Below the pieces are notes generated by a model. That model was not told where the DNA came from. It saw only the letters and a list, made by a program, of their open reading frames with translations, and made no database searches. The translations under genes and the position numbers were made by a program. DNA of 64,000 bases from Plantactinospora endophytica (GTDB lineage Bacteria > Actinomycetota > Actinomycetes > Mycobacteriales > Micromonosporaceae), in contig NZ_BONW01000042.1 in NCBI RefSeq assembly GCF_016862915.1, forward strand, positions 1 through 64,000, given 5' to 3'. Shown here one piece after another: positions 1-64,000 of the stretch. The stretch's first letter is position 1. Each line of letters opens with the position of its first letter.

Positions 1-41
1 AACGGCAGGACGTCCTCAATGACCGAGGCTGACTGACTCAT
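1..41 (-). CDS. NRPS, next subunit, N-terminal fragment only
   Basis: Thirteen codons of a gene that runs off the left edge. The ATG (39-41) overlaps the TGA of the upstream NRPS (38-40) as ATGA, so the two are translationally coupled. The visible residues end in VIEDVLP, which resembles the usual start of a condensation domain (family knowledge: the next residues are commonly LSPLQEG). A condensation domain is what is expected directly after an upstream module ending in an epimerization domain, and it would be of the D-accepting (DCL) type. Everything beyond the first 13 residues is outside the window, so the identity rests on the short match and on context. Confidence 0.7.
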
Positions 42-3000
42 CGCGACGACTCCCACTCTGCTTGCAGTTCGCGTTCGAACTCGTCGATCTCGCTCTGGTC
101 GATCGTGGACAGGGCCACGTCGGACGGGGTCAGACCACCGGCGCCGGGTCGTTCGGCATGCGCCACCAGGACCTCCAGGGCGCGGAACCAGTACCCGGCC
201 AGCCGGTCCACCCGCTCCTCGTCGATCGCGCCCGGCGCCCAGGTCCAGACCGCGGTCAGCTCGGGGCCGGCGTCGGTGTCCCGGGTGGCCGCGTTGACCT
301 CCACCACGTGGGCCAGCGGCAGCGTCGGATCCTGGTCGGTGCCGGTGTCGAGACCCGGCACCACCGCCCAGTCCGCGCCGTCCGGCACGGCGATCCGGCC
401 GAGGTAGTTGAAGCCGACCCGGGGGCGCGGCAGGTCGGCGAACTCCGCCCGGCTGCCCGGGTCCAGGTAGCGCAGCAGGCCGTGCCCGAGGCCGTTGCCG
501 GGCACCGCCCGGAGCAGTTCCTTGACGTGTTTGAGCAGCCCGCCGGTGGCCGGCCCGCCGGCCCAGACGTCGGCTCCGGCGCCCGAACCGGGGTCGAGGC
601 GGACCGGGTAGAGCGAGGTGAACCAGCCGACCGTGCGGGACAGGTCGAGGCCGGCGGCCAGGCTCTCGTCCCGGCCGTGTCCCTCCAGGTCCACCAGTAC
701 CGAACCGTCATCGGTGCCCTGCTCCTGGAGGATCGCCATCAGCAGGGCGGTGAGCAGTACGTCGTTGACCCCCGCCTGGTACAGCGCCGGCACCGTGGAG
801 AGCACCGGTCCGGTGGTGCCGGCCGGCAGGTGCCGGGTGAGCCGGCGGGCGCTGGCGTACGTGTCGGCGGGGCCGAGGTCGCGGTCGCCGGGGCGTACCG
901 ACGGTGGGGTGAGCGCCTGCCGCCACCACTGCGCCTCCGCCTGGCGTACCGGCTCGGTGGCCTGCCCCTCGAGGAGTTGCGCCCAGCGACGGTACGAGGT
1001 GCGTACCGCCGGCAGCCGCACCTGCTGACCGGCCGACACCGACAGGTACGCCTCGGCCAGGTCGGGCAGCAGGATGCGCCAGGACACCCCGTCGACGGCG
1101 AGGTGGTGCACCACCAGCAGCAGGTACCCGGAGCGCTCTGCGCCACGGTCGAACCAGACCGCCTGGAGCAGTACCCCGCGTCGCGCGTCGAGCCGGGCGC
1201 GGGCGGCGATACCCTCGGCGCGCAGCACGTCGGCGTACGCCTCGTCGTCCGCGTCGCCGACGTCGACCCGGCGCAGCAGCGGGTCCGGTGGCAGCTCCCC
1301 CGATTCCGGGATGGTCAGCGACCACCGGCCGTCGGTCACGGTGAGCCGGGTACGCAGGGCGTCGTGCCGGTTCACCAGCGCGGCCAGCGCGGCGGCCAGC
1401 GGCGCCTCGCCGGTGTCGGCCGGTACCCGGAGCACCTGGGACTGGCTGAACAGCATGTCGGGGGTGGCCCGCTCGGCGAAGCGCGCCACGATCGGGGTCA
1501 GCGGCACCTCCCCGGTCGGTACGTCGGGCTCGGTGCCGACGCCGGCCGGCGATTCCGTGCTCCGCCCGGCGACGACCCGGCTGAGCGCGGCGACGGTCTG
1601 GTGCTCGAAGACGTCGCGGACGCTGATCTCCAGCCCGGCCCGGCGGCTGCGGGCCACCAGGTCGATGGAGAGGATGCTGTCCCCGCCGAGTTGGAAGAAC
1701 CCGTCGTCGACGCCGACCTCCGGCAGGTGCAGCACGTCGGCGAAGAGTTCGCAGAGCAGTTGCTCCTGCGGGCCGCGCGGCGCCTGTCGGGTGGCGGCGC
1801 GGCCGTAGTCCGGCACCGGCAGCGCCTGCCGGTCGAGCTTGCCGTTGCGGGTCAGCGGCAGCGCCTCGACCGGGACGACGGCGGCCGGCACCATGTAGCC
1901 GGGCAGCCGGGCCGCGAGGTGCCGGCGCAGTTCGGCCGGGTCGCAGTCGAGGCCGGTGGCGGGCACCACGTAGCCGACGAGCTGGCGGAGGCCGGGCCGG
2001 TCCTCCCGGACCAGTACCGCGCTCTGCCGCACCGACGGGTGCCCGGTCAGCGCCTGCTCTACCTCGCCGGGCTCGATCCGGAAGCCGCGCAGTTTGACCT
2101 GCTCGTCGGCCCGGCCGGCGAAGACCAGTTCACCGGACTCGGTCCACCGGGCCAGGTCCCCGGTGCGGTACATCCGCTGGCCGGGCGGCCCGTACGGGCA
2201 GCCGACGAAACGCTGCGCGGTCAGCGCGGGGCGGTGCAGGTAGCCCCGGGCCAGGCCGGGTCCGGCCAGGTACAGCTCGCCGACGACGCCGGGCGGGACG
2301 GGCCGGAGGGCGGCGTCGAGAACGTACGTCCGGGTATTGGCGAGCGGGCGGCCGATCGGGGCGGCACCGCTGCCGTCCAGCGGATCGCTGGCGGTGGCGT
2401 TCACCGTGCACTCGGTCGGCCCGTACGCGTTGACCAGCCGGCGCCCGGCGGACCAGCGCTCGACCAGGGCCCGGCTCGGCGACTCGCCGCCGACGACCAG
2501 GGTGCTGACGCTCTCCGGCAGCCGTGCCTCGGCCGGCAGCGCGGCCACCACCGCGGCGGGCAGCTTGGCGTAGGTGATCCGTTCCCGGGTGAGGAAGTCG
2601 GTCAGCGGCAGGTCGGCGACCCGCAGCCGTTCCGGCACCAGGACCAGGGTCGCCCCGGTCAGCAGCGCGGTCCACATCTCCAGGACCGACACGTCGAAGG
2701 AGAACGAGGCGAACTGGAGTACCCGGCTGTCGGCGGTGACGCCGTGCTCGGCGGCGAGCAGGGCCAGGTTGCCGAGTCCGGCGTGCGTGCTGACCACGGC
2801 CTTCGGCGTGCCGGTGGAGCCGGAGGTGTAGATGACGTAGGCGGCGTGTCCGAGGGCCGACCGGCCGGGCTCCGGGTCGTGTTCCGGTTCGGTGTGCAGC
2901 TCCGGCAGCACGTCGAGCACCAGTACCGGCCGGGCGTCGTCGAGAATGAACTCGATCCGCTCGGTCGGCAGCTCCGGGTCGATCGGCAGGTACGCGGCGC

Positions 3001-6000
3001 CGGCCTTCTGCACGCCGAGGATCGCGGCGACCAGGTCGGCCGACCGGGGCATCCGGAGCGCGACCAGGTCCTCGGCGCCGACGCCCTGCCGGATCAGCCA
3101 GTGCGCGAGGCGGTTCGCCCGGGCGTTGAGTTCGGCGTAACCGAGCTGCTCGCCGTCGTGCTCCAGCGCGGTCCGCCGGGGGTGCTGGCGGGCCAGCTCC
3201 GCGAACCGGTCCGGTGCGGTGCGCGCCGGCACCTGTCGCTCGGTGGCGTTCCACCGGCGCAGTACCCGGTCCTCCTCGACGGCGGTGAGCAGCGGTACCT
3301 CGCTCAGCCGGCGCTCGGGGTCGCCGACGACGTACGCCAGCAGCCGGACGTACCGGTCGGCGAGGGCCTGCACGGTCGCCTCGTCGAAGAGGTCCCGGTT
3401 GAAGGTGAGCCGCCCGGTCAGCCCGGCCGGCGCACCGTCTTCCGCGCTGTGTTCGAGCAGCGAGAAGGAGAGGTCGAACTTGCCGGCGCCGATCGGGATC
3501 CGCTCGTGCCGCACGGTCAGGTCGGGCAACTCGGCGAGTGCCTCCAGCGCCGCCTGGTGTTGGGCGCCGTCGAGGTTGAGCATCACCTGGAACAGCGGAT
3601 GCCGGGCCAGCGAGCGTTCCGGGTTGACCAGTTCGACCAGCCGCTCGAACGGCACGTCCTGGTTGCCGAACGCGGCCAGGTCCACCTCGCGGACCCGACC
3701 CACCAGCTCGGTGAAGGACGGGTCGCCGGCCGCGTCGGAGCGCAGCACCAGGGAGTTGACGAAGAAGCCGACCAGCTCCTCCAGGCCGGCGTCGGAGCGG
3801 CCGGCGCTCGGGGTACCGATCGGGATGTCCTCGCCCGCACCCAGCCGGGACAGCAGACCGACCAGGCCCGCCTGGAGCACCATGAACAGCGTCGCCTGCG
3901 AGCCGCGCGCCAGCCCGGTCAGTCCGGCGTGCAGGGCCGGGTCCACGGCGAAGCCGACCTCGCCACCGCGCTGCGAGCCGACCACCGGCCGGGCCCGGTC
4001 CACCGGCAACGCCAGCTCCGTCGGCAGGTCCGTCAGGCGGTCCCGCCAGAAGGCGAGTTGCCGGCTCAGCCCCGAGCCCGGATCGTCCTCGGTGCCGAGC
4101 AGCTCCCGCTGCCACAGCACGTAGTCCAGATAGGACACCGGCAGCACCGACCAGGCCGGCGTCCCGCCGGCACACCGGGCCACGTACGCCCGGGTCAGGT
4201 CCGAGGCCAGCAGCGGCATCGACCAGCCGTCGGCCGCGACGTGGTGCACCACCAGCACGAGTACGAACTCCCGCGCGCCGGTGGCCAGCAGCCGTACCCG
4301 CAACGGCGGCTCGCGCAGCAGGTCGAACTCGTGCCGGGCGAGGGTGGCCAGGGTCTGCGACAGACTCTCCGGGTCGATCGGGGTCGGCTCCAGCCGGGGT
4401 ACCGCGACGGCGGCCGGGACGATGACCTGGTGCGGTCCCTCGGCGTCCTCGGCGATCACCGTACGCAGCGGCTCGTGCCGTTCGGCCACGTCCCGCAGCG
4501 CGGCCAGCAGTGCCTCGTGGTCGAGGTCACCGGTCAGCCGCAGCGCAGTGGAGATGTTGTCGTTCCCGTTCGGCCCGTTCAGGTGGTGGACGAACCACAG
4601 CCGCTGCTGCGCGTGCGACAGCGGCAGCCGGGCCGGCCGGGTGGCGACCCGCTCGACCGGCGGGCGTGCCGTGCCGGCCTGCCCGAGGGCGTCGGCCAGC
4701 CCGACCACGGTGGGCGTCTCGAAGACCTGCCGGATGGACAGTTCTGCGGAAAGCGTGCTGCGGATCCGGCTGACCAGCCGGTTGGCCAGCAGCGAGTGGC
4801 CGCCGAGGGCGAAGAAGTTATCGTCGATGCCGACCGACGCGACCCCGAGCACGTCGGCGAAGATCTCGCAGAGCATCGCCTCCTGCGGACTGCGCGGCGG
4901 CCGGGCCGCCCGACCGGTCTGGTAGTCGGGGTCGGGCAGCGCCGACTGGTCCAGCTTGCCGTGCGCCGTCCGGGGCAGTACCGGCAGCGGCACCACGGCC
5001 GCCGGCACCATGTGGCTGGGCAGGTGCCGGCCGGCGTACTCGCGCAGCGCCGCCGGGTCCGGTGCCGTTCCGGCCGCCACGACGTACGCCACCAGGCGCC
5101 GGTCGCCGGACGGGTCGGCCCGGACCACCACCACCGCCTGGGCCACCTGCGGATGCGCGCCGAGTACCGCCTCGATCTCGCCCAGCTCGATCCGGAAGCC
5201 CCGGATCTTCACCTGCGAGTCGGCCCGGCCGAGGTATTCCAGGTTGCCGTCCGGGGTCCACCGGCCCAGGTCACCGGAGCGGTAGAGCCGGGAGCCGGGC
5301 GGGCCGTACGGGTCGGCGACGAAGCGGACGGCGGAGAGTTCGGGCCGGTTCAGGTACCCCCGGGCCACGCCGGCACCGCCGACGTAGATCTCGCCGCCGA
5401 CGCCCACCGGCACCGGCCGGAGCCGGTCGTCCAGCACCCGGAGGCTGAGGTCGGTGATCGGCCGGCCGACCAGGCTGCGGGCCCGGGCGCCGTCGGCCAC
5501 CCGGCGGTCCACGGTCAGCTCCGTCACGTGCACCGTGGTCTCGGTGATGCCGTACATGTTGACCAGTTGCGGGCGGTCCGGGTGCCGGTCCAGCCACGGC
5601 CGCAGCCGGGCCAGGTCCAGCGCCTCACCGCCGAAGATCACGTAGCGCAGCGCGAGCGGACCGTCCGGCCCGTCGACGGGCAGCTCGGCGTCGGCCCGCA
5701 TCAGCTCGGCGAACGCCGCCGGGGTCTGGTTGAGCACCGTCACCCGCTCGCGGGCGAGCAGCCGACGGAACGCGGCAGGGTCGCGGCTGTCCGCGTGCGA
5801 CACGACGACCAGCCGGCCGCCGTAGCGCAGCGCACCCCACAGCTCCCAGACCGAGAAGTCGAAGGCGTACGAGTGGAACAGCGTCCACACGTCCGAGGCG
5901 TCGAAGCCGAACCGCCGGTCGGTCATCGTGAACAGCCGCTCGACGTTGGCGTGCGTCACCACCACGCCCTTGGGGCGCCCGGTCGACCCGGAGGTGTAGA

Positions 6001-9000
6001 TGACGTACGCCGGATGCTCCGGCCGCAGTGGCCGGACCCGCTCGGTGTCCTCGACCGGGGTGTCCGAGAACCCGCCGAGGTCGGTCTCGTCCAGCACCAC
6101 CACCGGAGCACCGGTGGCCGGCAGGAGTGACGCCGTCCCGGCGGCGGCGAGTACCAGCACCGGCTGGGCGTCGCCGACGATCAGCCGGATCCGCTCGGCC
6201 GGGTAGTCCGGGTCGACCGGCACGTACACGCCACCGGCCTTCACCACGGCGAGCAGCGCGACCACCAGGTCGGCGGAGCGGGGAACCGCCAGCACGACCA
6301 GCGACTCCGGGCCGACGCCGTGCCCGATCAGCAGCCGGGCCAGCCGGTTCGACCGCAGGTCGAGATCGACGTAGCTGAGTTGTTCGGTGCCACTGACCAC
6401 GGCCACCGCGTCCGGGTCGCGCCGGGCCTGCTCCGCGAACGCCTCCACCAGGGTCCGCGGTGCCGGTGCCGCATCGACGGCGTCACCCCAGCGCAGCACC
6501 TCGTCCCGGCCGGCCGCGCCGAGGATGTCGAGATCGGCGACGGTACCCGTCGGGTCGTCGACGACAGCCCGCAGCACCCGGGTCAGGCAGGCCACCATCC
6601 GCTCCGCCGCCGACCGGTCGTAGAGGTCGGTGCTGAACTGGAGCGCACCCTCCAGCCCGGCCGGCGCACCGGCCGCGTCCCGCCGCTCGCGTACCCCGAA
6701 GAGCAGGTCGAACTTTGCCGCCCCGGTGCCCACGTCCCGGGGCCGCACGGTCAGCCCCATCAGCCGGCCGACCCGTTCCGCCGCCACGTCCTGGTCGGAG
6801 TTGTCGAAGGCCAGCGCCACCTGGAACAGCGGATGCCGGCCCATCGACCGCTCCGGGCTGAGCACCTCCACCAGCCGCTCGAACGGCAGGTCCTGCTGGC
6901 CGTACGCGGCCAGGTCGGTCTCCCGGACCCGGGCCAGCAGCTCGGTGAAGGTGGGGTTGCCGGAGAGGTCGTTGCGCAGCACGAGGGTGTTGACGAAGAA
7001 CCCGACGAGGTCCTCGGCGGCGTCGTCGACCCGGCCGGCGATCGGGGAGCCGATCGGGATGTCCGGGCCGGCGCCGAGCCGGTACAGCACGGTGGCCAGT
7101 GCCGCCTGCACCACCATGAACAGCGTGGCGTGCTGGGTACGGGCCAGCTCGCGCAGCCCCTGGTGCAGGTCGGCCGGCAGGGTGAAGCCGATCCGCTGAC
7201 CCTGGTAGGAGGAGATCGCCGGCCGGGGCCGGTCCGCCGGCAGGTCGAGCTGTTCGGGCAGCCCGGCCAGGGCGGTACGCCAGTAGTCGAGCTGGGCGGC
7301 GGCCGGCGAACCGGGCTGCCGCTCGTCGCCGAGCACGGCGTGCTGCCACAGGGTGTAGTCGGCGTACTGCACCGGCAGTGGCGGCTGCTCCGGTGCGGTG
7401 TCCTGCCGCCGGGCGGCGTACGCGGTGGCCAGGTCGCGGGCCAGCAGCGGCACCGACCAGCCGTCGGCCGCGATGTGGTGCATCAGGATCAGCAGCGTGT
7501 GCCGGTTCGGCGCGACCTGGAACAGCCGGGCGACCAGCGGAAGCTCGCTGGCCAGGTCGAAGCGGTGCCGGCTGGCTTCGGCGATCCGGTCCGGCAGCGC
7601 CTCGTCGGTGGTGACCTCCAGGGCGAGCGCCGGCCGCGCGGCCTCGACGTCCAGCACGTGCTGGTACGGGCCGTCGGCGTCCTCCGGGAATACGGTACGC
7701 AGCGACTCGTGCCGGGCGACTACGTCGGCGAGGGCGGCCTCCAGCGCCACCCGGCTGACCGGTCCGGTCAGGTCCAGCGCCAGCGGCATGTTGTACGGGC
7801 TGGTGTTCTCCTCCAGCCGGTGCAGGAACCAGAGCCGGCGCTGGGCGAAGGAGAGCGGCAGCCGGTCCGGCCGGGACACCGGGGCGAGGCGCGGCCGGGC
7901 ACTGCCGCCGGGTGCGGTCAGCACACTCGCCAGCCCGGCCGGGGTGGGGGTGCGGAAGAGCTGTCGGATGGTGATCTCGGCCTGGAACATCGCCCGGACC
8001 CGGGACGCCAGGCTGGTGCCGAGCAGCGAGTGCCCGCCGAGTTCGAAGAAGTTGTCCTCCGGCCCGACGCTCGGCACGCCCAACACCTCGGCGAAGAGTC
8101 CGCAGAGGATCTCCTCCTGCGGGGTCGACGCCACCCGCCCCTCGGCGGCCCGCTCCTCCGGGGCCGGTAGTGCCCGCCGGTCCACCTTGCCGCTGAAGTT
8201 CGTCGGCAGCGCGTCCAGCGGCACGTACGCCGCCGGCAGCATGTGTTCGGGCAGGAACCGGGCGAGGTGTGCGCGCAGTACCGCCGCCTCCGGTGCCGGC
8301 GTGTCGGCGACCAGGTACGCGACCAGCCGCTTGTCGCCGGGCCGGTCCTCGCGGAGCAGTACCACCGCCTGCCGTACCGCCTCGTGGGCGGTGAGCGCGG
8401 CCTCGATCTCGCCGAGTTCGATCCGGAAGCCGCGCAGCTTGACCTGGTCGTCGGCTCGACCGAGGAACTCCAGTTCGCCGCCCCGGTGCCGGCGTACCCG
8501 GTCGCCGGTGCGGTAGAGCCGGGTGCCGGGCGGGCCGAACGGGTCGGCGACGAACCGTTGCGCGGTCAGTCCGGGCTGGTCGAGGTAGCCCCGGGCCAGT
8601 CCGGCACCGGCGACGTACAGCTCGCCGGGGGCGCCGACCGGCACCGGCCGGAGCCGGTCGTCGAGCACGTACGCCCGGGTGTTCAGCGACGGTCGGCCGA
8701 TCGGCACCACGGCGCCGAGGTCGGGGGCGCAGCGCCAGCTCGTGGCGTCCACGGTGGTCTCGCTCGGCCCGTACGCGTTGAACATCACCCGGCCGGCGGC
8801 CCAGGTCCGGATCAGGTCCGGGGTGGACGCCTCGCCGGCGACCACGATGGTCAGTCGGGCCGGCACGTCGGCCGGGGACATCGCCGACAGCGCGGCCGGC
8901 GGCAGGGTGGCGTGGGTGATCGCCCGTTCGGTCAGGTACCGGGCCAGCGGCTCGCCCGGCGCACGCTCGTCCGCGTCCGGCACCACCAGGGTCGCACCGG

Positions 9001-12000
9001 AGAGCAGCGCCATGCAGATCTCCGAGACGGAGGCGTCGAAGCCGACCGAGGCGAACTGGAGCACCCGGCTGTGCTCGTCGACGCCGAAGGCCGGTACCTG
9101 GGTGCCGACCAGGCTGGCCAGGCCGACGTGGCTGACCAGTACGCCCTTGGGCCGGCCGGTCGACCCGGAGGTGTAGATCACGTAGGCGGGGTGCTCGGGC
9201 CGGAGCGTTGCACGCCGGTCGTCGTCGGTCAGGTCGGCACCGGCGTCGGCCGCCGACGGCTCGTCCGGCCGGGACCCCGCCGAAGACGCGTCGGCGCCGG
9301 ACGGCTCCTCGTCGAGCAGCAGCACGGCGGTGCCGGTGTCCGGCAGCCGGGCGGCGGTGGCCCGGTCGGTCAGCAGCGCCACCGGGGACGCGTCGGCCAA
9401 CACCGTCCGGATCCGCTCGGCCGGGTAGTCGGGCTCGATCGGCAGGTACGCGCCGCCGGCCTTGACGATCGCCAGCAGGCCGGCGATCAGGTCGACCGAA
9501 CGGGGCAGCGCGACCGCCACCACCGTCTCCGGCGCCACTCCGGCCCGGACCAGCCGCCGGGCCAGCCGGTTGGCGCGCTCGTTGAGTGCGGTGTAGTCGA
9601 GCGTGACGTCGCCGGACTCGACGGCGGGCCGGTCCGGGGTACGCCGCACCTGCGCCTCGAACATCGCCGGCCAGGTCTGCGCCGGCAGGTCGGCGTCGGT
9701 GTCGTTCCAGCCGCGCAGCACCCGGTCGCGTTCGTCCTCGTCGGAGACGTCGATGTCGTCCAGCCGCAGCGACGGGTCGGCCACCACCTGCCGCAGTACC
9801 CGTTCCAGCCGGTCGACCAGGCCGAGCGCCGTCTCCGGGTCGAACAGGTCGGCGGCGTACCGGACCCCGCCGGTGATGCCGGCCGGGCTGCCGTCCGGGG
9901 TGAACTCCTCGCCCAGGTCGATGGAGAGGTCGAACTCGGCCCCGCCGGTGTCGGTGTCGAGCAGGTCCACGGCGAGACCGGTCAGCTCGCCGACCGCGCG
10001 CAGCCCGTCGTGCCGGAAGGTGTTCTGGTAGCTGAGCATCACCTGGAACAGCGGGTGCCGGGCCAGCGACCGTTGCGGGCGCAGCACGTCGACCAGCCGC
10101 TCGAACGGGATGTCCTGGTGCGCGTACGCCTGGAGGTCGGTCTCCCGGACCCGGTCCAGCAGCTCGGTGAAGGTCGGGTCGCCGGAGGTGTCGGTGCGCA
10201 GCACGACCGTGTTGACGAAGACCCCGACCAGGTCCTCCAGGGTGTCGTCGACCCGGCCGGCGACCGGGGAGCCGATCGGGATGTCGGTGCCGGCGCCCAG
10301 CCGGGTCAGCAGGGTGGCCAGGGCCGCCTGGAGCACCATGAAGACGCTGGTCCGGGTCGACCGGGCCAGCCGGTCGACGCCGGCGTGCACGTCGGCCGGC
10401 AGGCCGACCTCGAGGCGGCGTCCGGTGCGGGACGCCACCGGCGGCCGGGGCCGGTCGGCCGGCAGAGCAAGTTCCTCGGGTACGTCGACAAGCACCGTCT
10501 GCCAGAACGCCAGTTGCCGGGCCATCGGGCTGTCCGGGTCGCCCTCGGCGCCGAGCACCTGGCGCTGCCACAGGGTGTAGTCGGCGTACTGCACCGGCAG
10601 CGGGCGCCAGCCCGGGGCGCTGCCGGACCGGCGGGCCGCGTACCCGGACGCGAGGTCGCCGACCAGCCGTTCCATCGACCAGCCGTCGCCCGCCACGTGG
10701 TGCACCAGGAGCAGCAGCACGTGCTCGGCCGGCCCGAGCCGGAACAGGGTGGCCCGCAGCGGCAGGTCGGCACCGAGGTCGTACCGGTACCGCACCGCCT
10801 CGCCGAGCTGCTCGTCCAGTTCGGACTCGGTCACCTCGCGGACGGTCAGCGGGGCGACGTCGTCGCCGGGTGCCCGGATCACCTGCTGGAGATCGCCGGC
10901 CTCGCCGACCAGCACGGTACGCAGCGCCTCGTGCCGGTCGGTGACGTCCCGCAGCGCCTGCCGCAGGGCGTCGGTGTCGAGGTCGCCGGTCAGCCGCAGC
11001 GCGGCCGGGATGTTGTAGGTGGCGTTGGTCTCGTCGATCCGGTCCAGGAACCACCAGCGTTCCTGGGCGAACGACGCCGGCATCGGGTCCGGCCGGTGCA
11101 CCGGGGCGCACCGGGGCAGCGCGGTGCCGCCCCGGGCCAGCAGTGCGGCGACCTCGGCCACGGTGGGGGTGTCGAAGAGCTGCCGGATGGACAGGTCGAC
11201 GCCGAAGGTGGCCCGGACCCGGCCGGCCAGCCGGGTGGCGAGCAGCGAGTGCCCGCCGAGGGCGAAGAAGTCGTCGTGCACGCCGACCCGGTCGAGGCCG
11301 AGTACCTCGCCGAAGAGCCCGACCAGGATCTCCTCGGTGCCGGTACGCGGACTCCGGTCGACCTGCTCGGTGGCGTAGCTCGGCGCCGGCAGCCGCCGCC
11401 GGTCGACCTTGCCGTGCGCGCTCAGCGGAATCTCGTCGAGCAGCACGACGGCCGCCGGCACCATGTAGTCGGGCAGGGTCCGGGCCAGCGCGTCCCGCAG
11501 CGCGGCCGGGTCCGGCCGTGCCCCGTCGGCTGCGGTCACGTAGCCGACCAGTCGGGGGTCGCCGGCCTGGTCCTCCCGGAGCACCACGACGGCGGCGGCC
11601 ACCTCGGGCTCGGCCCGCAGCGCGGCGGCGATCTCGCCCGGTTCGATCCGGTGGCCGCGCACCTTCACCTGCTCGTCGGCCCGGCCGGCGAACTCCAGCA
11701 CCCCGCCGGCGGTCCACCTGGCCAGGTCACCGGTCCGGTACATCCGGGCACCGGGCGGGCCGAACGGGTCGGCGACGAACCGCTCGGCGGTCAGCCCTGG
11801 CCGGTGCCGGTAGCCCCGGGCCAGCACGGTGCCGGCGATGTACAGCTCGCCCGCGATCCCCTCGGGCAGCGGGTGGAGGCCGGCGTCCAGCACGTACGCC
11901 CGGGCACCGGCGAACGGGCGGCCGATCGGCACCGGCCCGGCCGGCAACGGACTGCCGGGTTCGATCCGGTGGTCGAGACAGTTCACGGTCGCCTCGGTCG

Positions 12001-14242
12001 GCCCGTACGCGTTGACCACCAGCGCGTCCGGGTGCCGGTCCCGCCAGCCGTGCAGGGCGTGCCCGTGCAGCGCCTCGCCGCCGAGCACCAGGCAACCGGT
12101 CGGGGACGCCTCGTCCGGCAGCGCGTCCAGCAGTTCGAGGTGGCTCGGAGTGAACTTGGCGAACGTCACCGGCCCGGCCGCGCGTACCCCGTCCTCGGTG
12201 AGTTCCCCGACGCGTACGCTGCCGCCGGCGACCAGCGGGGTGAACAGGGCGGTGACGGTCAGGTCGAAGGAGACCGGCGAGTGCAGCAGGGAACGGCCGG
12301 CCGCCGCCGGGTACGCCTCGCGGGCCCGGAGCAGGTAGCGGGCCAGCGAGCGGTGTTCCACCGTCACGCCCTTGGGGCGTCCGGTCGAGCCGGAGGTGTA
12401 GATCAGGTACGCCGGATGTGCGTCCCGCAGCGGAACACCGCGCTCGGCGTCGGTCACCGGACCGGCCGGTACGGCGTCGAGCAGCGCGCGTACGTCGGGG
12501 GCGTCGAGGGCGACGGTCGGCACGTCGCCGAGCCGGGACGCGTACGCCGTACTGGTGACGGCCAGCACCGGGCGGGCGTCGTCGCACATCAGGGCGATCC
12601 GGTCGGCCGGCAGCGCGGGGTCGATCGGCAGGTACGCGGCACCGGACCGGAGTACGCCGAGCAGCGCCACCACCAGGTCGACGCTGCGCGGCATCGCCAC
12701 CGCCACGTACGCCTCGGCGGCGGCGCCCCGCCCGATCAGGTACCGGGCCAGCCGGTCGGCCCGGTCGTCCAGTTCGGCGTAGCTGAGCGCGCCGTGCTCG
12801 TCGGCCACCGCCACCGCGTCCGGGGTGGCCCGGGCCTGCGCGGCGAACAGCTCCGGCAGGGTGGTCGCCGGAACCTCGGTGACCGGCCCGGTGCCGGCGG
12901 CGAGCAGCGCGGCACGGTCGGCGGCCGGGGTGACGGCGCTGCGCCCGACCGGACGGCCCGGGTCGGCGACGAGTTCGTCGAGCAGGTGGAGGAAGCCGTC
13001 CCGGTGCCGCCGGACCAGCTCCGGCGGGTAGAGGGCCGGGTTCGCGTCGACGTCGACCCGGATGCCGCTGGCCGCGTCCGGGGTGCCGTAGACGTGCACG
13101 GAGAGGTCCTTGACCCGGCCGGTGGAGAGCTGCCGGGCGACGGCGTCGAACTCGCCGAACCGGAGGCCCTGGTCGAAGGTGACCAGGTTGACCACCGGGC
13201 CGGTGATGGCGGCGTCGCCGGAGCGGCCGAGCGCGGCGTGCAGCTCCTCGGCCCGGTACCGCTGGTGCCGGACCGCCCGGCGCAGCGCCTCGGCGGTGTG
13301 CCGGACCAGGCTGTCGAAGGGTGCCGAGACCGAGCCGGCCAGCCGCAGCGGCACCTCGTTGGAGACCATCGCCGGGGTGCCGAGTTCGGCGGCGCCGGTG
13401 CGGGCCGCGACCGGCAGGCCGAGCACCACGTCGTCGGTCGCGGTGATCCGCTGCACGTAGCCGGCGAAGGCGGCGGTGACGACCGTGCTCCAGTTGGTAC
13501 CGGTGGACCGGGCCGCCTCGCGAAGCCGGCGTACCCGGTCCGGGTCGAGCCACACGGTGGCCCGCAGGTCGCTGTGCCCGGGCGGGGCGGCGACCGGGGC
13601 GAGTCGGCTCGGCTCGCCGACGTCGGCCAGGGTGGCCAGCCAGTACGCGCGGTCGCGGTCGTACCGGGCCGAGCCACGGTAGACGGCGTCGCTGGCGAGT
13701 ACCTCGGCCAGTGCGCCGAACCGGCTGGCCGGCGGCTCGGCACCGGCCAGCAGCGCGGTGTAGATCTCGGCCACCCGGCGCAGGTACAGCGTCTGCCCCC
13801 AGCCGTCCAGCAGGATGTGGTGGTAGCGCAGGTAGAAGACGCTGCGGGTGGGGCTCACCGTCAGCAGTGCGTGCCGGTACAGCTCGCCGCCGGCCAGCTC
13901 GGTCGGGGTGGCGAGGTCGGTCCGCATCCAGTCCTCGGCGGCGGTGCCGGGGTCGGGGGCGTCCCGCAGGTCGACGATCCGCAGCGGCTCCGTGGGCGCG
14001 GCCGGGAAGTCCTGCCACGGCTCGCCGTCCTCGGCGCGGAACCGGGCCCGCAGCGCCGGGGTCTCGGCCAGCGCCCGGGCGACGGCCCGGCCGAGCAGCT
14101 CCGGGTCGGGTCGGCCGGGCAGGTCGACACAGACCCCGCAGTGGTAGAGGGGTTCGCCGGGCTGGAGCTGCTGTGCCACCCAGACGCCGCGCTGGGCGGC
14201 GGAGAGAGCCTGCCGGGTGGGTGGGCGGTCGACCATGGTCAC
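38..14242 (-). CDS. Four-module NRPS (C-A-T, C-A-T, C-A-T, C-A-T-E), lipopeptide-initiating
   Basis: Modular peptide synthetase of 4734 aa, cytoplasmic. Domains by motif: C1 (HHILLDG near residue 143), A1 ([10 protein letters not shown] near 614), T1 (LGGHSLL near 997), C2 (HHVAGDG near 1182), A2 (near 1692), T2 (near 2067), C3 (HHIAADG near 2257), A3 (near 2752), T3 (near 3146), C4 (HHVAADG near 3334), A4 (near 3807), T4 (LGGDSIL near 4184) and a C-terminal epimerization domain (HHLAVDG then VSW, near 4381, with later DLEGHGR and NYLGR). Pocket residues read by eye: A1 DLTKVGAVNK (Asp/Asn-like), A2 DASTVAAVDK (one change from a Tyr code), A3 DFWNIGMVHK (the classical Thr code), A4 DVLKVGAVNK (unassigned). 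No thioesterase is present, so the chain passes to the next subunit. C1 is probably an acyl-accepting starter domain, given the upstream FAAL and ACP. Start is GTG at 14242 with AGGAGAG upstream; an ATG two codons later is an alternative. Confidence 0.97.
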
Positions 14243-14342
14243 GGTGCACTCTCCTGATGTCGCGGTGTGCGGCCCGGAGTCCGGGCCGTACGGGTGCGGG
14301 CGCTACGCGCGGACGAGGACGGCGATGCTCCGCCGGGACTTC

Positions 14343-14630
14343 TCAACCGGCGTCCGTGCCCGGCTCGTGCGCCCCGGCGAGGTAGGCGACCAGGCCGTCG
14401 ACCGTGGGGTACTCCCAGAGCAGGTCCGAGTCGAGTTCGCGGTGCAGCAGGTCCTCGACCTCGGCGACCAGGGCCACCGCGGAGATCGAGTCGAGCCCGT
14501 GGTCGGCCAGCGGCCGGTCGGCGGGCACCTGCTGCGGCGGGACGTCGAGCAGGGCGGCGGCGCGGGCCAGGACGAACGTCCGCAGCTCGTCGGCGGGGAT
14601 CGGCAGCCCGGCCCGCAGGTCGCCGGTCAT
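14343..14630 (-). CDS. Acyl carrier protein (lipoinitiation)
   Basis: Free-standing carrier protein of 95 aa. The phosphopantetheine attachment site is the GLDS motif, with Ser48 as the attachment residue, inside the usual four-helix carrier fold ending in a LxxYLAG helix. It sits between the fatty acyl-AMP ligase and the NRPS. Its ATG shares one base with the stop of the ligase (TGATG), showing tight coupling. The inferred role is to receive the acyl group activated by the ligase and present it to the first condensation domain of the NRPS. A longer in-frame start exists upstream inside the ligase gene, but the ATG at 14630 gives the normal length for this family. Confidence 0.93.
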   Translation of the reverse strand: MTGDLRAGLPIPADELRTFVLARAAALLDVPPQQVPADRPLADHGLDSISAVALVAEVEDLLHRELDSDLLWEYPTVDGLVAYLAGAHEPGTDAG

Positions 14631-16435
14631 CACACCAGCTCCGGGCGGCGGGCGGCGGTGGTCTGCACCGGCACCAGGTCGCGCCACCGGGCGTCGACCT
14701 CGACGTGCTCGGCGGTCAGCTCGCCGTTGCGGACGAGTTCGCGCATCGCGGTCCGCTCGATCTTGCCGCTGGTGGTACGCCGGACACCGCCGCGACGCAG
14801 CAGGATCACCGCACAGGCGCCGACGCCGAACTCGCGGGCGACGGTGTGCCGGATCTCGCCGGCCAGCCGGGCGAGGCCGGGCCGGTCCCGGGGGTCGGTC
14901 ACCTCGTGCACCACGACCAGCAGGTCGTCGCCGCTGCTGTCCGGTTCGGCGAGGGTGAAGACGGCACCGACGTTGCCGAGGCCCGGATGCCGGCCGCGCA
15001 ACTCGTGCTCGACGTCCTGCGGGTACAGGTTCCGGCCGTGGATGATCATCATCTCCTTGATCCGTCCGGTGACGTACAGCTCGCCGTCGTGCACGGTGCC
15101 CAGGTCACCGGTACGCAGGTAGCCCGCGTCGCCGTCGGCGGTGACCGCGCCGAGCACCTGGGCCGTCGCCTCCGGCCGGCGCCAGTACCCCGACGTGACG
15201 CTCGGCCCGCGCAGCCAGATCTCGCCGACCCGGCCCGGTTCCAGCACCGCCCGGGTCGCCGGGTCGACGATCCGCACGTCGTACTCGGGTGCGGTGCCGT
15301 TGCTGGGCAGTTCCCGGATGCCGGCGTCACCGGACGCCGGCCGGAACCGGTGCCCGGCGAGCTGTGCGGCGTCCACCCGGGCGACGCCGAGCGGCCGGGG
15401 CGGGGCACCGGAGACGAACACGGTCGCCTCGGCCAGCCCGTAGCAGGGGCAGCAGGCGTCGGCGGAGAACCCGGCCGGGGCGAACCGCCGGGCGAAGCCG
15501 CGCATGGTCGCGACCCGGACCGGCTCGGAGCCGTTCACCGCGTACTTCCAGCGGGACAGGTCGAGCCCGGCGATCTGCTCGTCGCTGATCCGCTCGACGC
15601 AGTAGTCGTAGGCGAAGTTGGGCGCCGGCGACCAGCCGATGTCGTACTTGTCGATCATCGTGAGCCAGGCCAGCGGGCGCTTGAGGAAGCTGACCGGTTC
15701 CATCAGCACGCAGGTGCTGCCGGCGAAGAGCGCCGGCAGGGTCTGCGCCATCAGCCCCATGTCGTGGTAGTGCGGGGCCCAGCCGCCGAACCGCAGGCCC
15801 GCCGGCACCCGCAGGGTCTCCAGCAGCGTGGCGGTGTTGTGCAGCAGGTTGCCGTGGGTCACCATCACGCCCTTGGGGTCGCCGGTCGACCCCGAGGTGT
15901 ACTGCAACAGGGCGAGGGTGCCGGCGTGCACCGACGGCGGCTGCCAGCTTCCCGGGTCGGTGCCGACCTCGCCGTCGGTGGCCAGAATCTCCAGCTCGGC
16001 GAGCGGGCCGGCCGCAGCGAACTCGCGGACGGTGGCCAGGTGCGCGGTCTCGGTGAGTACGGCCGCCACCTCGGCGTCGGCGGCGATGCCGCGCACCCGG
16101 CGCTGCTCGTGCCGGTACCGCCCGGGCAGCGGGGCGGGTACGGCGACCATGCCCGCGTACAGGCAGCCGAGGAAGCCCACGATGAACCGGACCGGTGAGT
16201 AGAGCAGCAGTACCCGGGAACCGACCGGGCAGCGCTCGCGCAGCCAGACCGCCACCGCGCGGGCCTGCTCGTCGAGTTCGGCATAGCTCAGCCGCTCGTC
16301 CCGGCGCTCGCCGGGATCCTCGACCCAGATCAACGCGTCCGACGACGGCCGACGAGCCGCCCAGCGGCGCACCGCCTCGATCGCGTCCGGCAGTTCGCGG
16401 ATGCCTGTTCCGCCGCTCTCGCCGTCCACTGTCAT
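14630..16435 (-). CDS. Fatty acyl-AMP ligase (FAAL-type)
   Basis: Adenylate-forming enzyme of 601 aa that activates a fatty acid as acyl-AMP and is expected to load it on the adjacent ACP rather than on CoA. The ATP-binding motif TSGSTGDPKG is near residue 183. Further motifs are HYHDMGL, the NGSEPVR segment, the YGLAEATVF loop and the C-terminal LRTGDLG and TSGKIERT region with the catalytic lysine. HYHDMGL and NGSEPVR are typical of the FAAL/FadD32 group rather than of amino-acid A domains. ATG at 16435 is preceded by GGGGAGAG at good spacing, so the 47-residue upstream extension is rejected. First gene of the operon with ACP and NRPS, and thus the lipid-initiation enzyme. The acyl chain itself cannot be predicted from the sequence. 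Confidence 0.93.
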   Translation of the reverse strand: MTVDGESGGTGIRELPDAIEAVRRWAARRPSSDALIWVEDPGERRDERLSYAELDEQARAVAVWLRERCPVGSRVLLLYSPVRFIVGFLGCLYAGMVAVPAPLPGRYRHEQRRVRGIAADAEVAAVLTETAHLATVREFAAAGPLAELEILATDGEVGTDPGSWQPPSVHAGTLALLQYTSGSTGDPKGVMVTHGNLLHNTATLLETLRVPAGLRFGGWAPHYHDMGLMAQTLPALFAGSTCVLMEPVSFLKRPLAWLTMIDKYDIGWSPAPNFAYDYCVERISDEQIAGLDLSRWKYAVNGSEPVRVATMRGFARRFAPAGFSADACCPCYGLAEATVFVSGAPPRPLGVARVDAAQLAGHRFRPASGDAGIRELPSNGTAPEYDVRIVDPATRAVLEPGRVGEIWLRGPSVTSGYWRRPEATAQVLGAVTADGDAGYLRTGDLGTVHDGELYVTGRIKEMMIIHGRNLYPQDVEHELRGRHPGLGNVGAVFTLAEPDSSGDDLLVVVHEVTDPRDRPGLARLAGEIRHTVAREFGVGACAVILLRRGGVRRTTSGKIERTAMRELVRNGELTAEHVEVDARWRDLVPVQTTAARRPELV

Positions 16436-17019
16436 CTGTGCTCTCCCCGCCGTGGTAGTGCCGGACCGGGCCGAGCGCCCGCGTGCCCGAATGGCGCGCG
16501 CGTATCCGGCAGACAATGCCATTCGTCGACGTTCGGCAGCGCCACCGTAACGAGCAGCGATGGAGGGGTCAAGCAATCTTTCGAGTAGCCGAAAAGGCTA
16601 ACGTCAGAGGGGTGGCGAGATTTGGAGAGGTGGCGACAATATCGTCCTGCGTCTTTCACCCGACGCTGAAACAGGATGACCACGACAACCCTCGCTGCTA
16701 GCGTACGGGAGGCTGTGAGCTGGGTCTTTGCCTTGCATCGGCGCAGTTTCACGGTAAGCGGAGCACCGCAGGCGCTGTTTTGGACGAGGCTTAAAAACCG
16801 CCGTCACGGGTCCATTTCGAAAGGACGACCACACGCGGTCGCGCGACGGGAAGAAGAACTGACGACCGAATCCGCCGCCGTCGGGACGCCGATGCCGGAC
16901 GACCTGTCGGCGGGCATACGAAAACGGTGCCGACCATCGCTTCGACAGTACGGACTTCCGGAGGTTCACCGCATGCCCGAGCACCTGAGTGGATACCGAC
17001 CCCGACGGGAGGCCCGGTC
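16436..17019. promoter_or_regulatory. Divergent promoter region between NRPS and deoxysugar operons
   Basis: 584 bp without a credible gene, visibly richer in A/T than its flanks. It must hold the promoters for the leftward FAAL-ACP-NRPS operon and the rightward sugar operon. Visible structure: a small inverted repeat tagccgaaaaggcta (16586-16600) and a near-perfect direct repeat (16607-16618 and 16625-16636). The SARP encoded about 4 kb away is a reasonable candidate regulator, but I could not identify a canonical SARP heptamer array with 11-bp or 22-bp spacing. Short open frames here lack start signals and codon bias. Confidence 0.6.
16607..16636. repeat. 12-bp direct repeat, possible operator
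   Basis: gaggggtggcga (16607-16618) is repeated as gagaggtggcga (16625-16636), 11 of 12 bases identical and offset by 18 bp. It lies in the divergent NRPS/sugar promoter region next to the small hairpin at 16586-16600. Direct repeats are the binding mode of SARP and some other activators, although their usual spacing is 11 or 22 bp, so the assignment is only a suggestion. Confidence 0.4.
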
Positions 17020-17634
17020 ATGAAGATCATCCCGGGCGAGCTGCCGGGCATGTTCCGGCTACAGCCGGAGCACCTGGAGGACCGGCGGGGCCGCTTCTTC
17101 GAGGCGTGGCGCTCCGACGAGCTGGCCGAGGCGGCCGGCCGGCGGTTCGAGGTACGGCAGGTGAACTTCTCCATCTCCCGGCGCAACACGCTGCGCGGCA
17201 TCCACGGCACGCTGACCCCGCCCGGCCAGGCGAAACTGGTCACCTGTGTCCGGGGCACCGTGCTCGACGTGGTGGTCGACATGCGGATCGGCTCGCCGAC
17301 CTACGGCCGGTACGCGACCACGGTGCAGGACGCCGAGTCGGGCCTCGCGGTCTACATGGCCGAGGGCCTGGGCCACGCCTTCCTGGCGCTCACCGACGAC
17401 GTCTGCATGAACTACCTCTGCTCCACCGAGTACGTCCCCGGAACCATGGTGGACGTGCAGGCGCTCGATCCCGAGATCGGCATCCCGTGGAACCTGACCG
17501 CCCCGCCGGTGATGTCCGACAAGGACGCCGCCGCACCCACGCTGGCCGAGGCCGCCGCCGCCGGGCTGCTGCCCACGTACGAGGACTGCCTCGCGCTGCC
17601 CGACCCCGGGCGTACCCCCGTCGGGCAGGGCTGA
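17020..17634 (+). CDS. dTDP-4-keto-6-deoxyhexose 3,5- or 5-epimerase (RmlC/EvaD family)
   Basis: Cupin-fold sugar-nucleotide epimerase of 204 aa. The RmlC active-site pattern is intact: RGIHG with His62, Lys72 in GQAKL, His119 in GLGHAF and the acid Tyr132 in CMNYLCS. The GxL/GxLTPPGQ loop and the ALDP ending resemble the EvaD/EryBVII/OleL-type enzymes of antibiotic deoxysugar pathways more than housekeeping RmlC. It would convert a D-configured 4-keto sugar into the L-series. ATG at 17020 has GGGAGG upstream; a GTG 31 codons further upstream lacks support. First gene of a tight four-gene sugar operon, with the next ATG 2 bp after its stop. Whether it acts on C3, C5 or both cannot be told from sequence. 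Confidence 0.9.
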   Translation: MKIIPGELPGMFRLQPEHLEDRRGRFFEAWRSDELAEAAGRRFEVRQVNFSISRRNTLRGIHGTLTPPGQAKLVTCVRGTVLDVVVDMRIGSPTYGRYATTVQDAESGLAVYMAEGLGHAFLALTDDVCMNYLCSTEYVPGTMVDVQALDPEIGIPWNLTAPPVMSDKDAAAPTLAEAAAAGLLPTYEDCLALPDPGRTPVGQG

Positions 17635-17636
17635 CC

Positions 17637-19082
17637 ATGCTCATCGACGCACCCCACCTGGAAGCGCCGGCCTCCGACGACCTGTTCGGGCTGTCGGCGG
17701 CACATCCCGACAGCCCGGTCCTGCCGATGCGGGAGTTCGACGCCTGGCTGGCCGCCCGGGGCCGGACCCAGCAGCACCGGGTCACCCGGATACCGCTGGC
17801 CGACATGGCCGGCTGGCAGAGCGAACCGGAGACCGGCAACCTGGTGCACGACAGCGGCCGGTTCTTCTCCATCGAGGGCCTGGACGTCTGGACGGACCGG
17901 ACCTGGGCCGGGCACTGGCAGCAGCCGATCATCGTGCAGCCCGAGGTCGGCGTGCTCGGCATCCTGGTACGCCGGATCGACGGCGTACCGCACCTGCTGA
18001 TGCAGGCGAAGATGGAACCGGGCAACGTCAACGGCATCCAGCTCTCCCCGACCGTGCAGGCCACCTGGAGCAACTACACCGGGGTGCACGGCGGGCGGGA
18101 CGTGCCGTACCTGAACCACTTCCTCGGCCCCGGCGCCGGGCGCACCGTCGTCGACGTGCTCCAGTCCGAGCAGACCGCGTGGTACCTGCACAAGCGCAAC
18201 CGCAACATGATCGTCGAGGTGACCGGCCCGGTCGAGGCCCGGGACGGCTTCTGCTGGCTGACCCTGGGTCAGGTCCGGCGGCTGCTGCACCGCGACCACC
18301 TGGTCAACATGGACGCCCGGACGGTGCTGGCCTGCATCCCGCCGCCCGGCCCGGCCGACGTGGTGCCGACCGCCGACCCGTTCCGGGCCGCGCTGCGCGA
18401 CTCGCTGCGCGGGCGGGGCCGGCCGGAGACGCCGACCCCGGAACTGCTGAGCTGGCTGACCGACATCCGGGCCCGCCGCCGGCTGGTGCAACGCCGGGTA
18501 CCGCTGCACTCGGCGCGGGCGCACGGCTGGCGCTGGCACCCGGACGAGATCGCGCACACCGACGGCAAGTACTTCCGGGTGATCGGCGTGCACGTGCAGG
18601 CCGGCGACCGCGAGGTGCGTTCGTGGAGCCAGCCGCTCATCGAACCGGTCGAGCCGGGCGTGGTGGCGCTGATCGTCAAGCCGGTCGACGGGGTGCTGCA
18701 CGCGCTGGTGCAGGCCCGGATCGACGCGGGCGCGGCGAACGTCGCCGAACTCGCGCCGACGGTGAACTGCCAGCCGGGCAACTACGTCGGGGTGCCGGCC
18801 CCGTTCCGGCCGCCGTTCCTGGACCACGTGCTGGCGGCCGACCCCCGGCGGATCCGGTACGACGTGATGCTCTCCGAGGAGGGCGGACGCTTCTACCACG
18901 CGCACAACCGGTACGTGGTGCTCGAAGCCGATCCGGACTTCGCCACCGCACCCGGCCGCTACCACCGGTGGATGACCCTGCACCAGTTGTCCGGCCTGCT
19001 GCGGCACTACAACTACCTGAACGTCGAGCTGCGCAGCGTACTGGCCGGGGTGCACACCCTGGACGGATTCGGAGGGCTCTGA
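17637..19082 (+). CDS. NDP-hexose 2,3-dehydratase
   Basis: Protein of 481 aa made of two homologous halves, the hallmark of the EvaA/TylX3/OleV/Gra27 family. Each half carries a block of the type (S/D)GRFFSI or DGKYFRV, then WxQPxI, a VDGVxHxLxQA strand and an LxPTVxxxxxNY end (first half about residues 60-175, second about 300-390). It removes the C2 hydroxyl of NDP-4-keto-6-deoxyglucose, giving an unstable 3,4-diketo product that the next gene's ketoreductase must trap. It starts 2 bp after the epimerase stop and overlaps the ketoreductase by one base (TGATG). Its presence shows that the sugar made here is a 2,6-dideoxyhexose or a derivative. Confidence 0.95.
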   Translation: MLIDAPHLEAPASDDLFGLSAAHPDSPVLPMREFDAWLAARGRTQQHRVTRIPLADMAGWQSEPETGNLVHDSGRFFSIEGLDVWTDRTWAGHWQQPIIVQPEVGVLGILVRRIDGVPHLLMQAKMEPGNVNGIQLSPTVQATWSNYTGVHGGRDVPYLNHFLGPGAGRTVVDVLQSEQTAWYLHKRNRNMIVEVTGPVEARDGFCWLTLGQVRRLLHRDHLVNMDARTVLACIPPPGPADVVPTADPFRAALRDSLRGRGRPETPTPELLSWLTDIRARRRLVQRRVPLHSARAHGWRWHPDEIAHTDGKYFRVIGVHVQAGDREVRSWSQPLIEPVEPGVVALIVKPVDGVLHALVQARIDAGAANVAELAPTVNCQPGNYVGVPAPFRPPFLDHVLAADPRRIRYDVMLSEEGGRFYHAHNRYVVLEADPDFATAPGRYHRWMTLHQLSGLLRHYNYLNVELRSVLAGVHTLDGFGGL

Positions 19083-20098
19083 TGGCCGCCACGGGTTCCC
19101 CACTGCGCTTCGGGATCATGGGCTGCGCCGACATCGCACTGCGCCGGATGCTGCCCGCGCTGGCGGCCGAGGAGTCGGCCGTGGTCACCGCGATCGCCAG
19201 CCGCGATCCGGGCAAGGCCGAGGCGGTCACCAAACGGTTCGGCGGCGAGCCGGTGCACGGGTACGACGCACTGCTCGACCGCGACGACGTGGACGCGGTG
19301 TACCTGCCGCTGCCGGCCGTACTGCACGCCGAGTGGATCGCCCGGGCGCTGCGCGCCGGCAAGCACGTACTCGCCGAGAAGCCGCTCACCACCGACCTCG
19401 ACCAGGCCCGGGAGCTGTTCGCGCTGGCCCGGCGGCAGGGGCTGGTGCTCTACGAGAACTTCATGTTCCTGCGACACTCCCAGCACGCGGCGGTGGCCCG
19501 GATGGTCGCCGACGGCGCGATCGGCGAGCTGCGCGGCTTCGCCGCCACCTTCACCATCCCGCCCAAGCCCGCCGGGGACATCCGCTACCAGCCGGAGGTC
19601 GGCGGCGGTGCCCTCGACGACATCGGCGTCTACCCGGTCCGGGCAGCCCTGCACCACCTGCCCGGCGAGCTGTCGGTCACCGGCGCGGTGCTCCGGGTCG
19701 ACCCGGTCGGCGGGGCGGTGCTCTCCGGCAGCGTACTGCTGCACACCGCCGAGGGCGTGCCGGCGCAGTTGCGGTTCGGCATGGAGCACGCGTACCAGAG
19801 CAGCTACGAACTGGTCGGCAGCACCGGCCGGCTGCTGCTGGACCGCGCCTTCACCCCGCCGCCCAGCCTGGCGCCGGTGGTCCGGATCGACCGCCAGGAC
19901 CATCGGGAGGAGATCACGTTGCCCGCCGACGACCAGTTCCGCAACGTCGTCGTCCTGTTCACCGGCGCGGTGGCGACCGGTGACCTGCTGCCCGAGATCT
20001 CCGCCGGCTCGCTGCGCCAGGCCGAGACGGTGGCCCGGATCAAGGAGTATGCCGTGCGCCGCCCGGCGGTCGCCGTCGGAAAGGGAGTGAACGAGTGA
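19082..20098 (+). CDS. NDP-hexose 3-ketoreductase (Gfo/Idh/MocA family)
   Basis: Oxidoreductase of 338 aa. The N-terminal Rossmann fold shows GIMGCADIA, and the family EKP motif (LAEKPLTT) sits near residue 100, followed by the C-terminal alpha/beta substrate domain with GGGALDDIGVYPV. In deoxysugar pathways OleW/UrdT/LanT-type members reduce the C3 keto group left by the 2,3-dehydratase encoded directly upstream, with which it overlaps by one base. It overlaps rmlA downstream by GTGA. Position and family fit a 3-ketoreductase. The stereochemistry of the product (olivose-like or digitoxose-like) cannot be predicted. Confidence 0.9.
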   Translation: MAATGSPLRFGIMGCADIALRRMLPALAAEESAVVTAIASRDPGKAEAVTKRFGGEPVHGYDALLDRDDVDAVYLPLPAVLHAEWIARALRAGKHVLAEKPLTTDLDQARELFALARRQGLVLYENFMFLRHSQHAAVARMVADGAIGELRGFAATFTIPPKPAGDIRYQPEVGGGALDDIGVYPVRAALHHLPGELSVTGAVLRVDPVGGAVLSGSVLLHTAEGVPAQLRFGMEHAYQSSYELVGSTGRLLLDRAFTPPPSLAPVVRIDRQDHREEITLPADDQFRNVVVLFTGAVATGDLLPEISAGSLRQAETVARIKEYAVRRPAVAVGKGVNE

Positions 20099-20994
20099 AG
20101 GGCATCGTCCTGGCCGGCGGGACCGGCACCCGGCTGCATCCGATCACCATCTCGGTGTCGAAACAACTGCTGCCGGTCGGCGACAAGCCGATGATCTACT
20201 ACCCGCTCTCGGTGCTGATGGCCGCGGGCGTCCAGGAGATCCTGGTGATCACCCGCCCCACCGACCAGCCGCTGTTCCGGACCCTGCTCGGCGACGGCGC
20301 GCACCTGGGGCTGGACATCTCCTACGCCGAGCAGCCGCAGCCCCGGGGCATCGCCGAGGCGCTGCTGCTCGGCGCCGACCACATCGGCGACGACTCGGTC
20401 GCGCTGATCCTCGGCGACAACATCTTCCACGGGCCGTCGTTCTCCCGGCTGCTCCAGCGGGAGGCCGACCAGGTGGACGGCGCCACGCTGTTCGGCTACC
20501 GGGTCCAGGACCCGGAGCGGTACGGAGTCGGCGTGACCGACGCCGACGGCCGGCTGCTGGCGATCGAGGAGAAGCCGGCCCGCCCCCGGTCCAACCGGGC
20601 GATCACCGGCCTCTACCTGTACGACAACGAGGTCGTCGACATCGCCAAGAACATCCAGCCGTCGGCCCGGGGCGAGCTGGAGATCTCGGACGTGAACGCG
20701 GAGTACCTGCGCCGGGGCCGGGCGAAGCTGGTCGACCTCGGCCGTGGGTTCGCCTGGCTGGACACCGGCACCTTCGAGTCACTGGTCCAGGCCGGACAGT
20801 ACGTCCGCACCCTGGAGGAAAGGCAGGGGGTACGGATCGCCTGCCTGGAGGAGCTGGCCCTGCGGATGGGCTTCATCGACGCCGACGCCTGCCACGCGCT
20901 GGGCGCCGCGATGCCCAACTCGGACTACGGCCGGTACGTGATGAACGTCGCCCGGGAACTGACCGGCGACGTCGAGTACCTGCCGGCGGGCTAG
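20095..20994 (+). CDS. rmlA: Glucose-1-phosphate thymidylyltransferase
   Basis: Nucleotidyltransferase of 299 aa that makes dTDP-glucose from dTTP and glucose-1-phosphate, the entry step for the deoxysugar. Signature motifs are LAGGTGTRLHP at the N-terminus, KQLLPVGDKPM, the LGDNIF metal site near residue 110, IEEKPARP and WLDTGT. Length is typical of short-form RmlA. Start is GTG within a GTGA overlap with the upstream stop, with GGGAG 9 bp before. A cluster-borne copy implies dedicated sugar supply, yet its usual partner RmlB (4,6-dehydratase) is not in the window. Confidence 0.96.
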   Translation: MKGIVLAGGTGTRLHPITISVSKQLLPVGDKPMIYYPLSVLMAAGVQEILVITRPTDQPLFRTLLGDGAHLGLDISYAEQPQPRGIAEALLLGADHIGDDSVALILGDNIFHGPSFSRLLQREADQVDGATLFGYRVQDPERYGVGVTDADGRLLAIEEKPARPRSNRAITGLYLYDNEVVDIAKNIQPSARGELEISDVNAEYLRRGRAKLVDLGRGFAWLDTGTFESLVQAGQYVRTLEERQGVRIACLEELALRMGFIDADACHALGAAMPNSDYGRYVMNVARELTGDVEYLPAG

Positions 20995-21064
20995 GCCGGG
21001 ATCGGCGACGACCGAAAGGCGCAGCACTGTCGGCGAAGACGCACTGTCACGGGGTGACATAGCA

Positions 21065-21895
21065 GTGGAATTCCGTATCCTTGGGCCCGTCGAGCTGTGG
21101 CGCGACGGGCACGAGGTGCCGTTGAACGGCACCAAGCAGAAGACCCTGCTGGCCGCCCTGCTGCTGGCCCGGGGGCACGTGCTCACCGACCACCAGCTCA
21201 GCGGGGTGCTCTGGGGCGACGACATGCCGGAGACCCAGCAGGCCCAGATCTACACGGCCGCGTCGCGGCTGCGACGCCAGTTCGACGACACCGCCGAACT
21301 CAACCGGCAGGGTTCCGGATACCTCCTGGAACTCCGCTCGGCCAGCTTCGACTACCAGGACTTCGTCCGGTTGTCCGGGGCCGGCCGGGCCGCGATGGGT
21401 GAGCACCGCTACGAACGGGCGGCCGAACTCCTCGACACGGCCCTGGCGCTCTGGCAGGGCCCCACGCTGACCGGCGTGACGAAACTGCTGGCGGATGCCG
21501 CCTGCCCCCGCCTCGACGAGGAGCGCCTCGACGCGCTGGAGAACCGGATCGAGGCCGAACTGGCGCTCGGCCGGCACGCCCGGCTGATCCCGGAACTCAT
21601 CGGCCTGGTCGGCGCCTACCCGATGCGGGAGCGCATCCGGGCACAGTTGATGACCGCACTGTACCTGTCGGACCGGCAGGCCCAGGCGTTCGCGACGTAC
21701 CAGGAGGGGTGTCGGCTGCTCGCCGACGCGTTCGGGGCGGATCCGGGGCCGACGTTACGCAACGCGTACCAGGCGATCCTGACCGGCGAGCTGGCGCGGC
21801 GGGTACCGGAGCCGGTCGGGGCCCGGGTGCCCGGGGACCCGACGCGGGCCGGGCACCCGGGCCTCCTGCCCACCCGGCCTGCGCTGCGGGCGTGA
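21065..21895 (+). CDS. SARP-family transcriptional activator
   Basis: Regulator of 276 aa with an OmpR-like winged-helix DNA-binding domain (about residues 1-90, FRILGPVEL at the start and LSGVLWG in the recognition region). A bacterial transcriptional activation domain follows (about 95-240, with DEERLDALE and the YQEGCRLL repeat). Short SARPs of this kind are pathway-specific activators of antibiotic clusters and bind direct heptamer repeats at target promoters. The C-terminal 25 residues are Pro/Gly rich and probably disordered. GTG start with poor ribosome-binding site. It follows the sugar operon after 70 bp, so it may be read from the same transcript. It is the best candidate activator of this cluster. 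Confidence 0.93.
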   Translation: MEFRILGPVELWRDGHEVPLNGTKQKTLLAALLLARGHVLTDHQLSGVLWGDDMPETQQAQIYTAASRLRRQFDDTAELNRQGSGYLLELRSASFDYQDFVRLSGAGRAAMGEHRYERAAELLDTALALWQGPTLTGVTKLLADAACPRLDEERLDALENRIEAELALGRHARLIPELIGLVGAYPMRERIRAQLMTALYLSDRQAQAFATYQEGCRLLADAFGADPGPTLRNAYQAILTGELARRVPEPVGARVPGDPTRAGHPGLLPTRPALRA

Positions 21896-21897
21896 CG

Positions 21898-21941
21898 CCG
21901 GCGCGACCCGATCCCCGGTACGCGGGGACCGGACGCGCCGG
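21898..21941. terminator. Bidirectional GC-rich terminator
   Basis: Outer arms ccggcgcg (21898-21905) and cgcgccgg (21934-21941) are perfectly complementary. An inner hairpin ccccg-gtacg-cgggg (21913-21927) sits between them. It lies exactly between the stop of the SARP gene and the stop of the convergent isomerase gene, as expected for a shared terminator. Confidence 0.7.
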
Positions 21942-21946
21942 TGCCG

Positions 21947-22561
21947 TCACGCGACCGCCGCCGCCGGCAGCTCCGAGTCGTCCCGTACCGGCCAGCTCGC
22001 CGGATCGGCGCCGAGGTCGACCAGTTCCGCGACCTGCAACGCCGACCAGGGCGAGATCGATCCCGGCCGGGCCGCCGCGTCGGCCACGTAGGCGTGCCAC
22101 GGGTACCACTCGGCCGAGTCCACCTCCGCCGGGTTGATGGTGAGCATCGCGGCGGAGTCGGCGTACGCCCGGTAGACCGGGCACAGCTCGTTCTCCACCA
22201 TCCCGTCGGCCATCACCGCCCGGTAGCGGAACCGGGGCAGTACCAGGTCGAGCCGCTGCACCGACACCCCGAGTTCCTGCCACAGCCGGCGTACGACGGC
22301 GTCCCGCATGGACTCGCCGGGGCCCGGGTGGCCGCAGCAACTGTTCGTCCGTACCCCCGGCCAGGTCTTCTTGCTCCGCGCCCGCCAGGTGACCAGCAGG
22401 CGGTCCGAGGCGTCGAACACGTAGCACGAGAACGCCAGGTGCAGCGGCGTCTCGGCGTGGTGTACGTCCCGCTTGAGCATCTGGCCGGCGGCCGAGCCGT
22501 CCGGGCCGCACAGCACGACGGACTCGGTGGACTCCTGCTCGACTACGGATAGGGTCTGCAC
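21947..22561 (-). CDS. idi: Isopentenyl-diphosphate delta-isomerase, type 1
   Basis: NUDIX-fold isomerase of about 204 aa that interconverts IPP and DMAPP. Both catalytic signatures are present: NSCCGHP with the catalytic cysteine and ENELCPVY with the catalytic glutamate. Two GTG codons are possible starts. The first (22567) overlaps the upstream stop as GTGA but lies on the ribosome-binding site, whereas the second (22561) has GAGGAG at 5 bp, so the second is preferred. It is directly coupled to the prenyltransferase gene upstream, so its evident job is to supply DMAPP to that enzyme. Confidence 0.95.
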   Translation of the reverse strand: MQTLSVVEQESTESVVLCGPDGSAAGQMLKRDVHHAETPLHLAFSCYVFDASDRLLVTWRARSKKTWPGVRTNSCCGHPGPGESMRDAVVRRLWQELGVSVQRLDLVLPRFRYRAVMADGMVENELCPVYRAYADSAAMLTINPAEVDSAEWYPWHAYVADAAARPGSISPWSALQVAELVDLGADPASWPVRDDSELPAAAVA

Positions 22562-22563
22562 GC

Positions 22564-23706
22564 TCACTCCTCGGTTCGGGCCAGGGCGAGGACGCCCGGT
22601 CTGCCGCTCTGTACGGGTTTGACGCCATAGATCTCCGTGGACAGGTAGACGGTGACCCCGGGTCGGGGTACCCCCATCCGCAGCGAGATGTGGGAGATCA
22701 GCCCTCTCCCCTGTTCGAGTGGCCGGCGGGCGACGGCGGCGATGGCGTCCTCGCAGCCGGTCGGGTCGTGCCCGAAGCGCTCCAGCACCGCGATCACGCG
22801 CTCCCGGGCCTCCCGGTCGTCGGCCACGTAGTCGCGCACCGGGATGTACAACGAGTACCCGCTCGGCGTGTCCCGCCGTCGGGACAGGAACGAGTAGCTG
22901 GACATCAACGGCCGGCGGTCGTGCCGGTCGCCCTGGTCACCGGCGAGTCGGCAGAACTCGCGTACCTGGTCCAGGTCGATCCCGGGCACCGCCTTGGCCG
23001 CCCGGACGGCGTCGTCGGCGCTGGCCGCCCGGTGGCTGACGTAGACCTTGACCCGGGCGTCCGGCCCGTCGTTGAGGTCGAGTGCGAAGTAGCCGCAACT
23101 GTCCAGGCCCGGTCCCCGGCTCAGGCCGGAGTCCTGGAGCACCCGGAAGCCCTCGCCGAAGCCGAGCCGGTGCAGTGCCTCGCGGACCAGCTCGGCGCTG
23201 TTGGCCGGGCCGCCCGCCGCCGGGTTGAGGTACGCCTTGACCTCCGGGTGCTCGTCCCGCAGCACGATCGAATACCAGAGCGCGAAGAGCCCGGTGGCGT
23301 GCTGCGGAAAGAAGAGGTCACCGAGCGAGAGCAGCCGGTTCGTCGAGAGTCCATGGTGCCCGAGCAGCCGGTTCAGCCCGCTCAGCGCGTGCCGGGTGTT
23401 CGACCGGTGGCTCGGGTAGGCCGCGATGGGCTCCACGAGGATCCGGACCGACGGTGCCCGGTTCGGCTCGAACGCCACCGACCACTCCACCGGGGAGTGG
23501 TCGTCGGCGACGTCGGAGGGCCAGGCCGGCGGGGCGCCCACCCGGCGCGCGACGACGTCGCCGAGGAACGTCTCGAGCAGTCGCATGCCGGAGTCGTACT
23601 GTGCCCCGGCACCGACCGCCGTCAGCAGACCGGCGAATTGGTCGCGCAGCAGTGCGCCGAGGGTGAGATCGGGTGTGTGCGGAGGTCTCTGGAAGTGAGA
23701 GGTCAC
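22564..23706 (-). CDS. DMATS-type aromatic prenyltransferase
   Basis: Protein of about 380 aa resembling bacterial members of the dimethylallyltryptophan synthase family (CymD/IptA/MpnD group), which transfer C5 prenyl groups to indoles or other aromatics with an ABBA barrel fold and no DDxxD motif. Recognisable stretches are EWSVAFEP, VRILVEPI, KAYLNP, KVYVSHR and VTVYLSTEIYG; the alternating basic and aromatic residues on these strands form the diphosphate and tyrosine shield in the family. GTG at 23706 has GGGGA upstream; the frame remains open to an unsupported GTG at 23733. It overlaps the IPP isomerase gene. The acceptor is not known: a tyrosine or tryptophan in the NRPS product, or a free amino acid incorporated later, are the likely options. 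Confidence 0.85.
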   Translation of the reverse strand: MTSHFQRPPHTPDLTLGALLRDQFAGLLTAVGAGAQYDSGMRLLETFLGDVVARRVGAPPAWPSDVADDHSPVEWSVAFEPNRAPSVRILVEPIAAYPSHRSNTRHALSGLNRLLGHHGLSTNRLLSLGDLFFPQHATGLFALWYSIVLRDEHPEVKAYLNPAAGGPANSAELVREALHRLGFGEGFRVLQDSGLSRGPGLDSCGYFALDLNDGPDARVKVYVSHRAASADDAVRAAKAVPGIDLDQVREFCRLAGDQGDRHDRRPLMSSYSFLSRRRDTPSGYSLYIPVRDYVADDREARERVIAVLERFGHDPTGCEDAIAAVARRPLEQGRGLISHISLRMGVPRPGVTVYLSTEIYGVKPVQSGRPGVLALARTEE

Positions 23707-23811
23707 GTGCGGATCCCCATTCAGTCGAAACACCGGAGCGCGACGGGCCCGCTGCCCGGACCGATCGCTTCACGACACGGTGACTCATCATGTCGGGGCC
23801 ATCGATATCTG

Positions 23812-23828
23812 ATCTATAAAACATAGAT
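23812..23828. promoter_or_regulatory. Perfect inverted repeat, candidate operator of the prenyltransferase operon
   Basis: Arms atctat and atagat, separated by aaaac, are perfectly symmetrical in an otherwise GC-rich sequence, about 105 bp upstream of the prenyltransferase start. The rightmost arm overlaps a stretch that could serve as the -10 region on the minus strand. Confidence 0.45.
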
Positions 23829-24033
23829 AATCGAACGATAATCAAGGGCGTACGAGGCCGACGGGAATCGAATTCGTCCGGCGCTCGGGGCGGGGCGCGC
23901 TATGCGTACGGGCGCGGTCGGGCAGAGGCGTCCGCAACGGGGCGGAAAACGTCGGTCGGCACTTTTTCGGGGACCGCTGAAAGGTATCGTCCCGCGCGGC
24001 ACGGCGCCGACGCGTCCGACCACGGTCAGAGAT

Positions 24034-24048
24034 CCAGGTCAGACCTGG
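24034..24048. promoter_or_regulatory. Perfect inverted repeat, candidate response-regulator site
   Basis: ccaggt-cag-acctgg is a perfect 6+3+6 palindrome 26 bp upstream of a TATAGC -10-like element, at the position of a -35 region. NarL-type regulators often autoregulate from such sites, so the adjacent response regulator is the first candidate. Confidence 0.45.
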
Positions 24049-24088
24049 GAGGCATGTGCGGAGCAGCCCGCCGGTATAGCGTTCTGGC

Positions 24089-25312
24089 ATGCGCTCCGAC
24101 TCCCCCGGGAGCTTCACCTGGCTCACCGGATCGAGGATCCGGGCCGTCATCGACATCACCGTCGCCGTGCTGCTGGCCTACCTGGCCGCCGCCGCCGCGC
24201 TCGATCCGCCCGGTCGCCCGTTCGACGGGCCGGCCTGGATCGCCTGGCTGGTCGGCGCGGCGGTCGGGCTGCCGCTGGCGCTGCGGCGCCACTGGCCGCT
24301 ACCGGTGTTCGCCTGGGTGGCGGTGACGGCGGCGGCGGCGACCGCGTTCGGCGCGGTCGGTGCCGGGGTGATCTGGGTGACCTACGCCTCGGTCGCCCTC
24401 GGTCTGTACACCGTGGCCACCGCGCACGGGCCGGTGTTGGCGACGCTGTCGCTGGCCGGCACGCTGGCCGCCGCGGTCGCCACCATTCCCTGGTTCTACG
24501 ACCTGTACGGACCCTCGTCCGCCGACGCCGCGAGCAGCGAGGTGCCGCTCTGGTGGCCGGTCGACCTGGGAATGGTGACGGTGACCCTCGCCGCGGCCTG
24601 GGTGACCGGGCGGCTGGTACGGTGGCGGCGCGGCGTCCGGGCCGACGCCGCCCGCCGGCTGGCCCGGGACGCGGTGTCCGAGGAGCGGCTGCGGATCGCC
24701 CGGGAGCTGCACGACATCATCGGACACAGCATGAGCCTGATCGCGGTGAAGGCGACGGTGGCCAACCACATCGCCACCGAGCGCCCCGAGGAGGTACGCG
24801 CCGCGCTGGGCACCATCGAGCAGACCAGCCGGGCCGCGCTCACCGAGATCCGCCGACTGCTCGGGGTACTGCGGTCGGACTCCGAATCGGCGGCCGAGCT
24901 GAGCCCGGCGCCGGGCACCGCCGACCTGCCGGACCTGGCCGAGCGGCTGCGTTCGGCGGGGCTGCGGGTGGACCTCGGCGTGCACGGCACGGACGAGTTG
25001 CCCAAGGCGGTCGACCTGACGGTGTACCGGATCGTGCAGGAGGCGCTGACCAACGTGATAAAGCACGCGCAGGCGGCGCACTGCCGGGTGCGGGTACGCA
25101 CCGGGGACGGTGAGGTGCACATCGAGGTGGTCGACGACGGCCGGGGGGCGCACCGCTCCGCAGGTGGACGCTCCGGTGGCGGTCAGGGGCTGATCGGGAT
25201 GCGGGAACGTGTGAGCATGTACGGCGGCACCCTGTCCGCCGGCCCGCTGCCCCGGGGCGGGTTCCAGGTGATCGCCGACATCCCGTACGACGCCTCGGAG
25301 GAGAGCGCATGA
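24089..25312 (+). CDS. NarL-type sensor histidine kinase
   Basis: Membrane kinase of 407 aa. The N-terminal part (about residues 18-185) has five or six hydrophobic segments with only short loops, so it senses within or near the membrane. The HisKA_3 dimerisation domain carries the phospho-acceptor in RELHDIIGHS (His208), followed by a HATPase domain with QEALTNVIKHA, VVDDGRG and GGQGLIGMRERV. It overlaps the response regulator by ATGA, so the two form a standard pair. ATG at 24089 has no ribosome-binding site but a -10-like element 8 bp upstream, suggesting a leaderless transcript. The signal is unknown. Closeness to the cluster allows, but does not prove, a role in controlling it. Confidence 0.95.
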   Translation: MRSDSPGSFTWLTGSRIRAVIDITVAVLLAYLAAAAALDPPGRPFDGPAWIAWLVGAAVGLPLALRRHWPLPVFAWVAVTAAAATAFGAVGAGVIWVTYASVALGLYTVATAHGPVLATLSLAGTLAAAVATIPWFYDLYGPSSADAASSEVPLWWPVDLGMVTVTLAAAWVTGRLVRWRRGVRADAARRLARDAVSEERLRIARELHDIIGHSMSLIAVKATVANHIATERPEEVRAALGTIEQTSRAALTEIRRLLGVLRSDSESAAELSPAPGTADLPDLAERLRSAGLRVDLGVHGTDELPKAVDLTVYRIVQEALTNVIKHAQAAHCRVRVRTGDGEVHIEVVDDGRGAHRSAGGRSGGGQGLIGMRERVSMYGGTLSAGPLPRGGFQVIADIPYDASEESA

Positions 25313-26016
25313 CCGACGTCCAGGCTGCCCCGGCCGCACCGTCCGGATCGGACATCGGCGTGCTGATCGCCGACGACCACGCCCTGCTGCGGGACAGCTT
25401 CCGGGCGCTGCTCGACGCCACCCCGGGTTTCGTCCCGGTGGGCGAGGCCGGCACCGGCGCGGAGGCCGTGCGGATGACCCGGCAGTACCGGCCCGACGTG
25501 GTGCTGATGGACGTCCGGATGCCCGAACTGGACGGCATCGAGGCGACCCGGCAGATCTGCGCCAACCCGGACACCGAGTCGGTACGGGTGCTCATCCTGA
25601 CCACCTTCGACCTGGACGAGTACGTCTACACGGCGTTGCAGGCCGGTGCGAGCGGGTTCCTGGTGAAGGACACCACCGCCGCCGACCTGCTGGCCGCCAT
25701 CCGGGTGGTCGCTTCCGGCGAGGCGCTGCTGTCGCCCCGGATCACCCGGCGGCTGATCTCCACGTTCGCCGGCCAGGCCCAGCCGCCGGTCGGGTCGGGC
25801 GCCAACCTGGAGGCGGTGACCCAGCGGGAACGCGAGGTGCTGACGCTGATCGCGCGCGGGATGTCCAATGCCGAGATCGCCGAGGACCTGCACGTGGCGC
25901 TGGGCACGGTGAAGACCCATATCGGACGGCTGCTCGGCAAGCTCGACGCGCGGGACCGGGCACAGTTGGTGATCGCCGCGTACGAGGCCGGGCTGGTCCG
26001 GCCGGGCGGCCGGTGA
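25309..26016 (+). CDS. NarL/FixJ-type response regulator
   Basis: 235 aa: receiver domain (about 15-130) with phospho-acceptor Asp68 in VLMDVRMP, acidic pair DD near residue 22, and the conserved Lys in FLVKDT. A C-terminal LuxR helix-turn-helix follows (about 165-230, REREVLTLIARGMSN and VALGTVKTHIGRLLGKL). It overlaps the kinase by ATGA and is its cognate output. The inverted repeat at 24034-24048 in front of the pair is a candidate target. Confidence 0.95.
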   Translation: MTDVQAAPAAPSGSDIGVLIADDHALLRDSFRALLDATPGFVPVGEAGTGAEAVRMTRQYRPDVVLMDVRMPELDGIEATRQICANPDTESVRVLILTTFDLDEYVYTALQAGASGFLVKDTTAADLLAAIRVVASGEALLSPRITRRLISTFAGQAQPPVGSGANLEAVTQREREVLTLIARGMSNAEIAEDLHVALGTVKTHIGRLLGKLDARDRAQLVIAAYEAGLVRPGGR

Positions 26017-26017
26017 T

Positions 26018-26069
26018 CCGGGTCGGGCCGATGAACCGGTCGGGCCGCTGACCCGGTCGGGCCGTTGAA
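26018..26069. repeat. Three tandem copies of a 17-18 bp unit
   Basis: ccggtcgggccgctgac-type units follow each other at 26018-26035, 26036-26052 and 26053-26069, with only a few substitutions. They fill the short space between the stops of the convergent response-regulator and sulfotransferase genes. No hairpin terminator is evident there. Confidence 0.7.
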
Positions 26070-26077
26070 GCAGTCCG

Positions 26078-27094
26078 TCAGGCCGGTGCCAGTGCCTCTT
26101 CGCCGGGGGCGCAGGCGAGCAGCAGTTCCTCTCGGACCGGCGGGTCGAGCCGTTGCGCCGAACCGGTCAGGGAGCCGTCCATGAGCTTGCCGACCCGGTC
26201 CAGCCACGGCTGGTCGGCGGGCACCCCGAGGAACGCGGCCAGGGTGGCGAACTGGGCGGTCGGCTCGGCGACCATCCGCTCGTAGCGCAGGTCGAGCCGG
26301 TCGGCCGGGTCCAGTCCGGACAGCTCCCGCACGCCGTGCTGGATCATCGAGGACCAGAACTCGCCGAAGTCGCGTACCGGCAGGTCGGCGTTCATGATCA
26401 GCTCGGGGCTGTAGTCGCCCCGGAAGAACCGCTGGTAGTCCTCGGGCAGCCGGTCGAGGTGGTTCTTGATCAGGCCGGGCACCGGCACCCCGGCCACCCG
26501 GGCGGCGGTCCGGGGCAGCATCATCAGGCGGAACCCGAAGTGCCGGCTCATCGACAGCGCGCAGTCGGGTCCGTTGCGGAAGATGTGCACGAAGCGCGCC
26601 TCGGGAAACATCGCCCGCAGCCGGTGCACGTAGTTCAGCGAGGTGCCGGAGCGCTCGACGACGGTCTGCCGGCCGAACCGTCGGGCGAGCCAGCCGAACA
26701 GGTCGCGGTAGTGCTCCACCACCGGCCGAAGTGGCCAGTTCGGCAGCTCGGCGGCGAGTTCGTCGTAGAGCCCGTCCGGGTCGTCGGTCAGCTCCGGCAG
26801 CGTCATGTGGCAGATGGCCGGTACGTCGGCGAGCCGGCCGAACCGTCCGGTGTCGTACGGGTACACCTGCTCGCGGGTGCGCAGTCCGTTGCGGACCATG
26901 GCGTCGATCGCCGGGTCCGGCGCGCTGAGCATCCGCCAGAACCGCTCGCCGTCGATCGGCCCCTCCGGAAAGGCACGGTTGCGCAGCGAGGCGAAGAACT
27001 CGCTCAGGCTGAGGATGTCCGGGTGGGTGTGCAATGCCTTGCTCAGAATCGTCGACCCACACCGGCCGGTGCCGACGACAAAGGTCAAGGACAT
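26078..27094 (-). CDS. PAPS-dependent sulfotransferase family protein
   Basis: 338 aa, soluble. The 5'-phosphosulfate-binding loop is VGTGRCGSTILSKAL at residues 7-21, and the 3'-phosphate segment is VHIFRNGPDCALSMSRHF in mid-protein, matching the Sulfotransfer_3 family of small-molecule and Nod-type sulfotransferases. ATG at 27094 has GGAGG 5 bp upstream, so an N-terminal extension to 27157 is rejected. It converges on the two-component system and stands alone. Its place at the edge of the biosynthetic cluster suggests tailoring (sulfation of tyrosine, sugar or a hydroxylated lipid), but no PAPS-supply genes are near. Desulfo family members with other roles cannot be ruled out. Confidence 0.8.
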   Translation of the reverse strand: MSLTFVVGTGRCGSTILSKALHTHPDILSLSEFFASLRNRAFPEGPIDGERFWRMLSAPDPAIDAMVRNGLRTREQVYPYDTGRFGRLADVPAICHMTLPELTDDPDGLYDELAAELPNWPLRPVVEHYRDLFGWLARRFGRQTVVERSGTSLNYVHRLRAMFPEARFVHIFRNGPDCALSMSRHFGFRLMMLPRTAARVAGVPVPGLIKNHLDRLPEDYQRFFRGDYSPELIMNADLPVRDFGEFWSSMIQHGVRELSGLDPADRLDLRYERMVAEPTAQFATLAAFLGVPADQPWLDRVGKLMDGSLTGSAQRLDPPVREELLLACAPGEEALAPA

Positions 27095-27268
27095 CGTAAC
27101 CTCCATGGGGCCGCGAGGGTCCGACGATAAATTCTCCCGGCAGCGGCTGTCAATCACGTCGGGTGCCGGGCGCGGAGCGTACCCGTAGGTTTTCCTGGGT
27201 TATTAAACACCACCTGAATGTCCGGGCGTCCCGATCGCCGGCAGGACCATTTGGCGAGGCATTGAAGA

Positions 27269-27286
27269 TATAGCCCGACGGCTATA
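27269..27286. promoter_or_regulatory. Perfect 18-bp inverted repeat upstream of phospholipase gene
   Basis: tatagcccgacggctata has 7-bp arms and a 4-bp spacer. It lies 46 bp before the phospholipase ATG, directly after a TTGAAG -35-like hexamer (27262-27267). It therefore overlaps the likely promoter and is a good repressor-site candidate. Confidence 0.5.
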
Positions 27287-27331
27287 CGGAATGCTACCTT
27301 GGTGGCACGGTCGTCGTTTGGGGGGACACGC

Positions 27332-27844
27332 ATGCGCGTCACTGTCCGAGCCGTTCTCGGAACGGCCACCATCCTGGGTCTGTTGCTGGTCCTGCCCGGG
27401 GCGGCCACCGCCGCGGTCACCGACGCCCAACGGCTCGCGGTCGCCATCCAATGGACCCAGCCCACCGGCCCCAGTCAGCAGGAGTGGGACAGCGCCCGGC
27501 TCGACCAGGCGCCGTGGGCCGAATACCAGTTCGACTGGACGACCGACTACTGCACGACCAGCCCGGACGAGCCGTTCGGCTTCGACTTCCGGCTGCCCTG
27601 CCAGCGGCACGACTTCGGCTACCGCAACTTCACCGCGCTCGGGGTCCTCGACGCCCACAAGGACCGGCTGGACGACGCGTTCCACGTCGACCTGCGGGCG
27701 GTCTGCGACGGGTACGGCGGTCTGCAACGCTCGGCCTGCCGGGGACTGGCCCGCACCTACTACGAGGCGGTCCGGTTGCTCGGGCTCTCCGACGTGACCG
27801 CGCGGCAGATCGACGACGGCACCCGGGACACCCGGGGCGAGTAG
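27332..27844 (+). CDS. Secreted prokaryotic phospholipase A2
   Basis: 170 aa with a clear Sec signal peptide (MRVTV, hydrophobic LGLLLVLPG, cleavage near ATAA|VT, about residue 28). The mature domain is the small helical PLA2 of the Streptomyces violaceoruber type: the catalytic His-Asp pair lies in CQRHDFGYRNF (His93, Asp94), preceded by the calcium-loop region around DWTTDYC. Cysteines at DYC, LPC, VC and AC would form two disulfides. It cleaves the sn-2 ester of phospholipids outside the cell. ATG at 27332 has GGGGGGA at good spacing; an in-frame TTG further upstream is rejected. A single gene behind a palindromic operator candidate. Confidence 0.92.
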   Translation: MRVTVRAVLGTATILGLLLVLPGAATAAVTDAQRLAVAIQWTQPTGPSQQEWDSARLDQAPWAEYQFDWTTDYCTTSPDEPFGFDFRLPCQRHDFGYRNFTALGVLDAHKDRLDDAFHVDLRAVCDGYGGLQRSACRGLARTYYEAVRLLGLSDVTARQIDDGTRDTRGE

Positions 27845-27890
27845 CCGGCGCACCGCGCCGAGGGCGCCCGCCCTCCGCTCCGGTCATCGG

Positions 27891-29345
27891 TCAGCTCGTC
27901 ACCCGGAACGTGGCGTCGGCCCGACCCTGGGCGTCGCCGACCGGGTCCAGCCGCAGCACGTAGTCGTAGTGCCGGATGTACCGGTCCGGGTAGTTGTACG
28001 ACTGGAACGACGTCCACGACGAGCTGGCCAGCCCGGCGACCTGGCGGAACGTGGCGTCCCCGGCGAAGGTGCCGGTGCCGTCGCTCGCCTCCAGCCGGAA
28101 GTCGAAGCCGTAGTGCCGCAGGTAGTAGCCGGGGTAGTTGACCGACTGGAAGGAGACCGTGCCGGCGGCACCGGCCAGGCCCGGCACCAGCCGGAACTGC
28201 GCGTCCTGCGCGGGGCTGACGTTGGCGTCGATCCGCACGTCGAGGTTGACGTGCCGGACGTACCGGTCCGGGTAGTTGTACGACTGGATCCGGTTCACCG
28301 GCACGCTGCTCCCCCACCTGCCGAGTACCCGGCTCTGCTCGGCGGCGGTCAGGTTCAGGATCGAGCCGTGCCGCTTGCGGTTGCCGCCCATCGCGTAGTC
28401 CGAGTGGGTGCGGAAGTTCTGCGTACTGTCCAGGTTGGTGGAGACGATCGGGAGGTACCCGCGCCCGGTGGCGAACTGGTCCAGCCAGAGCGCCCACTCG
28501 TTGCGCCCGTTGAACTGGGCCCACATCGGACCCTCGACCACGTTGCCACCGCCGGTGCCGTTGGAGATGCCCAGGTGCGACAGGTTGCCCAGCGTCGTCC
28601 AGGAGCCCAGCACGGAGTTGCTCGCCTCGACGGTGATGTGCCCGTCGGCCGAGGCCCGGTAGTAGCGGTAGCCGCCGACGCTGTTGGGTACCTCGACGAT
28701 CTGGGTGTCGATGATGCCCTGGGTGCCGCCGCGCTCGATGTAGAGCTGGGGTGCGGTGAAGCTGCGGAAGTCGCCGGTGCGGGCGTACCAGATGCGGTGC
28801 TTGGTCACGCCGTTACGGGCCGAGTTCGTCGCCCAGTAGACGACGTAGTCCCCGGTCGCCGGGTTCCAGATGGCCTCGGGTGCCCAGGCGTTGCCGGCGC
28901 CGGCGATGCCGCCCGCGACGTTGACCAGGCGTGGTGCGGACCAGTTGACCAGGTCGGTCGACTCCCAGACGACCAGCGAGGTGCTGCCCCGGTTGGCCGC
29001 GTCGCTCCACGAGGTGCCACTGGCGATCCGCAGGTCGGTCGCGACGATCCAGTACCGGTCACCGGCGGGTGACCGGACCAGCGCGGGATCGCGTACGCCC
29101 CGGGTGCCGACCGTGGAGAGCAGGACCGGACCGCCGTTGTTGAGGTCGGTCCAGTGCACGCCGTCCCGGCTGTGCGCGAGGTAGATCTGCTCGCCGGTCG
29201 CCGACTCGCCGGTGAAGTGCGCCATCAGGTAACCGGTGAACGGGTCCAGCGCGGCGGCCGGCCGGGGTGCGGCCAGTGACCAGGTGGTGAGGAGCAGGAC
29301 GGCGACCACGAACGTCGCCCCCGCCCGGTGCAGGGCTCTGGACAT
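27891..29345 (-). CDS. Secreted GH43 glycosidase with C-terminal AbfB (CBM42) module
   Basis: 484 aa. Signal peptide to about residue 32. Catalytic five-bladed propeller (about 35-340) with the GH43 acid residues in LDPFTGY, RDPALV and the general-acid VVEGPMW; aromatic WAPEAIW strand present. C-terminal beta-trefoil (about 350-484) has three repeats QSYNYPDRYVRH, QSVNYPGYYLRH and QSYNYPDRYIRH, each followed by a basic or acidic strand ending in R(I/L)(D/E). This is the arabinofuranose-binding AbfB module. Likely activity is arabinofuranosidase, arabinanase or xylosidase on arabinoxylan or pectin side chains. ATG has GAGGAG upstream. It is a paralogue of the gene at 38653-40044, down to the same C-terminal DATFRVTS. 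Confidence 0.9.
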   Translation of the reverse strand: MSRALHRAGATFVVAVLLLTTWSLAAPRPAAALDPFTGYLMAHFTGESATGEQIYLAHSRDGVHWTDLNNGGPVLLSTVGTRGVRDPALVRSPAGDRYWIVATDLRIASGTSWSDAANRGSTSLVVWESTDLVNWSAPRLVNVAGGIAGAGNAWAPEAIWNPATGDYVVYWATNSARNGVTKHRIWYARTGDFRSFTAPQLYIERGGTQGIIDTQIVEVPNSVGGYRYYRASADGHITVEASNSVLGSWTTLGNLSHLGISNGTGGGNVVEGPMWAQFNGRNEWALWLDQFATGRGYLPIVSTNLDSTQNFRTHSDYAMGGNRKRHGSILNLTAAEQSRVLGRWGSSVPVNRIQSYNYPDRYVRHVNLDVRIDANVSPAQDAQFRLVPGLAGAAGTVSFQSVNYPGYYLRHYGFDFRLEASDGTGTFAGDATFRQVAGLASSSWTSFQSYNYPDRYIRHYDYVLRLDPVGDAQGRADATFRVTS

Positions 29346-29506
29346 GGGTGTCTCCTCTCGGGGCGCGGGGACGACCGGGTCAATATATCGATACTAGTCG
29401 CTGCCTCCCTCGGGTGGCAGGATGTGGATAGTTCGTTTAATGCCCCAACTAACTACCGTACGCTCCGTCGCCGCCACCGGCGACCCGACCCGACCAGGAG
29501 GCAGGT

Positions 29507-30622
29507 ATGAGACCCACCCACTTGCGCAGGAACCTGCGACGACGGCTGCGCGCCGGCCTCGCGGTCTCCGCCACGCTGCTGCTCGGCATCGGCCTGACCG
29601 CGGTGCTGAGCGCGCCGGCCAGCGCCGCCACCGGCTGCCGCGTGACCTACACCGTCAACCAGTGGCAGGGCGGCTTCAGCGCCAACGTCGCGCTGACCAA
29701 CCTCGGCGACCCGCTCAACGGGTGGACGCTGTCGTGGAACTTCGCGAACGGGCAGACCGTCACCCAGGGCTGGGGCGGCGAGTTCAGCCAGAGCGGCAGC
29801 CGGGTGACGGTGACCAACGCGTCCTGGAACGCCGCACTGGGCACCAACGCGACCGTCACCCCCGGCTTCAACGGCACCTGGAACGGCAGCAACACCGCGC
29901 CCACCTCGTTCACTCTCAACGGGGTGACCTGCACCGGCTCCCCCGGCGGCGGCACCGGACAGCCGCCCACCACCCGGCCGCCCACTCCCACCCCCACCCA
30001 GCCCGGTGGCGCCGTGTGGCGGTCGTCGGAGCAGTGGGGAACGTGGACCAACGGCGGGTACACGCTCTACAACAACATCTGGGGCAGCGGCGCCGGGAGC
30101 CAGAGCATCTGGGCCAACTCGTACAGCAACTGGGGTGTCACCGCCAACCACCCGAACACCGGCGGCGTGAAGTCCTACCCCAACGCCACCCGCAACGTGA
30201 ACCGCAACCTCAGCGCGATCGGCAGCCTGACCAGCAACTTCAACGTCACCGTACCGAGCGGCGGGGCGTACGCCAGCACGTACGACATCTGGGCCGACAA
30301 CCACGCGTACGAGATCATGCTGTGGATGAACAAGACCGGCCCGGTCGGTCCACTCGGGTCACTCCAGACCACCGCCTCCGTCGGCGGGCACACCTGGCAG
30401 ATCTACCGGGGCTCCAACGGCGCCAACGAGGTCTTCTCGTTCATCCGCACCAGCAACACCAACTCGGGAACCATCGACATCCGCGCCGTCCTCAACTGGA
30501 TCCGCACCGCCGGCTGGTACGGCGACGTCCTGGTCGGCGACGTCCAGTTCGGCTACGAGATCACCTCGTCGGCGGGCGGGCTGAACTTCACCACGAACAG
30601 CTTCTCGGTGTCGTACGGCTGA
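29507..30622 (+). CDS. Secreted CBM2-GH12 endoglucanase/xyloglucanase
   Basis: 371 aa. Long twin-arginine-rich N-terminus and hydrophobic stretch form a signal peptide ending at about ASAA (residue 43). A CBM2 cellulose-binding module follows (about 45-145, VNQWQGGF, NGWTLSW, TVTQGWGG), then a Pro/Thr linker and a GH12 jelly-roll catalytic domain (about 165-371). The GH12 nucleophile is in HAYEIMLWM (Glu269) and the acid/base in FGYEITSS (Glu351). It hydrolyses internal beta-1,4 bonds in cellulose or xyloglucan. AGGAGG precedes the ATG. The leader is divergent from the GH43 gene, and the 161 bp between them carries both promoters. Confidence 0.95.
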   Translation: MRPTHLRRNLRRRLRAGLAVSATLLLGIGLTAVLSAPASAATGCRVTYTVNQWQGGFSANVALTNLGDPLNGWTLSWNFANGQTVTQGWGGEFSQSGSRVTVTNASWNAALGTNATVTPGFNGTWNGSNTAPTSFTLNGVTCTGSPGGGTGQPPTTRPPTPTPTQPGGAVWRSSEQWGTWTNGGYTLYNNIWGSGAGSQSIWANSYSNWGVTANHPNTGGVKSYPNATRNVNRNLSAIGSLTSNFNVTVPSGGAYASTYDIWADNHAYEIMLWMNKTGPVGPLGSLQTTASVGGHTWQIYRGSNGANEVFSFIRTSNTNSGTIDIRAVLNWIRTAGWYGDVLVGDVQFGYEITSSAGGLNFTTNSFSVSYG

Positions 30623-30643
30623 CCCCGCCTCCCGGCCGGTCAC

Positions 30644-30670
30644 CGCCCCGCCGCAGCCGGCGGCGGGGCG
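30644..30670. terminator. Bidirectional terminator hairpin
   Basis: cgccccgccg (30644-30653) and cggcggggcg (30661-30670) are a perfect 10-bp stem with a 7-base loop between the stops of the convergent GH12 and acetamidase-like genes. Confidence 0.75.
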
Positions 30671-30679
30671 TCCGTCCGG

Positions 30680-31939
30680 TCAGCGGCGGCCCCTGAAGAC
30701 GCTCTTCGGGATGTAGCCGGTCACCACCTGGGTACGGTCGACGACCTCGGCGTTGTGGTAGTTCACCGCGATCGAGGCGAACGAGTACGCCTTCGGCACG
30801 GTCAGGCCCTGCGTGGTGACCAGGAAGTCGACGGTCTTCTCGACCGCGATCCGCATCGCCCGGTCCAGGTCCCAGTGGATGCCCATCATCATCCAGTGGT
30901 CGTCGGTCTCGGCCCACGGCAGCTCGGTCCGCACGTTCTTGATCAGGGTGATCCGGAACGTACCGGCCAGCGAGTGCTCGACGGCCGTGCCACTGACCTC
31001 GCCGTCGCCCTGGCAACTGTGCGGATCGCCGACGAAGACCTGCCCGCCCGGCTGGAAGACCGGCAGGTAGAGCGTCGTACCGACGTTGAGGTCGCGGACG
31101 TCCATGTTGCCGCCGAACCTGCCCGGAGGCGTCGAGTTCTGCACGCCGGTAGCCGGCGGCGGGGCGTCCTCGGTGTTGCCGATGAACTCGCCGGTCGGCG
31201 GGGCGACCGCGATGATCCCCATGAACTTCTGGGTCGGGATGACGATCCCGTCGGCGAAGAAGACCACCTCCCGACCCCGGTGCAGGCCGGTCCGGTAGAG
31301 GTGGGTGCGGACGTCCGGCCAGACGCCGGCCGGCAGACCGGGCGGGATCTCGGCGGGAATGTCCAGGCCCACGTCGCCCTCGCGCCAGCCCGGGTAGAAG
31401 GTGGCCATCACACCGCCGGTCGGCGCGGTGTTGTTGAAGCCGTACGGCACCCGGGTGTCGATTTCGAGGATGTCGATGGCGATGGTGTCGCCCGGCTCGG
31501 CGCCCGCCACGTAGATCGGGCCGGTCAGCACGTGCCCGCCGTACTGCCGGCCGGTGGCCTGACGCTCGGGCAGCGTCTCCCAGAACGCCAGCCCGTCGGA
31601 CAGGATCTCGTCCGGCTTGACCCCGAAGGCACCGAAGTAGTCGCGCGGGTCGACGGCAGGGTTGGTGAAGCCCTGGTGGGAGAGGGTGTCGACCCGGACG
31701 GTCTGACCCGAGCGCATCGTCAGGCCGGGCTTCCAGCCGATCGGGAAGCCGCCCCAGTGCAGTTTGTCCGGGGTGGACCTGAGCCGGTGGTCCCACCTGC
31801 CGGGCTTGGGACCGCCGTGACCGCCGCGTCCTGCCGGCGCCGCCTGGGCGGGGGTACCGGTGCCGGCCGCGAACGTCGCCGCCAGACCGGCGGCCAGCAG
31901 GCTTCGCCGACGCGCCGAACTCCAGTGGTTGGTGGACAT
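30680..31939 (-). CDS. Exported acetamidase/formamidase family protein
   Basis: 419 aa. The N-terminus (ARRRSLLAAGLAA) is a twin-arginine-type signal, so the protein is probably exported folded. The mature part matches the FmdA/AmdA fold, with TLSHQGF, PIYVAGAEPGDTIAIDI, and the family stretch GDPHSCQGDGEVSGTAVE. Members hydrolyse small amides to ammonia and acid, but exported homologues are not well characterised and the true substrate is unknown. ATG at 31939 has GGGAG upstream; a further 20 codons upstream are open but lack support. Single gene, convergent with GH12. Confidence 0.85.
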   Translation of the reverse strand: MSTNHWSSARRRSLLAAGLAATFAAGTGTPAQAAPAGRGGHGGPKPGRWDHRLRSTPDKLHWGGFPIGWKPGLTMRSGQTVRVDTLSHQGFTNPAVDPRDYFGAFGVKPDEILSDGLAFWETLPERQATGRQYGGHVLTGPIYVAGAEPGDTIAIDILEIDTRVPYGFNNTAPTGGVMATFYPGWREGDVGLDIPAEIPPGLPAGVWPDVRTHLYRTGLHRGREVVFFADGIVIPTQKFMGIIAVAPPTGEFIGNTEDAPPPATGVQNSTPPGRFGGNMDVRDLNVGTTLYLPVFQPGGQVFVGDPHSCQGDGEVSGTAVEHSLAGTFRITLIKNVRTELPWAETDDHWMMMGIHWDLDRAMRIAVEKTVDFLVTTQGLTVPKAYSFASIAVNYHNAEVVDRTQVVTGYIPKSVFRGRR

Positions 31940-32187
31940 GCGCAACTCCCATCGCTGACCAGGGACCGCGCCCGCCACGGATGCTCGGACGTGTCCCATT
32001 TCGATGATCGGGGGGTCGGTACACAGTCCCGGCCCGGTGTTTCGGTCGTGTGACGGCCGTGCAAATCCGCCGAGCCCCCGAGTGGAACGCCGACGATGGC
32101 CCGACCTTGTCCGGAACCACCACGGCGGCGGACCATGGCGTACGGACGCGTCGGAGCGCGACCCCCTCGGAAAGGGGCACGATCGGC

Positions 32188-33333
32188 ATGGTCACGCACG
32201 TGGTCGTCATCGGGGCCGGGGTCTACGGCGCGGCCGTCGCCGCCGGGCTGACCCGTCGGGGAGCCCGGGTCACCGTCGTCGACGCCGGGGCACCGGCCGG
32301 CGGCACTTCCGGCGCGACCTTCTCCTGGACCAACTCCTGCGGCAAGCAGCCCCGGGCCTACCACGAGCTGAGTGTCGCCGGCATGGCGGCGCACCGCCGG
32401 CTGGCGGCGGAGGCGACGCAGGATGGCTGGTACCACGAGAGCGGCAACCTGGAGTGGGCCGACGGCGACGTCGCGGGCGCGCGGCTGCGGGCGAAGGTCG
32501 CGGGCGTCCTCGACTACGGGTACGAGGCACGCTGGCTCGACCGCGCCGAGGTACTCCGCCTCGAACCGGGGATGGCCCAAGCGGAACTGCCGCCGGACGG
32601 GGTCGCGTACTTCCCGCGCGAGGGCTGGATCGACCTGCCCCGGCTGGTCGGGTACCTGCTGGCGACCGCCGTCTCCGGCGGTGCCGAGGTCGTCCGCGAC
32701 GACGCCGTCACCGGCCTGGAGACCACCGCCGCCGAGGTACGCGCGGTCCGGCTCGCCTCCGGGCGGCGGCTCCCCGTCGCGGCCGTGGTGAACTGCGCCG
32801 GACCGCAGGCCGCCCGGGTCGCCGAACTCGCCGGTCTGGTGCTGCCGATGCGCAACACCCGAGGCGTACTCGTGCAGACCTCGCCGGCCCCGGTCGCGGT
32901 GTCCCGGGTCGTGCACGCCCCCCGGGTGCACCTCCGTCCCGACGGGGACGGGCGGCTGCTGCTGCACAGTCCCGAGATCGACGGTGCGGCCCGGGTCGCC
33001 GACGACGGCGGGTTCCAGGTGGCGCCGTCGGCGGTCGAGCGGGTGGTCGAGGCGGCGGTCGCGCTCTACCCCGGCGTCCGGGCCGCGAGCGTGCGCGACG
33101 TACGGGTCGGCGAGCGGCCGATCCCCGATGACGGCCTGCCGGTGCTGGGCCGGGCCGCCGCGCTGGCCAACTTCCACTTCGCCGTATCGCACAGCGGTGC
33201 GACCCTCTGCGTACACGCCGGTGACCTGGTCGCGGCCGAGGTGCTCGGCGAGGACCGGAGCGAGGAACTGGCCCCGTTCCGGTTCGACCGGTTCAACCGG
33301 TACGGCGGCGCAGGCACCGGGCACAACAGCTAG
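32188..33333 (+). CDS. FAD-dependent oxidoreductase (D-amino-acid/glycine oxidase family)
   Basis: 381 aa DAO-fold flavoprotein. The FAD-binding GxGxxG is VVIGAGVYGAAVA at residues 5-17, followed by VTVVDAG and GGTSGATFSW. The C-terminal FAD loop is in ERPIPDDGLPVLG, with a catalytic-face AVSHSGAT. It oxidises an amine or alpha-hydroxy acid, but the substrate cannot be deduced. ATG at 32188 is chosen because the Rossmann strand begins immediately after it; the in-frame extension to 32050 adds non-conserved sequence. Divergent from the acetamidase-like gene, with 248 bp between them and nothing recognisable apart from general promoter space. Confidence 0.88.
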   Translation: MVTHVVVIGAGVYGAAVAAGLTRRGARVTVVDAGAPAGGTSGATFSWTNSCGKQPRAYHELSVAGMAAHRRLAAEATQDGWYHESGNLEWADGDVAGARLRAKVAGVLDYGYEARWLDRAEVLRLEPGMAQAELPPDGVAYFPREGWIDLPRLVGYLLATAVSGGAEVVRDDAVTGLETTAAEVRAVRLASGRRLPVAAVVNCAGPQAARVAELAGLVLPMRNTRGVLVQTSPAPVAVSRVVHAPRVHLRPDGDGRLLLHSPEIDGAARVADDGGFQVAPSAVERVVEAAVALYPGVRAASVRDVRVGERPIPDDGLPVLGRAAALANFHFAVSHSGATLCVHAGDLVAAEVLGEDRSEELAPFRFDRFNRYGGAGTGHNS

Positions 33334-33632
33334 CGCGTGGCCGGGACGTTCCCCGGGCGTGGGAGCTTCTGGCCGGCAACGACCGGTTGCTGCCGCACCG
33401 CGACGTTCTGCGACGACACCCGCCCACCGTCCCGTGCATCCCGGTCCGGTGGAGTACGAGAACCGGTGCCGCCGCCGCGAACCACGCCAGTCCGCCCACG
33501 GTTCCCCGCGAGGTACGCCCGGTGCCGGTGGGTGACTCGGAGCCCGGTGTGGGTAAGCGGACCGTACGGACGGGCCCACGGTTGGGCGACAGCGGCAGAC
33601 CGCCGCGTCCGAGAGCGCATCGGGAGGCGGCC

Positions 33633-33869
33633 ATGGGATACCGGGCGCGTCAGGGTGAACAGCCGGTCGATCCGGAGCACGCCGAGGACGAGTACGGCCA
33701 GGCCAGGTTGACGCAGGTGGTCGCGGAGACCGAGGTTCCGGCCCCGGCGGGTACGGACGAGCGGCCGGACATCGTCACCGAGGACGACAACTCCGGGATG
33801 GCCGGCGGCTCGTCCGGCGGAAGTGGCGGCAGCTCGGGGACCACCGGCCACCCGGACTCGGTGCACTGA
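33633..33869 (+). CDS. Small hypothetical protein, Gly/Ser-rich tail
   Basis: 78 aa, unrecognised. It starts MGYRARQGEQ with a strong GGGAGG ribosome-binding site, has an acidic hydrophilic middle (EHAEDEYGQ), and ends in a GSSGGSGGSSGT-type flexible tail. It has no hydrophobic segment, so it is likely a soluble, largely disordered protein. Coding is supported by the ribosome-binding site and third-position G/C bias. The frame extends upstream without good starts. The 299 bp before it (33334-33632) hold no other gene that I can support. No function is inferred. Confidence 0.6.
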   Translation: MGYRARQGEQPVDPEHAEDEYGQARLTQVVAETEVPAPAGTDERPDIVTEDDNSGMAGGSSGGSGGSSGTTGHPDSVH

Positions 33870-33928
33870 CCGACGACGCTTCCGACTCCGGCAAGGGCCC
33901 GGAGCCGGCGTGCCGGCCGCCCCCGCCG

Positions 33929-34723
33929 TCAGCGGGAGGGTAGGCCGAGGCGTTCGAGGATCTCGCGCAACCGGTGCCGGCCGGCCATCGACGCCGGCCC
34001 CCGCAGCCGGTCCAGTACTCTGCCGCTCCAGTTGCCGGTCAACCCGAAGCGGGCGTTGTACGCGGCGAGCACCTCGTCGTAGCCGGCGATGTGCCCGTCG
34101 GCGGCGGCGTCGTACTGCTCCCGGTGCAGTACGGCGTCCTGCGGCAGTCTCGGCTTGACGTCGGCGCGCTCGGTGGGATCCGGTGTGCCGACGGCCAGCC
34201 CGAAGGTCGCCACCGCGTGCGGCGGCAGTCGCAGTTCCGCCGCGACCTCGGCGGGACGGTTGCGGATCGCGCCGACGAACACCGAGCCCAGACCGAGCGA
34301 CGCGGCGGCCACCACGGCGTTCTGGGCGGCCAGCGCGGTGTCCACGAACCCGATGATGGTGGTCTCCAGGTAGTCGGCGGCGGCGACCTCCCGTTCGGCG
34401 CGCGCGGCCATCCGCCGGGCTCGGCTGAGGTCGGCGACCCAGACGAGGAACAGGGGTGCCTGCGCGACGAAGTCCTGGTTGCCGGCGAGCCCGGCCAGCC
34501 TGGCCTTGCGGGCGGGGTCGCGCACCGCCACCACGCTCCAGGGCTGGAGGTTGGACGACGTGGGCGCGGACTGCGCCGCCGCGACCAGCGCGGTCAACTC
34601 GTCGTCGGTGACCGGACGCGGCCCGAACTTGCGCACCGAGCGGTGCGCGAGTTGCAGGCTGAGCACGTCGTTGAGCACGGCGAGGACGGCGCCGGAGTCG
34701 CCGTAGCGGGCGGCGGCGGTCAT
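33929..34723 (-). CDS. Nitroreductase-family NADPH-dependent flavin oxidoreductase
   Basis: 264 aa FMN enzyme of the NfsA/FRP type. The FMN-binding HRSVRKFGPRPV is at about residues 27-38, APTSSNLQPWSVVAV near 55, and GLGSVFVGAIRN in the middle, with a longer C-terminus as in NfsA-like proteins. It reduces nitroaromatics, quinones or flavins with NADPH. It lies divergent from the SsuD-like monooxygenase gene, and such a reductase could supply the reduced FMN that that enzyme needs. ATG at 34723 with weak ribosome-binding site. Pairing with its neighbour is inference from position. Confidence 0.88.
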   Translation of the reverse strand: MTAAARYGDSGAVLAVLNDVLSLQLAHRSVRKFGPRPVTDDELTALVAAAQSAPTSSNLQPWSVVAVRDPARKARLAGLAGNQDFVAQAPLFLVWVADLSRARRMAARAEREVAAADYLETTIIGFVDTALAAQNAVVAAASLGLGSVFVGAIRNRPAEVAAELRLPPHAVATFGLAVGTPDPTERADVKPRLPQDAVLHREQYDAAADGHIAGYDEVLAAYNARFGLTGNWSGRVLDRLRGPASMAGRHRLREILERLGLPSR

Positions 34724-35071
34724 CGGGGCGCCATTCGGTCCGTCGTACGCCGGGTCGGGACCGGAGCCGGTGTGCCGAGCCGAGCGGCGGCGTGGCGGTG
34801 ACCGGCCGGGCGACGGCGGGCACGGGTCACCGGCGGGCTGCCGGCTGGTGCCGAGCCGGCACGCCGACGTGGTACGCGGGATCGTTCTCGCGGCTGAGGG
34901 TATGGCACCGGATCGGACACGTTCCCTATAATACCTATCGACTCAGTAGAGTTTATCGGTGATCCGGACCGTCGGGTTCGGCGCGGAGGGTGGACCCGCC
35001 CGACGGCTGTCCGCGACGTCCCGCTTCGGCACCGCACCCGCCGACGTCCGGACGAAGCGGAGGAGCCGTTC
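34724..35071. promoter_or_regulatory. Divergent region with TATAAT box and palindrome
   Basis: 348 bp between nitroreductase and monooxygenase genes. It contains a perfect -10 hexamer TATAAT (34927-34932, plus strand) immediately followed by ctatcgactcagtag (34935-34949), which is symmetrical as CTAnnGAnTCnnTAG. A palindrome overlapping the transcription start is typical of repression, and similar CTA...TAG sites are seen before sulfur-starvation genes in actinobacteria (recalled, not checked). Confidence 0.55.
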
Positions 35072-36142
35072 ATGAGCCTCGAGTTCCTGTGGTACATCCC
35101 GAACCAGGTCCAGCCCGGGCATCGCGGCGACGATGTCGTCGAGAGCCACAACAGCCTACAGACCCTCACCAGCCACGCCCGGGCACTGGAGGAGCACGGG
35201 TGGGGCGGCGCGCTCCTCGGCACGGGTTGGGGACGACCGGACACCTTCACGGTGGCCACCGCCCTGGCCGCCCGGACCACCACGTTCCGGCCACTGATCG
35301 CGATCCGCCCCGGCTACTGGCGACCGGCCAACTTCGCCTCGGCGGCGGCGACCCTGGATCAGCTCACCGACGGACGGGTGCTGGTCAACATCGTCTCCGG
35401 CCAGGACAACCTGGCGGCGTACGGCGACAGCGAGGGCGACCAGGCGCACCGGTACGCCCGTACCAGCGAGTTCATCCGGCTCGTCCGCAGACTGTGGACC
35501 GAGGAACACGTCACCCACCACGGCGAGCACTTCAGCGTCACCGACTCCACTGTGCTGCCGCGTCCCGTCGTCCGGGGCGACCGCCGGCACCCCCGGCTCT
35601 ACTTCGGTGGTGCCTCGGCCGCCGCCGAGCGGGTAGCCGCCACCGAGGCCGACGTCCAGCTCTTCTGGGGCGAGCCGCTCGACGGCGTACAGGAGCGGAT
35701 CGAACGGCTCAAGCGGCTCGGCGACGAACTGGGCCGCGAACACGCCCCGCTGGAGTTCGGGTTGCGGATCACCACGCTGGTCCGGGACACCACCGCGCAG
35801 GCGTGGGCCGACGCCGAGGCCAAGGTCGCCCGGATGGCCGAGGGCAGCAGCACCGGCACCGGCACACCCGATCCGATGCGCCGGGCCGCTGTCGGCCAGC
35901 AGCGCCTGCTCGACCTGGCCGCGCGCGGGGAGGTACTCGACGACAACCTCTACACCACGCCCGGGAAGTTCGGCGGCGGCGGCGCGGGTACGACCTGGCT
36001 GGTCGGCTCGGCCGAGGACGTGGCGAAGTCGCTGCGCAGGTACCAGGCCCTCGGCATCACCCACTTCGTACTCTCCGACACTCCCTACCTGACCGAGATC
36101 AGCCGCCAGGGGGACCAACTACTGCCGCTGCTGCGCGACTGA
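35072..36142 (+). CDS. LLM-class flavin monooxygenase, alkanesulfonate-monooxygenase (SsuD)-like
   Basis: 356 aa luciferase-like TIM-barrel enzyme. It begins MSLEFLWYIPN with the SsuD-like pattern GALLGTG, then RPGYWRPANFASAAATLDQL, the glycine-rich VNIVSGQDN and YFGGASAAAERVAA, in the order seen in SsuD and related FMNH2-dependent sulfonate or sulfone monooxygenases. It would split sulfonates into aldehyde and sulfite using reduced FMN and oxygen. GGAGGAG precedes the ATG. A divergent flavin reductase-like nitroreductase and a possible sulfur-type operator support the assignment. No ABC transporter for sulfonates is adjacent. Confidence 0.85.
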   Translation: MSLEFLWYIPNQVQPGHRGDDVVESHNSLQTLTSHARALEEHGWGGALLGTGWGRPDTFTVATALAARTTTFRPLIAIRPGYWRPANFASAAATLDQLTDGRVLVNIVSGQDNLAAYGDSEGDQAHRYARTSEFIRLVRRLWTEEHVTHHGEHFSVTDSTVLPRPVVRGDRRHPRLYFGGASAAAERVAATEADVQLFWGEPLDGVQERIERLKRLGDELGREHAPLEFGLRITTLVRDTTAQAWADAEAKVARMAEGSSTGTGTPDPMRRAAVGQQRLLDLAARGEVLDDNLYTTPGKFGGGGAGTTWLVGSAEDVAKSLRRYQALGITHFVLSDTPYLTEISRQGDQLLPLLRD

Positions 36143-36157
36143 GCCACCGCTCCCCGA

Positions 36158-36267
36158 GCGAGCGTCACTGCCCCCGACCCAGCATCGCCCCCGACCCGAC
36201 GTCACTGCCCCTGACCGAGCATCACCGCCTGCCGACCGAACCTCGCCGCCCCTGACCGAGCGTCGGC
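36158..36267. repeat. Degenerate tandem repeat, about 17-21 bp units
   Basis: Five to six imperfect copies of a unit like gagcgtcactgcccccgac run from 36158 to 36267, starting just after the monooxygenase stop. Variants include gacgtcactgcccctgac and gagcatcaccgcctgccgac. The array lies in a 394-bp gap (36143-36536) before the CE15 gene and does not code for anything recognisable. Confidence 0.65.
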
Positions 36268-36442
36268 GTTCCGCCGACGTCCGGGCGAAGTCGGGTCAGA
36301 GCGGGGTGGCCCGGACGATGCGACCGGGCGCGGACCGGCACGGAGATCGACAAGTCCGGCCGGTCGCGCGCGTCTACTTTCGGTGGCCGTCAGGTGACGA
36401 CCTGCGAGGACGGTCGACGACGACCGGAACAGCATTGACACG

Positions 36443-36464
36443 TTTCATTGTTGTGATTGAAACT
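36443..36464. promoter_or_regulatory. Inverted repeat upstream of CE15 gene
   Basis: gtttca (36443-36448) and tgaaac (36459-36464) are perfect inverted arms with a 10-bp spacer, in an A/T-rich stretch 70-90 bp before the CE15 start. Outer gacac (36438-36442) and gtgtc (36471-36475) add a second, less symmetrical pair. A GTTTCA/TGAAAC half-site is compatible with a carbohydrate-responsive repressor. Confidence 0.45.
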
Positions 36465-36536
36465 TATCAGTGTCGACATCGGCGATCATCGATTTCTGTC
36501 GTCGCAGCCATCACCCCACCCGGAAGGAGAGCCCTA

Positions 36537-38201
36537 GTGGCCATCAGCTCGGGCTGCTCTAAGGTCCGTTCCGCGCTCGTCATGCTGGCGGTAGCCGCCC
36601 TCACGGTGGTCGGAGCGGTAACTGTAGTAGCGAAAACCACCACCGCCGAAGCCGCCGCCGGCATCCTCGCGGCCGGCGTCGAGGACGACGGCGCCGACTG
36701 TCCGGTGCCCAACGCTCCGCAGACGTCGAACTCCAGACTGCCGGACCCCTTCCGGAAGATCGACGGTACGCGCATCTCCAGCAAGTCCGACTGGCGCTGC
36801 CGGCGGGCGGAGATCCGAGAGCTGGCGGAACGGACCGTCTACGGTCAGAAGCCGGCCAAGCCGGCGACCGTCAGCGGCACCGTGTCGAGTTCCAGCATCA
36901 CGGTGAACGTGTCCGACCAGGGCAGGAGCGCCAGCTTCTCGGCGAGTGTCCAACTGCCGAGCGGTACCGGCCCGTTCCCGGCCGTCGTGGTCGTGGGCGG
37001 CTTCGGCGCGGACACCGCCACCATCAGGTCCGCCGGGGTCGCCGTCATCAACTACGACCCGCTCGCCGTCGGTCGGGAGGGCACCCCCCGGAACAACAAG
37101 CAGGGCGCGTTCTACAGCATCTACGGCGCTTCCAGCAGCACCGGCATCCTGATGGCCTGGGCCTGGGGGGTCAGCCGGATCATCGACGTGATCGAGCAGT
37201 CCGGCGGCAACATCATCAAGGCCGACGCGATGGGCGTCACCGGCTGCTCCCGGTACGGCAAGGGCGCCTTCACGATCGGCGTCTTCGACCAGCGCATCGC
37301 GCTGACCATGCCGGTCGAGTCGGGCAGTGGCGGGGTCGGCGCCTTCCGTGCGATCGCCGGGGAGAGCGGCGCCCAGCCGTTGAGCAGCGCCTACTCCGAG
37401 CAACCGTGGTTGGGAGACGCGTTCAGCTCCTTCACCGGCAGCCCGAACACCCTGCCGATCGACACCCACCAGATGGTGGGCATGATCGCACCGCGCGGAC
37501 TGTTCATCATGGACAACCCGTCCATCGACTGGCTGGGCGCCCGGTCCGGGAGCGTGGCCGCCCTGGGTGGGGCCGAGGTCTACAAGGCGCTCGGTGCCGG
37601 TGACAACATCACCTACTGGTCCGACGTCCAGGACGGCACCCACTGCGCGGTCCGGCCGGAGTGGCGTACGCCGATGCAGCAGTTCCTCCAGAAGTTCCTG
37701 TTGAAGACGGGCAACGCCGCCGGCACGATGCGGATCTCCAGCCGGAAGGCCGGCAACCTGGCCGAGTGGCGGGACTGGCAGACCCCGACCCTCGCCGACG
37801 GCCCGACCACCCCGCCGACCAACCCGCCCACCACTCCCCCGACCACCGGGCCCACCACGCCCCCGACGACCCCGCCCACCACCCGGCCCCCGACCACGCC
37901 ACCGGCCGGCGGCGCCTGCTCGGCGACGGTGTCGATCAACCAGTGGACCGGCGGCTTCGTCGCCACGGTACGGGTCACCGCCGGCTCCGCGCCGGTAAGC
38001 GGCTGGACGGTCTCCGTGACCCTGCCGTCCGGCGCCACCATCTCGAACGCCTGGAACACCAACCGCAGCGGGAACACCGGGGCGGTCCAGTTCACCAACG
38101 TCAGCTTCAACGGCAACATCGCCGCCGGTCAGTCGACCGAGTTCGGTTTCCAGAGCAGCGGTACCGGTGCTGGAATGGCGCCCACCTGCGCGGCCAGATA
38201 G
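36537..38201 (+). CDS. Secreted glucuronoyl esterase CE15 with CBM2
   Basis: 554 aa. Signal peptide (hydrophobic VMLAVAALTVVGAV, cleavage near TAEA, about residue 38), then a CE15 alpha/beta-hydrolase (about 45-415), a long Thr/Pro linker (about 420-460) and a C-terminal CBM2 (about 462-554, VSINQWTGGF, VSGWTVSV). The CE15 nucleophile motif is GCSRYGKGA with Ser238, the acid is Glu261 in PVESGSGG, and the catalytic His369 is in DGTHCAVR. It cleaves esters between lignin alcohols and 4-O-methylglucuronic acid on xylan. GTG at 36537 has GGAGAG upstream and gives a clean signal peptide, so it is preferred to upstream starts. Confidence 0.93.
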   Translation: MAISSGCSKVRSALVMLAVAALTVVGAVTVVAKTTTAEAAAGILAAGVEDDGADCPVPNAPQTSNSRLPDPFRKIDGTRISSKSDWRCRRAEIRELAERTVYGQKPAKPATVSGTVSSSSITVNVSDQGRSASFSASVQLPSGTGPFPAVVVVGGFGADTATIRSAGVAVINYDPLAVGREGTPRNNKQGAFYSIYGASSSTGILMAWAWGVSRIIDVIEQSGGNIIKADAMGVTGCSRYGKGAFTIGVFDQRIALTMPVESGSGGVGAFRAIAGESGAQPLSSAYSEQPWLGDAFSSFTGSPNTLPIDTHQMVGMIAPRGLFIMDNPSIDWLGARSGSVAALGGAEVYKALGAGDNITYWSDVQDGTHCAVRPEWRTPMQQFLQKFLLKTGNAAGTMRISSRKAGNLAEWRDWQTPTLADGPTTPPTNPPTTPPTTGPTTPPTTPPTTRPPTTPPAGGACSATVSINQWTGGFVATVRVTAGSAPVSGWTVSVTLPSGATISNAWNTNRSGNTGAVQFTNVSFNGNIAAGQSTEFGFQSSGTGAGMAPTCAAR

Positions 38202-38402
38202 GTCCGCGTCCGCCGAGTTTCCCGGGGCCCGGTGCGGAGGTGTTCGCCTCCGCAGCGGGCCCCGTCCAGTTCACCCGCCAGCCAGGTGGTGACGGTGAAC
38301 CTCTGGTGGTACGGAACATCGCGGAGCCCTTTCCTCAGGTGACGCCACCGGTGGATCTGGTCTGGTCGAGCCGGCCCGTCCACCAGGAAGGCACGTCAAC
38401 GA

Positions 38403-38416
38403 TGAGAGCGCTAACA
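38403..38416. promoter_or_regulatory. LacI-family operator candidate 1
   Basis: tgagagcgctaaca matches 12 of 14 positions of the ideal palindrome TGTTAGCGCTAACA, with the central CG typical of LacI/GalR repressors. In actinobacteria such repressors control secreted glycosidase genes. Confidence 0.6.
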
Positions 38417-38478
38417 GCGCGCGAGATGCGTGTTGGCGTCGCCTGTTCTAGGGCTTGCGGAGCGACCTCCCGCACGAT

Positions 38479-38494
38479 ATGTTACCGCTCACAT
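38479..38494. promoter_or_regulatory. LacI-family operator candidate 2
   Basis: atgttaccgctcacat is symmetrical at six of eight paired positions around a central CG and resembles the first site 76 bp upstream. Two spaced sites would allow looping repression of the GH43 gene. Confidence 0.5.
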
Positions 38495-38652
38495 CAACAC
38501 TCACCTATGAATGATCACAGCGCCGTCGCGCCGGCCGCGCCGCTCGTCCACGACGCGCCCGGGGCTGCCGCCGCCACCGGCACCACCCGGACGAGCCGGC
38601 CGCCGTAGCCGCACCACACCACCATCGACCACCGGTCAGAAAGGTCGACACC

Positions 38653-40044
38653 GTGCCACTGAGCCGACGAGCCTTCACCCTGGGCGTGACCGCCTCCGCC
38701 GCGGCCACCGCCACCGGCCTGGCCCTGCACCCGCGAGCCGCCTCCGCGGCGACCTACACCGCGTACGTCATGACCTACTTCACCGAGTCGCCACAGTTCC
38801 AGGGCGCCGACTACGGCCTGCACGTCGCGGTCAGTCGGGACGGTCTGAACTGGACACCGCTGAACCAGAACAACCCGGTCGTCACCCCCACCGCAGGCGA
38901 ACTCGGCCTACGCGACCCGTTCGTGTTCCGCAAGCAGGACGGCACGTTCGTCGTGGTCGCCACCGACCTGCGCGGCACCGACTTCAGCCGCAACAGCCAG
39001 TACCTGCACGTCTGGGACTCGACGAACCTGACCGCCTTCACCGGCTACCGCCGGATCCGCATGCACACCCTGAACACGCACACCTGGGCGCCGACGGTCT
39101 TCTGGGACGCCTCCCGGGGGCAGTACGGCATCGTCTACTCCGCCGTCAACGGCGGCCAGGACGTGTTCATGGTCAACTACACGACCGACTTCCGTACCGT
39201 CAGCTCGCCGCAGGTCTACTTCAGCCCGGGCTTCGCCGTCCTCGACGGCGACATCGTCGTCGACGGCGGCACCACCTACCTGTACTACAAGAACCTCTCG
39301 AACGGGAACCTCTACGGCGCGCGGTCCTCCACCGGCGCCCCGAACAGCTTCACCACCTACACCAGCGGCCTGCGGCAGGGCAACGCGATGGAGGCGCCGC
39401 TGCTGGTCAAGCGGAACGACGGCGCCGGATGGTGGCTGTGGGGCGACTCGTTCAGCCCGGTCAACGCGGACTACTACGCCTGGTCGTCGGGGAACATCAC
39501 CGCCAACGCGTGGAGCCAGCTCAACCAACGTGACTACACGCCGCCGCTGAACGCCAAACACGGCTCGATCCTCGGTATCACCGACGCCGAGTACAACGGC
39601 CTCGTCTCCCGCTGGGGCGCGCCGAACTGGGTACGGCTGAAGTCGTCCAACCTGCCGGACTACTTCGTACGGCACGCGAACCTGGTCGGCCGGATCGACC
39701 CGTACCCGTTCGACCCGTACCAGGACCAGCTCTGGCGGATGGTCGCCGGCCTCGCCGACCCGGCCGGGGTGTCGTTCGAGTCGGTGAACCGCCCCGGCAG
39801 CTACCTGCGGCACGTCAACTACGCGATCCGGCTCGACCCCAACGACAACAGCGCGACCTTCCGGGCCGACGCCACGTTCCACCGCACCGCCGGCCTGGCG
39901 GACTCGGCCTGGACCTCGTTCCGCTCGTACAACTTCCCCACCCACTACCTACGGCACGCCGGCTATCTACTGCGGATCGATCCGCTCGGTGCGAGTTCCG
40001 CGACGGCGGACCGGCAGGACGCCACCTTCCGGGTCACCTCCTAG
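38653..40044 (+). CDS. Exported GH43 glycosidase with AbfB (CBM42) module
   Basis: 463 aa. The N-terminus LSRRAFTLGVTASAAA is a twin-arginine signal, unlike the Sec signal of its paralogue at 27891-29345. Propeller domain (about 35-315) with GH43-type LRDPFVFR, HTWAPTVFW and the acid-bearing AMEAPLLV. AbfB trefoil (about 325-463) shows three YxRH-type repeats (DYFVRHANL, SYLRHVNY, HYLRHAGY). Predicted to act on arabinofuranosyl or xylosyl residues of hemicellulose or arabinan. GTG start with AAAGG upstream. Preceded by LacI-type operator candidates, so probably induced by a plant-derived oligosaccharide. Confidence 0.88.
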   Translation: MPLSRRAFTLGVTASAAATATGLALHPRAASAATYTAYVMTYFTESPQFQGADYGLHVAVSRDGLNWTPLNQNNPVVTPTAGELGLRDPFVFRKQDGTFVVVATDLRGTDFSRNSQYLHVWDSTNLTAFTGYRRIRMHTLNTHTWAPTVFWDASRGQYGIVYSAVNGGQDVFMVNYTTDFRTVSSPQVYFSPGFAVLDGDIVVDGGTTYLYYKNLSNGNLYGARSSTGAPNSFTTYTSGLRQGNAMEAPLLVKRNDGAGWWLWGDSFSPVNADYYAWSSGNITANAWSQLNQRDYTPPLNAKHGSILGITDAEYNGLVSRWGAPNWVRLKSSNLPDYFVRHANLVGRIDPYPFDPYQDQLWRMVAGLADPAGVSFESVNRPGSYLRHVNYAIRLDPNDNSATFRADATFHRTAGLADSAWTSFRSYNFPTHYLRHAGYLLRIDPLGASSATADRQDATFRVTS

Positions 40045-40058
40045 CGACCACCACCAGG

Positions 40059-40094
40059 CGCGGGCCGGTCGAGACCCCGGTCGTCCGGCCCGCG
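40059..40094. terminator. Bidirectional terminator hairpin
   Basis: cgcgggccgg (40059-40068) pairs perfectly with ccggcccgcg (40085-40094), and an inner gacc/ggtc pair tightens the loop. It lies between the convergent GH43 and FAH-family genes. Confidence 0.75.
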
Positions 40095-40169
40095 AAGCCG
40101 AGCCGCACACCCGACGCCCGGATCGGGACGCCCTGGCTCCCGGCGCCCGACCGGGCCGACAGCGGCAGC

Positions 40170-41381
40170 TCAGAGCAGTCCTCGCCGGGCGAGGCTGCCC
40201 ATCAGGTCGCGGACCCCGAAGTCCCAGGGCGCGCAGTCCTCCGCGTACCGGACTCGGTTGACCAGGGTGCCGAGCGGCGGCGAGCTGATCCGGACCACGT
40301 CGCCGACCTTGTGCGTGAACCCCTCCCCCGGCCGGTCCCGGTCCTGGATCGGCGCGAACATGGTGCCCAGCATCAGCACCGCGCCGTCCGGGTACTGGTG
40401 CTGCGGGCCGGTCAACTGCTCCACCAGGGACTCCGGGTCGCGTGACATCAGCGTCATGTCCGAGACGGCTCCGAGGCGGAAGCCGTCCTCGCCCTCGATC
40501 TCCAGCGCCACCTCCAGCCGACGTACCCGATCGAGGTCGAACCGGTCGTCGAAGAGTCGGACCAGCGGGCCGAGCGCGCACGACGCGTTGTTGTCCTTGG
40601 CCTTCGGCAGCAGGAGCGCGGAGCGCCCCTCGACGTCCCGCAGGTTCACGTCGTTGGCCAGGGTCGCACCCACGATCCGCCCGCTCGACTGCACCACGAG
40701 CGCCACCTCGGGCTCGGGGTTGTTCCAGGTCGACGCGGCCAGCACCCCGACCGGGACGGCGGTTCCCATCGCGGAGAGGATCTGCCCCTTGGTGAAGATC
40801 TCGGCGTCCGGCCCGATCCCCACCTCCAGGTACTGGCTCCAGATCCCCTCGGCGACCAGCAGTTCCTTCAACCGGGCCGCCTCCGCCGAGCCCGGCGTCA
40901 GGGCGTGCAGGTCGGCGCCGACCTCGGCCAGGATCCGCTGCCGGATCTCCGCCGCCCGCGCCAGGTCGCCGCGCGCCCGCTCCTCGATGACCCGCTCGAT
41001 CATCGAGACCGCGAAGGTCACCCCGGCCGCCTTGAGCGCCTGGAGGTCGACCGGGGCGAGCAGCCACGGCCGACCTGGATCCCGGTCGGCGACACCCGTG
41101 TTGGCCAGTACCTGCGCCAGGCTGCCGACCCGCCGGCCGTCAAGACCGGCGACCACGGCGGCGGGGTCGGGCAGTTCGCAGATGTCCCGGACGGTCGGGA
41201 AGTCGGCGCTCAGGTCGAACACGTCGCCGTCCCGGACCAGCACCGGCGACGGTCCTCCGGCGGCGGGATCCCAGATCCGGCCGATCAGGACACTCTCCGC
41301 GGCATCGTCCGGCAGCATGTCCGCAGCCGTTCCGAACCAGTTCGACTCGGCGCCGGGCGCCTCGGGCGGTAGCAGGGTCAC
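40170..41381 (-). CDS. Fumarylacetoacetate-hydrolase family protein
   Basis: 403 aa. The C-terminal FAH fold carries the metal-binding NNPEPEVALVV and LANDVNLRD segments and MTLMSRDPESLVEQL. The N-terminal half is a longer lead than in minimal FAH proteins. Family members hydrolyse or dehydrate 2-keto-3-deoxy acids, including intermediates of non-phosphorylating arabinose, xylose and rhamnose degradation. That would fit the hemicellulase neighbours, but no partner dehydrogenase or dehydratase is here, so the reaction is open. GTG at 41381 has GGGAGA upstream and is preferred over a longer frame. It follows the NUDIX gene in the same direction after about 200 bp. Confidence 0.85.
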   Translation of the reverse strand: MTLLPPEAPGAESNWFGTAADMLPDDAAESVLIGRIWDPAAGGPSPVLVRDGDVFDLSADFPTVRDICELPDPAAVVAGLDGRRVGSLAQVLANTGVADRDPGRPWLLAPVDLQALKAAGVTFAVSMIERVIEERARGDLARAAEIRQRILAEVGADLHALTPGSAEAARLKELLVAEGIWSQYLEVGIGPDAEIFTKGQILSAMGTAVPVGVLAASTWNNPEPEVALVVQSSGRIVGATLANDVNLRDVEGRSALLLPKAKDNNASCALGPLVRLFDDRFDLDRVRRLEVALEIEGEDGFRLGAVSDMTLMSRDPESLVEQLTGPQHQYPDGAVLMLGTMFAPIQDRDRPGEGFTHKVGDVVRISSPPLGTLVNRVRYAEDCAPWDFGVRDLMGSLARRGLL

Positions 41382-41582
41382 GAGCCGTCTCCCAGGTCGA
41401 GGCGGGCCGCTCGGCCGAGCCGGAGGTCGCGGACGGCGTCCCGGAACATGCACACGGCGGGTGCGCGGCGGGCCAGGATATCGCGCGGCCGGGCGCCGCA
41501 TCGACGAGGCGTTCGGCGAGGACGGCCCGATCCGGTGCGTTCGGCGGGACGTTCCTGGCCGGTCGGAGGCGCCGGGCCGAGG

Positions 41583-42041
41583 TCAGATCCCGGCCAGCTC
41601 GACGTACCGGGTCGCGCCCTCGGCACGGGCTCGCAGCACCTCCGCCAACAGGGTGTACTGCGGCTCCGAGAGCAGCGACCGGGCCTGCTCCGGCGACACG
41701 AAGGCGTGTTCGGCGAGTTCTCCGGGATCGAGCACGATCGCCGCCTGCCGGTCCGGCGGCAGTACCCCGCCGTCGAAGACGAAGTAGAGCTTCCCGTCCG
41801 GGCCGGCGGCCGTCCAGGCGACCACCAGCAGCGGGCCGACCGGCACGTCGAGCCCGAGTTCCTCGCGTACCTCCCGGACGCAGGCCGCCCGAGGTGTCTC
41901 ACCGGCGTCGACGCCGCCACCCGGCAGGTTCCAGAACTTCTTGTACGTCGGATCCACCAACAGGATCCGGCCGTCGTCGTTGAAGAAGGCGGCGCCGGAC
42001 GACACCCGGGGCCGGGCGGGTACCGGCTCAGGCGTGGTCAA
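41583..42041 (-). CDS. NUDIX hydrolase
   Basis: 152 aa. The NUDIX box spans residues 41-64 (GGGVDAGET followed by REVREELG) with all catalytic acids. Such enzymes hydrolyse nucleoside diphosphates linked to another moiety; the substrate is unknown. The start appears to be TTG at 42041, inside the last codons of the upstream membrane-protein gene (14-bp overlap), which marks it as the last gene of the ImmA - membrane protein - NUDIX operon. The TTG has a poor ribosome-binding site, so translation probably depends on coupling. Confidence 0.88.
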   Translation of the reverse strand: MTTPEPVPARPRVSSGAAFFNDDGRILLVDPTYKKFWNLPGGGVDAGETPRAACVREVREELGLDVPVGPLLVVAWTAAGPDGKLYFVFDGGVLPPDRQAAIVLDPGELAEHAFVSPEQARSLLSEPQYTLLAEVLRARAEGATRYVELAGI

Positions 42042-43149
42042 GTTCCGCCGCCCGTACCGTGGCGAACGACCGGCTCACCTCGACGAGCCAGGTCAACTCG
42101 TTGTCCCGGACGCCCGGCGGCCGGTCCGGCAACACGGTCGCCGGCCGGTGCCCCTGCTGCCGGTTACGGAGTCCCTCGGCGATCGCCCGGGCGGTCTCCG
42201 CCGGCTCGCCCGAGCCGGACGCCGCCGAGGCCGGCAGGTACGGCCGCAGCGCCAGATAGCCGTCCCAGATCTCCACCATCCGCCGGTAGAGCCGGTAGTT
42301 CACGTCGCCGACCGCGATGGAGTCACCGTCGGCGGGCGAGTGCAGTGCGATCTCCGGGAACGCGTCGTGCAGGGCCGACCAGAGCGGTTCGAGCGCGCGG
42401 TAGGCGCTGAGTTGGTCGACCCGGGTCTTCGGACCCCAGCTCGGCATGGTGAGCCCGGCGAAGAAGACCATCTGGCCCACGCTGGCGAACGGCTGGGCGA
42501 TGTCGACGAGCGGATCGACCCGGATGTCGACGCTCGTCAGGATCAGGTAGCCGCCCCGGCAGACGCAGTACCCGAAGCTGATCAGCGCACCCAGGGCGGT
42601 GACCCGCAGTCCACGGCGCAGCCACGGCAGTTCGCTGGTGAGCGCGGCGAACCGCCACGACCGGTACGCGATCGCGAGCAGCCCGGCGCTGAGTGCCACC
42701 AGGAACATCACCAGGTACCAGAGCATCAGCGTCTCGCCGGCGTGGGTCTTCCAGAAGTGGATCGTGTACTCGTCGTGCACCGGTGCGATGACGATCAGCG
42801 CCGACATGGCGGCGACAACCACGAGCCCGACCGCCCAGTACACCCGGGCGCGCTGTCGGGCCCGGGGCGCGGGGTACTGCCAGAAGGCCAGCAGGTGCAG
42901 CACGCACACGCTGAACAGCACCATGCTGGAGTGGATGAACAACTTCGTCAGGTTGGGCACGCCCAGCGCGGCGTCGATCGGCTGGTAGACCGGCCCGACG
43001 GTGAGCGTGAACGCCACCGCCGAGAAGACGAAGGCGGCGACCATGGCGCGCAGCGCCGTGTTCGACCAGTCCTGCCGCAGGTGGTTGACCTTGTAGGTGA
43101 AGGCGATCCAGCCCGCGAGCGCGCCGAGCCCGTAGATCAGGTCATGCAT
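42028..43149 (-). CDS. MAB_1171c-like seven-helix membrane protein
   Basis: 373 aa. The N-terminal 245 residues contain about seven hydrophobic helices (for example IYGLGALAGWIAF, AVGLVVVAAMSALIVIA, LWYLVMFLVALSAGLLAI), with short loops. The C-terminal 125 residues are soluble and begin RALEPLWSALHDAFP, a stretch I associate with the actinobacterial family annotated as MAB_1171c putative transporters. Function is not established. The gene overlaps the ImmA-type protease gene by 8 bp upstream and the NUDIX gene by 14 bp downstream, so the three are one translational unit. The C-terminal soluble domain may face the cytoplasm and act as the signalling part. Confidence 0.8.
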   Translation of the reverse strand: MHDLIYGLGALAGWIAFTYKVNHLRQDWSNTALRAMVAAFVFSAVAFTLTVGPVYQPIDAALGVPNLTKLFIHSSMVLFSVCVLHLLAFWQYPAPRARQRARVYWAVGLVVVAAMSALIVIAPVHDEYTIHFWKTHAGETLMLWYLVMFLVALSAGLLAIAYRSWRFAALTSELPWLRRGLRVTALGALISFGYCVCRGGYLILTSVDIRVDPLVDIAQPFASVGQMVFFAGLTMPSWGPKTRVDQLSAYRALEPLWSALHDAFPEIALHSPADGDSIAVGDVNYRLYRRMVEIWDGYLALRPYLPASAASGSGEPAETARAIAEGLRNRQQGHRPATVLPDRPPGVRDNELTWLVEVSRSFATVRAAELDHA

Positions 43150-43705
43150 CGGTACGCCGTCCTCGGTTGTCGGGGGCCAGCAGGGCCGCTTTGAGCCGAA
43201 TGGTGAGCGCCGTGTCGTCGTCGCCGTGGTCGGCGGGGGTCCGGTCGACCCGGCTGAGCAGGAGCGACGCCAGCACCTCGGCCTCCCGCTCCTGTGCGTC
43301 GGAGTAGTGACTGCGCCCGAGCAGCGTACGCACCAGCCCGGGATCCAGGTCGGGAAAGAGTTGACGGGGGTCGAACGGCCGGTCGTCGCCGAGCACGGAG
43401 TGGCCGCAGACGACGTGGGCCAACTCGTGGGCGACGATGTGGTCCTGGTGCATCCGGGTGGTGTTGGCCTCGTAGACGATGAGGTCGGCGTCGGGCAGGG
43501 CCAGCCAGATGCCGCACGGCCGCGCCTCGTGCAGCGGCATCGGCAGCAGCCGGATCGGACGGTTGCGCTGCCGGCCGATCTGCTCGCAGAGCGTCTCCAT
43601 GCTCGCGGTGGCGGGCAGTCGCAGGGCGGCGAGCCGGGCGGTGCAGCGGCGTCGGAGCCGCCTGAAGCGCCAGGCGGCTTTCCATTGACGAACAGGGAGG
43701 ATCAT
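43142..43705 (-). CDS. ImmA/IrrE-family metallopeptidase
   Basis: 187 aa zinc peptidase. The HExxH site is HELAH (His93, Glu94, His97), with a downstream acid in QEREAEVLASLLL as third ligand. Members cleave XRE-family repressors; here an XRE gene lies divergently 344 bp away. ATG at 43705 has GGGGAG at 6 bp, so the GTG at 43729 is less likely. Overlaps the membrane-protein gene by 8 bp. Inferred role: signal-dependent cleavage of the neighbouring XRE protein, perhaps under control of the membrane protein. Confidence 0.88.
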   Translation of the reverse strand: MILPVRQWKAAWRFRRLRRRCTARLAALRLPATASMETLCEQIGRQRNRPIRLLPMPLHEARPCGIWLALPDADLIVYEANTTRMHQDHIVAHELAHVVCGHSVLGDDRPFDPRQLFPDLDPGLVRTLLGRSHYSDAQEREAEVLASLLLSRVDRTPADHGDDDTALTIRLKAALLAPDNRGRRTDA

Positions 43706-43764
43706 CGTGGACTCCCCATGGCCGCGCACGGCGAGGATCGCTCAGGGCGAAAGGATCTCGAAAG

Positions 43765-43806
43765 CGATGTAGCCGGCTCCCACGGGGGAAGGAGTCGGCT
43801 ACATCG
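43765..43806. repeat. Long inverted repeat / hairpin 1
   Basis: cgatgtagccg (43765-43775) and cggctacatcg (43796-43806) are perfectly complementary over 11 bp. After one mismatch an inner ctcc/ggag adds 4 bp, leaving a short loop. It starts 60 bp upstream of the ImmA gene start and may lie in its leader RNA. Confidence 0.75.
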
Positions 43807-43865
43807 AATAGGAACCATAGGTCATAACGGCGCGAAGCGCAAAGCGGCAGCACAGCGAGGTTTAC

Positions 43866-43905
43866 CGGCCAGCATCGGACACCCCCGTGCTGACGATGCT
43901 GGCCG
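43866..43905. repeat. Long inverted repeat / hairpin 2
   Basis: cggccagcatcg (43866-43877) pairs with cgatgctggccg (43894-43905), 12 bp perfect, with a 16-base loop. Its arms echo those of hairpin 1 about 100 bp away. Confidence 0.75.
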
Positions 43906-43935
43906 ACGCCCGTGTGGACAGATGTGCCGGACTTC

Positions 43936-44037
43936 GTCCACACTAGCTAACGGCCAGCACGCAGACAATCCGATATCAACCGCAGGTCGCGACGGTGATA
44001 CCGTGTCCACCATGGCAGGTGTCCACGCTAGCGAACG
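43936..44037. promoter_or_regulatory. Pair of 17-bp direct repeats, candidate XRE operators
   Basis: gtccacactagctaacg (43936-43952) and gtccacgctagcgaacg (44021-44037) match at 15 of 17 bases, 85 bp apart. Both centre on a CTAGC core that is partly palindromic. The second copy ends 12 bp before the XRE start codon, which suits autorepression. Confidence 0.55.
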
Positions 44038-44049
44038 CTGGCGATAGCG

Positions 44050-44499
44050 GTGGCCGAGCCGAAGGGCGGCCCGCTGGCCAGCCGGATCGATCATCTGTTC
44101 AAGGCGGTGCGGCCGAAGGGGCGCGAGTACAGCTACGACGAGGTCGCCCGGGGCTGCGAGGCGCTGACCTCGGGCACGTTCTCCAAGACGTACGTCTGGC
44201 AGCTCCGCACCGGGCAGCGCGACAACCCGACCAAGCGGCACCTGGAGGCGTTGGCCGCCTTCTTCGGCGTGCCGGTGGCGTACTTCTTCGACGACCAGGT
44301 GGTCGACGACGTCAACTCGCAACTGGCCCTCGCCGCCGCGCTGCGCGACTCCGACGTCCGGGACATCGCACTGCGCGCCCTGCACATGGACACCGCGACC
44401 CGCCAGTCGCTGGCCCGGATCGTGCACGAGATCAGCCGGATGCAGCAGAGCCGCCCCGACCCGGCCGACCCCGACTCCGGCCCCGACGCGCAGACCTGA
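44050..44499 (+). CDS. XRE-family helix-turn-helix regulator
   Basis: 149 aa. The HTH lies at about residues 27-75 (YDEVARGCEALTSGTFSKTYVWQLRTGQRDNP, here described by its ends: YDEVA to RDNP) followed by LEALAAFFGVPVAYFF. The rest is helical and acidic, and ends in a Pro/Asp-rich tail. Homologues with this arrangement sit next to ImmA-type proteases in actinomycetes. GTG start with weak ribosome-binding site, preceded by a possible short leader frame whose stop lies 2 bp upstream. Candidate repressor of both divergent operons and the likely cleavage target of the protease. Confidence 0.88.
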   Translation: MAEPKGGPLASRIDHLFKAVRPKGREYSYDEVARGCEALTSGTFSKTYVWQLRTGQRDNPTKRHLEALAAFFGVPVAYFFDDQVVDDVNSQLALAAALRDSDVRDIALRALHMDTATRQSLARIVHEISRMQQSRPDPADPDSGPDAQT

Positions 44500-44664
44500 C
44501 CGGGCCGACCGGCAGCCCCGGCGACCCGACCGGCAGCCCGACGCCCGGGCCATGCGGACCTGACGGGCCGGCCGCAGACCAAGATCCTCATCCCGCCGCA
44601 TCGGCACGTACGGCACAAATTACGCTGTCCGCCGACAGTTTCATCCACAGAGGAGCGTGTCGGC

Positions 44665-45630
44665 GTGTACGAAGCTCGGCCTGCCGTCAGGGTACGGGTG
44701 GCGGCCTGGTGCGACCGGCTGGTCGGTGCCGACTGGTTCAACGCCGCGTCCTTCGGGCTGATCATCGTCAACGCGATCGTGCTCGGGGTCGAGACCTACG
44801 ACCAGGCGCTCGCTCGGGCCGGGCACGTCCTGCTGGCCGTCGAACACGTCTGCCTCGCCTTCTTCGTCGTCGAACTCGGGCTGCGGTTCGGGGCGCACCT
44901 CACCGCCCCGGGCGGGTTCTTCCGGGACGGCTGGAACCTCTTCGACCTGCTGATCGTCTGCGCGCCGCTGCTGCCCGGCGTACGGGAGAACGTCACCCTG
45001 CTGCGGATGGTCCGGCTCGCCCGGGTCGTCCGGGCGGTACGCCTCTTCCCCGGTCTGCGGGTGGTCATCGGCGGTGTGCTGCGCAGCCTCCCCGGACTGG
45101 TCAGCTTCCTGCTGATCGCGACCCTGACCATCTACCTGTACGCCATGGTCGGCTGGATGGCCTTCGGCGAGGCGTACCCCGACCGGTACGGCACGGTCGG
45201 GCGGGCCATGTTCACCCTCTTCCTGCTGCTGTCCCTGGACGGCATCACCGACGCCTTCGAGGCCGGCCGGGCGGTCTCCGAGTGGAGCGTTCCCTACTAC
45301 GCCTCGTACATCATCATGGCCTCCTACCTGCTCACCAACCTGCTGGTCGGGATCGTGCTGAAGGCGCTGGAGGACGCGCACCAGGCCGAGCGGCCGACCC
45401 GGCCCGCCAGCTCGCCCGTCGCCGCCGGTGTGCTGCCGGACGGGCAGCCGCCACCGTCCGGGGAGCCGTCCGACGTCGGCGCCCGGCTACGCGAGCTGCG
45501 GACCGCGCTGGACGCCCTGGAGGCCGAACTGGCCCGCCAGTCCCGGCCGCCCGCCGGTCCGAGCGCCGAGCGCCGTCCCGGCGGCCGACGCCCGAAGTCC
45601 GGACGCCGGTCCGCCGGGGCACGGAAGTGA
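44665..45630 (+). CDS. Voltage-gated ion channel-like protein (NaVBac-type) with atypical filter
   Basis: 321 aa, one six-helix channel repeat. S1-S3 lie at about residues 24-100. S4 is RMVRLARVVRAVRLF (about 112-126) with arginines every third residue. The pore helix is FTLFLLLSL, followed by the filter LDGITD where sodium channels of this family have LESWAS. S6 is ASYLLTNLLVGIVLKALEDA. The cytoplasmic tail ends in a heptad-rich segment (ARLRELRTALDALEAELARQ), as in the tetramerising coiled coil of bacterial sodium channels, and a basic Arg/Lys tail. Four subunits would form a channel. GTG start with GAGGAG 9 bp upstream. Ion preference cannot be predicted because the filter differs. Confidence 0.87.
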   Translation: MYEARPAVRVRVAAWCDRLVGADWFNAASFGLIIVNAIVLGVETYDQALARAGHVLLAVEHVCLAFFVVELGLRFGAHLTAPGGFFRDGWNLFDLLIVCAPLLPGVRENVTLLRMVRLARVVRAVRLFPGLRVVIGGVLRSLPGLVSFLLIATLTIYLYAMVGWMAFGEAYPDRYGTVGRAMFTLFLLLSLDGITDAFEAGRAVSEWSVPYYASYIIMASYLLTNLLVGIVLKALEDAHQAERPTRPASSPVAAGVLPDGQPPPSGEPSDVGARLRELRTALDALEAELARQSRPPAGPSAERRPGGRRPKSGRRSAGARK

Positions 45631-45664
45631 CGGCGGCGACGGTCGACCGTCCGTCCCACGCCGC

Positions 45665-47152
45665 TCAGGTGCCGATGTTCGCCTGCGGTCCGGCGTAGCT
45701 GCGCAGCAGGCCGGGCACGTTCGCGACCGGATCGAGGGTGTACGGGTAGAAGCTGCTCGGATTGAACGCCGATCCCTTCGAGGTCACCTTGCCCGAGTCC
45801 CACGGGCTGTTGACCAGGACGTTGCCCCGGTTCACCAGTTCGCCGGCCTCGACGTAGTACGGGTTGCGGCTGTTCTCGAAGTAGCTGTTCTCCACCACGC
45901 CCTTGGTCAGGCCCCGGATGTAGTTGCCGTACGACGAGGTGTTCTGGACGTAGTTGTTGTAGAGGTGGCAGTAGGCGATGTTGTCCGCGCTCGGGTTGCG
46001 GGTCCGGGTGTTCTGGAACCAGTTGTGGTGGATGGTGATCCGCGCGGTGACGTTCTCGGTCCAGCCGATCCCGAAGGTCTTGTTGTTGTCGACCAGGTGG
46101 TTCCAGGACACGGTCAGGTTGGTGGTGTCCTTGCGGCTGTCGATCAGGCCGTCGTTCATCCGGGACAGCCGGTTGTGGTCGATCCAGATCCGGTTCGCGG
46201 TGTCCATCTGGATGGCGTCGTAGTCGTATGCGTCGTCGCCCGGGTCGTCGTCGGGCATCAGGGTGTCGCGGATGGTCAGGTTGCGGATGATCACGTTGCT
46301 GACCCCGGTACCGAGGAAGAACCCGCCGCCGACGATGTGGCCGCTGGTGCCGACCCCGATGATCGTCTTGTTCGAGGCGACCCGAAGTTCGGTGCCCTTC
46401 GGGCTGATGTTGATGGTGCCGGCGACCCGGACCACGTACGGGGCGCTGGCGGTGACGTACTGGTTGAGCTGCGCCTGGGTGGTCACGGTGACGGTCTGGC
46501 CGCCGGCGCCACCGGTGGTGCCCTGCGCGAAGCCGTCGGCCGTGTTCGGCCAGTTCCGCCCGCCGCCCGTGGGCGTGGGTTGGGGGTTGCCGCCGACCTG
46601 CTCGAACGCCCACTGCATCCGGGCGACATCGGCACAGGTCTCCTGGACGATCGGATTGTTCCCCGCCGTCGAACCATCCCGATCGCTCACACACAACCCG
46701 CTCGCCGCACTCGCGACGGTGTACTTCCCCGACGCCGCCGACGAACCGGCGAACGACCACAACTGGTTCACCTTCGTACCGTCACCACAGCCCCACTGCT
46801 GCAACTGCACCCCCGACACCGACGAGCCCGACGGCACGTCCACACATCGCCCACTCCCCACGTTCACCAGATTGAACCGACCCGCCGAGGACACCACCCG
46901 CCACTGCTGCCGCGCCGACCCCGACGCACACGCCGCCTGCTGCAACAACGCACCGTTGTCCACCGAACCACCCGCCACCTCCACACACTTCCCACTCGCC
47001 GCGACGGCCAAGGTGTACACCCCACCGTGCACCGGGGCGACCGCCGCCTGCGACGGTGGCACCGCCATCGCCACGACGGCGACCGGCACCGTCAGGGCTG
47101 CCAGGGCCGCGACCGCCAGGCGCCGGAGCACCGGTGGAACTCGTCGGGACAT
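45665..47152 (-). CDS. Secreted RICIN (CBM13)-pectate lyase PL1
   Basis: 495 aa. Sec signal peptide (hydrophobic to about residue 37), ricin-type beta-trefoil (about 42-165, repeats such as GKCVEVAGG, GRCVDVPSG, GLCVSDRDG with QQW/NQLW/MQW ends), short Pro linker, then a parallel beta-helix (about 175-495) with the PL1 marks TIIGVG, IWIDHNRLS, DGLIDSRKDTTNLTVSWNHL and ITIHHNWF followed by an NTRTRNPS loop. It cleaves polygalacturonate by beta-elimination with calcium. ATG at 47152 has AAAGGA upstream; the frame stays open upstream without support. A TTGACT/TAACCT promoter lies about 345 bp upstream. Confidence 0.93.
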   Translation of the reverse strand: MSRRVPPVLRRLAVAALAALTVPVAVVAMAVPPSQAAVAPVHGGVYTLAVAASGKCVEVAGGSVDNGALLQQAACASGSARQQWRVVSSAGRFNLVNVGSGRCVDVPSGSSVSGVQLQQWGCGDGTKVNQLWSFAGSSAASGKYTVASAASGLCVSDRDGSTAGNNPIVQETCADVARMQWAFEQVGGNPQPTPTGGGRNWPNTADGFAQGTTGGAGGQTVTVTTQAQLNQYVTASAPYVVRVAGTINISPKGTELRVASNKTIIGVGTSGHIVGGGFFLGTGVSNVIIRNLTIRDTLMPDDDPGDDAYDYDAIQMDTANRIWIDHNRLSRMNDGLIDSRKDTTNLTVSWNHLVDNNKTFGIGWTENVTARITIHHNWFQNTRTRNPSADNIAYCHLYNNYVQNTSSYGNYIRGLTKGVVENSYFENSRNPYYVEAGELVNRGNVLVNSPWDSGKVTSKGSAFNPSSFYPYTLDPVANVPGLLRSYAGPQANIGT

Positions 47153-47662
47153 CCGCTGTCCTTTCTTCGCGCACAGGAATGACCGGCCGGGTACGACGAC
47201 TCGCTCGTCGCGAGCGCCGACCGACCCCGGGGTACGGCCAACGTGATCTGGTTCGGGCAGTCGTGACCGGCACCGGGACCGCCGACGCCCTGGATCGGGT
47301 ACCGCACCGGCGACGCCGCCTTGCCTGGTGTCGGGGCTCGACGGCGGTCGTCGAGACACCCACGTCGGGCTGCGAGGGCTCCGCGCGACGGGATCTGTCG
47401 GCCGTCATCGGGGCTGCCAGCCGTCGTCGGCCCGGACGCGCGACGAGCTGATGACGGTGGTTGCCTGGCCACCGATCTACCTCGATGTATCTGCGAGGTT
47501 ATGCCCGCGACCCTATTAAGTCAATCGATGCAACAAAGTAACTGCACGCCGCCGGCTCGGCAGCACTCCGATCGGTACGCCGTGCGGTGGCGCAGGCCCG
47601 ATCTCACCGGCGGGTGCGACCCGGAACGCACCACGTTGCCTGCGTCTGCCATCCTCGGGGCG
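47153..47662. promoter_or_regulatory. Intergenic region between pectate lyase and M23 peptidase genes
   Basis: 510 bp. The only element that I can point to is a minus-strand promoter candidate (47496-47524). The rest has GC-rich open frames with no start signals. If the promoter is right, the pectate lyase mRNA has a leader of about 340 nt, long enough for post-transcriptional control, but no riboswitch consensus was recognised. Confidence 0.5.
47496..47524 (-). promoter_or_regulatory. Sigma70-type promoter candidate for pectate lyase
   Basis: On the minus strand, -35 TTGACT (47519-47524) and -10 TAACCT (47496-47501) are separated by exactly 17 bp in an A/T-rich patch. Confidence 0.45.
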
Positions 47663-48313
47663 GTGACGACCGGCCAGCCGCTCCACCGAGGTACCCGCCG
47701 CCGCCAGCGCAGCCGTACCGCCCGCAACCTGCTGGTGCTCACCGCCGTGGTGGCCGTGCTCGCCGTGGCGGTGGTCGTCGTGGTGCTGCTGCGGCCACCG
47801 GGGCCGCGTCCACGCTTCCAACTGCCGGTGGCCTGTGGCGAGACGTGGCAACTGGGCACCTACCCCGGGCACGACGACTTCGACGTCGACCTGTTCCCGA
47901 CCGAGGGCGAGGCGTGGGGGCGGCCGGTGCTGGCGTCGTACGACGGCGAGGTCACCGTGGCCGGGATCAACGGGTCGCTGGGCGGCCGTACCGAGGAGAA
48001 CCCGGACGGTCCGCGCGGCCGGGGCGGCGGCTACTGGGTGAAGATCGACCATGGCGGCAAGTGGGAGACGCAGTACCTGCACCTGCTCGAACCGCCGCTG
48101 GTCCGGGTCGGCCAGCGGGTGGCCCGGGGCGACCAGATCGGCAAGGTCGGCAGCACCGGCAACTCCGGCGCCCCACACCTGCACTACGAGCAGCGCCAGG
48201 GCTGGCAGAAGGTGGAGGCGCACTTCGACGGTGCGCCGTCCGGCATCACCCACGACGACGAGGAATACACCGTCACCCGGAAGAGCAACAACTGCGTCGA
48301 CGGGCAACAGTGA
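47663..48313 (+). CDS. Membrane-anchored M23 family metallopeptidase
   Basis: 216 aa from the preferred GTG. A basic N-terminus (RGTRRRQRSR) precedes one transmembrane helix (about residues 20-45, run of Val/Ala/Leu), and the rest lies outside the membrane. The LytM fold shows the first zinc ligands in GHDDFDVD, the strand GYWVKIDHGG, YLHLLEPP, the GQRVARGDQIGKVGSTGNSG loop and the second zinc site HLHYEQ. Such proteins cut cell-wall cross-bridges or act as scaffolds; an extra C-terminal strand ends at a single Cys. The frame is open upstream to about 47321, so a longer form starting at an ATG near 47529 cannot be excluded. No strong ribosome-binding site. Confidence 0.85.
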   Translation: MTTGQPLHRGTRRRQRSRTARNLLVLTAVVAVLAVAVVVVVLLRPPGPRPRFQLPVACGETWQLGTYPGHDDFDVDLFPTEGEAWGRPVLASYDGEVTVAGINGSLGGRTEENPDGPRGRGGGYWVKIDHGGKWETQYLHLLEPPLVRVGQRVARGDQIGKVGSTGNSGAPHLHYEQRQGWQKVEAHFDGAPSGITHDDEEYTVTRKSNNCVDGQQ

Positions 48314-48411
48314 CACTCCAATAGACAGCTTTCTATATTGATGCTGCCGGGCATATGCTCGCCGTGCCCCGGTGGCAGCGGACCGTCGGGGCCGGCCCAC
48401 GGAGGAACGCG

Positions 48412-50094
48412 ATGGCACCGCGATCCGGAGCACGACGTCGGTTCCGCTGCGCCGCCGCGCTGGCCCTGACGCTGACGGTACCTGCCGGCACCGCGACGGC
48501 CGCCCCGGCGACCGGGGACGGCCGGACCCGCGCGGCGGACTTCGCCGTCTTCGGCTTCAGCCAGTCCGACGTCGACCAGGAGGACCCGCAGGTCTACGAA
48601 CTGGCCCCGGACGTCACCATCCGGGCCATCGGCAAGTGGTCCACCAGCGGCGACGAGCCGGCCGACTACAACTTCGACCAGATCCGGCGCTACCACGCCC
48701 GGGGCATCACCTTCATGGGCAGCGGGACGGCCAGCGTCATCTTCCCGCACGACTTCGCCAGCCCGGAGATCTTCGACGACATGTCGACCCGGGACGCGGA
48801 CAACAACCCGGTGCCGCACGACGAGTTCGGCTTCCCCGTACCGGCCCGCCGGGGCAACATCTTCAACCCGGCGTACCGGCGCTACCTGCTGGACTGGGCG
48901 AAGATCCAGATCGACGGCGGGGTGGACGGGATCAACCTCGACGAGGTGAACGCCGGGTTCGGCGGCGGTCAGAAGTACGCCTTCAACGGCAACGAGGGCT
49001 TCGACGACTACGCGATCGCCGACTTCAACCGCTACCTGCTGGCGAAGTACCCGACCTTCACCGCCGCCGACTGGACGTCCCGGTTCGGCATGACCGACGA
49101 CAACCTGCCCCGCCGCGACCTGCCCGCCGACGACCTGACCGGCAACTTCAACTACCGCGACCACCTGCGGGCCAACGGCTGGAACCTCGACCCGCTCACC
49201 CCGGCCAACCCGCTGGCCGCCGAGTGGGGGCGGGTCACCCCCAACCGGATGTACGCCGACGACCACTCGTTCACCGCCGGCTACCTGCGCCGGTACTGGA
49301 AGGAGATGGTCGACGAACTGCGGGCGTACGCCCGGCGCACCGCCCAGCGTGAGATCCTGGTCAGCTCCAACGGGCTGCTGCCGTACGTCGACTTCAACAG
49401 CGTCGGGATGTACCCGTGGAACCCCGACGAGCAGACGCCCGACTTCCGGGGCGCCGACTACGTGCCGGTGGTCGACGGCCACCTCGACGGCGCCAAGTCC
49501 CTCCAGGCCAACTACCGGTACCTCAAGGAGAAGAGCCGGGAGATCGCCGGGGACGTACCGGTGGCGGTCTTCATCGACTGGCCGAACGACATGATGACCG
49601 ACTACCTGAACCTGCCGCTGGCCGAGAAGCAGGACTACTGGCGGATCTTCGGCGCGGAGGCGTACGCCAACGGGATCTTCCCGGCCTTCCACCTGAAGGA
49701 CACGGTCGGCAACCCCACGGCGGAGCAACTGGGGATGCTGGAGTTCTTCAGGACGTACAGCAGGTTCTACCGCGACCACCGGGCGCTGTTCCGCGGCAAC
49801 GACCACGGCACCCAGCCGGTACGCGTCGACGTCGGCAACGTCGCGGCGAGCCTGCTGGTCCGGCGCGGCGGCGGCGTCCGGACGGTGCACCTGGTCAACC
49901 ACAACTACGACCGGGGGATCGTGCCGCAGACCGGCGTCGTCGTCCGGGTCGACCTGCCGTCCTGTCCCCGCCGGATCGCCATGGTCTCGCCCGACCTCGC
50001 CGGGTCGAGGACGCCGGCCTCGTCCTGCCGGCACGGGCGGCTCTCGGTGACCGTCGACCGGCTCGACTACTACACGGTGCTGGTGCTCAGGTAG
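48412..50094 (+). CDS. Secreted TIM-barrel glycoside-hydrolase-like protein
   Basis: 560 aa, family not identified with certainty. Signal peptide to about residue 32 (ALALTLTVPAGTATAA). The body reads like a retaining glycosidase barrel: strand motifs VFGFSQ, GITFMGSG, GGVDGINLDEVNAGF (candidate acid Glu near residue 179), EILVSSNGLL, YVPVVDGH and VAVFIDWPND. The last 90 residues form a beta-sandwich (VRTVHLVNHNYD), as in alpha-glucanases of the GH13/GH66 sort. Substrate not deducible. ATG at 48412 has GGAGG upstream. Upstream a possible promoter (GTGACA with a TATAT-like -10) lies in the 98 bp after the M23 gene. Confidence 0.7.
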   Translation: MAPRSGARRRFRCAAALALTLTVPAGTATAAPATGDGRTRAADFAVFGFSQSDVDQEDPQVYELAPDVTIRAIGKWSTSGDEPADYNFDQIRRYHARGITFMGSGTASVIFPHDFASPEIFDDMSTRDADNNPVPHDEFGFPVPARRGNIFNPAYRRYLLDWAKIQIDGGVDGINLDEVNAGFGGGQKYAFNGNEGFDDYAIADFNRYLLAKYPTFTAADWTSRFGMTDDNLPRRDLPADDLTGNFNYRDHLRANGWNLDPLTPANPLAAEWGRVTPNRMYADDHSFTAGYLRRYWKEMVDELRAYARRTAQREILVSSNGLLPYVDFNSVGMYPWNPDEQTPDFRGADYVPVVDGHLDGAKSLQANYRYLKEKSREIAGDVPVAVFIDWPNDMMTDYLNLPLAEKQDYWRIFGAEAYANGIFPAFHLKDTVGNPTAEQLGMLEFFRTYSRFYRDHRALFRGNDHGTQPVRVDVGNVAASLLVRRGGGVRTVHLVNHNYDRGIVPQTGVVVRVDLPSCPRRIAMVSPDLAGSRTPASSCRHGRLSVTVDRLDYYTVLVLR

Positions 50095-50203
50095 CGCGTT
50101 CGAGGGCTCCACAGGGAATGTGTGGGCTGCCATATGAGTTGTAGTGCAGAAGATATGGCTCCTAGACTTCACCTCGGGCAACCGACCTGCACGGAGGCGC
50201 ACA

Positions 50204-52501
50204 ATGCCTGACTACGGCCATCAACTCCTGTTCGGGGCGTTCATCACCCCCGGCGCGCAGGCGCCGGAGCGGGCGGTGGGCCTCGCCGAACTCGCGGAGT
50301 CGGCCGGCCTGGACCTCGCCACGTTCCAGGACCACCCCTACAACCCGGCATTCCTCGACACCTGGACCCTGCTGAGCTGGGTCGCCGCCCGGACCCAGCG
50401 GATCCGGGTCTCGGCCAACGTCCTCAACCTGCCGCTGCGGCCACCGGCCGTGCTGGCCCGGGCCGCCGCCAGCCTGGACCTGCTCGCCAAGGGACGGTTC
50501 GAACTCGGGCTCGGCGCCGGGGCGTTCTGGGACGCGATCGAGGGCATGGGCGGACGCCGGCTCGGCACCGGGCAGGGCGTGGACGCGCTGAGCGAGGCGA
50601 TCGACGTACTGCGCGGGGTGTGGGACAGCACGGCGGGACCGCTCCGGCTGTCCGGCAAGCACTACCCGGTACCCGGGATGCGCCGTGGACCCGCTCCGGC
50701 ACACGACATCGGGATCTGGCTGGGGGCGTACAAGCCCCGGATGCTGGCGCTGACCGGGCGCAAGGGCGACGGTTGGCTGCCGACCCAGGAGTACCTCGAC
50801 ACCCCCGACCGGGCCACCGCCAACCGCCTGATCGACGAGGCGGCCGTCGCGGCCGGACGCGACCCCCGGCAGATCCGCCGACTGCTCAACATCATGCAGG
50901 TCGACTTCTCCCCCACCGGGCGAGGCTTCCTCCAGGGTCCGCCCGAGCAGTGGGTGGACCAACTGCTCCCGCTCGTGCTGGACGAGGGGTTCAGCGCGTT
51001 CCTGATCGGCCGCGACGACCCGCGCCTGCTCCAGACCTTCGGCGAGGAGGTGGCACCGGCGCTGCGCGAGGCCGTCGCCACCGAGCGGCGCAAGAACGAC
51101 ACCCCGACCGGACCGGTACGGCCGGCGATCGCGCTGGCCAGGCGGCAGCCCGGGATCGACTACGACGCACTGCCGGCAGCGCTGGCCGACCGGGCAATCG
51201 AACCCGGCGACCCGGAGTACGACCGGGTCCGGCACAGCTACAGCCATCAGGGCTCCCCCGCACTGGTGATCCGGCCCGAGAACCCCGCCGAGGTGGCCGA
51301 GGCCCTCGGCTACGCCCGCTCCCAACAGGTGACGATCTCGGTACGCAGCGGCGGACACGGCATCAGCGGCCGGTCGACGAACGACGGCGGCATCGTGCTC
51401 GACATGTCGAAGCTGAACAGGGTGGAGGTGCTCGACCGGGCCACCCGACGGATCCGGCTCGAACCGGGCGCCCGGTGGGGACACGTCGCCCAGGCACTCG
51501 CCCCGTACGGGCTGGCGATGAGCTCCGGCGACTACGGCGACGTCGGCGTCGGCGGGCTCGCCACCACCGCCGGAATCGGCTACCTGGCCCGCAGGTACGG
51601 CCTGACCATCGACCACGTCGTCGCGGCCGAGATCGTCACCGCCGACGGCCGGCTGCTCCGGGCCGACCGGGAACAGCACGCCGACCTGTTCTGGGCGATC
51701 CGGGGCGCCGGCGGCAACTTCGGCGTCGTCACCGCCCTGGAACTGGAGGCGTACGAGGTCGGCAACGTCGTCTACGCCCAGCTCGTCGTGGACGCGTCCG
51801 AGCCGGCCGAGCTGCTGGGACGCTGGGGCCGGCTGGTCGAGGACGCGCCACGGGAGATCACCAGCTTCCTCTCGCTCTTCCCCAACCGGCGCGGCGGTCC
51901 GCCGATGGCCCAGGTCACGCTGGTCTACGCCGGGGACGACGTCGAGGCGGCCGAGGCGGCACTGCGCCCGTTCCTGGAACTGGGACCGATCCTCGACCAG
52001 CAGGCGCAGCTCGTGCCGTACCCGGCGATCGTCGCCCCGCCCGGCAACCAGCACCACGGCCAGGGACTGGCGGACACCCACAGCGGGCTGCTGCCGCACA
52101 TCACCGCGCCGGCCGCCGACGCGGTGGCGAAGATGATCCGCTCCGGCGACGTACTGGTGGTGCAGTTCCGGTCGGTCGGCGGTGCCGTCAACGACGTCGC
52201 CCGAGACGAGACGGCCTATCCGCACCGGACGCAGAACTTCTCGGTGCTCGCCGCGACCGTCCCCGAGCGGCGGGCCCGACTCGACCGCCTCTGGGCCGAC
52301 CTCTACCCGCACCTCGACGGCATGTACCTCAGCTTCGAGGCAGACACCGCCCCGGAGCGCCTGCTCGACGCGTTTCCCGAGCCGACCCTCGGCCGGCTGC
52401 GCGCCGTCAAGGCGGTCTACGACCCCGACAACGTCTTCGACCGCAACTTCCCCGTCCCGCCCGCCGTGCCCGACGACACCGAGGCAGCACTCGTGCCGTA
52501 A
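50204..52501 (+). CDS. Fusion of LLM-class flavin/F420 oxidoreductase and FAD-linked (BBE-type) oxidase
   Basis: 765 aa with two flavoenzyme domains. Residues 1 to about 300 are a luciferase-like barrel (LLFGAFITPG, RIRVSANVLNLPLRPP, FELGLGAGAF, GIWLGAYKPRMLALTGRKGDGWLP), as in F420-dependent reductases. Residues about 320-765 are a PCMH-type FAD oxidase: SVRSGGHGISG with the His that usually carries covalent FAD (near 384), GDYGDVGVGGLATTAGIGYL, FWAIRGAGGNFGVVTALE, and a berberine-bridge C-terminal YDPDNVFDRNF. The cysteine of bicovalent oxidases is absent from the expected loop. GGAGG precedes the ATG. Possible coupled oxidation/reduction of one substrate; unknown pathway. Single gene with a strong terminator behind it. 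Confidence 0.88.
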   Translation: MPDYGHQLLFGAFITPGAQAPERAVGLAELAESAGLDLATFQDHPYNPAFLDTWTLLSWVAARTQRIRVSANVLNLPLRPPAVLARAAASLDLLAKGRFELGLGAGAFWDAIEGMGGRRLGTGQGVDALSEAIDVLRGVWDSTAGPLRLSGKHYPVPGMRRGPAPAHDIGIWLGAYKPRMLALTGRKGDGWLPTQEYLDTPDRATANRLIDEAAVAAGRDPRQIRRLLNIMQVDFSPTGRGFLQGPPEQWVDQLLPLVLDEGFSAFLIGRDDPRLLQTFGEEVAPALREAVATERRKNDTPTGPVRPAIALARRQPGIDYDALPAALADRAIEPGDPEYDRVRHSYSHQGSPALVIRPENPAEVAEALGYARSQQVTISVRSGGHGISGRSTNDGGIVLDMSKLNRVEVLDRATRRIRLEPGARWGHVAQALAPYGLAMSSGDYGDVGVGGLATTAGIGYLARRYGLTIDHVVAAEIVTADGRLLRADREQHADLFWAIRGAGGNFGVVTALELEAYEVGNVVYAQLVVDASEPAELLGRWGRLVEDAPREITSFLSLFPNRRGGPPMAQVTLVYAGDDVEAAEAALRPFLELGPILDQQAQLVPYPAIVAPPGNQHHGQGLADTHSGLLPHITAPAADAVAKMIRSGDVLVVQFRSVGGAVNDVARDETAYPHRTQNFSVLAATVPERRARLDRLWADLYPHLDGMYLSFEADTAPERLLDAFPEPTLGRLRAVKAVYDPDNVFDRNFPVPPAVPDDTEAALVP

Positions 52502-52519
52502 GACCGGAGCGCGGGCACC

Positions 52520-52558
52520 GGGTCCGGGTGGCCACCCTCGCGGTGGTCACCCGGACCC
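52520..52558. terminator. Strong bidirectional terminator hairpin
   Basis: Arms 52520-52536 and 52542-52558 are complementary over 17 bp with one G-T type mismatch and a 5-base loop (ctcgc). The best hairpin in the window, between the LLM/FAD fusion gene and the convergent aldo/keto reductase. Confidence 0.85.
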
Positions 52559-52658
52559 GCGCCGGTCCCCCGTACCCACACACCGGCGCCGCCCGGCCCG
52601 CCCGGTCGGGCCACCGGGTCGGGCCGTCGGATCGGATCGCCCGAGTCGAACCGTCGGA

Positions 52659-53600
52659 TCAGGTTGCCGAGTCGAGGCGTTCGCGCTGCTCGGCGGTGAG
52701 CACCAGGGCCACCCCGGCCAGCGCCTCCCGCAACTGCGCGACCGTGCTCACCCCGACGATCGGGACGGCGGCGGGACTGCCGCCGGTCAGCCAGGCCAGC
52801 ACCACGTGGTTGCGGGTGGTACCGGTCTCTGCGGCGACCTCGTCGAGGACGGCGAGCCGGCGGTCGGTGCCGGGGTGCGCGTACTCCGGCGGCAGCGGCT
52901 TGTCCGCCCGGGTGTACCCGCCACCCAGCAGTGGCGTGTACGCCCACAGCGACATCTCGGGGTGGCACTCCAGGTAGTCGACCACCTCGTCGCTGACCTC
53001 GCCGAACCGGTGCACCACGGTCGGCCGGGTGCCGGGGCGTGGCCTGAGGTAGCTGCGGTGCTGCTGCACCGCCGTGAACCCGGTCAGCCCGTTCGCCCGG
53101 GCGATCTCCCGAGCCCGCTCCACCTGCCAGACGGCGTAGTTGGAGCAGCCGAGCGCGCCGACCGTACCGGCCGAGACGAGTTCGTCGAAGGCCGCGACCG
53201 TCTCCGCCAACGGCGTACGGCGGTCCTCCTTGTGTGCCCAGTACAGGTCGACGTGGTCGGTGCCGAGCCGGCGGAGACTGCCCTCGATCCCGTTCTTGAC
53301 CACCGGGGCGGAGAGGCCCTCGGCGGTCTCCGGGAACCGGCCGGCCACGGTCGGCTCGCAGCCCACCTTGGTGCTGATCTTCACCCGGTCCCGGACGCCG
53401 GGCCGCCGGGCCAGCCAGCGCCCGAGCAGTTCCTCGCTCTGCCCGCCGAAGCCGCTGGGGTGCTCCCAGAAGGCGTAGCAGTTGGCCGTGTCGATCCAGA
53501 CGCCGCCGGCCTCGACGAAGTGGTCAAGGATCTCGAAGGAGCGCCGCTCGTCCTGGACGGTGCCGAAGAGCATGGCGCCGAGCGCGATGTCGTAGGTCAT
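52659..53600 (-). CDS. Aldo/keto reductase
   Basis: 313 aa (alpha/beta)8 NADPH-dependent reductase. Catalytic tetrad recognisable: Asp37 and Tyr42 in WIDTANCYAFW, Lys in VKISTKVG, His in LYWAHKED. Cofactor-binding end includes LGCSNYAVWQ and VGVSTVAQLREAL. No ribosome-binding site precedes the ATG at 53600, which is only 46 bp from the divergent MocR gene start; both are probably leaderless. The frame continues upstream across the MocR gene but that extension is a shadow. Likely under control of the MocR regulator. Confidence 0.92.
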   Translation of the reverse strand: MTYDIALGAMLFGTVQDERRSFEILDHFVEAGGVWIDTANCYAFWEHPSGFGGQSEELLGRWLARRPGVRDRVKISTKVGCEPTVAGRFPETAEGLSAPVVKNGIEGSLRRLGTDHVDLYWAHKEDRRTPLAETVAAFDELVSAGTVGALGCSNYAVWQVERAREIARANGLTGFTAVQQHRSYLRPRPGTRPTVVHRFGEVSDEVVDYLECHPEMSLWAYTPLLGGGYTRADKPLPPEYAHPGTDRRLAVLDEVAAETGTTRNHVVLAWLTGGSPAAVPIVGVSTVAQLREALAGVALVLTAEQRERLDSAT

Positions 53601-53608
53601 GGAAAAAA

Positions 53609-53634
53609 CGGTAGGCGCGATCGGACGGGCGGTA
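53609..53634. promoter_or_regulatory. Direct repeat CGGTA x2, candidate MocR operator
   Basis: cggta occurs at 53609-53613 and 53630-53634, 21 bp (two helical turns) apart, each followed by a GC-rich G/C-G-C. It fills the 46-bp space between the aldo/keto reductase and MocR starts. Direct repeats on one helix face are the known binding mode of MocR/PdxR regulators. Confidence 0.5.
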
Positions 53635-53646
53635 CGCTCCAATGTC

Positions 53647-55101
53647 GTGGCGGATTCCCAGACCAATTCGGCGTGGGCGACGCTGCTGGACATCGAGCCC
53701 CGGGAAGCCGGCCGGCGTCCGCTGCACGACCGGCTGACCCGGGCGCTGCGGGCCGCGATCCGGGACGGCCGGCTCGGCACCGGCGCCGCCGTGCCGCCCA
53801 GCCGGGCGCTGGCCGAGGAGTTGGCCTGCTCCCGGTGGGTGGTGACCGAGGCGTACGGCCAACTAATCGCCGAGGGATACCTCGCGGCCCGGGTCGGTTC
53901 CGCCACCCGGGTGTCGTGGTCGCCGGAGACCATCCCGGCGCGCCGCGCGACCTCCGGCCCGACACAGCCACCGGTCCGGTACGACCTGGCGCCCGGCCTG
54001 CCCGACCTGCGGGCCTTCCCCCGTCGCCGGTGGGCGGAGGCGGTGCACGCGGTCACCGGTTCGGCCGGGCGCTACGACCTCGGCCCGCCCGATCCGGCCG
54101 GCCATCCGGGGCTGCGCGGCACGGTCGCGGAGTACCTGCGCCGGTCCCGGGGCGCCGAGGCGCAGCCGGGCTCGGTGGTGGTCTGCGCCGGCATCACCGA
54201 CGGGCTGTTCCGAATCTGCCGGGCGCTGCGCGCCGAGGGGATCGCCGAGGTGGCGGTCGAGGACCCGGGCTGGGGACGGCTACGGGACGCGGTGACCAGC
54301 GCCGGGCTGCGGATCCATCCGGTGCCGGTGGACCGGGAGGGGGTACGCGTGGCCGAGCTGGCCCGGGCCGGCGGACCCCGGGCCGTGGTGGTCGGCGCGG
54401 CGCACCAGTTCCCGACCGGGGCGATGCTGTCGCCGGCCCGGCGGGCGGAACTGGTGCGCTGGGCGCGCGCGGTCGACGGGTACGTGGTCGAGGACGACTA
54501 CGACGCCGAGTTCCGGTACGACCGCCGCCCGATCGCGGTGATGCAGGGCCTGGACCCGCGCCGGGTGTTCCTGGTCGGCTCGGTCAGCAAGACCCTCTCG
54601 CCCGCCCTGGGGCTGGGCTGGCTGGTCGCGCCGCCGGCCCGGTTACCGGCACTGATGGCGGCGAACGCCGTCGCGGCACCGCCGCCGGTACTGGACCAGC
54701 TCGCCCTGGCCACCTTCGTCGACCGGGGCTGGTACGACACCCACCTGCGGGCGGCCCGGCGGCGTTTCCGGACCCGCCGGGACGTACTCGTCCGGGAGCT
54801 GGCCGCCCGGGTGCCGCAGAGCCGGGTCGCCGGCACCGCCGCCGGACTGCACATCCTGCTGCACCTGCCGGACGGCACCGACACCGACACGGTGGTCACG
54901 GCGGCGGCCGGATCGGGGCTGCGGCTGGTCGACCTCGACGCGTACCGGTCGGGGCGGTCGGGGCCGCCCGCACTGGTGCTCGGCTACGGCAACATCACCG
55001 ACGCGGAGATCCCGCCGGCCGTCGCACTGCTCCGCAAGGCGCTGGAGGCGCCCCGGTCACGGCGCCGGGCGTTACCCGTGCCGCCGCGCCGACCTGCTTA
55101 A
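53647..55101 (+). CDS. MocR/PdxR-family PLP-dependent transcriptional regulator
   Basis: 484 aa: N-terminal GntR winged helix (about residues 15-85, LHDRLTRALRAAI, PPSRALAEELACSRWVVTEAYGQL described in parts), linker, then a fold-type I aminotransferase domain (about 110-470) with VCAGITDGL, VEDDYDAEFRYDR and the PLP lysine Lys315 in SVSKTLSPA. Such regulators sense PLP or amino compounds and act on a neighbouring divergent gene. GTG at 53647 has no ribosome-binding site but a TACGCT -10-like element 9 bp upstream, fitting a leaderless mRNA. Its neighbour is an aldo/keto reductase; a link to pyridoxal metabolism is possible, as pyridoxal reductases are aldo/keto reductases. Confidence 0.93.
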   Translation: MADSQTNSAWATLLDIEPREAGRRPLHDRLTRALRAAIRDGRLGTGAAVPPSRALAEELACSRWVVTEAYGQLIAEGYLAARVGSATRVSWSPETIPARRATSGPTQPPVRYDLAPGLPDLRAFPRRRWAEAVHAVTGSAGRYDLGPPDPAGHPGLRGTVAEYLRRSRGAEAQPGSVVVCAGITDGLFRICRALRAEGIAEVAVEDPGWGRLRDAVTSAGLRIHPVPVDREGVRVAELARAGGPRAVVVGAAHQFPTGAMLSPARRAELVRWARAVDGYVVEDDYDAEFRYDRRPIAVMQGLDPRRVFLVGSVSKTLSPALGLGWLVAPPARLPALMAANAVAAPPPVLDQLALATFVDRGWYDTHLRAARRRFRTRRDVLVRELAARVPQSRVAGTAAGLHILLHLPDGTDTDTVVTAAAGSGLRLVDLDAYRSGRSGPPALVLGYGNITDAEIPPAVALLRKALEAPRSRRRALPVPPRRPA

Positions 55102-55177
55102 GGTCACCTGAAGCGGATCGTAAGGACGCTCCGGCAGTGTTGCCGTCGACAGCGACAGTACGACGGAAGGCACCCCG

Positions 55178-55729
55178 ATGCGCAAGATCATCTGCTCGAC
55201 CTACATCACCCTGGACGGCGTCATCGAGAACCCGATGTGGAGCATGCCGTACTTCGACGAGGAGGCCGCCGCGTTCGCCGGCAGCCAGACCGAGGCCGCC
55301 GACGCGCTGCTGATGGGGCGGCACACCTACGAGGGCTTCGCCGCCAGTTGGCCGCAGCGGGACGAGAGCGACCCGACCACCGGTGCCGCCTTCTTCAACA
55401 ACGTCAAGAAGTACGTCGCCTCGACCACCCTCACCGGCCCGGAGTGGAACAACAGCGAGGTGCTCCAGGGCGACCTGGTCGAAGCGGTCACCCGGCTCAA
55501 GCAGGGCGAGGGCAGGGACATCCTGATGTACGGCTACGGCACCGTGACGCACACCCTGCTCAGGGCCGGACTGCTCGACGAGGTCCGGTTCTGGATCTGC
55601 CCGGTGTTCGAGGGCGGCCCGACGGTCAGCTCGGCGCTCGACGACGTCAGGACGTCGCTGGAGCTGACCGACACCCGGGTCACGAAGAGCGGGGTCATCA
55701 TCGCCACCTACCGGCCCGCCGCCGCCTGA
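55178..55729 (+). CDS. Dihydrofolate reductase (RibD C-terminal) family protein
   Basis: 183 aa. MRKIICSTYITLDGVIENP at the N-terminus, LLMGRHTYEGF and the KKYVAST strand mark the RibD-C/DHFR-like fold found widely in actinomycetes. These proteins bind NADPH but are not shown to reduce folate, so the substrate is unknown. GGAAGG precedes the ATG. It lies 76 bp after the MocR gene and may be read through from it. Confidence 0.9.
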   Translation: MRKIICSTYITLDGVIENPMWSMPYFDEEAAAFAGSQTEAADALLMGRHTYEGFAASWPQRDESDPTTGAAFFNNVKKYVASTTLTGPEWNNSEVLQGDLVEAVTRLKQGEGRDILMYGYGTVTHTLLRAGLLDEVRFWICPVFEGGPTVSSALDDVRTSLELTDTRVTKSGVIIATYRPAAA

Positions 55730-55872
55730 AACCGCTGACGGAGGCACGGGTCGGGCCGCCGTGATGCCCGGCCCGCCCCCGTCGCACGGGTCGGGGGCGG
55801 ACCCGTGACGACGCTCGGCCGGTCAAGGTGCACGAGGCGAACCGAGGGCCTGCCCTCCGGGGGGCGCCCGGC

Positions 55873-57084
55873 TCAGTCGGAGCGGGGCGCCGTACCGGCC
55901 GGCTCCCCGGGCCCGACGTCGCGGCCGACCGCCCACCGGACCAGGCGGTTGGCCTCGACCCGTTCGATCCCGGTGGCCCGGAGCAGGTCGCTCGCGGTCG
56001 TCCGCACCTGGGCGACGACCACGCTGCCGGAGAAGCCGACACCGTCCTTGTACGCCCGGCCGGCGGCGGTGACCGCGCTGAGCGCGCACTGCCGGGCGGC
56101 CTTCGGCAGTGTGCCGACGCCCAGGTCGTGCCGGAGCATCCGGACCGCGTCCGCCAGCGCGGCCACCGCCGACGACAACGAGGACGGGATCGGCTCGCCG
56201 TCCTCCAGCGCCGTCACCGCCCGGCGTACGAGGGTGCCACTGTTCTGCACCGCGTGGTTGATGAACTCGGCACCCTCGAAGTACTGGCTCAGCGCGCCGC
56301 GCCGATGCCAGCGGGCCGGCGAGAGGATGGTGGTCTCCCGGCCGCCCTCCAACGCCTCCTGTAGCCCGTCCATGTACTCCTCGATCTCGGTCAGCCGGTC
56401 CAGCGCCCGCTGTGCCCGTGGCGCGTCGTGGGTCGCCAGCGCCTCGGCGGTCTCATTCAACTGGTCGGCGAGCCGGTCCAGGGCCGGCTGTGCGGCGCGG
56501 TCCACCAGGCGTAACGGGTTGAAGGGCAGCAGCAGCGCGATCACGCCGAGGGCGACGAACCCGCCGATCAGCGCGTCGATCACCCGGAGGAGTTCGACGT
56601 CCGGCGACGCCGGGGTGAGTACCGTGATCAGGATCGCGGTCGCCGCCGCCTGGTTCACCACCGCCGGCCCGCCGCCGAGGAAGATGGTGAGCACGATCGC
56701 CAGCGCCACGATGATGCCGAGTTGCCAGGCGCCACTGCCGATGACGTAGATCAGCAGGTCGCCGATGCCGATGCCGACCGCAACCCCGATGATCAGCTCG
56801 ACGCTCCGGCGCAACCGCTGGCCGACCGAGCCGGCGATGGTGCCGATCGCCGCGATCGGCGCGAAGACCGGATCCGGGTTCCTCAGCAGGTCGTTCGAGA
56901 GCGCCCAGGCGAGTCCGGCGGCGAGCCCGGCCTGGGCGGCCAGCATCAGGTTGAACCGGGTGGCGTGCCACCGGTCCCGGACGGTGGCCTGGGACCGTTC
57001 GCGCAACTGGGCCAGCGCCTCGACGATGTGGCTCTGGTCGAGATCGACGCCGTCGACCGCAGCGGAGTCCCGGCCAGCACGCAT
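55873..57084 (-). CDS. FUSC / aromatic acid exporter-family membrane protein
   Basis: 403 aa. About six hydrophobic helices in residues 45-195 (LAAQAGLAAGLAWAL, LIIGVAVGIGIGDLLI, LGIIVALAIVLTIFLGGG, ALIGGFVALGVIALLLPF), followed by a long cytoplasmic helical domain (about 200-385). This is the half-size arrangement of the FUSC/ArAE group. Role in efflux of organic acids is inferred from family membership only. ATG at 57084; ribosome-binding site weak. Same direction as, and 73 bp downstream of, the debranching-enzyme gene. Confidence 0.85.
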   Translation of the reverse strand: MRAGRDSAAVDGVDLDQSHIVEALAQLRERSQATVRDRWHATRFNLMLAAQAGLAAGLAWALSNDLLRNPDPVFAPIAAIGTIAGSVGQRLRRSVELIIGVAVGIGIGDLLIYVIGSGAWQLGIIVALAIVLTIFLGGGPAVVNQAAATAILITVLTPASPDVELLRVIDALIGGFVALGVIALLLPFNPLRLVDRAAQPALDRLADQLNETAEALATHDAPRAQRALDRLTEIEEYMDGLQEALEGGRETTILSPARWHRRGALSQYFEGAEFINHAVQNSGTLVRRAVTALEDGEPIPSSLSSAVAALADAVRMLRHDLGVGTLPKAARQCALSAVTAAGRAYKDGVGFSGSVVVAQVRTTASDLLRATGIERVEANRLVRWAVGRDVGPGEPAGTAPRSD

Positions 57085-57157
57085 GGCCCCGCTTACCCAC
57101 GATCCACATCGTTAACCGCTGCCCCGCCGGTGCCGGACGACGCGGCCCGGTCGCGGC

Positions 57158-59323
57158 TCACGGCACCAGCCGCAGATGGCCCTGGTCGCGGTTGACCTCG
57201 ACCTCCCAGCACTGCCCGAAGCCCTGCACCCGGCTGAGCTGGATCCGTCCGAACCGCTCTGGGACGGCCGGGTCCAGCACGAACCGGCCGTCGCTGGGCT
57301 CCAGTCCGAACATGGTCCGCAGGAACAGCAGCGGCGCGGCGCTGGCCCAGGCCTGCGGGTTGCACGCGGTCGGGTACGGCACCGGGACCCGGCCGAACGA
57401 GCGGTCGTACCCGGAGAACGCCTCCGGCAGCCGGTTGTCGGAGTGTCGGGCCGCGTCCATCATCGCCTCGATGATCCGGTTCGCCTCCGCCCGGAAGCCG
57501 TACCGGCTCAGCCCGTAGGCGATCAGCGAGTTGTCGTGCGGCCAGACGGTGCCGAGGTGGTAGCCGATCGGGTTGTAGCCGCGGTCGCCGGTGGACAGGG
57601 TACGCACGCCCCAGCCGGAGAAGAGCTGGTCGGACATGAGCTGCCGGGCCAGTACGCCGGCCCGCTCCGCCGGCACGATGCCGCTCCACAGCAGGTGCCC
57701 CATGTTGGAGGTCATCGCGTCGATCGGCCGCTTGTCCCCGTCCAGGCCGAGGGCGTAGTAGCCGCCCCGGTCGTCGAGCCAGAAGTCCCGGTTGAACCGG
57801 TCGGCGAGGTCGGCGGCATCGTCGCGCAGCCGCCGGGCCAGCGCCGGATCCGCGTACGGGCCGTCGGCCAGCTCGGCCAGCCGCAGCTTCGCGTCGTAGG
57901 TGTACCCCTGGATCTCGCAGGTCGCGATCGGCAGCACCGGGATCGCCCCGTCGGCGGACTGCACGCCGTTCCAGGAGTCCCGCCAGCACTGGTTGCCCAG
58001 CCCCTGGGTGGACCGGGTGGCGTACTCGACGTAGCCGTCGCGGTCCCGGTCGCCGTACTCGTCGATCCAGCGCAGCGCGGCGTACGCGTTGTCCCGTACC
58101 TCGTGCAGGAGCTGCTCGTCACCGGTCCAGCGCCAGTACTCGGAGAGCAGCACCAGCCAGAGCTGGGTGGTGTCGGCGGAGCCGTAGTACGGGTTGTGCG
58201 GCTTGACGCCGAGCCGGGTCAGTTCGCCGCTGCGGTGCTCGTGCGGCATCTTGCCCGGCTCGCGGTCGGTGAAGGCGTCCGAGTCGGTGGCCTGGTGCGC
58301 GGCGAGGGTGCGCAGCGTCCCGTGTGCGAGTTCCGGCCCGGCGATCATCGCCTGGTAGGCGGTGATCACCGAGTCCCGCCCGAACAGGGTGAGGAACCAG
58401 GGCAGCCCGGCGGCGACGATGACCACCCGCTGCCCGGAGACCTCCTTCTCGACCCGCATCGAGACCAGGTCGGCGATCGACTGGTGGTAGACGTCGCAGA
58501 CCAGGTCCGCGTCGGCGTGCACGTCGGGCCGGCTGGTCTGCCACCGGCTGGCCGGATCGGTACCGCCGTCGACCTCGAACACCTCGCCGAACTCGCGGCG
58601 GGTCGGCACGATGTCGATGTTGACGTACCGCAGCGGCACGTGCAGCTCGACCTGCCAGCTCTCCCCCGGGTGCAGCACCAGGTCCCAGACCAGGTCGTCG
58701 CCGTCGAGCCGGCTGGCCGGCGGGATCGCCCGGACCTCGGTGGCGACCGTGAAGCCCTCGTTGTCGTAGCCGAACCTGAGCCGGGAACCGTCGGTGGCGT
58801 GGTCCCGGACGATCTGCGCGGAACGGTCCCGGAGCTGCTCCTTGATCTCGAACAGGTCGGCGAAGTCGGCATCCACCCCGAGTCGCAGCTCGATCGGCAC
58901 CCGCTGGTTGGTGAAGCACTGCACCGAGATCCGTTCGAACATGCCCTCGCCGACGAACCGCTGCCGGCGGATCCCGACCCGGTTGGCGGGCAGGTCCGGC
59001 AGCTCCGGGTTGGCCAGGAAGAAGGCCGCCGAGTACGGGTCGACCGAGCTGGAGCCGAGCAGCAGCGGCCGGGCGCCGCCAAGCAGGAGCTGCCAGCGGC
59101 TCAGGAAGCGGGTGTCCTCGTGGATCAGCCCGCCGATCGAGCCGGCCGGCACGTCTCCGCTCGCATCGGAGAGCATGAAGGTCAGCCCGTCGAGTACGCC
59201 GACGGCGTCCGGCCCCAGCTCGGGCGGTAGGTCCCGGTCGGTTCCGCTCGGCACCTGGCCGTCCGTCACCGGCTCCGGGCTCGGGTCGGCGGGCGTCGGT
59301 CGCCGTCGACCGGTCGTCGTCAC
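57158..59323 (-). CDS. Amylo-alpha-1,6-glucosidase-like (glycogen debranching family) protein
   Basis: 721 aa, cytoplasmic. The N-terminal beta domain (about 40-240, GLTFMLSD, GGLIHEDTRFLSRW) is the GDE_N_bis module. The C-terminal (alpha/alpha)6 barrel (about 280-715) includes LFGRDSVITAYQA, EYGDRDRDGYVEYATR, GLGNQCWRDSWNGVQ and YHLGTVWPHDNSLIAYGL, matching GH133/GH63-like glucosidases. Acts on alpha-linked glucan or storage oligosaccharide. GTG at 59323 has GGAGG 5 bp upstream; an alternative GTG at 59329 lies on that site. First gene ahead of the FUSC-like gene. Confidence 0.9.
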   Translation of the reverse strand: MTTTGRRRPTPADPSPEPVTDGQVPSGTDRDLPPELGPDAVGVLDGLTFMLSDASGDVPAGSIGGLIHEDTRFLSRWQLLLGGARPLLLGSSSVDPYSAAFFLANPELPDLPANRVGIRRQRFVGEGMFERISVQCFTNQRVPIELRLGVDADFADLFEIKEQLRDRSAQIVRDHATDGSRLRFGYDNEGFTVATEVRAIPPASRLDGDDLVWDLVLHPGESWQVELHVPLRYVNIDIVPTRREFGEVFEVDGGTDPASRWQTSRPDVHADADLVCDVYHQSIADLVSMRVEKEVSGQRVVIVAAGLPWFLTLFGRDSVITAYQAMIAGPELAHGTLRTLAAHQATDSDAFTDREPGKMPHEHRSGELTRLGVKPHNPYYGSADTTQLWLVLLSEYWRWTGDEQLLHEVRDNAYAALRWIDEYGDRDRDGYVEYATRSTQGLGNQCWRDSWNGVQSADGAIPVLPIATCEIQGYTYDAKLRLAELADGPYADPALARRLRDDAADLADRFNRDFWLDDRGGYYALGLDGDKRPIDAMTSNMGHLLWSGIVPAERAGVLARQLMSDQLFSGWGVRTLSTGDRGYNPIGYHLGTVWPHDNSLIAYGLSRYGFRAEANRIIEAMMDAARHSDNRLPEAFSGYDRSFGRVPVPYPTACNPQAWASAAPLLFLRTMFGLEPSDGRFVLDPAVPERFGRIQLSRVQGFGQCWEVEVNRDQGHLRLVP

Positions 59324-59548
59324 GCGCACCTCCGTGAAGGGAAGCGGAATGCGTGCATATAACCCGTAATGCTACTGGCTCACGCCTCCGCCGTCGACAC
59401 GAACGCGAGTACCCGTCGCAGAGCCATCGGAGCAGGCCGGGGCCGTGACCGGCGGCCCGGACCGCCGCCGACAGCCCGCCTCCAGTCTCCGTTCAGTCGA
59501 TCCTGTGACGGTGGAATCGTCAGCCGCCGCCGCGAGGACGGAACACGC

Positions 59549-59650
59549 ATGCCGGAGAACGTCGACACCGCCAGCCTCGCCGACACCCTCGGCGGCGGTC
59601 ACGCTGAACGGATCGCGCGGCGGGGCCGGAGCGCCGGGCAACACCGATGA
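59549..59650 (+). CDS. Possible 33-aa ORF coupled to the condensation-type gene
   Basis: Reads MPENVDTASLADTLGGGH and ends SAGQHR. Its TGA overlaps the ATG of the next gene (ATGA at 59647-59650), and a weak GGA-type ribosome-binding site precedes it. A 33-codon peptide with a GGG motif could be a leader or small precursor, or only a chance frame that helps translation. Unrecognised. Confidence 0.35.
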   Translation: MPENVDTASLADTLGGGHAERIARRGRSAGQHR

Positions 59651-61080
59651 CCCCGACCTTCCCGCTCTCCTTCGCACAGGAGGCGCTGTGGCTCGCCGCC
59701 CGACCGGGCGAGGTGCCACCCTACGACCAGGACCTGGAGGCCGATCCGCCGCCCGGAGCCGGCAGCCGGTGGGTGCTCGGCCGCTGCTTCGACATCGCCG
59801 GCCACCTCGACCTCGCCGCGCTGCGGCACGCCGTGACCGCGGTGGTACGCCGGCACGAGGCGCTGCGCAGCGTCTTCCTGCACACCCCGGACGGGCCGGT
59901 GCAGCGGATCGAACCTCCCGGGCCGGTGCCGCTGCGGATCGTCGACCACAGCGACCGGCCGGACCCGCGCGCCGAGGCGCTGGCAGCGGCGCAGCAGGCC
60001 GTACGGCAACCCTTCGACCTGGCGACGGGCCCACCGATCCGGTTCCTGGTGCTGCGGCTGGCGCCCTGCCACCACCTGCTCGTGGTGGCGGTCCACCAGC
60101 TCGTCGCCGACGGCCGGTCGATCGAGATCCTGCTGCGCGACCTCGGCGTCGGCTACGTCAAGGCGCTCGTCAACGGTCCGACCACGCTGCCGGAGCCCTC
60201 GATCGGGTACGTCGACTGGGCGGTCTGGCAGCGGCACCGGCTCTCCGGCATCCGCCGCAGGGACCTGCGCGCCTGGTGGCGGGCGGCCCTCGACGACGTA
60301 CCCCGGATCCTGGACCTGCCGGCGCAGGCGTGCACCGAGATCCGGCCGCAGACCCGGCGGCACCGCAGGTCCGTGCCGCTCCCGGCCCCGACCCGGTACG
60401 CCGTCGACGCGCTCGCCCGGCAGCAGCGCGGCACCGCGTCCACCGTGCTGCTCGCCGCGTACGGCGTGCTGCTCGGCCGCTACGGCGGGGCGGACCGGCT
60501 GCTGGTCGGCATTCCGGTGGCCAACCGGGAGCACCCGCAGACGGCCGAGGTGGTCGGGCTGTTCGTCAACACCCTGCCGGTGCCGGTGGACCTGACCGGC
60601 GCACCCACCTTCGCCGAGCTGGTGGCCCGGACCCGGCGCGCGACGCTCGGTGTACTCGAACACCAGGACCTGCCCTTCGAGCAGCTCGTCGCCGACCTCG
60701 CCGCGCCCCGGGACGGCGCCCGGCCGCCGCTGGCGCAGGTCTGCTTCACCCACCGGGGCGCCGATCCGTCGGCCACGTTGACCCTCCCGTCCTGCACCGT
60801 CGACGAGGTGCCGCTGGACGCCGACACCGGCAGGTTCGAACTGACCCTGCTGGTCGACGAGTCGGGCCGGGACGCCGAGGTACGGGCCGAGTACGACGCC
60901 GACCGCTACGCCGGCCCGTTCGTCGAGGGCCTGCTGGCGGCGTACGTGGTGCTGCTCGACGCGGCCGGCACGGCACCCGGTACGCCGGTGTCCGAGCTGC
61001 CGCTGCCCGACCGGCACTCTCACGCGCGGTCGGTCGGGCTCGACAGCGAACCGCGCCGGCCCGGGACGGATCGCGGGTAA
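59647..61080 (+). CDS. Stand-alone NRPS condensation-domain-like protein, catalytic His replaced
   Basis: 477 aa, one condensation domain alone. Typical landmarks: FPLSFAQEALWLA at the start, RRHEALRSVF near 75, YVDWAVWQR near 195, VGIPVANREHPQTAEVVGLFVNTLPV near 290 and HQDLPFEQLV near 340. The active-site motif HHxxxDG reads HQLVADG (His150, Gln151, Asp155, Gly156), so the second, catalytic histidine is Gln; codon CAG at 60097-60099. It may be non-catalytic, or act as an acyltransferase or recruitment domain like the X-domain of glycopeptide synthetases. It is 45 kb from the NRPS, with no NRPS genes adjacent. ATG overlaps the stop of a 33-codon frame. Confidence 0.9.
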   Translation: MTPTFPLSFAQEALWLAARPGEVPPYDQDLEADPPPGAGSRWVLGRCFDIAGHLDLAALRHAVTAVVRRHEALRSVFLHTPDGPVQRIEPPGPVPLRIVDHSDRPDPRAEALAAAQQAVRQPFDLATGPPIRFLVLRLAPCHHLLVVAVHQLVADGRSIEILLRDLGVGYVKALVNGPTTLPEPSIGYVDWAVWQRHRLSGIRRRDLRAWWRAALDDVPRILDLPAQACTEIRPQTRRHRRSVPLPAPTRYAVDALARQQRGTASTVLLAAYGVLLGRYGGADRLLVGIPVANREHPQTAEVVGLFVNTLPVPVDLTGAPTFAELVARTRRATLGVLEHQDLPFEQLVADLAAPRDGARPPLAQVCFTHRGADPSATLTLPSCTVDEVPLDADTGRFELTLLVDESGRDAEVRAEYDADRYAGPFVEGLLAAYVVLLDAAGTAPGTPVSELPLPDRHSHARSVGLDSEPRRPGTDRG

Positions 61081-61168
61081 CCGCTCGGTCGCCGTACCCC
61101 GTCGAGTCGACGGAAGACCCTGCGGTTGCCCGACGTCGCCGGTCCGGCACGGGGTCCGGGCACGGAAC

Positions 61169-61202
61169 GGGGCCGCCGCCGACGGATGCCGGCGACGGCC
61201 CC
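61169..61202. terminator. Bidirectional terminator hairpin
   Basis: ggggccgccgccg (61169-61181) pairs with cggcgacggcccc (61190-61202), 12 of 13 positions, 8-base loop. It lies between the condensation-type gene and the convergent M6 protease gene. Confidence 0.75.
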
Positions 61203-61218
61203 ACGGACCGATGTGCTG

Positions 61219-64000
61219 TTACGGTGCGGCGGCGGGCGGGACCACCTGCACGACCGCCCACTGGTTACGCTGGCCGGGCTGGAGCAGGTCGAACCGGACG
61301 CCGAAGTTGAGCGCCACCTCGCCCGGGTTGCCGGTGCCGGTCAGCACCCCGCCACCCAGGTCGATGCCGTACTGGCTGCGCGCCGGCTTGCCGTTCTTGT
61401 CCACGATCCGCGTCGAGTAGGGCGCGTTGCCCTTCGACGGCAGCACGACCGAGGCGTCGGCGTCCCGGAAGAACAGCGGGTTCGCCGCGTCGAGATCCGG
61501 CCGGTACTCGATGCCCGGGGCCCAGCCCTTGCTGTCGGTGAAGGACTTCACCCCCGGCTGCGCCTTGATCTTCGTGCAGTAGGCGCTGAACGGCTCGTTC
61601 GGCGCCTCGTAGCACTCGGTGAACGGATAGGTCTTGCCGAAGCTGAACGCCGCGTTGGACGACTGTGGCCGCGACGGCATGTTGTCCAGCCCCGACGGGT
61701 CCTTGGCCGCCGCCTGGCCCTGCCGGCGCATCGGGTCGAAGTGCGAGTCCACGATCAGCAGACCGCCCTTGGATCCGACACTCGGCAGGTCGAACAGGTT
61801 GTTCAGGGTCAGGTTGAGGTTGCCGTAGCTGGTGTCCCGGTACCAGACGAGCATGCCGGGAGCGTTGTACGGCACCCGGTCCACCTTCCAGGCACCGTCC
61901 CGGTTGTAGTTCGTCTGGTACGCGTACTTCAGGCCCTCGTCGAAGCCGTCGTGGTTGCGCCACTCGGCGAGGTAGTAGTGCGCATAGGAGAACTCGCCGG
62001 GCGAGATGGTCCAGCCGGCGCCGGTGGTGTTGGTGAAGGTGCCGACGGTGGCGGTCCAGCCGTTCGCGCCGCCCTCGACGTCGTCCGACCAGGTGGTGGT
62101 GCCGCCCGAGGTGACCGAGAAGTCGTCGGTGAACCAGCCGGTGTCCTCGAACGCGGCGTCGGTGGCGTAGCGCAGCCGCAGTTGCACGGTCTGGCCGGCG
62201 AAGGCGGTCAGGTTGACGTAGTCGTGCCGCCACTCGCCGCCGGTGCTGCCGGTCAGGCCGTACTTCTTGTTGCCGTAGTCGCGCAGCCGGCCGTTGGGGT
62301 CGGCGTCGCCGTCGTCGGTGGAGACGAGGTTGCCGGCGGCGTCGAAGACCTTCTGCTCGGCCCAGGTGCCGCCACCGTCGGTGGACACCTCGACGAAGCC
62401 GTAGTCCCAGTCCTCCTCGATCGAGTAGTTGTTCCACAGCCAGAACCGCACGTCACCGCCGGCCGGCACGTCGAGCGTGCGGGACAGCCGTACGTCCGCC
62501 CAGGACTGGTCGTTGCTGGTCCACCACTGGCCCTCCCCGCTGTGCGGGGTGGAGAGGCTGATCTGCTTGGCCGGCAGGTTCACCCGGACACCGTCCTCGG
62601 TGCCGACCGGGGTACGCGAGGTCTGTCCCAGCTTGACCCGGGCCGGGTCGTCGCCCGGGTTGAGGATCACCGGATCGGCCCAGCCCAGCACGAACTTGTC
62701 CCACAGGCCCATGTGGGTGGGGATGCCCTGGAAGATCGGGCCGGTGTGCGAGCCGGCGGACATCAGGTCCCAGAAGTCGACGTCGGACTCGCCGCCGGAG
62801 CCGATGTCGTAGAGGTCGGGCAGGCCGAGGTCGTGGCCGTACTCGTGGGCGAAGACCCCGACGCCGGAGTCCTCCGGCTGGACGATGTAGTTGCTGATCA
62901 TCTTGTCGGTACCCGGGATGGTGTGACCGGGCACGATCGCGGACGAGTGCGCCCAGATCGCGTACGGGCCCTCCTTGCCGCCGCCGCCCGACTTGTCCTC
63001 ACCGGCGTGCACCAGTACCAGGTGGTCGACGACGCCGTCCGGCTCGTTGAAGTTGCCGTCGCCGTCGGAGTCCGCGACGTCCTCGATGTCGTAGTCGGCC
63101 CACGGGAAGTTCGGGTTCTGCGCCGCCAGCACGTTCACCGCGTCGACGCCGAGCGCGCCCGGCCCGGCCGGGTTGTCCGGGTGCCCGTTCATGTCCTGGC
63201 TGGCCCCGGCGACCCAGACACCGTCGGACTGCGTGCAGGTGTCGGCGCCGTACCACGCCTCCGAGTGCGGCACGGTCACCCAGGGGGTCGCCTCGCCGTC
63301 CACGGTGTACGCACCCTTGGACATCTCCAGGTACATGTTGCGCATCGTGTAGCCGCGCAGGTCGATGCCGCGCTTGCCGTCCGGGCCGCGCAGGTCGGTG
63401 CGGACCCGCTCGGTGATGCCCTCCCGGCTGTAGAGCATCTTGTTGTACAGCTCGGTGGAGAAGTCCGGCACCCACATCGAGTTGTTGTCCGGGTGCGACG
63501 CCTTCGCCGGGTTCGGGATGTTGTTGTGCAGCGGCCCGTTCTGGACGTTGCCGGGCACGCAGTCCCGCTCGTTCTGCGGCGTGGTGGCGTCGTCGAAGGT
63601 CGCCTGCGGCACCATCACGCCGCTGAAGTCGTCGTTCGCGTTGGGGTTGAACTCGACCAGGATGGTCAGCAGCTTCGCGACCTGTGTCTCGTCGGCCTGC
63701 TTGTAGCGGATGTGCCGGGGGTTCTTACCGGTCCGGATCGCCTCGGCCTCGGTCTTGGCCAGCCCCCTGGCCGCGACCGGGTTGCCCTCGGAGAACTTCC
63801 GACCGTACACGGCGACCGGATCCGGGCTCGCCTGCTTGACCTTGCGCTTGCCGTTCTGGACCACCACCTCCGGGCCGTCGCTGGGCCGCTCGACCTTCGC
63901 GTCGACGTAGTTGATGTAGTAGTCCCGCTCCGTCGGGTTGAACCGGGCCGAACGGTCGGCGGTCGCCGGCCCCGCACTGCCTACCGCCACTCCGGCCGCC
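61219..64000 (-). CDS. Secreted M6 family (immune inhibitor A-like) metalloprotease, N-terminus beyond window
   Basis: At least 923 aa; the start lies beyond the right edge, since the frame is open to base 64000 and the visible AAGVAVGSAGPATA is the tail of a signal peptide. Mature propeptide-like part, then an M6 zincin domain with HEYGHDLGLPDLYD (zinc His/His and Glu) and a Met-turn-like WDLMSAGSHTGP, then two beta-sandwich domains with FTDDFSVTSGG typical of InhA C-terminal MAM-like modules. Acidic DSDGDGNFNEPDG is a likely calcium site. Degrades external proteins. Convergent with the condensation-type gene. Confidence 0.93.
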   Translation of the reverse strand, partial: AAGVAVGSAGPATADRSARFNPTERDYYINYVDAKVERPSDGPEVVVQNGKRKVKQASPDPVAVYGRKFSEGNPVAARGLAKTEAEAIRTGKNPRHIRYKQADETQVAKLLTILVEFNPNANDDFSGVMVPQATFDDATTPQNERDCVPGNVQNGPLHNNIPNPAKASHPDNNSMWVPDFSTELYNKMLYSREGITERVRTDLRGPDGKRGIDLRGYTMRNMYLEMSKGAYTVDGEATPWVTVPHSEAWYGADTCTQSDGVWVAGASQDMNGHPDNPAGPGALGVDAVNVLAAQNPNFPWADYDIEDVADSDGDGNFNEPDGVVDHLVLVHAGEDKSGGGGKEGPYAIWAHSSAIVPGHTIPGTDKMISNYIVQPEDSGVGVFAHEYGHDLGLPDLYDIGSGGESDVDFWDLMSAGSHTGPIFQGIPTHMGLWDKFVLGWADPVILNPGDDPARVKLGQTSRTPVGTEDGVRVNLPAKQISLSTPHSGEGQWWTSNDQSWADVRLSRTLDVPAGGDVRFWLWNNYSIEEDWDYGFVEVSTDGGGTWAEQKVFDAAGNLVSTDDGDADPNGRLRDYGNKKYGLTGSTGGEWRHDYVNLTAFAGQTVQLRLRYATDAAFEDTGWFTDDFSVTSGGTTTWSDDVEGGANGWTATVGTFTNTTGAGWTISPGEFSYAHYYLAEWRNHDGFDEGLKYAYQTNYNRDGAWKVDRVPYNAPGMLVWYRDTSYGNLNLTLNNLFDLPSVGSKGGLLIVDSHFDPMRRQGQAAAKDPSGLDNMPSRPQSSNAAFSFGKTYPFTECYEAPNEPFSAYCTKIKAQPGVKSFTDSKGWAPGIEYRPDLDAANPLFFRDADASVVLPSKGNAPYSTRIVDKNGKPARSQYGIDLGGGVLTGTGNPGEVALNFGVRFDLLQPGQRNQWAVVQVVPPAAAP

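Follow-up and report, generated by a model that had tools for sequence, protein, structure and literature searches.

A putative telomycin-like peptide gene cluster with dideoxysugar, sulfotransferase and tryptophan prenyltransferase genes in Plantactinospora endophytica

The biosynthesis of telomycin (the tem/tlo genes of Streptomyces canus) begins with a fatty acyl-AMP ligase (FAAL) and a free acyl carrier protein (ACP) and ends with a dimodular CAT-CAT-TE synthetase that adds a terminal Pro through a Tem22-type code, a nine-residue ring and a two-residue tail implying a peptide of 11 residues. The peptide is acylated at its start, its cluster contains an acylase, and the lipid of telomycin is reported to be removed once the peptide has been released (PMC9113097, section 11). 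Telomycin has also been noted for its activity against cardiolipin (PMC4807238). In the cyclomarin and ilamycin systems, a DMATS-type prenyltransferase is encoded within an NRPS cluster that has a Trp-like module; PMC8401383 describes the cyclomarin prenyltransferase as acting on free tryptophan, as does PMC3617294 for IptA, which belongs with tryptophanase to the Type A indole-prenylation clusters for 6-dimethylallylindole-3-carbaldehyde.

The window, by which we mean the whole stretch of 64,000 nucleotides analysed here (contig C42), carries the genes collected in Table 1. The initial annotation had claimed that biosynthetic genes of several kinds are co-located at 14.3-27.1 kb, and all of them were found: the FAAL and ACP, the NRPS, four dideoxysugar genes, the SARP, Idi and DMATS, together with the two-component pair and the sulfotransferase, in open frames. 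Among the window proteins, every claimed gene type matched a Pfam family above its cut-off, and NCBIfam models backed the RmlA and Idi calls; the NCBIfam fatty acyl-AMP ligase models matched the FAAL below their cut-offs.

Table 1. Features of the window, with the evidence for each assignment.
Feature	Position	Strand	Evidence and remarks
NRPS2 start	1..41	-	translated first bases; 13 codons, then contig end
NRPS1	38..14242	-	Pfam; adenylation codes by alignment
Free-standing ACP	14343..14633	-	PP-binding E 2e-15
FAAL (fatty acyl-AMP ligase)	14630..16576	-	AMP-binding; start uncertain, 16333 to 16576
RmlC/NovW/ChmJ-type NDP-4-keto-sugar 3- or 3,5-epimerase	17020..17634	+	NCBIfam rmlC match below cut-off
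EvaA-type NDP-hexose 2,3-dehydratase	17637..19082	+	Pfam 5e-153; EvaA structure 4j7g E 6e-127
Sugar 3-ketoreductase (Gfo/Idh/MocA)	19118..20098	+	structure 3rbv 'Sugar 3-ketoreductase' E 7e-118
RmlA, glucose-1-phosphate thymidylyltransferase	20095..20994	+	TIGR01207 above cut-off
SARP-family regulator	21065..21895	+	BTAD E 6e-41
Idi, type 1 isopentenyl-diphosphate isomerase	21947..22567	-	NF002995 and TIGR02150 above cut-off
DMATS-type prenyltransferase	22564..23733	-	Pfam Trp_DMAT; 6zrx, PriB, 6-DMATS, CymD; tree
Sensor histidine kinase	24089..25312	+	66% relative in Sciscionella cluster
LuxR-type response regulator	25309..26016	+	72% relative in Sciscionella cluster
Sulfotransferase	26078..27157	-	Sulfotransfer_3; Met start near 27094

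Related clusters were sought with two queries. The FAAL, searched against 300 genomes of the family, led to a cluster in one of these (G187), and the 2,3-dehydratase, searched against a collection of named genomes, led to a cluster in Sciscionella. Both are close relatives, with FAAL proteins at 70-71% and NRPS1 proteins at 68-69%; a third cluster (G221), with a FAAL at 60%, is a more distant relative.

Base 1 of the window is a contig end at which the cluster is cut, bases 41-39 on the minus strand being the start codon of NRPS2, which overlaps the stop of NRPS1. On a second contig of the same genome, C28, the alignment of an NRPS2 fragment with the G221 NRPS2 sets in at residue 427 of the latter, and the gap between C42 and C28 is estimated at ~1.2 kb. 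The remainder of the cluster, ~54 kb of C28, encodes NRPS2, NRPS3 with its thioesterase, four glycosyltransferases, RmlB, a methylaspartate mutase, two P450s, a methyltransferase, exporters and a PvdQ/MacQ-type acylase, and bears relatives of G187 and Sciscionella cluster genes. Since NRPS2 starts at the contig end while NRPS2 and NRPS3 are found on C28, since the sulfotransferase that is absent between the glycosyltransferase and methyltransferase genes of C28 sits in the window, and since the ABC pair that occupies the place of DMATS in Sciscionella has its counterparts on C28 (78% and 60%), the window looks to hold about the first third of a single biosynthetic cluster of ~80 kb. An extension to the right of 27.2 kb was rejected, as PLA2, glycoside hydrolase, nitroreductase, luciferase-like and similar genes lie there; two of the ten proteins examined in that region gave no family match. 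A PHROGs search returned no match.

The assembly line has eleven modules in total, divided 4+5+2. NRPS1 (modules 1-4) is a fourfold C-A-T protein with a terminal epimerisation-type domain and no thioesterase by Pfam, NRPS2 contributes modules 5-9, and NRPS3 (C28:16186-23361; modules 10-11) has two C, two A and two T domains plus a thioesterase, forming the dimodular CAT-CAT-TE termination. The adenylation codes are DLTKVGAVN (Asp) for module 1, DFWNIGMVH (Thr) for module 3 and DVLKVGAVN (Asp-like, possibly 3-methyl-Asp) for module 4, and alignment-based codes predict a Pro-like residue, Gly and Asp for modules 5, 6 and 7; the code of module 8, DSSTHGGVA, is not readable as a residue. We take modules 2 (DASTVAAVD) and 10 (DASTVAAVC) to be Tyr-like, and module 9 (DVAICGAVA by code alignment) to be Trp-like, the last reading being inexact. 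Compared with PMC9113097 Table 7, the module 11 code DVQFVAQVV is identical to the Tem22-type Pro code of S. formicae, whereas the module 10 code differs from the telomycin Ile code DAYLTGLMN, which occurs exactly in the G221 cluster; the module 9 code is unlike DGWAVASVCK of CDA, the sole Trp code in that table. The telomycin family has 'Ile then Pro' in its last two modules; here the Pro is present and the Ile is not. Some A domains, such as those of module 1 in the Sciscionella NRPS1 and of module 10 in G187, escaped the motif-based code reading and were left out of the comparison.

Taken together, the eleven modules, Asp1, Thr3 and the Tem22-identical terminal Pro code make the scaffold look like an eleven-residue, telomycin-like cyclic depsipeptide, in which the Thr3 hydroxyl would close the ring onto Pro11. 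It departs from telomycin at residue 10, which is Tyr-like instead of Ile, and presumably also in the order of residues at positions 5 (Pro-like) and 7 (Asp). The cluster also adds sugar genes, four glycosyltransferases, a sulfotransferase, DMATS-Idi and methylaspartate mutase; telomycin is not known to carry such decorations. A calcium-dependent lipopeptide of the daptomycin group was considered and rejected: Gly6-Asp7 is predicted but, with module 8 unread, the predicted order holds no Asp-X-Asp-Gly. The earlier statement that the product matches no known compound is best softened: the scaffold is telomycin-like, and the open-access literature matches listed include neither a telomycin bearing decorations nor a glycolipopeptide with a prenyl group.

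Initiation follows the telomycin family, with a FAAL, a free-standing ACP and a first C domain that, from its place, would be of the starter type; by sequence, FAAL and ACP form the fatty-acid loading pair. A further mark of that family is a FAAL orthologous to Tem18 (75-99%). A PvdQ/MacQ-type acylase gene adjoins an MbtH-like gene in the G187 and G221 clusters as well as in our own, and because the cluster contains such an acylase, the lipid of the predicted product is probably removed: the N-terminal acyl chain would be a temporary tag, cleaved by this enzyme as reported for telomycin. The complete loading system, and the lack of any acylase match among the Sciscionella stretches examined, could also suit a true lipoglycopeptide that keeps its acyl chain, with the acylase serving a different purpose, for instance self-protection or quorum quenching. 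Set against the recurrent acylase gene in three clusters and the deacylation of telomycin, we give this alternative an appreciable but clearly minor share of our confidence.

The DMATS protein resembles characterised enzymes with solved structures (6zrx, E 5e-91; PriB, 1e-59; CymD, 2e-33), standing much nearer to the first two than to CymD of the cyclomarin system, and retains 95 of 110 near-invariant columns in an open frame, as a bacterial DMATS-type Trp prenyltransferase should. It matches Pfam Trp_DMAT above and NCBIfam TIGR03429 below the respective cut-off. In a tree from which one short row (L103_G195) was dropped, it falls in the Trp-prenylating clade; its end branch of 1.01 is the longest of the tree (median 0.13) and joins two other long branches at 87/87, its place being unsure. 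A DMATS match at E <= 1e-20 was present in 48 other genomes of the family. Relatives at 44-52% identity were examined in 20 mostly best-scoring loci, 19 of them from these genomes and one from a different family within the order; tryptophanase adjoins DMATS in all 20, and Idi in 5. The DMATS locus of genome G001 likewise has a tryptophanase. At E <= 1e-80, a class-wide search found DMATS in 3 of 394 genomes, our own included.

No DMATS match was obtained in any of the three genomes with related clusters (G187, Sciscionella and G221), so the peptide scaffold does not need the enzyme. The initial annotation had said that prenyl genes found elsewhere without the NRPS would speak against its reading, and this distribution partly bears that out. 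The two genes of the DMATS-Idi pair overlap by 4 bases, at the GTG start of Idi and the stop of DMATS. They are flanked by RmlA-SARP on one side and, on the other, by the kinase-regulator pair, which is also present in Sciscionella; the Sciscionella cluster has no SARP counterpart at the corresponding site, and the contig of G187 stops short of it. Although the locus shares a related DMATS with the Type A clusters, in which Idi sometimes adjoins, there is no tryptophanase or conservon beside our DMATS, and a tryptophanase search gave no match in the genome; the same search did find one in Sciscionella. Because DMATS sits between shared cluster genes in a genome with no detectable tryptophanase, it most likely makes prenyl-Trp for the Trp-like module. 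Idi would feed DMAPP to this strain-specific enzyme, which would attach the prenyl group to L-Trp in its free form, probably at a benzene-ring position, and the product may enter through Trp-like module 9, perhaps also module 8, much as CymD works in the cyclomarin pathway. For modules 8-9, the assemblies of G187 and Sciscionella offer nothing closely related (best ~50%).

Two other roles for DMATS were weighed. The tryptophanase and Idi neighbours of its relatives, its lack of a match in the related-cluster genomes and its long branch would all suit a passenger, the remnant of a widespread tryptophanase-linked indole-prenylation locus that yields a separate prenyl-tryptophan metabolite or nothing; we think this unlikely in view of the preserved frame and conserved columns, the overlapping genes, a position inside rather than at the edge of a block shared with Sciscionella, and the missing tryptophanase match. 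It is more doubtful still that DMATS acts on the peptide itself, at a Trp or Tyr residue, after assembly or while still carrier-bound: the enzyme is divergent, and the positions that we take to be Tyr-like (modules 2 and 10) and Trp-like (module 9) offer targets, but the characterised relatives IptA and the cyclomarin enzyme use free tryptophan.

The RmlC-EvaA-KijD10-RmlA block (KijD10 standing for the 3rbv-type ketoreductase) adjoins FAAL-ACP-NRPS1 in our genome, G187 and Sciscionella, and is lacking from the G221 cluster; the dehydratase scan of named genomes gave a single close relative, next to an NRPS1-type gene in Sciscionella. With RmlB (C28:41553-42563), the TDP-2,6-dideoxysugar set of RmlA, RmlB, 2,3-dehydratase and 3-ketoreductase is complete across the window and C28. 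The genes of window 1-33 kb include no glycosyltransferase, 4,6-dehydratase or 4-ketoreductase, and no 4-ketoreductase was found among those of C28 16-57 kb other than the two small genes at 48472 and 49017, C28:39802 being covered via its G187 relative only. RmlA, RmlB, the EvaA-type dehydratase, the 3-ketoreductase and the epimerase make up, by sequence, the enzyme set for a TDP-2,6-dideoxy-4-keto-hexose. The digitoxose-type pathway, which we take to be that of the kijanimicin and vancomycin-group enzymes, uses the same five enzymes; unlike it, our cluster has no 4-ketoreductase that we could find. That the sugar genes are chance neighbours serving another cluster, as the lack of a glycosyltransferase in window 1-33 kb and of sugar genes in G221 might suggest, is very improbable and was rejected, since both close clusters found have the block beside FAAL-NRPS1, the sole close dehydratase relative adjoins a related NRPS, and four glycosyltransferases and RmlB lie on the C28 half; their earlier assignment to the NRPS cluster holds.

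The same is true of the sulfotransferase, which in G187 and Sciscionella (68% and 62%) is flanked by glycosyltransferase and methyltransferase genes in the other half of the cluster; the G221 protein reaches just 32% and is encoded elsewhere. The protein matches Sulfotransfer_3 (E 1e-19) and, weakly, the solved structure of CurM (E 0.0017). All six aligned rows have a GRCGST loop and the four closest R(N/D)GPDCALSMSRH, presumably the P-loop and 3'-phosphate motifs of a PAPS-dependent sulfotransferase.

The glycosyltransferases, sulfotransferase, methyltransferase and two P450s would decorate the peptide, with sugars and sulfate on side-chain hydroxyls. Of the 'glycosylated, prenylated lipopeptide' first proposed, glycosylation stands on the sugar block and glycosyltransferases, sulfation is probable and prenylation plausible but strain-specific, whereas the lipid is probably lost to the acylase. 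As far as gene content can indicate, we lean slightly towards a telomycin-like depsipeptide bearing side-chain sugars and sulfate, with its lipid tag removed and a DMATS-made prenyl-Trp incorporated by the Trp-like module; the predicted product would belong to a known peptide class, as a variant with added decorations, with the isoprene unit only in this strain's version. More tentatively, it could be a multiply 2,6-dideoxysugar-glycosylated, sulfated telomycin-type peptide with a removable lipid tag and a ring-prenylated D-Trp, owed to a DMATS and isomerase captured, as part of this same tentative reading, from a tryptophanase-linked indole-prenylation locus. If so, the telomycin scaffold would have a glycosylated, sulfated branch in the family of Plantactinospora and in Sciscionella, and our strain would have gained prenylation by capturing a tryptophan prenyltransferase. 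The same core with and without DMATS-Idi would then offer a comparison for judging the contribution of prenylation to a peptide antibiotic, Sciscionella sediminilitoris being the named relative in which the core could be tested.

All the genes that the initial annotation had assigned to one NRPS peptide at 14343..27094, for lipid loading, a dideoxysugar, prenylation and a sulfotransferase, are present there in the window. Among the sugar genes, the RmlC-like epimerase has 4hn0 (a 3-epimerase of a D-allose pathway) and NovW (2c0z) as its closest solved chains, the 2,3-dehydratase matches 4j7g (E 6e-127), the 3-ketoreductase matches 3rbv, which we take to be KijD10 (E 7e-118), and RmlA scores above its own NCBIfam cut-off; a 4-ketoreductase was not found among the genes scanned (window 1-33 kb; 16-57 kb of C28, another contig of the same genome). 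The type 1 IPP isomerase (Idi) and the DMATS overlap by four bases. Since a phospholipase A2 and plant-biomass hydrolases lie to the right of the sulfotransferase, the cluster boundary on this side is near 27.2 kb.

The first base of the window is base 1 of contig C42, in an assembly of 9.7 Mb in 90 contigs. NRPS1 is built of four modules, closes with an epimerisation-type domain and lacks a thioesterase. An ATG at bases 41-39 (minus strand) overlaps the NRPS1 stop and opens [13 protein letters not shown]. This is where NRPS2 starts; its remainder runs from base 2 of C28 with A, T and C/E domains, five of each, the first C being truncated. This C28 fragment aligns from residue 427 of the contiguous NRPS2 of G221, a more distant relative, which places about 1.2 kb between the contigs. 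From this alignment and the gene order in relatives, we infer that C42 and C28 join through NRPS2. Further NRPS modules on C42 probably form a separate cluster.

Modules, genes and loci of the cluster and of the genomes compared
Feature	Location	Code or number	Remark
Module 1	NRPS1	DLTKVGAVN	
Module 2	NRPS1	DASTVAAVD	
Module 3	NRPS1	DFWNIGMVH	
Module 4	NRPS1	DVLKVGAVN	E-type domain after
Module 5	NRPS2	DVQYVAQVI	
Module 6	NRPS2	DILQLGLVW	
Module 7	NRPS2	DMTKVGAVN	
Module 8	NRPS2	DSSTHGGVA	no residue readable
Module 9	NRPS2	DVAICGAVA	E-type domain after
Module 10	NRPS3	DASTVAAVC	
Module 11	NRPS3	DVQFVAQVV	TE after
NRPS3	C28		two modules, thioesterase
MbtH genes	C28	two	
Glycosyltransferases	C28	four	
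P450s	C28	two	
Penicillin-amidase family protein; alpha/beta hydrolase	C28		
Methylaspartate mutase E chain, B12-binding partner	C28		
GH95-like protein; RmlB; ABC transporters	C28		
Methyltransferase	C28		cluster genes reach about 53.7 kb
Ferritin-like protein	C28:30191-32938 (L077:10191-12938)		915 aa, PF12902
Sugar gene set	window	four	RmlC-like epimerase, EvaA-type 2,3-dehydratase, 3-ketoreductase, RmlA
Prokaryotic phospholipase A2	window 27299-27844		directly adjoins sulfotransferase
Plant-biomass enzyme run	window 28-47 kb		AbfB/GH43, GH12 with CBM2, glucuronoyl esterase with CBM2, AbfB, pectate lyase with ricin-type lectin
Further NRPS modules	C42, about 224000-239400		match module 9 at 50-54%
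Telomycin-like cluster	G221:C1:about 430000-502200		contiguous
Stand-alone C-A-T module	Sciscionella L047:17494-20646	DLWNVGMVH	beside response regulator
Tryptophanase-linked DMATS	L091 (G236:C1:2204879-2205916)		

Two close clusters were identified, one in G187 (same family, other genus), located by a FAAL query among 300 family genomes, and one in Sciscionella sediminilitoris (NZ_JALM01000103.1), located by a dehydratase query. All three share the gene order NRPS1, ACP, FAAL, RmlC, dehydratase, ketoreductase, RmlA, with identities to these two relatives of 68-69% (NRPS1), 70-71% (FAAL), 63-68% (RmlC), 72-73% (dehydratase), 73-75% (ketoreductase) and 73-80% (RmlA). The G187 contig stops after RmlA; in Sciscionella, a kinase (66%) and a regulator (72%) follow the sugar block, and an ABC pair occupies the place of SARP, Idi and DMATS. 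As counterparts of this pair (78% and 60%) lie on C28, there has been movement of genes within the cluster. In both G187 (68%) and Sciscionella (62%), the sulfotransferase is part of the cluster's other half, flanked by a glycosyltransferase and a methyltransferase; because these two directly adjoin on C28 with no sulfotransferase between them, we take the window copy as the cluster's own, presumably relocated.

The ferritin-like protein has a P450 and the methylaspartate mutase as neighbours in the same three clusters (75% in G187; 72% in Sciscionella, reached separately from the family search); at E up to 1e-60, 3 of the 354 family genomes contain it. Its match to solved structures is weak, and we take PF12902 to be a domain of VioB/RebD-type enzymes. 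G221 (same family, one contig) carries the more distant cluster, with identities of 51-52% (NRPS1-3), 60% (FAAL), 59% (acylase) and 55% (ferritin-like protein, there not adjoining the methylaspartate mutase); it has none of the sugar genes and no DMATS match, and its sulfotransferase match, only 32%, lies elsewhere in the genome. The gene combination of the window and the second contig is best read as one cluster, and the sugar genes and sulfotransferase, common to both close relatives found, do belong with the NRPS as first proposed. Gene content, module order, the contig break and co-conservation in the clusters found are read directly from the sequence; where the sugars and sulfate sit, and how many there are, we infer.

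Specificity codes were extracted by alignment to the Thr domain, and we take modules 1 and 7 to read Asp, 2 Tyr-like, 4 Asp-like, 5 Pro-like, 6 Gly, 9 Trp-like and 10 Tyr. A methyl-Asp reading of module 4 would fit the methylaspartate mutase, and position 4 may be methyl-Asp. With Thr3, an eleven-residue peptide would form the same nine-ring as telomycin, and this Thr is the likely point of ring closure. Positions 5 and 7 presumably differ from telomycin, and position 10 does so on comparison with the table of PMC9113097; the scaffold is predicted to be telomycin-like rather than telomycin itself. The Thr and Pro readings match codes in Table 7 of that paper (DFWNVGMVHK; DVQYVAHVVK, DVQFVAQVVK), the module 11 code equalling the S. 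formicae Pro code DVQFVAQVVK in its nine variable residues, and the module 9 code is unlike the only Trp code of Table 7, DGWAVASVCK of CDA. In G221, the module 10 code is exactly the telomycin Ile code of PMC9113097 (DAYLTGLMN). A matching compound was not found in the open-access literature, among the matches listed. The stand-alone module of Sciscionella, with a Thr-like code, has an N-terminus like the NRPS2 start, and Sciscionella NRPS2 opens directly with a Gly module; module 5 there seems to have turned into a separate gene of different specificity.

The closest solved chains to the DMATS are 6zrx (E 5e-91), then PriB, 6-DMATS and CymD. It has matches at E up to 1e-20 in 49 of 354 family genomes, its own included, none above 52% identity outside its own genome. 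Neighbourhoods were compared for 20 loci, one of them in a different family of the order and 19 drawn from the 48 further family genomes with a match. Every one showed a tryptophanase beside the DMATS (gene calls establish this for 19; in the remaining locus, L095, the DMATS was placed by DMATS alignment), and Idi adjoined the DMATS in five. These neighbourhoods resemble the Type A cluster of PMC3617294, whose IptA dimethylallylates tryptophan at C6. Tryptophanase had no match in the own genome or G187, and the Sciscionella match (53%) does not adjoin a DMATS. Of 110 near-invariant columns in a 26-row alignment, the window DMATS retains 95 and differs in 15, and it has the longest end branch of a 29-row tree (1.01 vs a median of 0.13); as it joins other long branches, its exact place is unsure. 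In the same tree, the tryptophanase-linked DMATS of L091 has a zero-length branch to 6zrx, which would therefore derive from that enzyme or a near-identical one.

Since the DMATS query, which matched in other genomes, had no match in G187, G221 or Sciscionella, prenylation is, as judged from gene content, an addition outside the core. A DMATS-Idi pair of the tryptophanase-linked kind may have been freed from tryptophanase and captured by the peptide cluster. Free Trp would then be prenylated before loading, as has a precedent in cyclomarin (PMC8401383), giving prenyl-Trp at position 9. The combination first proposed is real and its prenyl genes lie within the cluster; prenylation itself is a probable, strain-specific feature.

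In NCBIfam the acylase matches the PvdQ model at 613 bits, under the model cut-off of 950, and its best solved-chain match is 5c9i, presumably MacQ. The Sciscionella stretches examined, which cover part of its cluster, gave no acylase match. The lipid-loading genes of the proposed lipopeptide are present, a lasting lipid is not favoured, and the lipid is probably transient and lost from the peptide.
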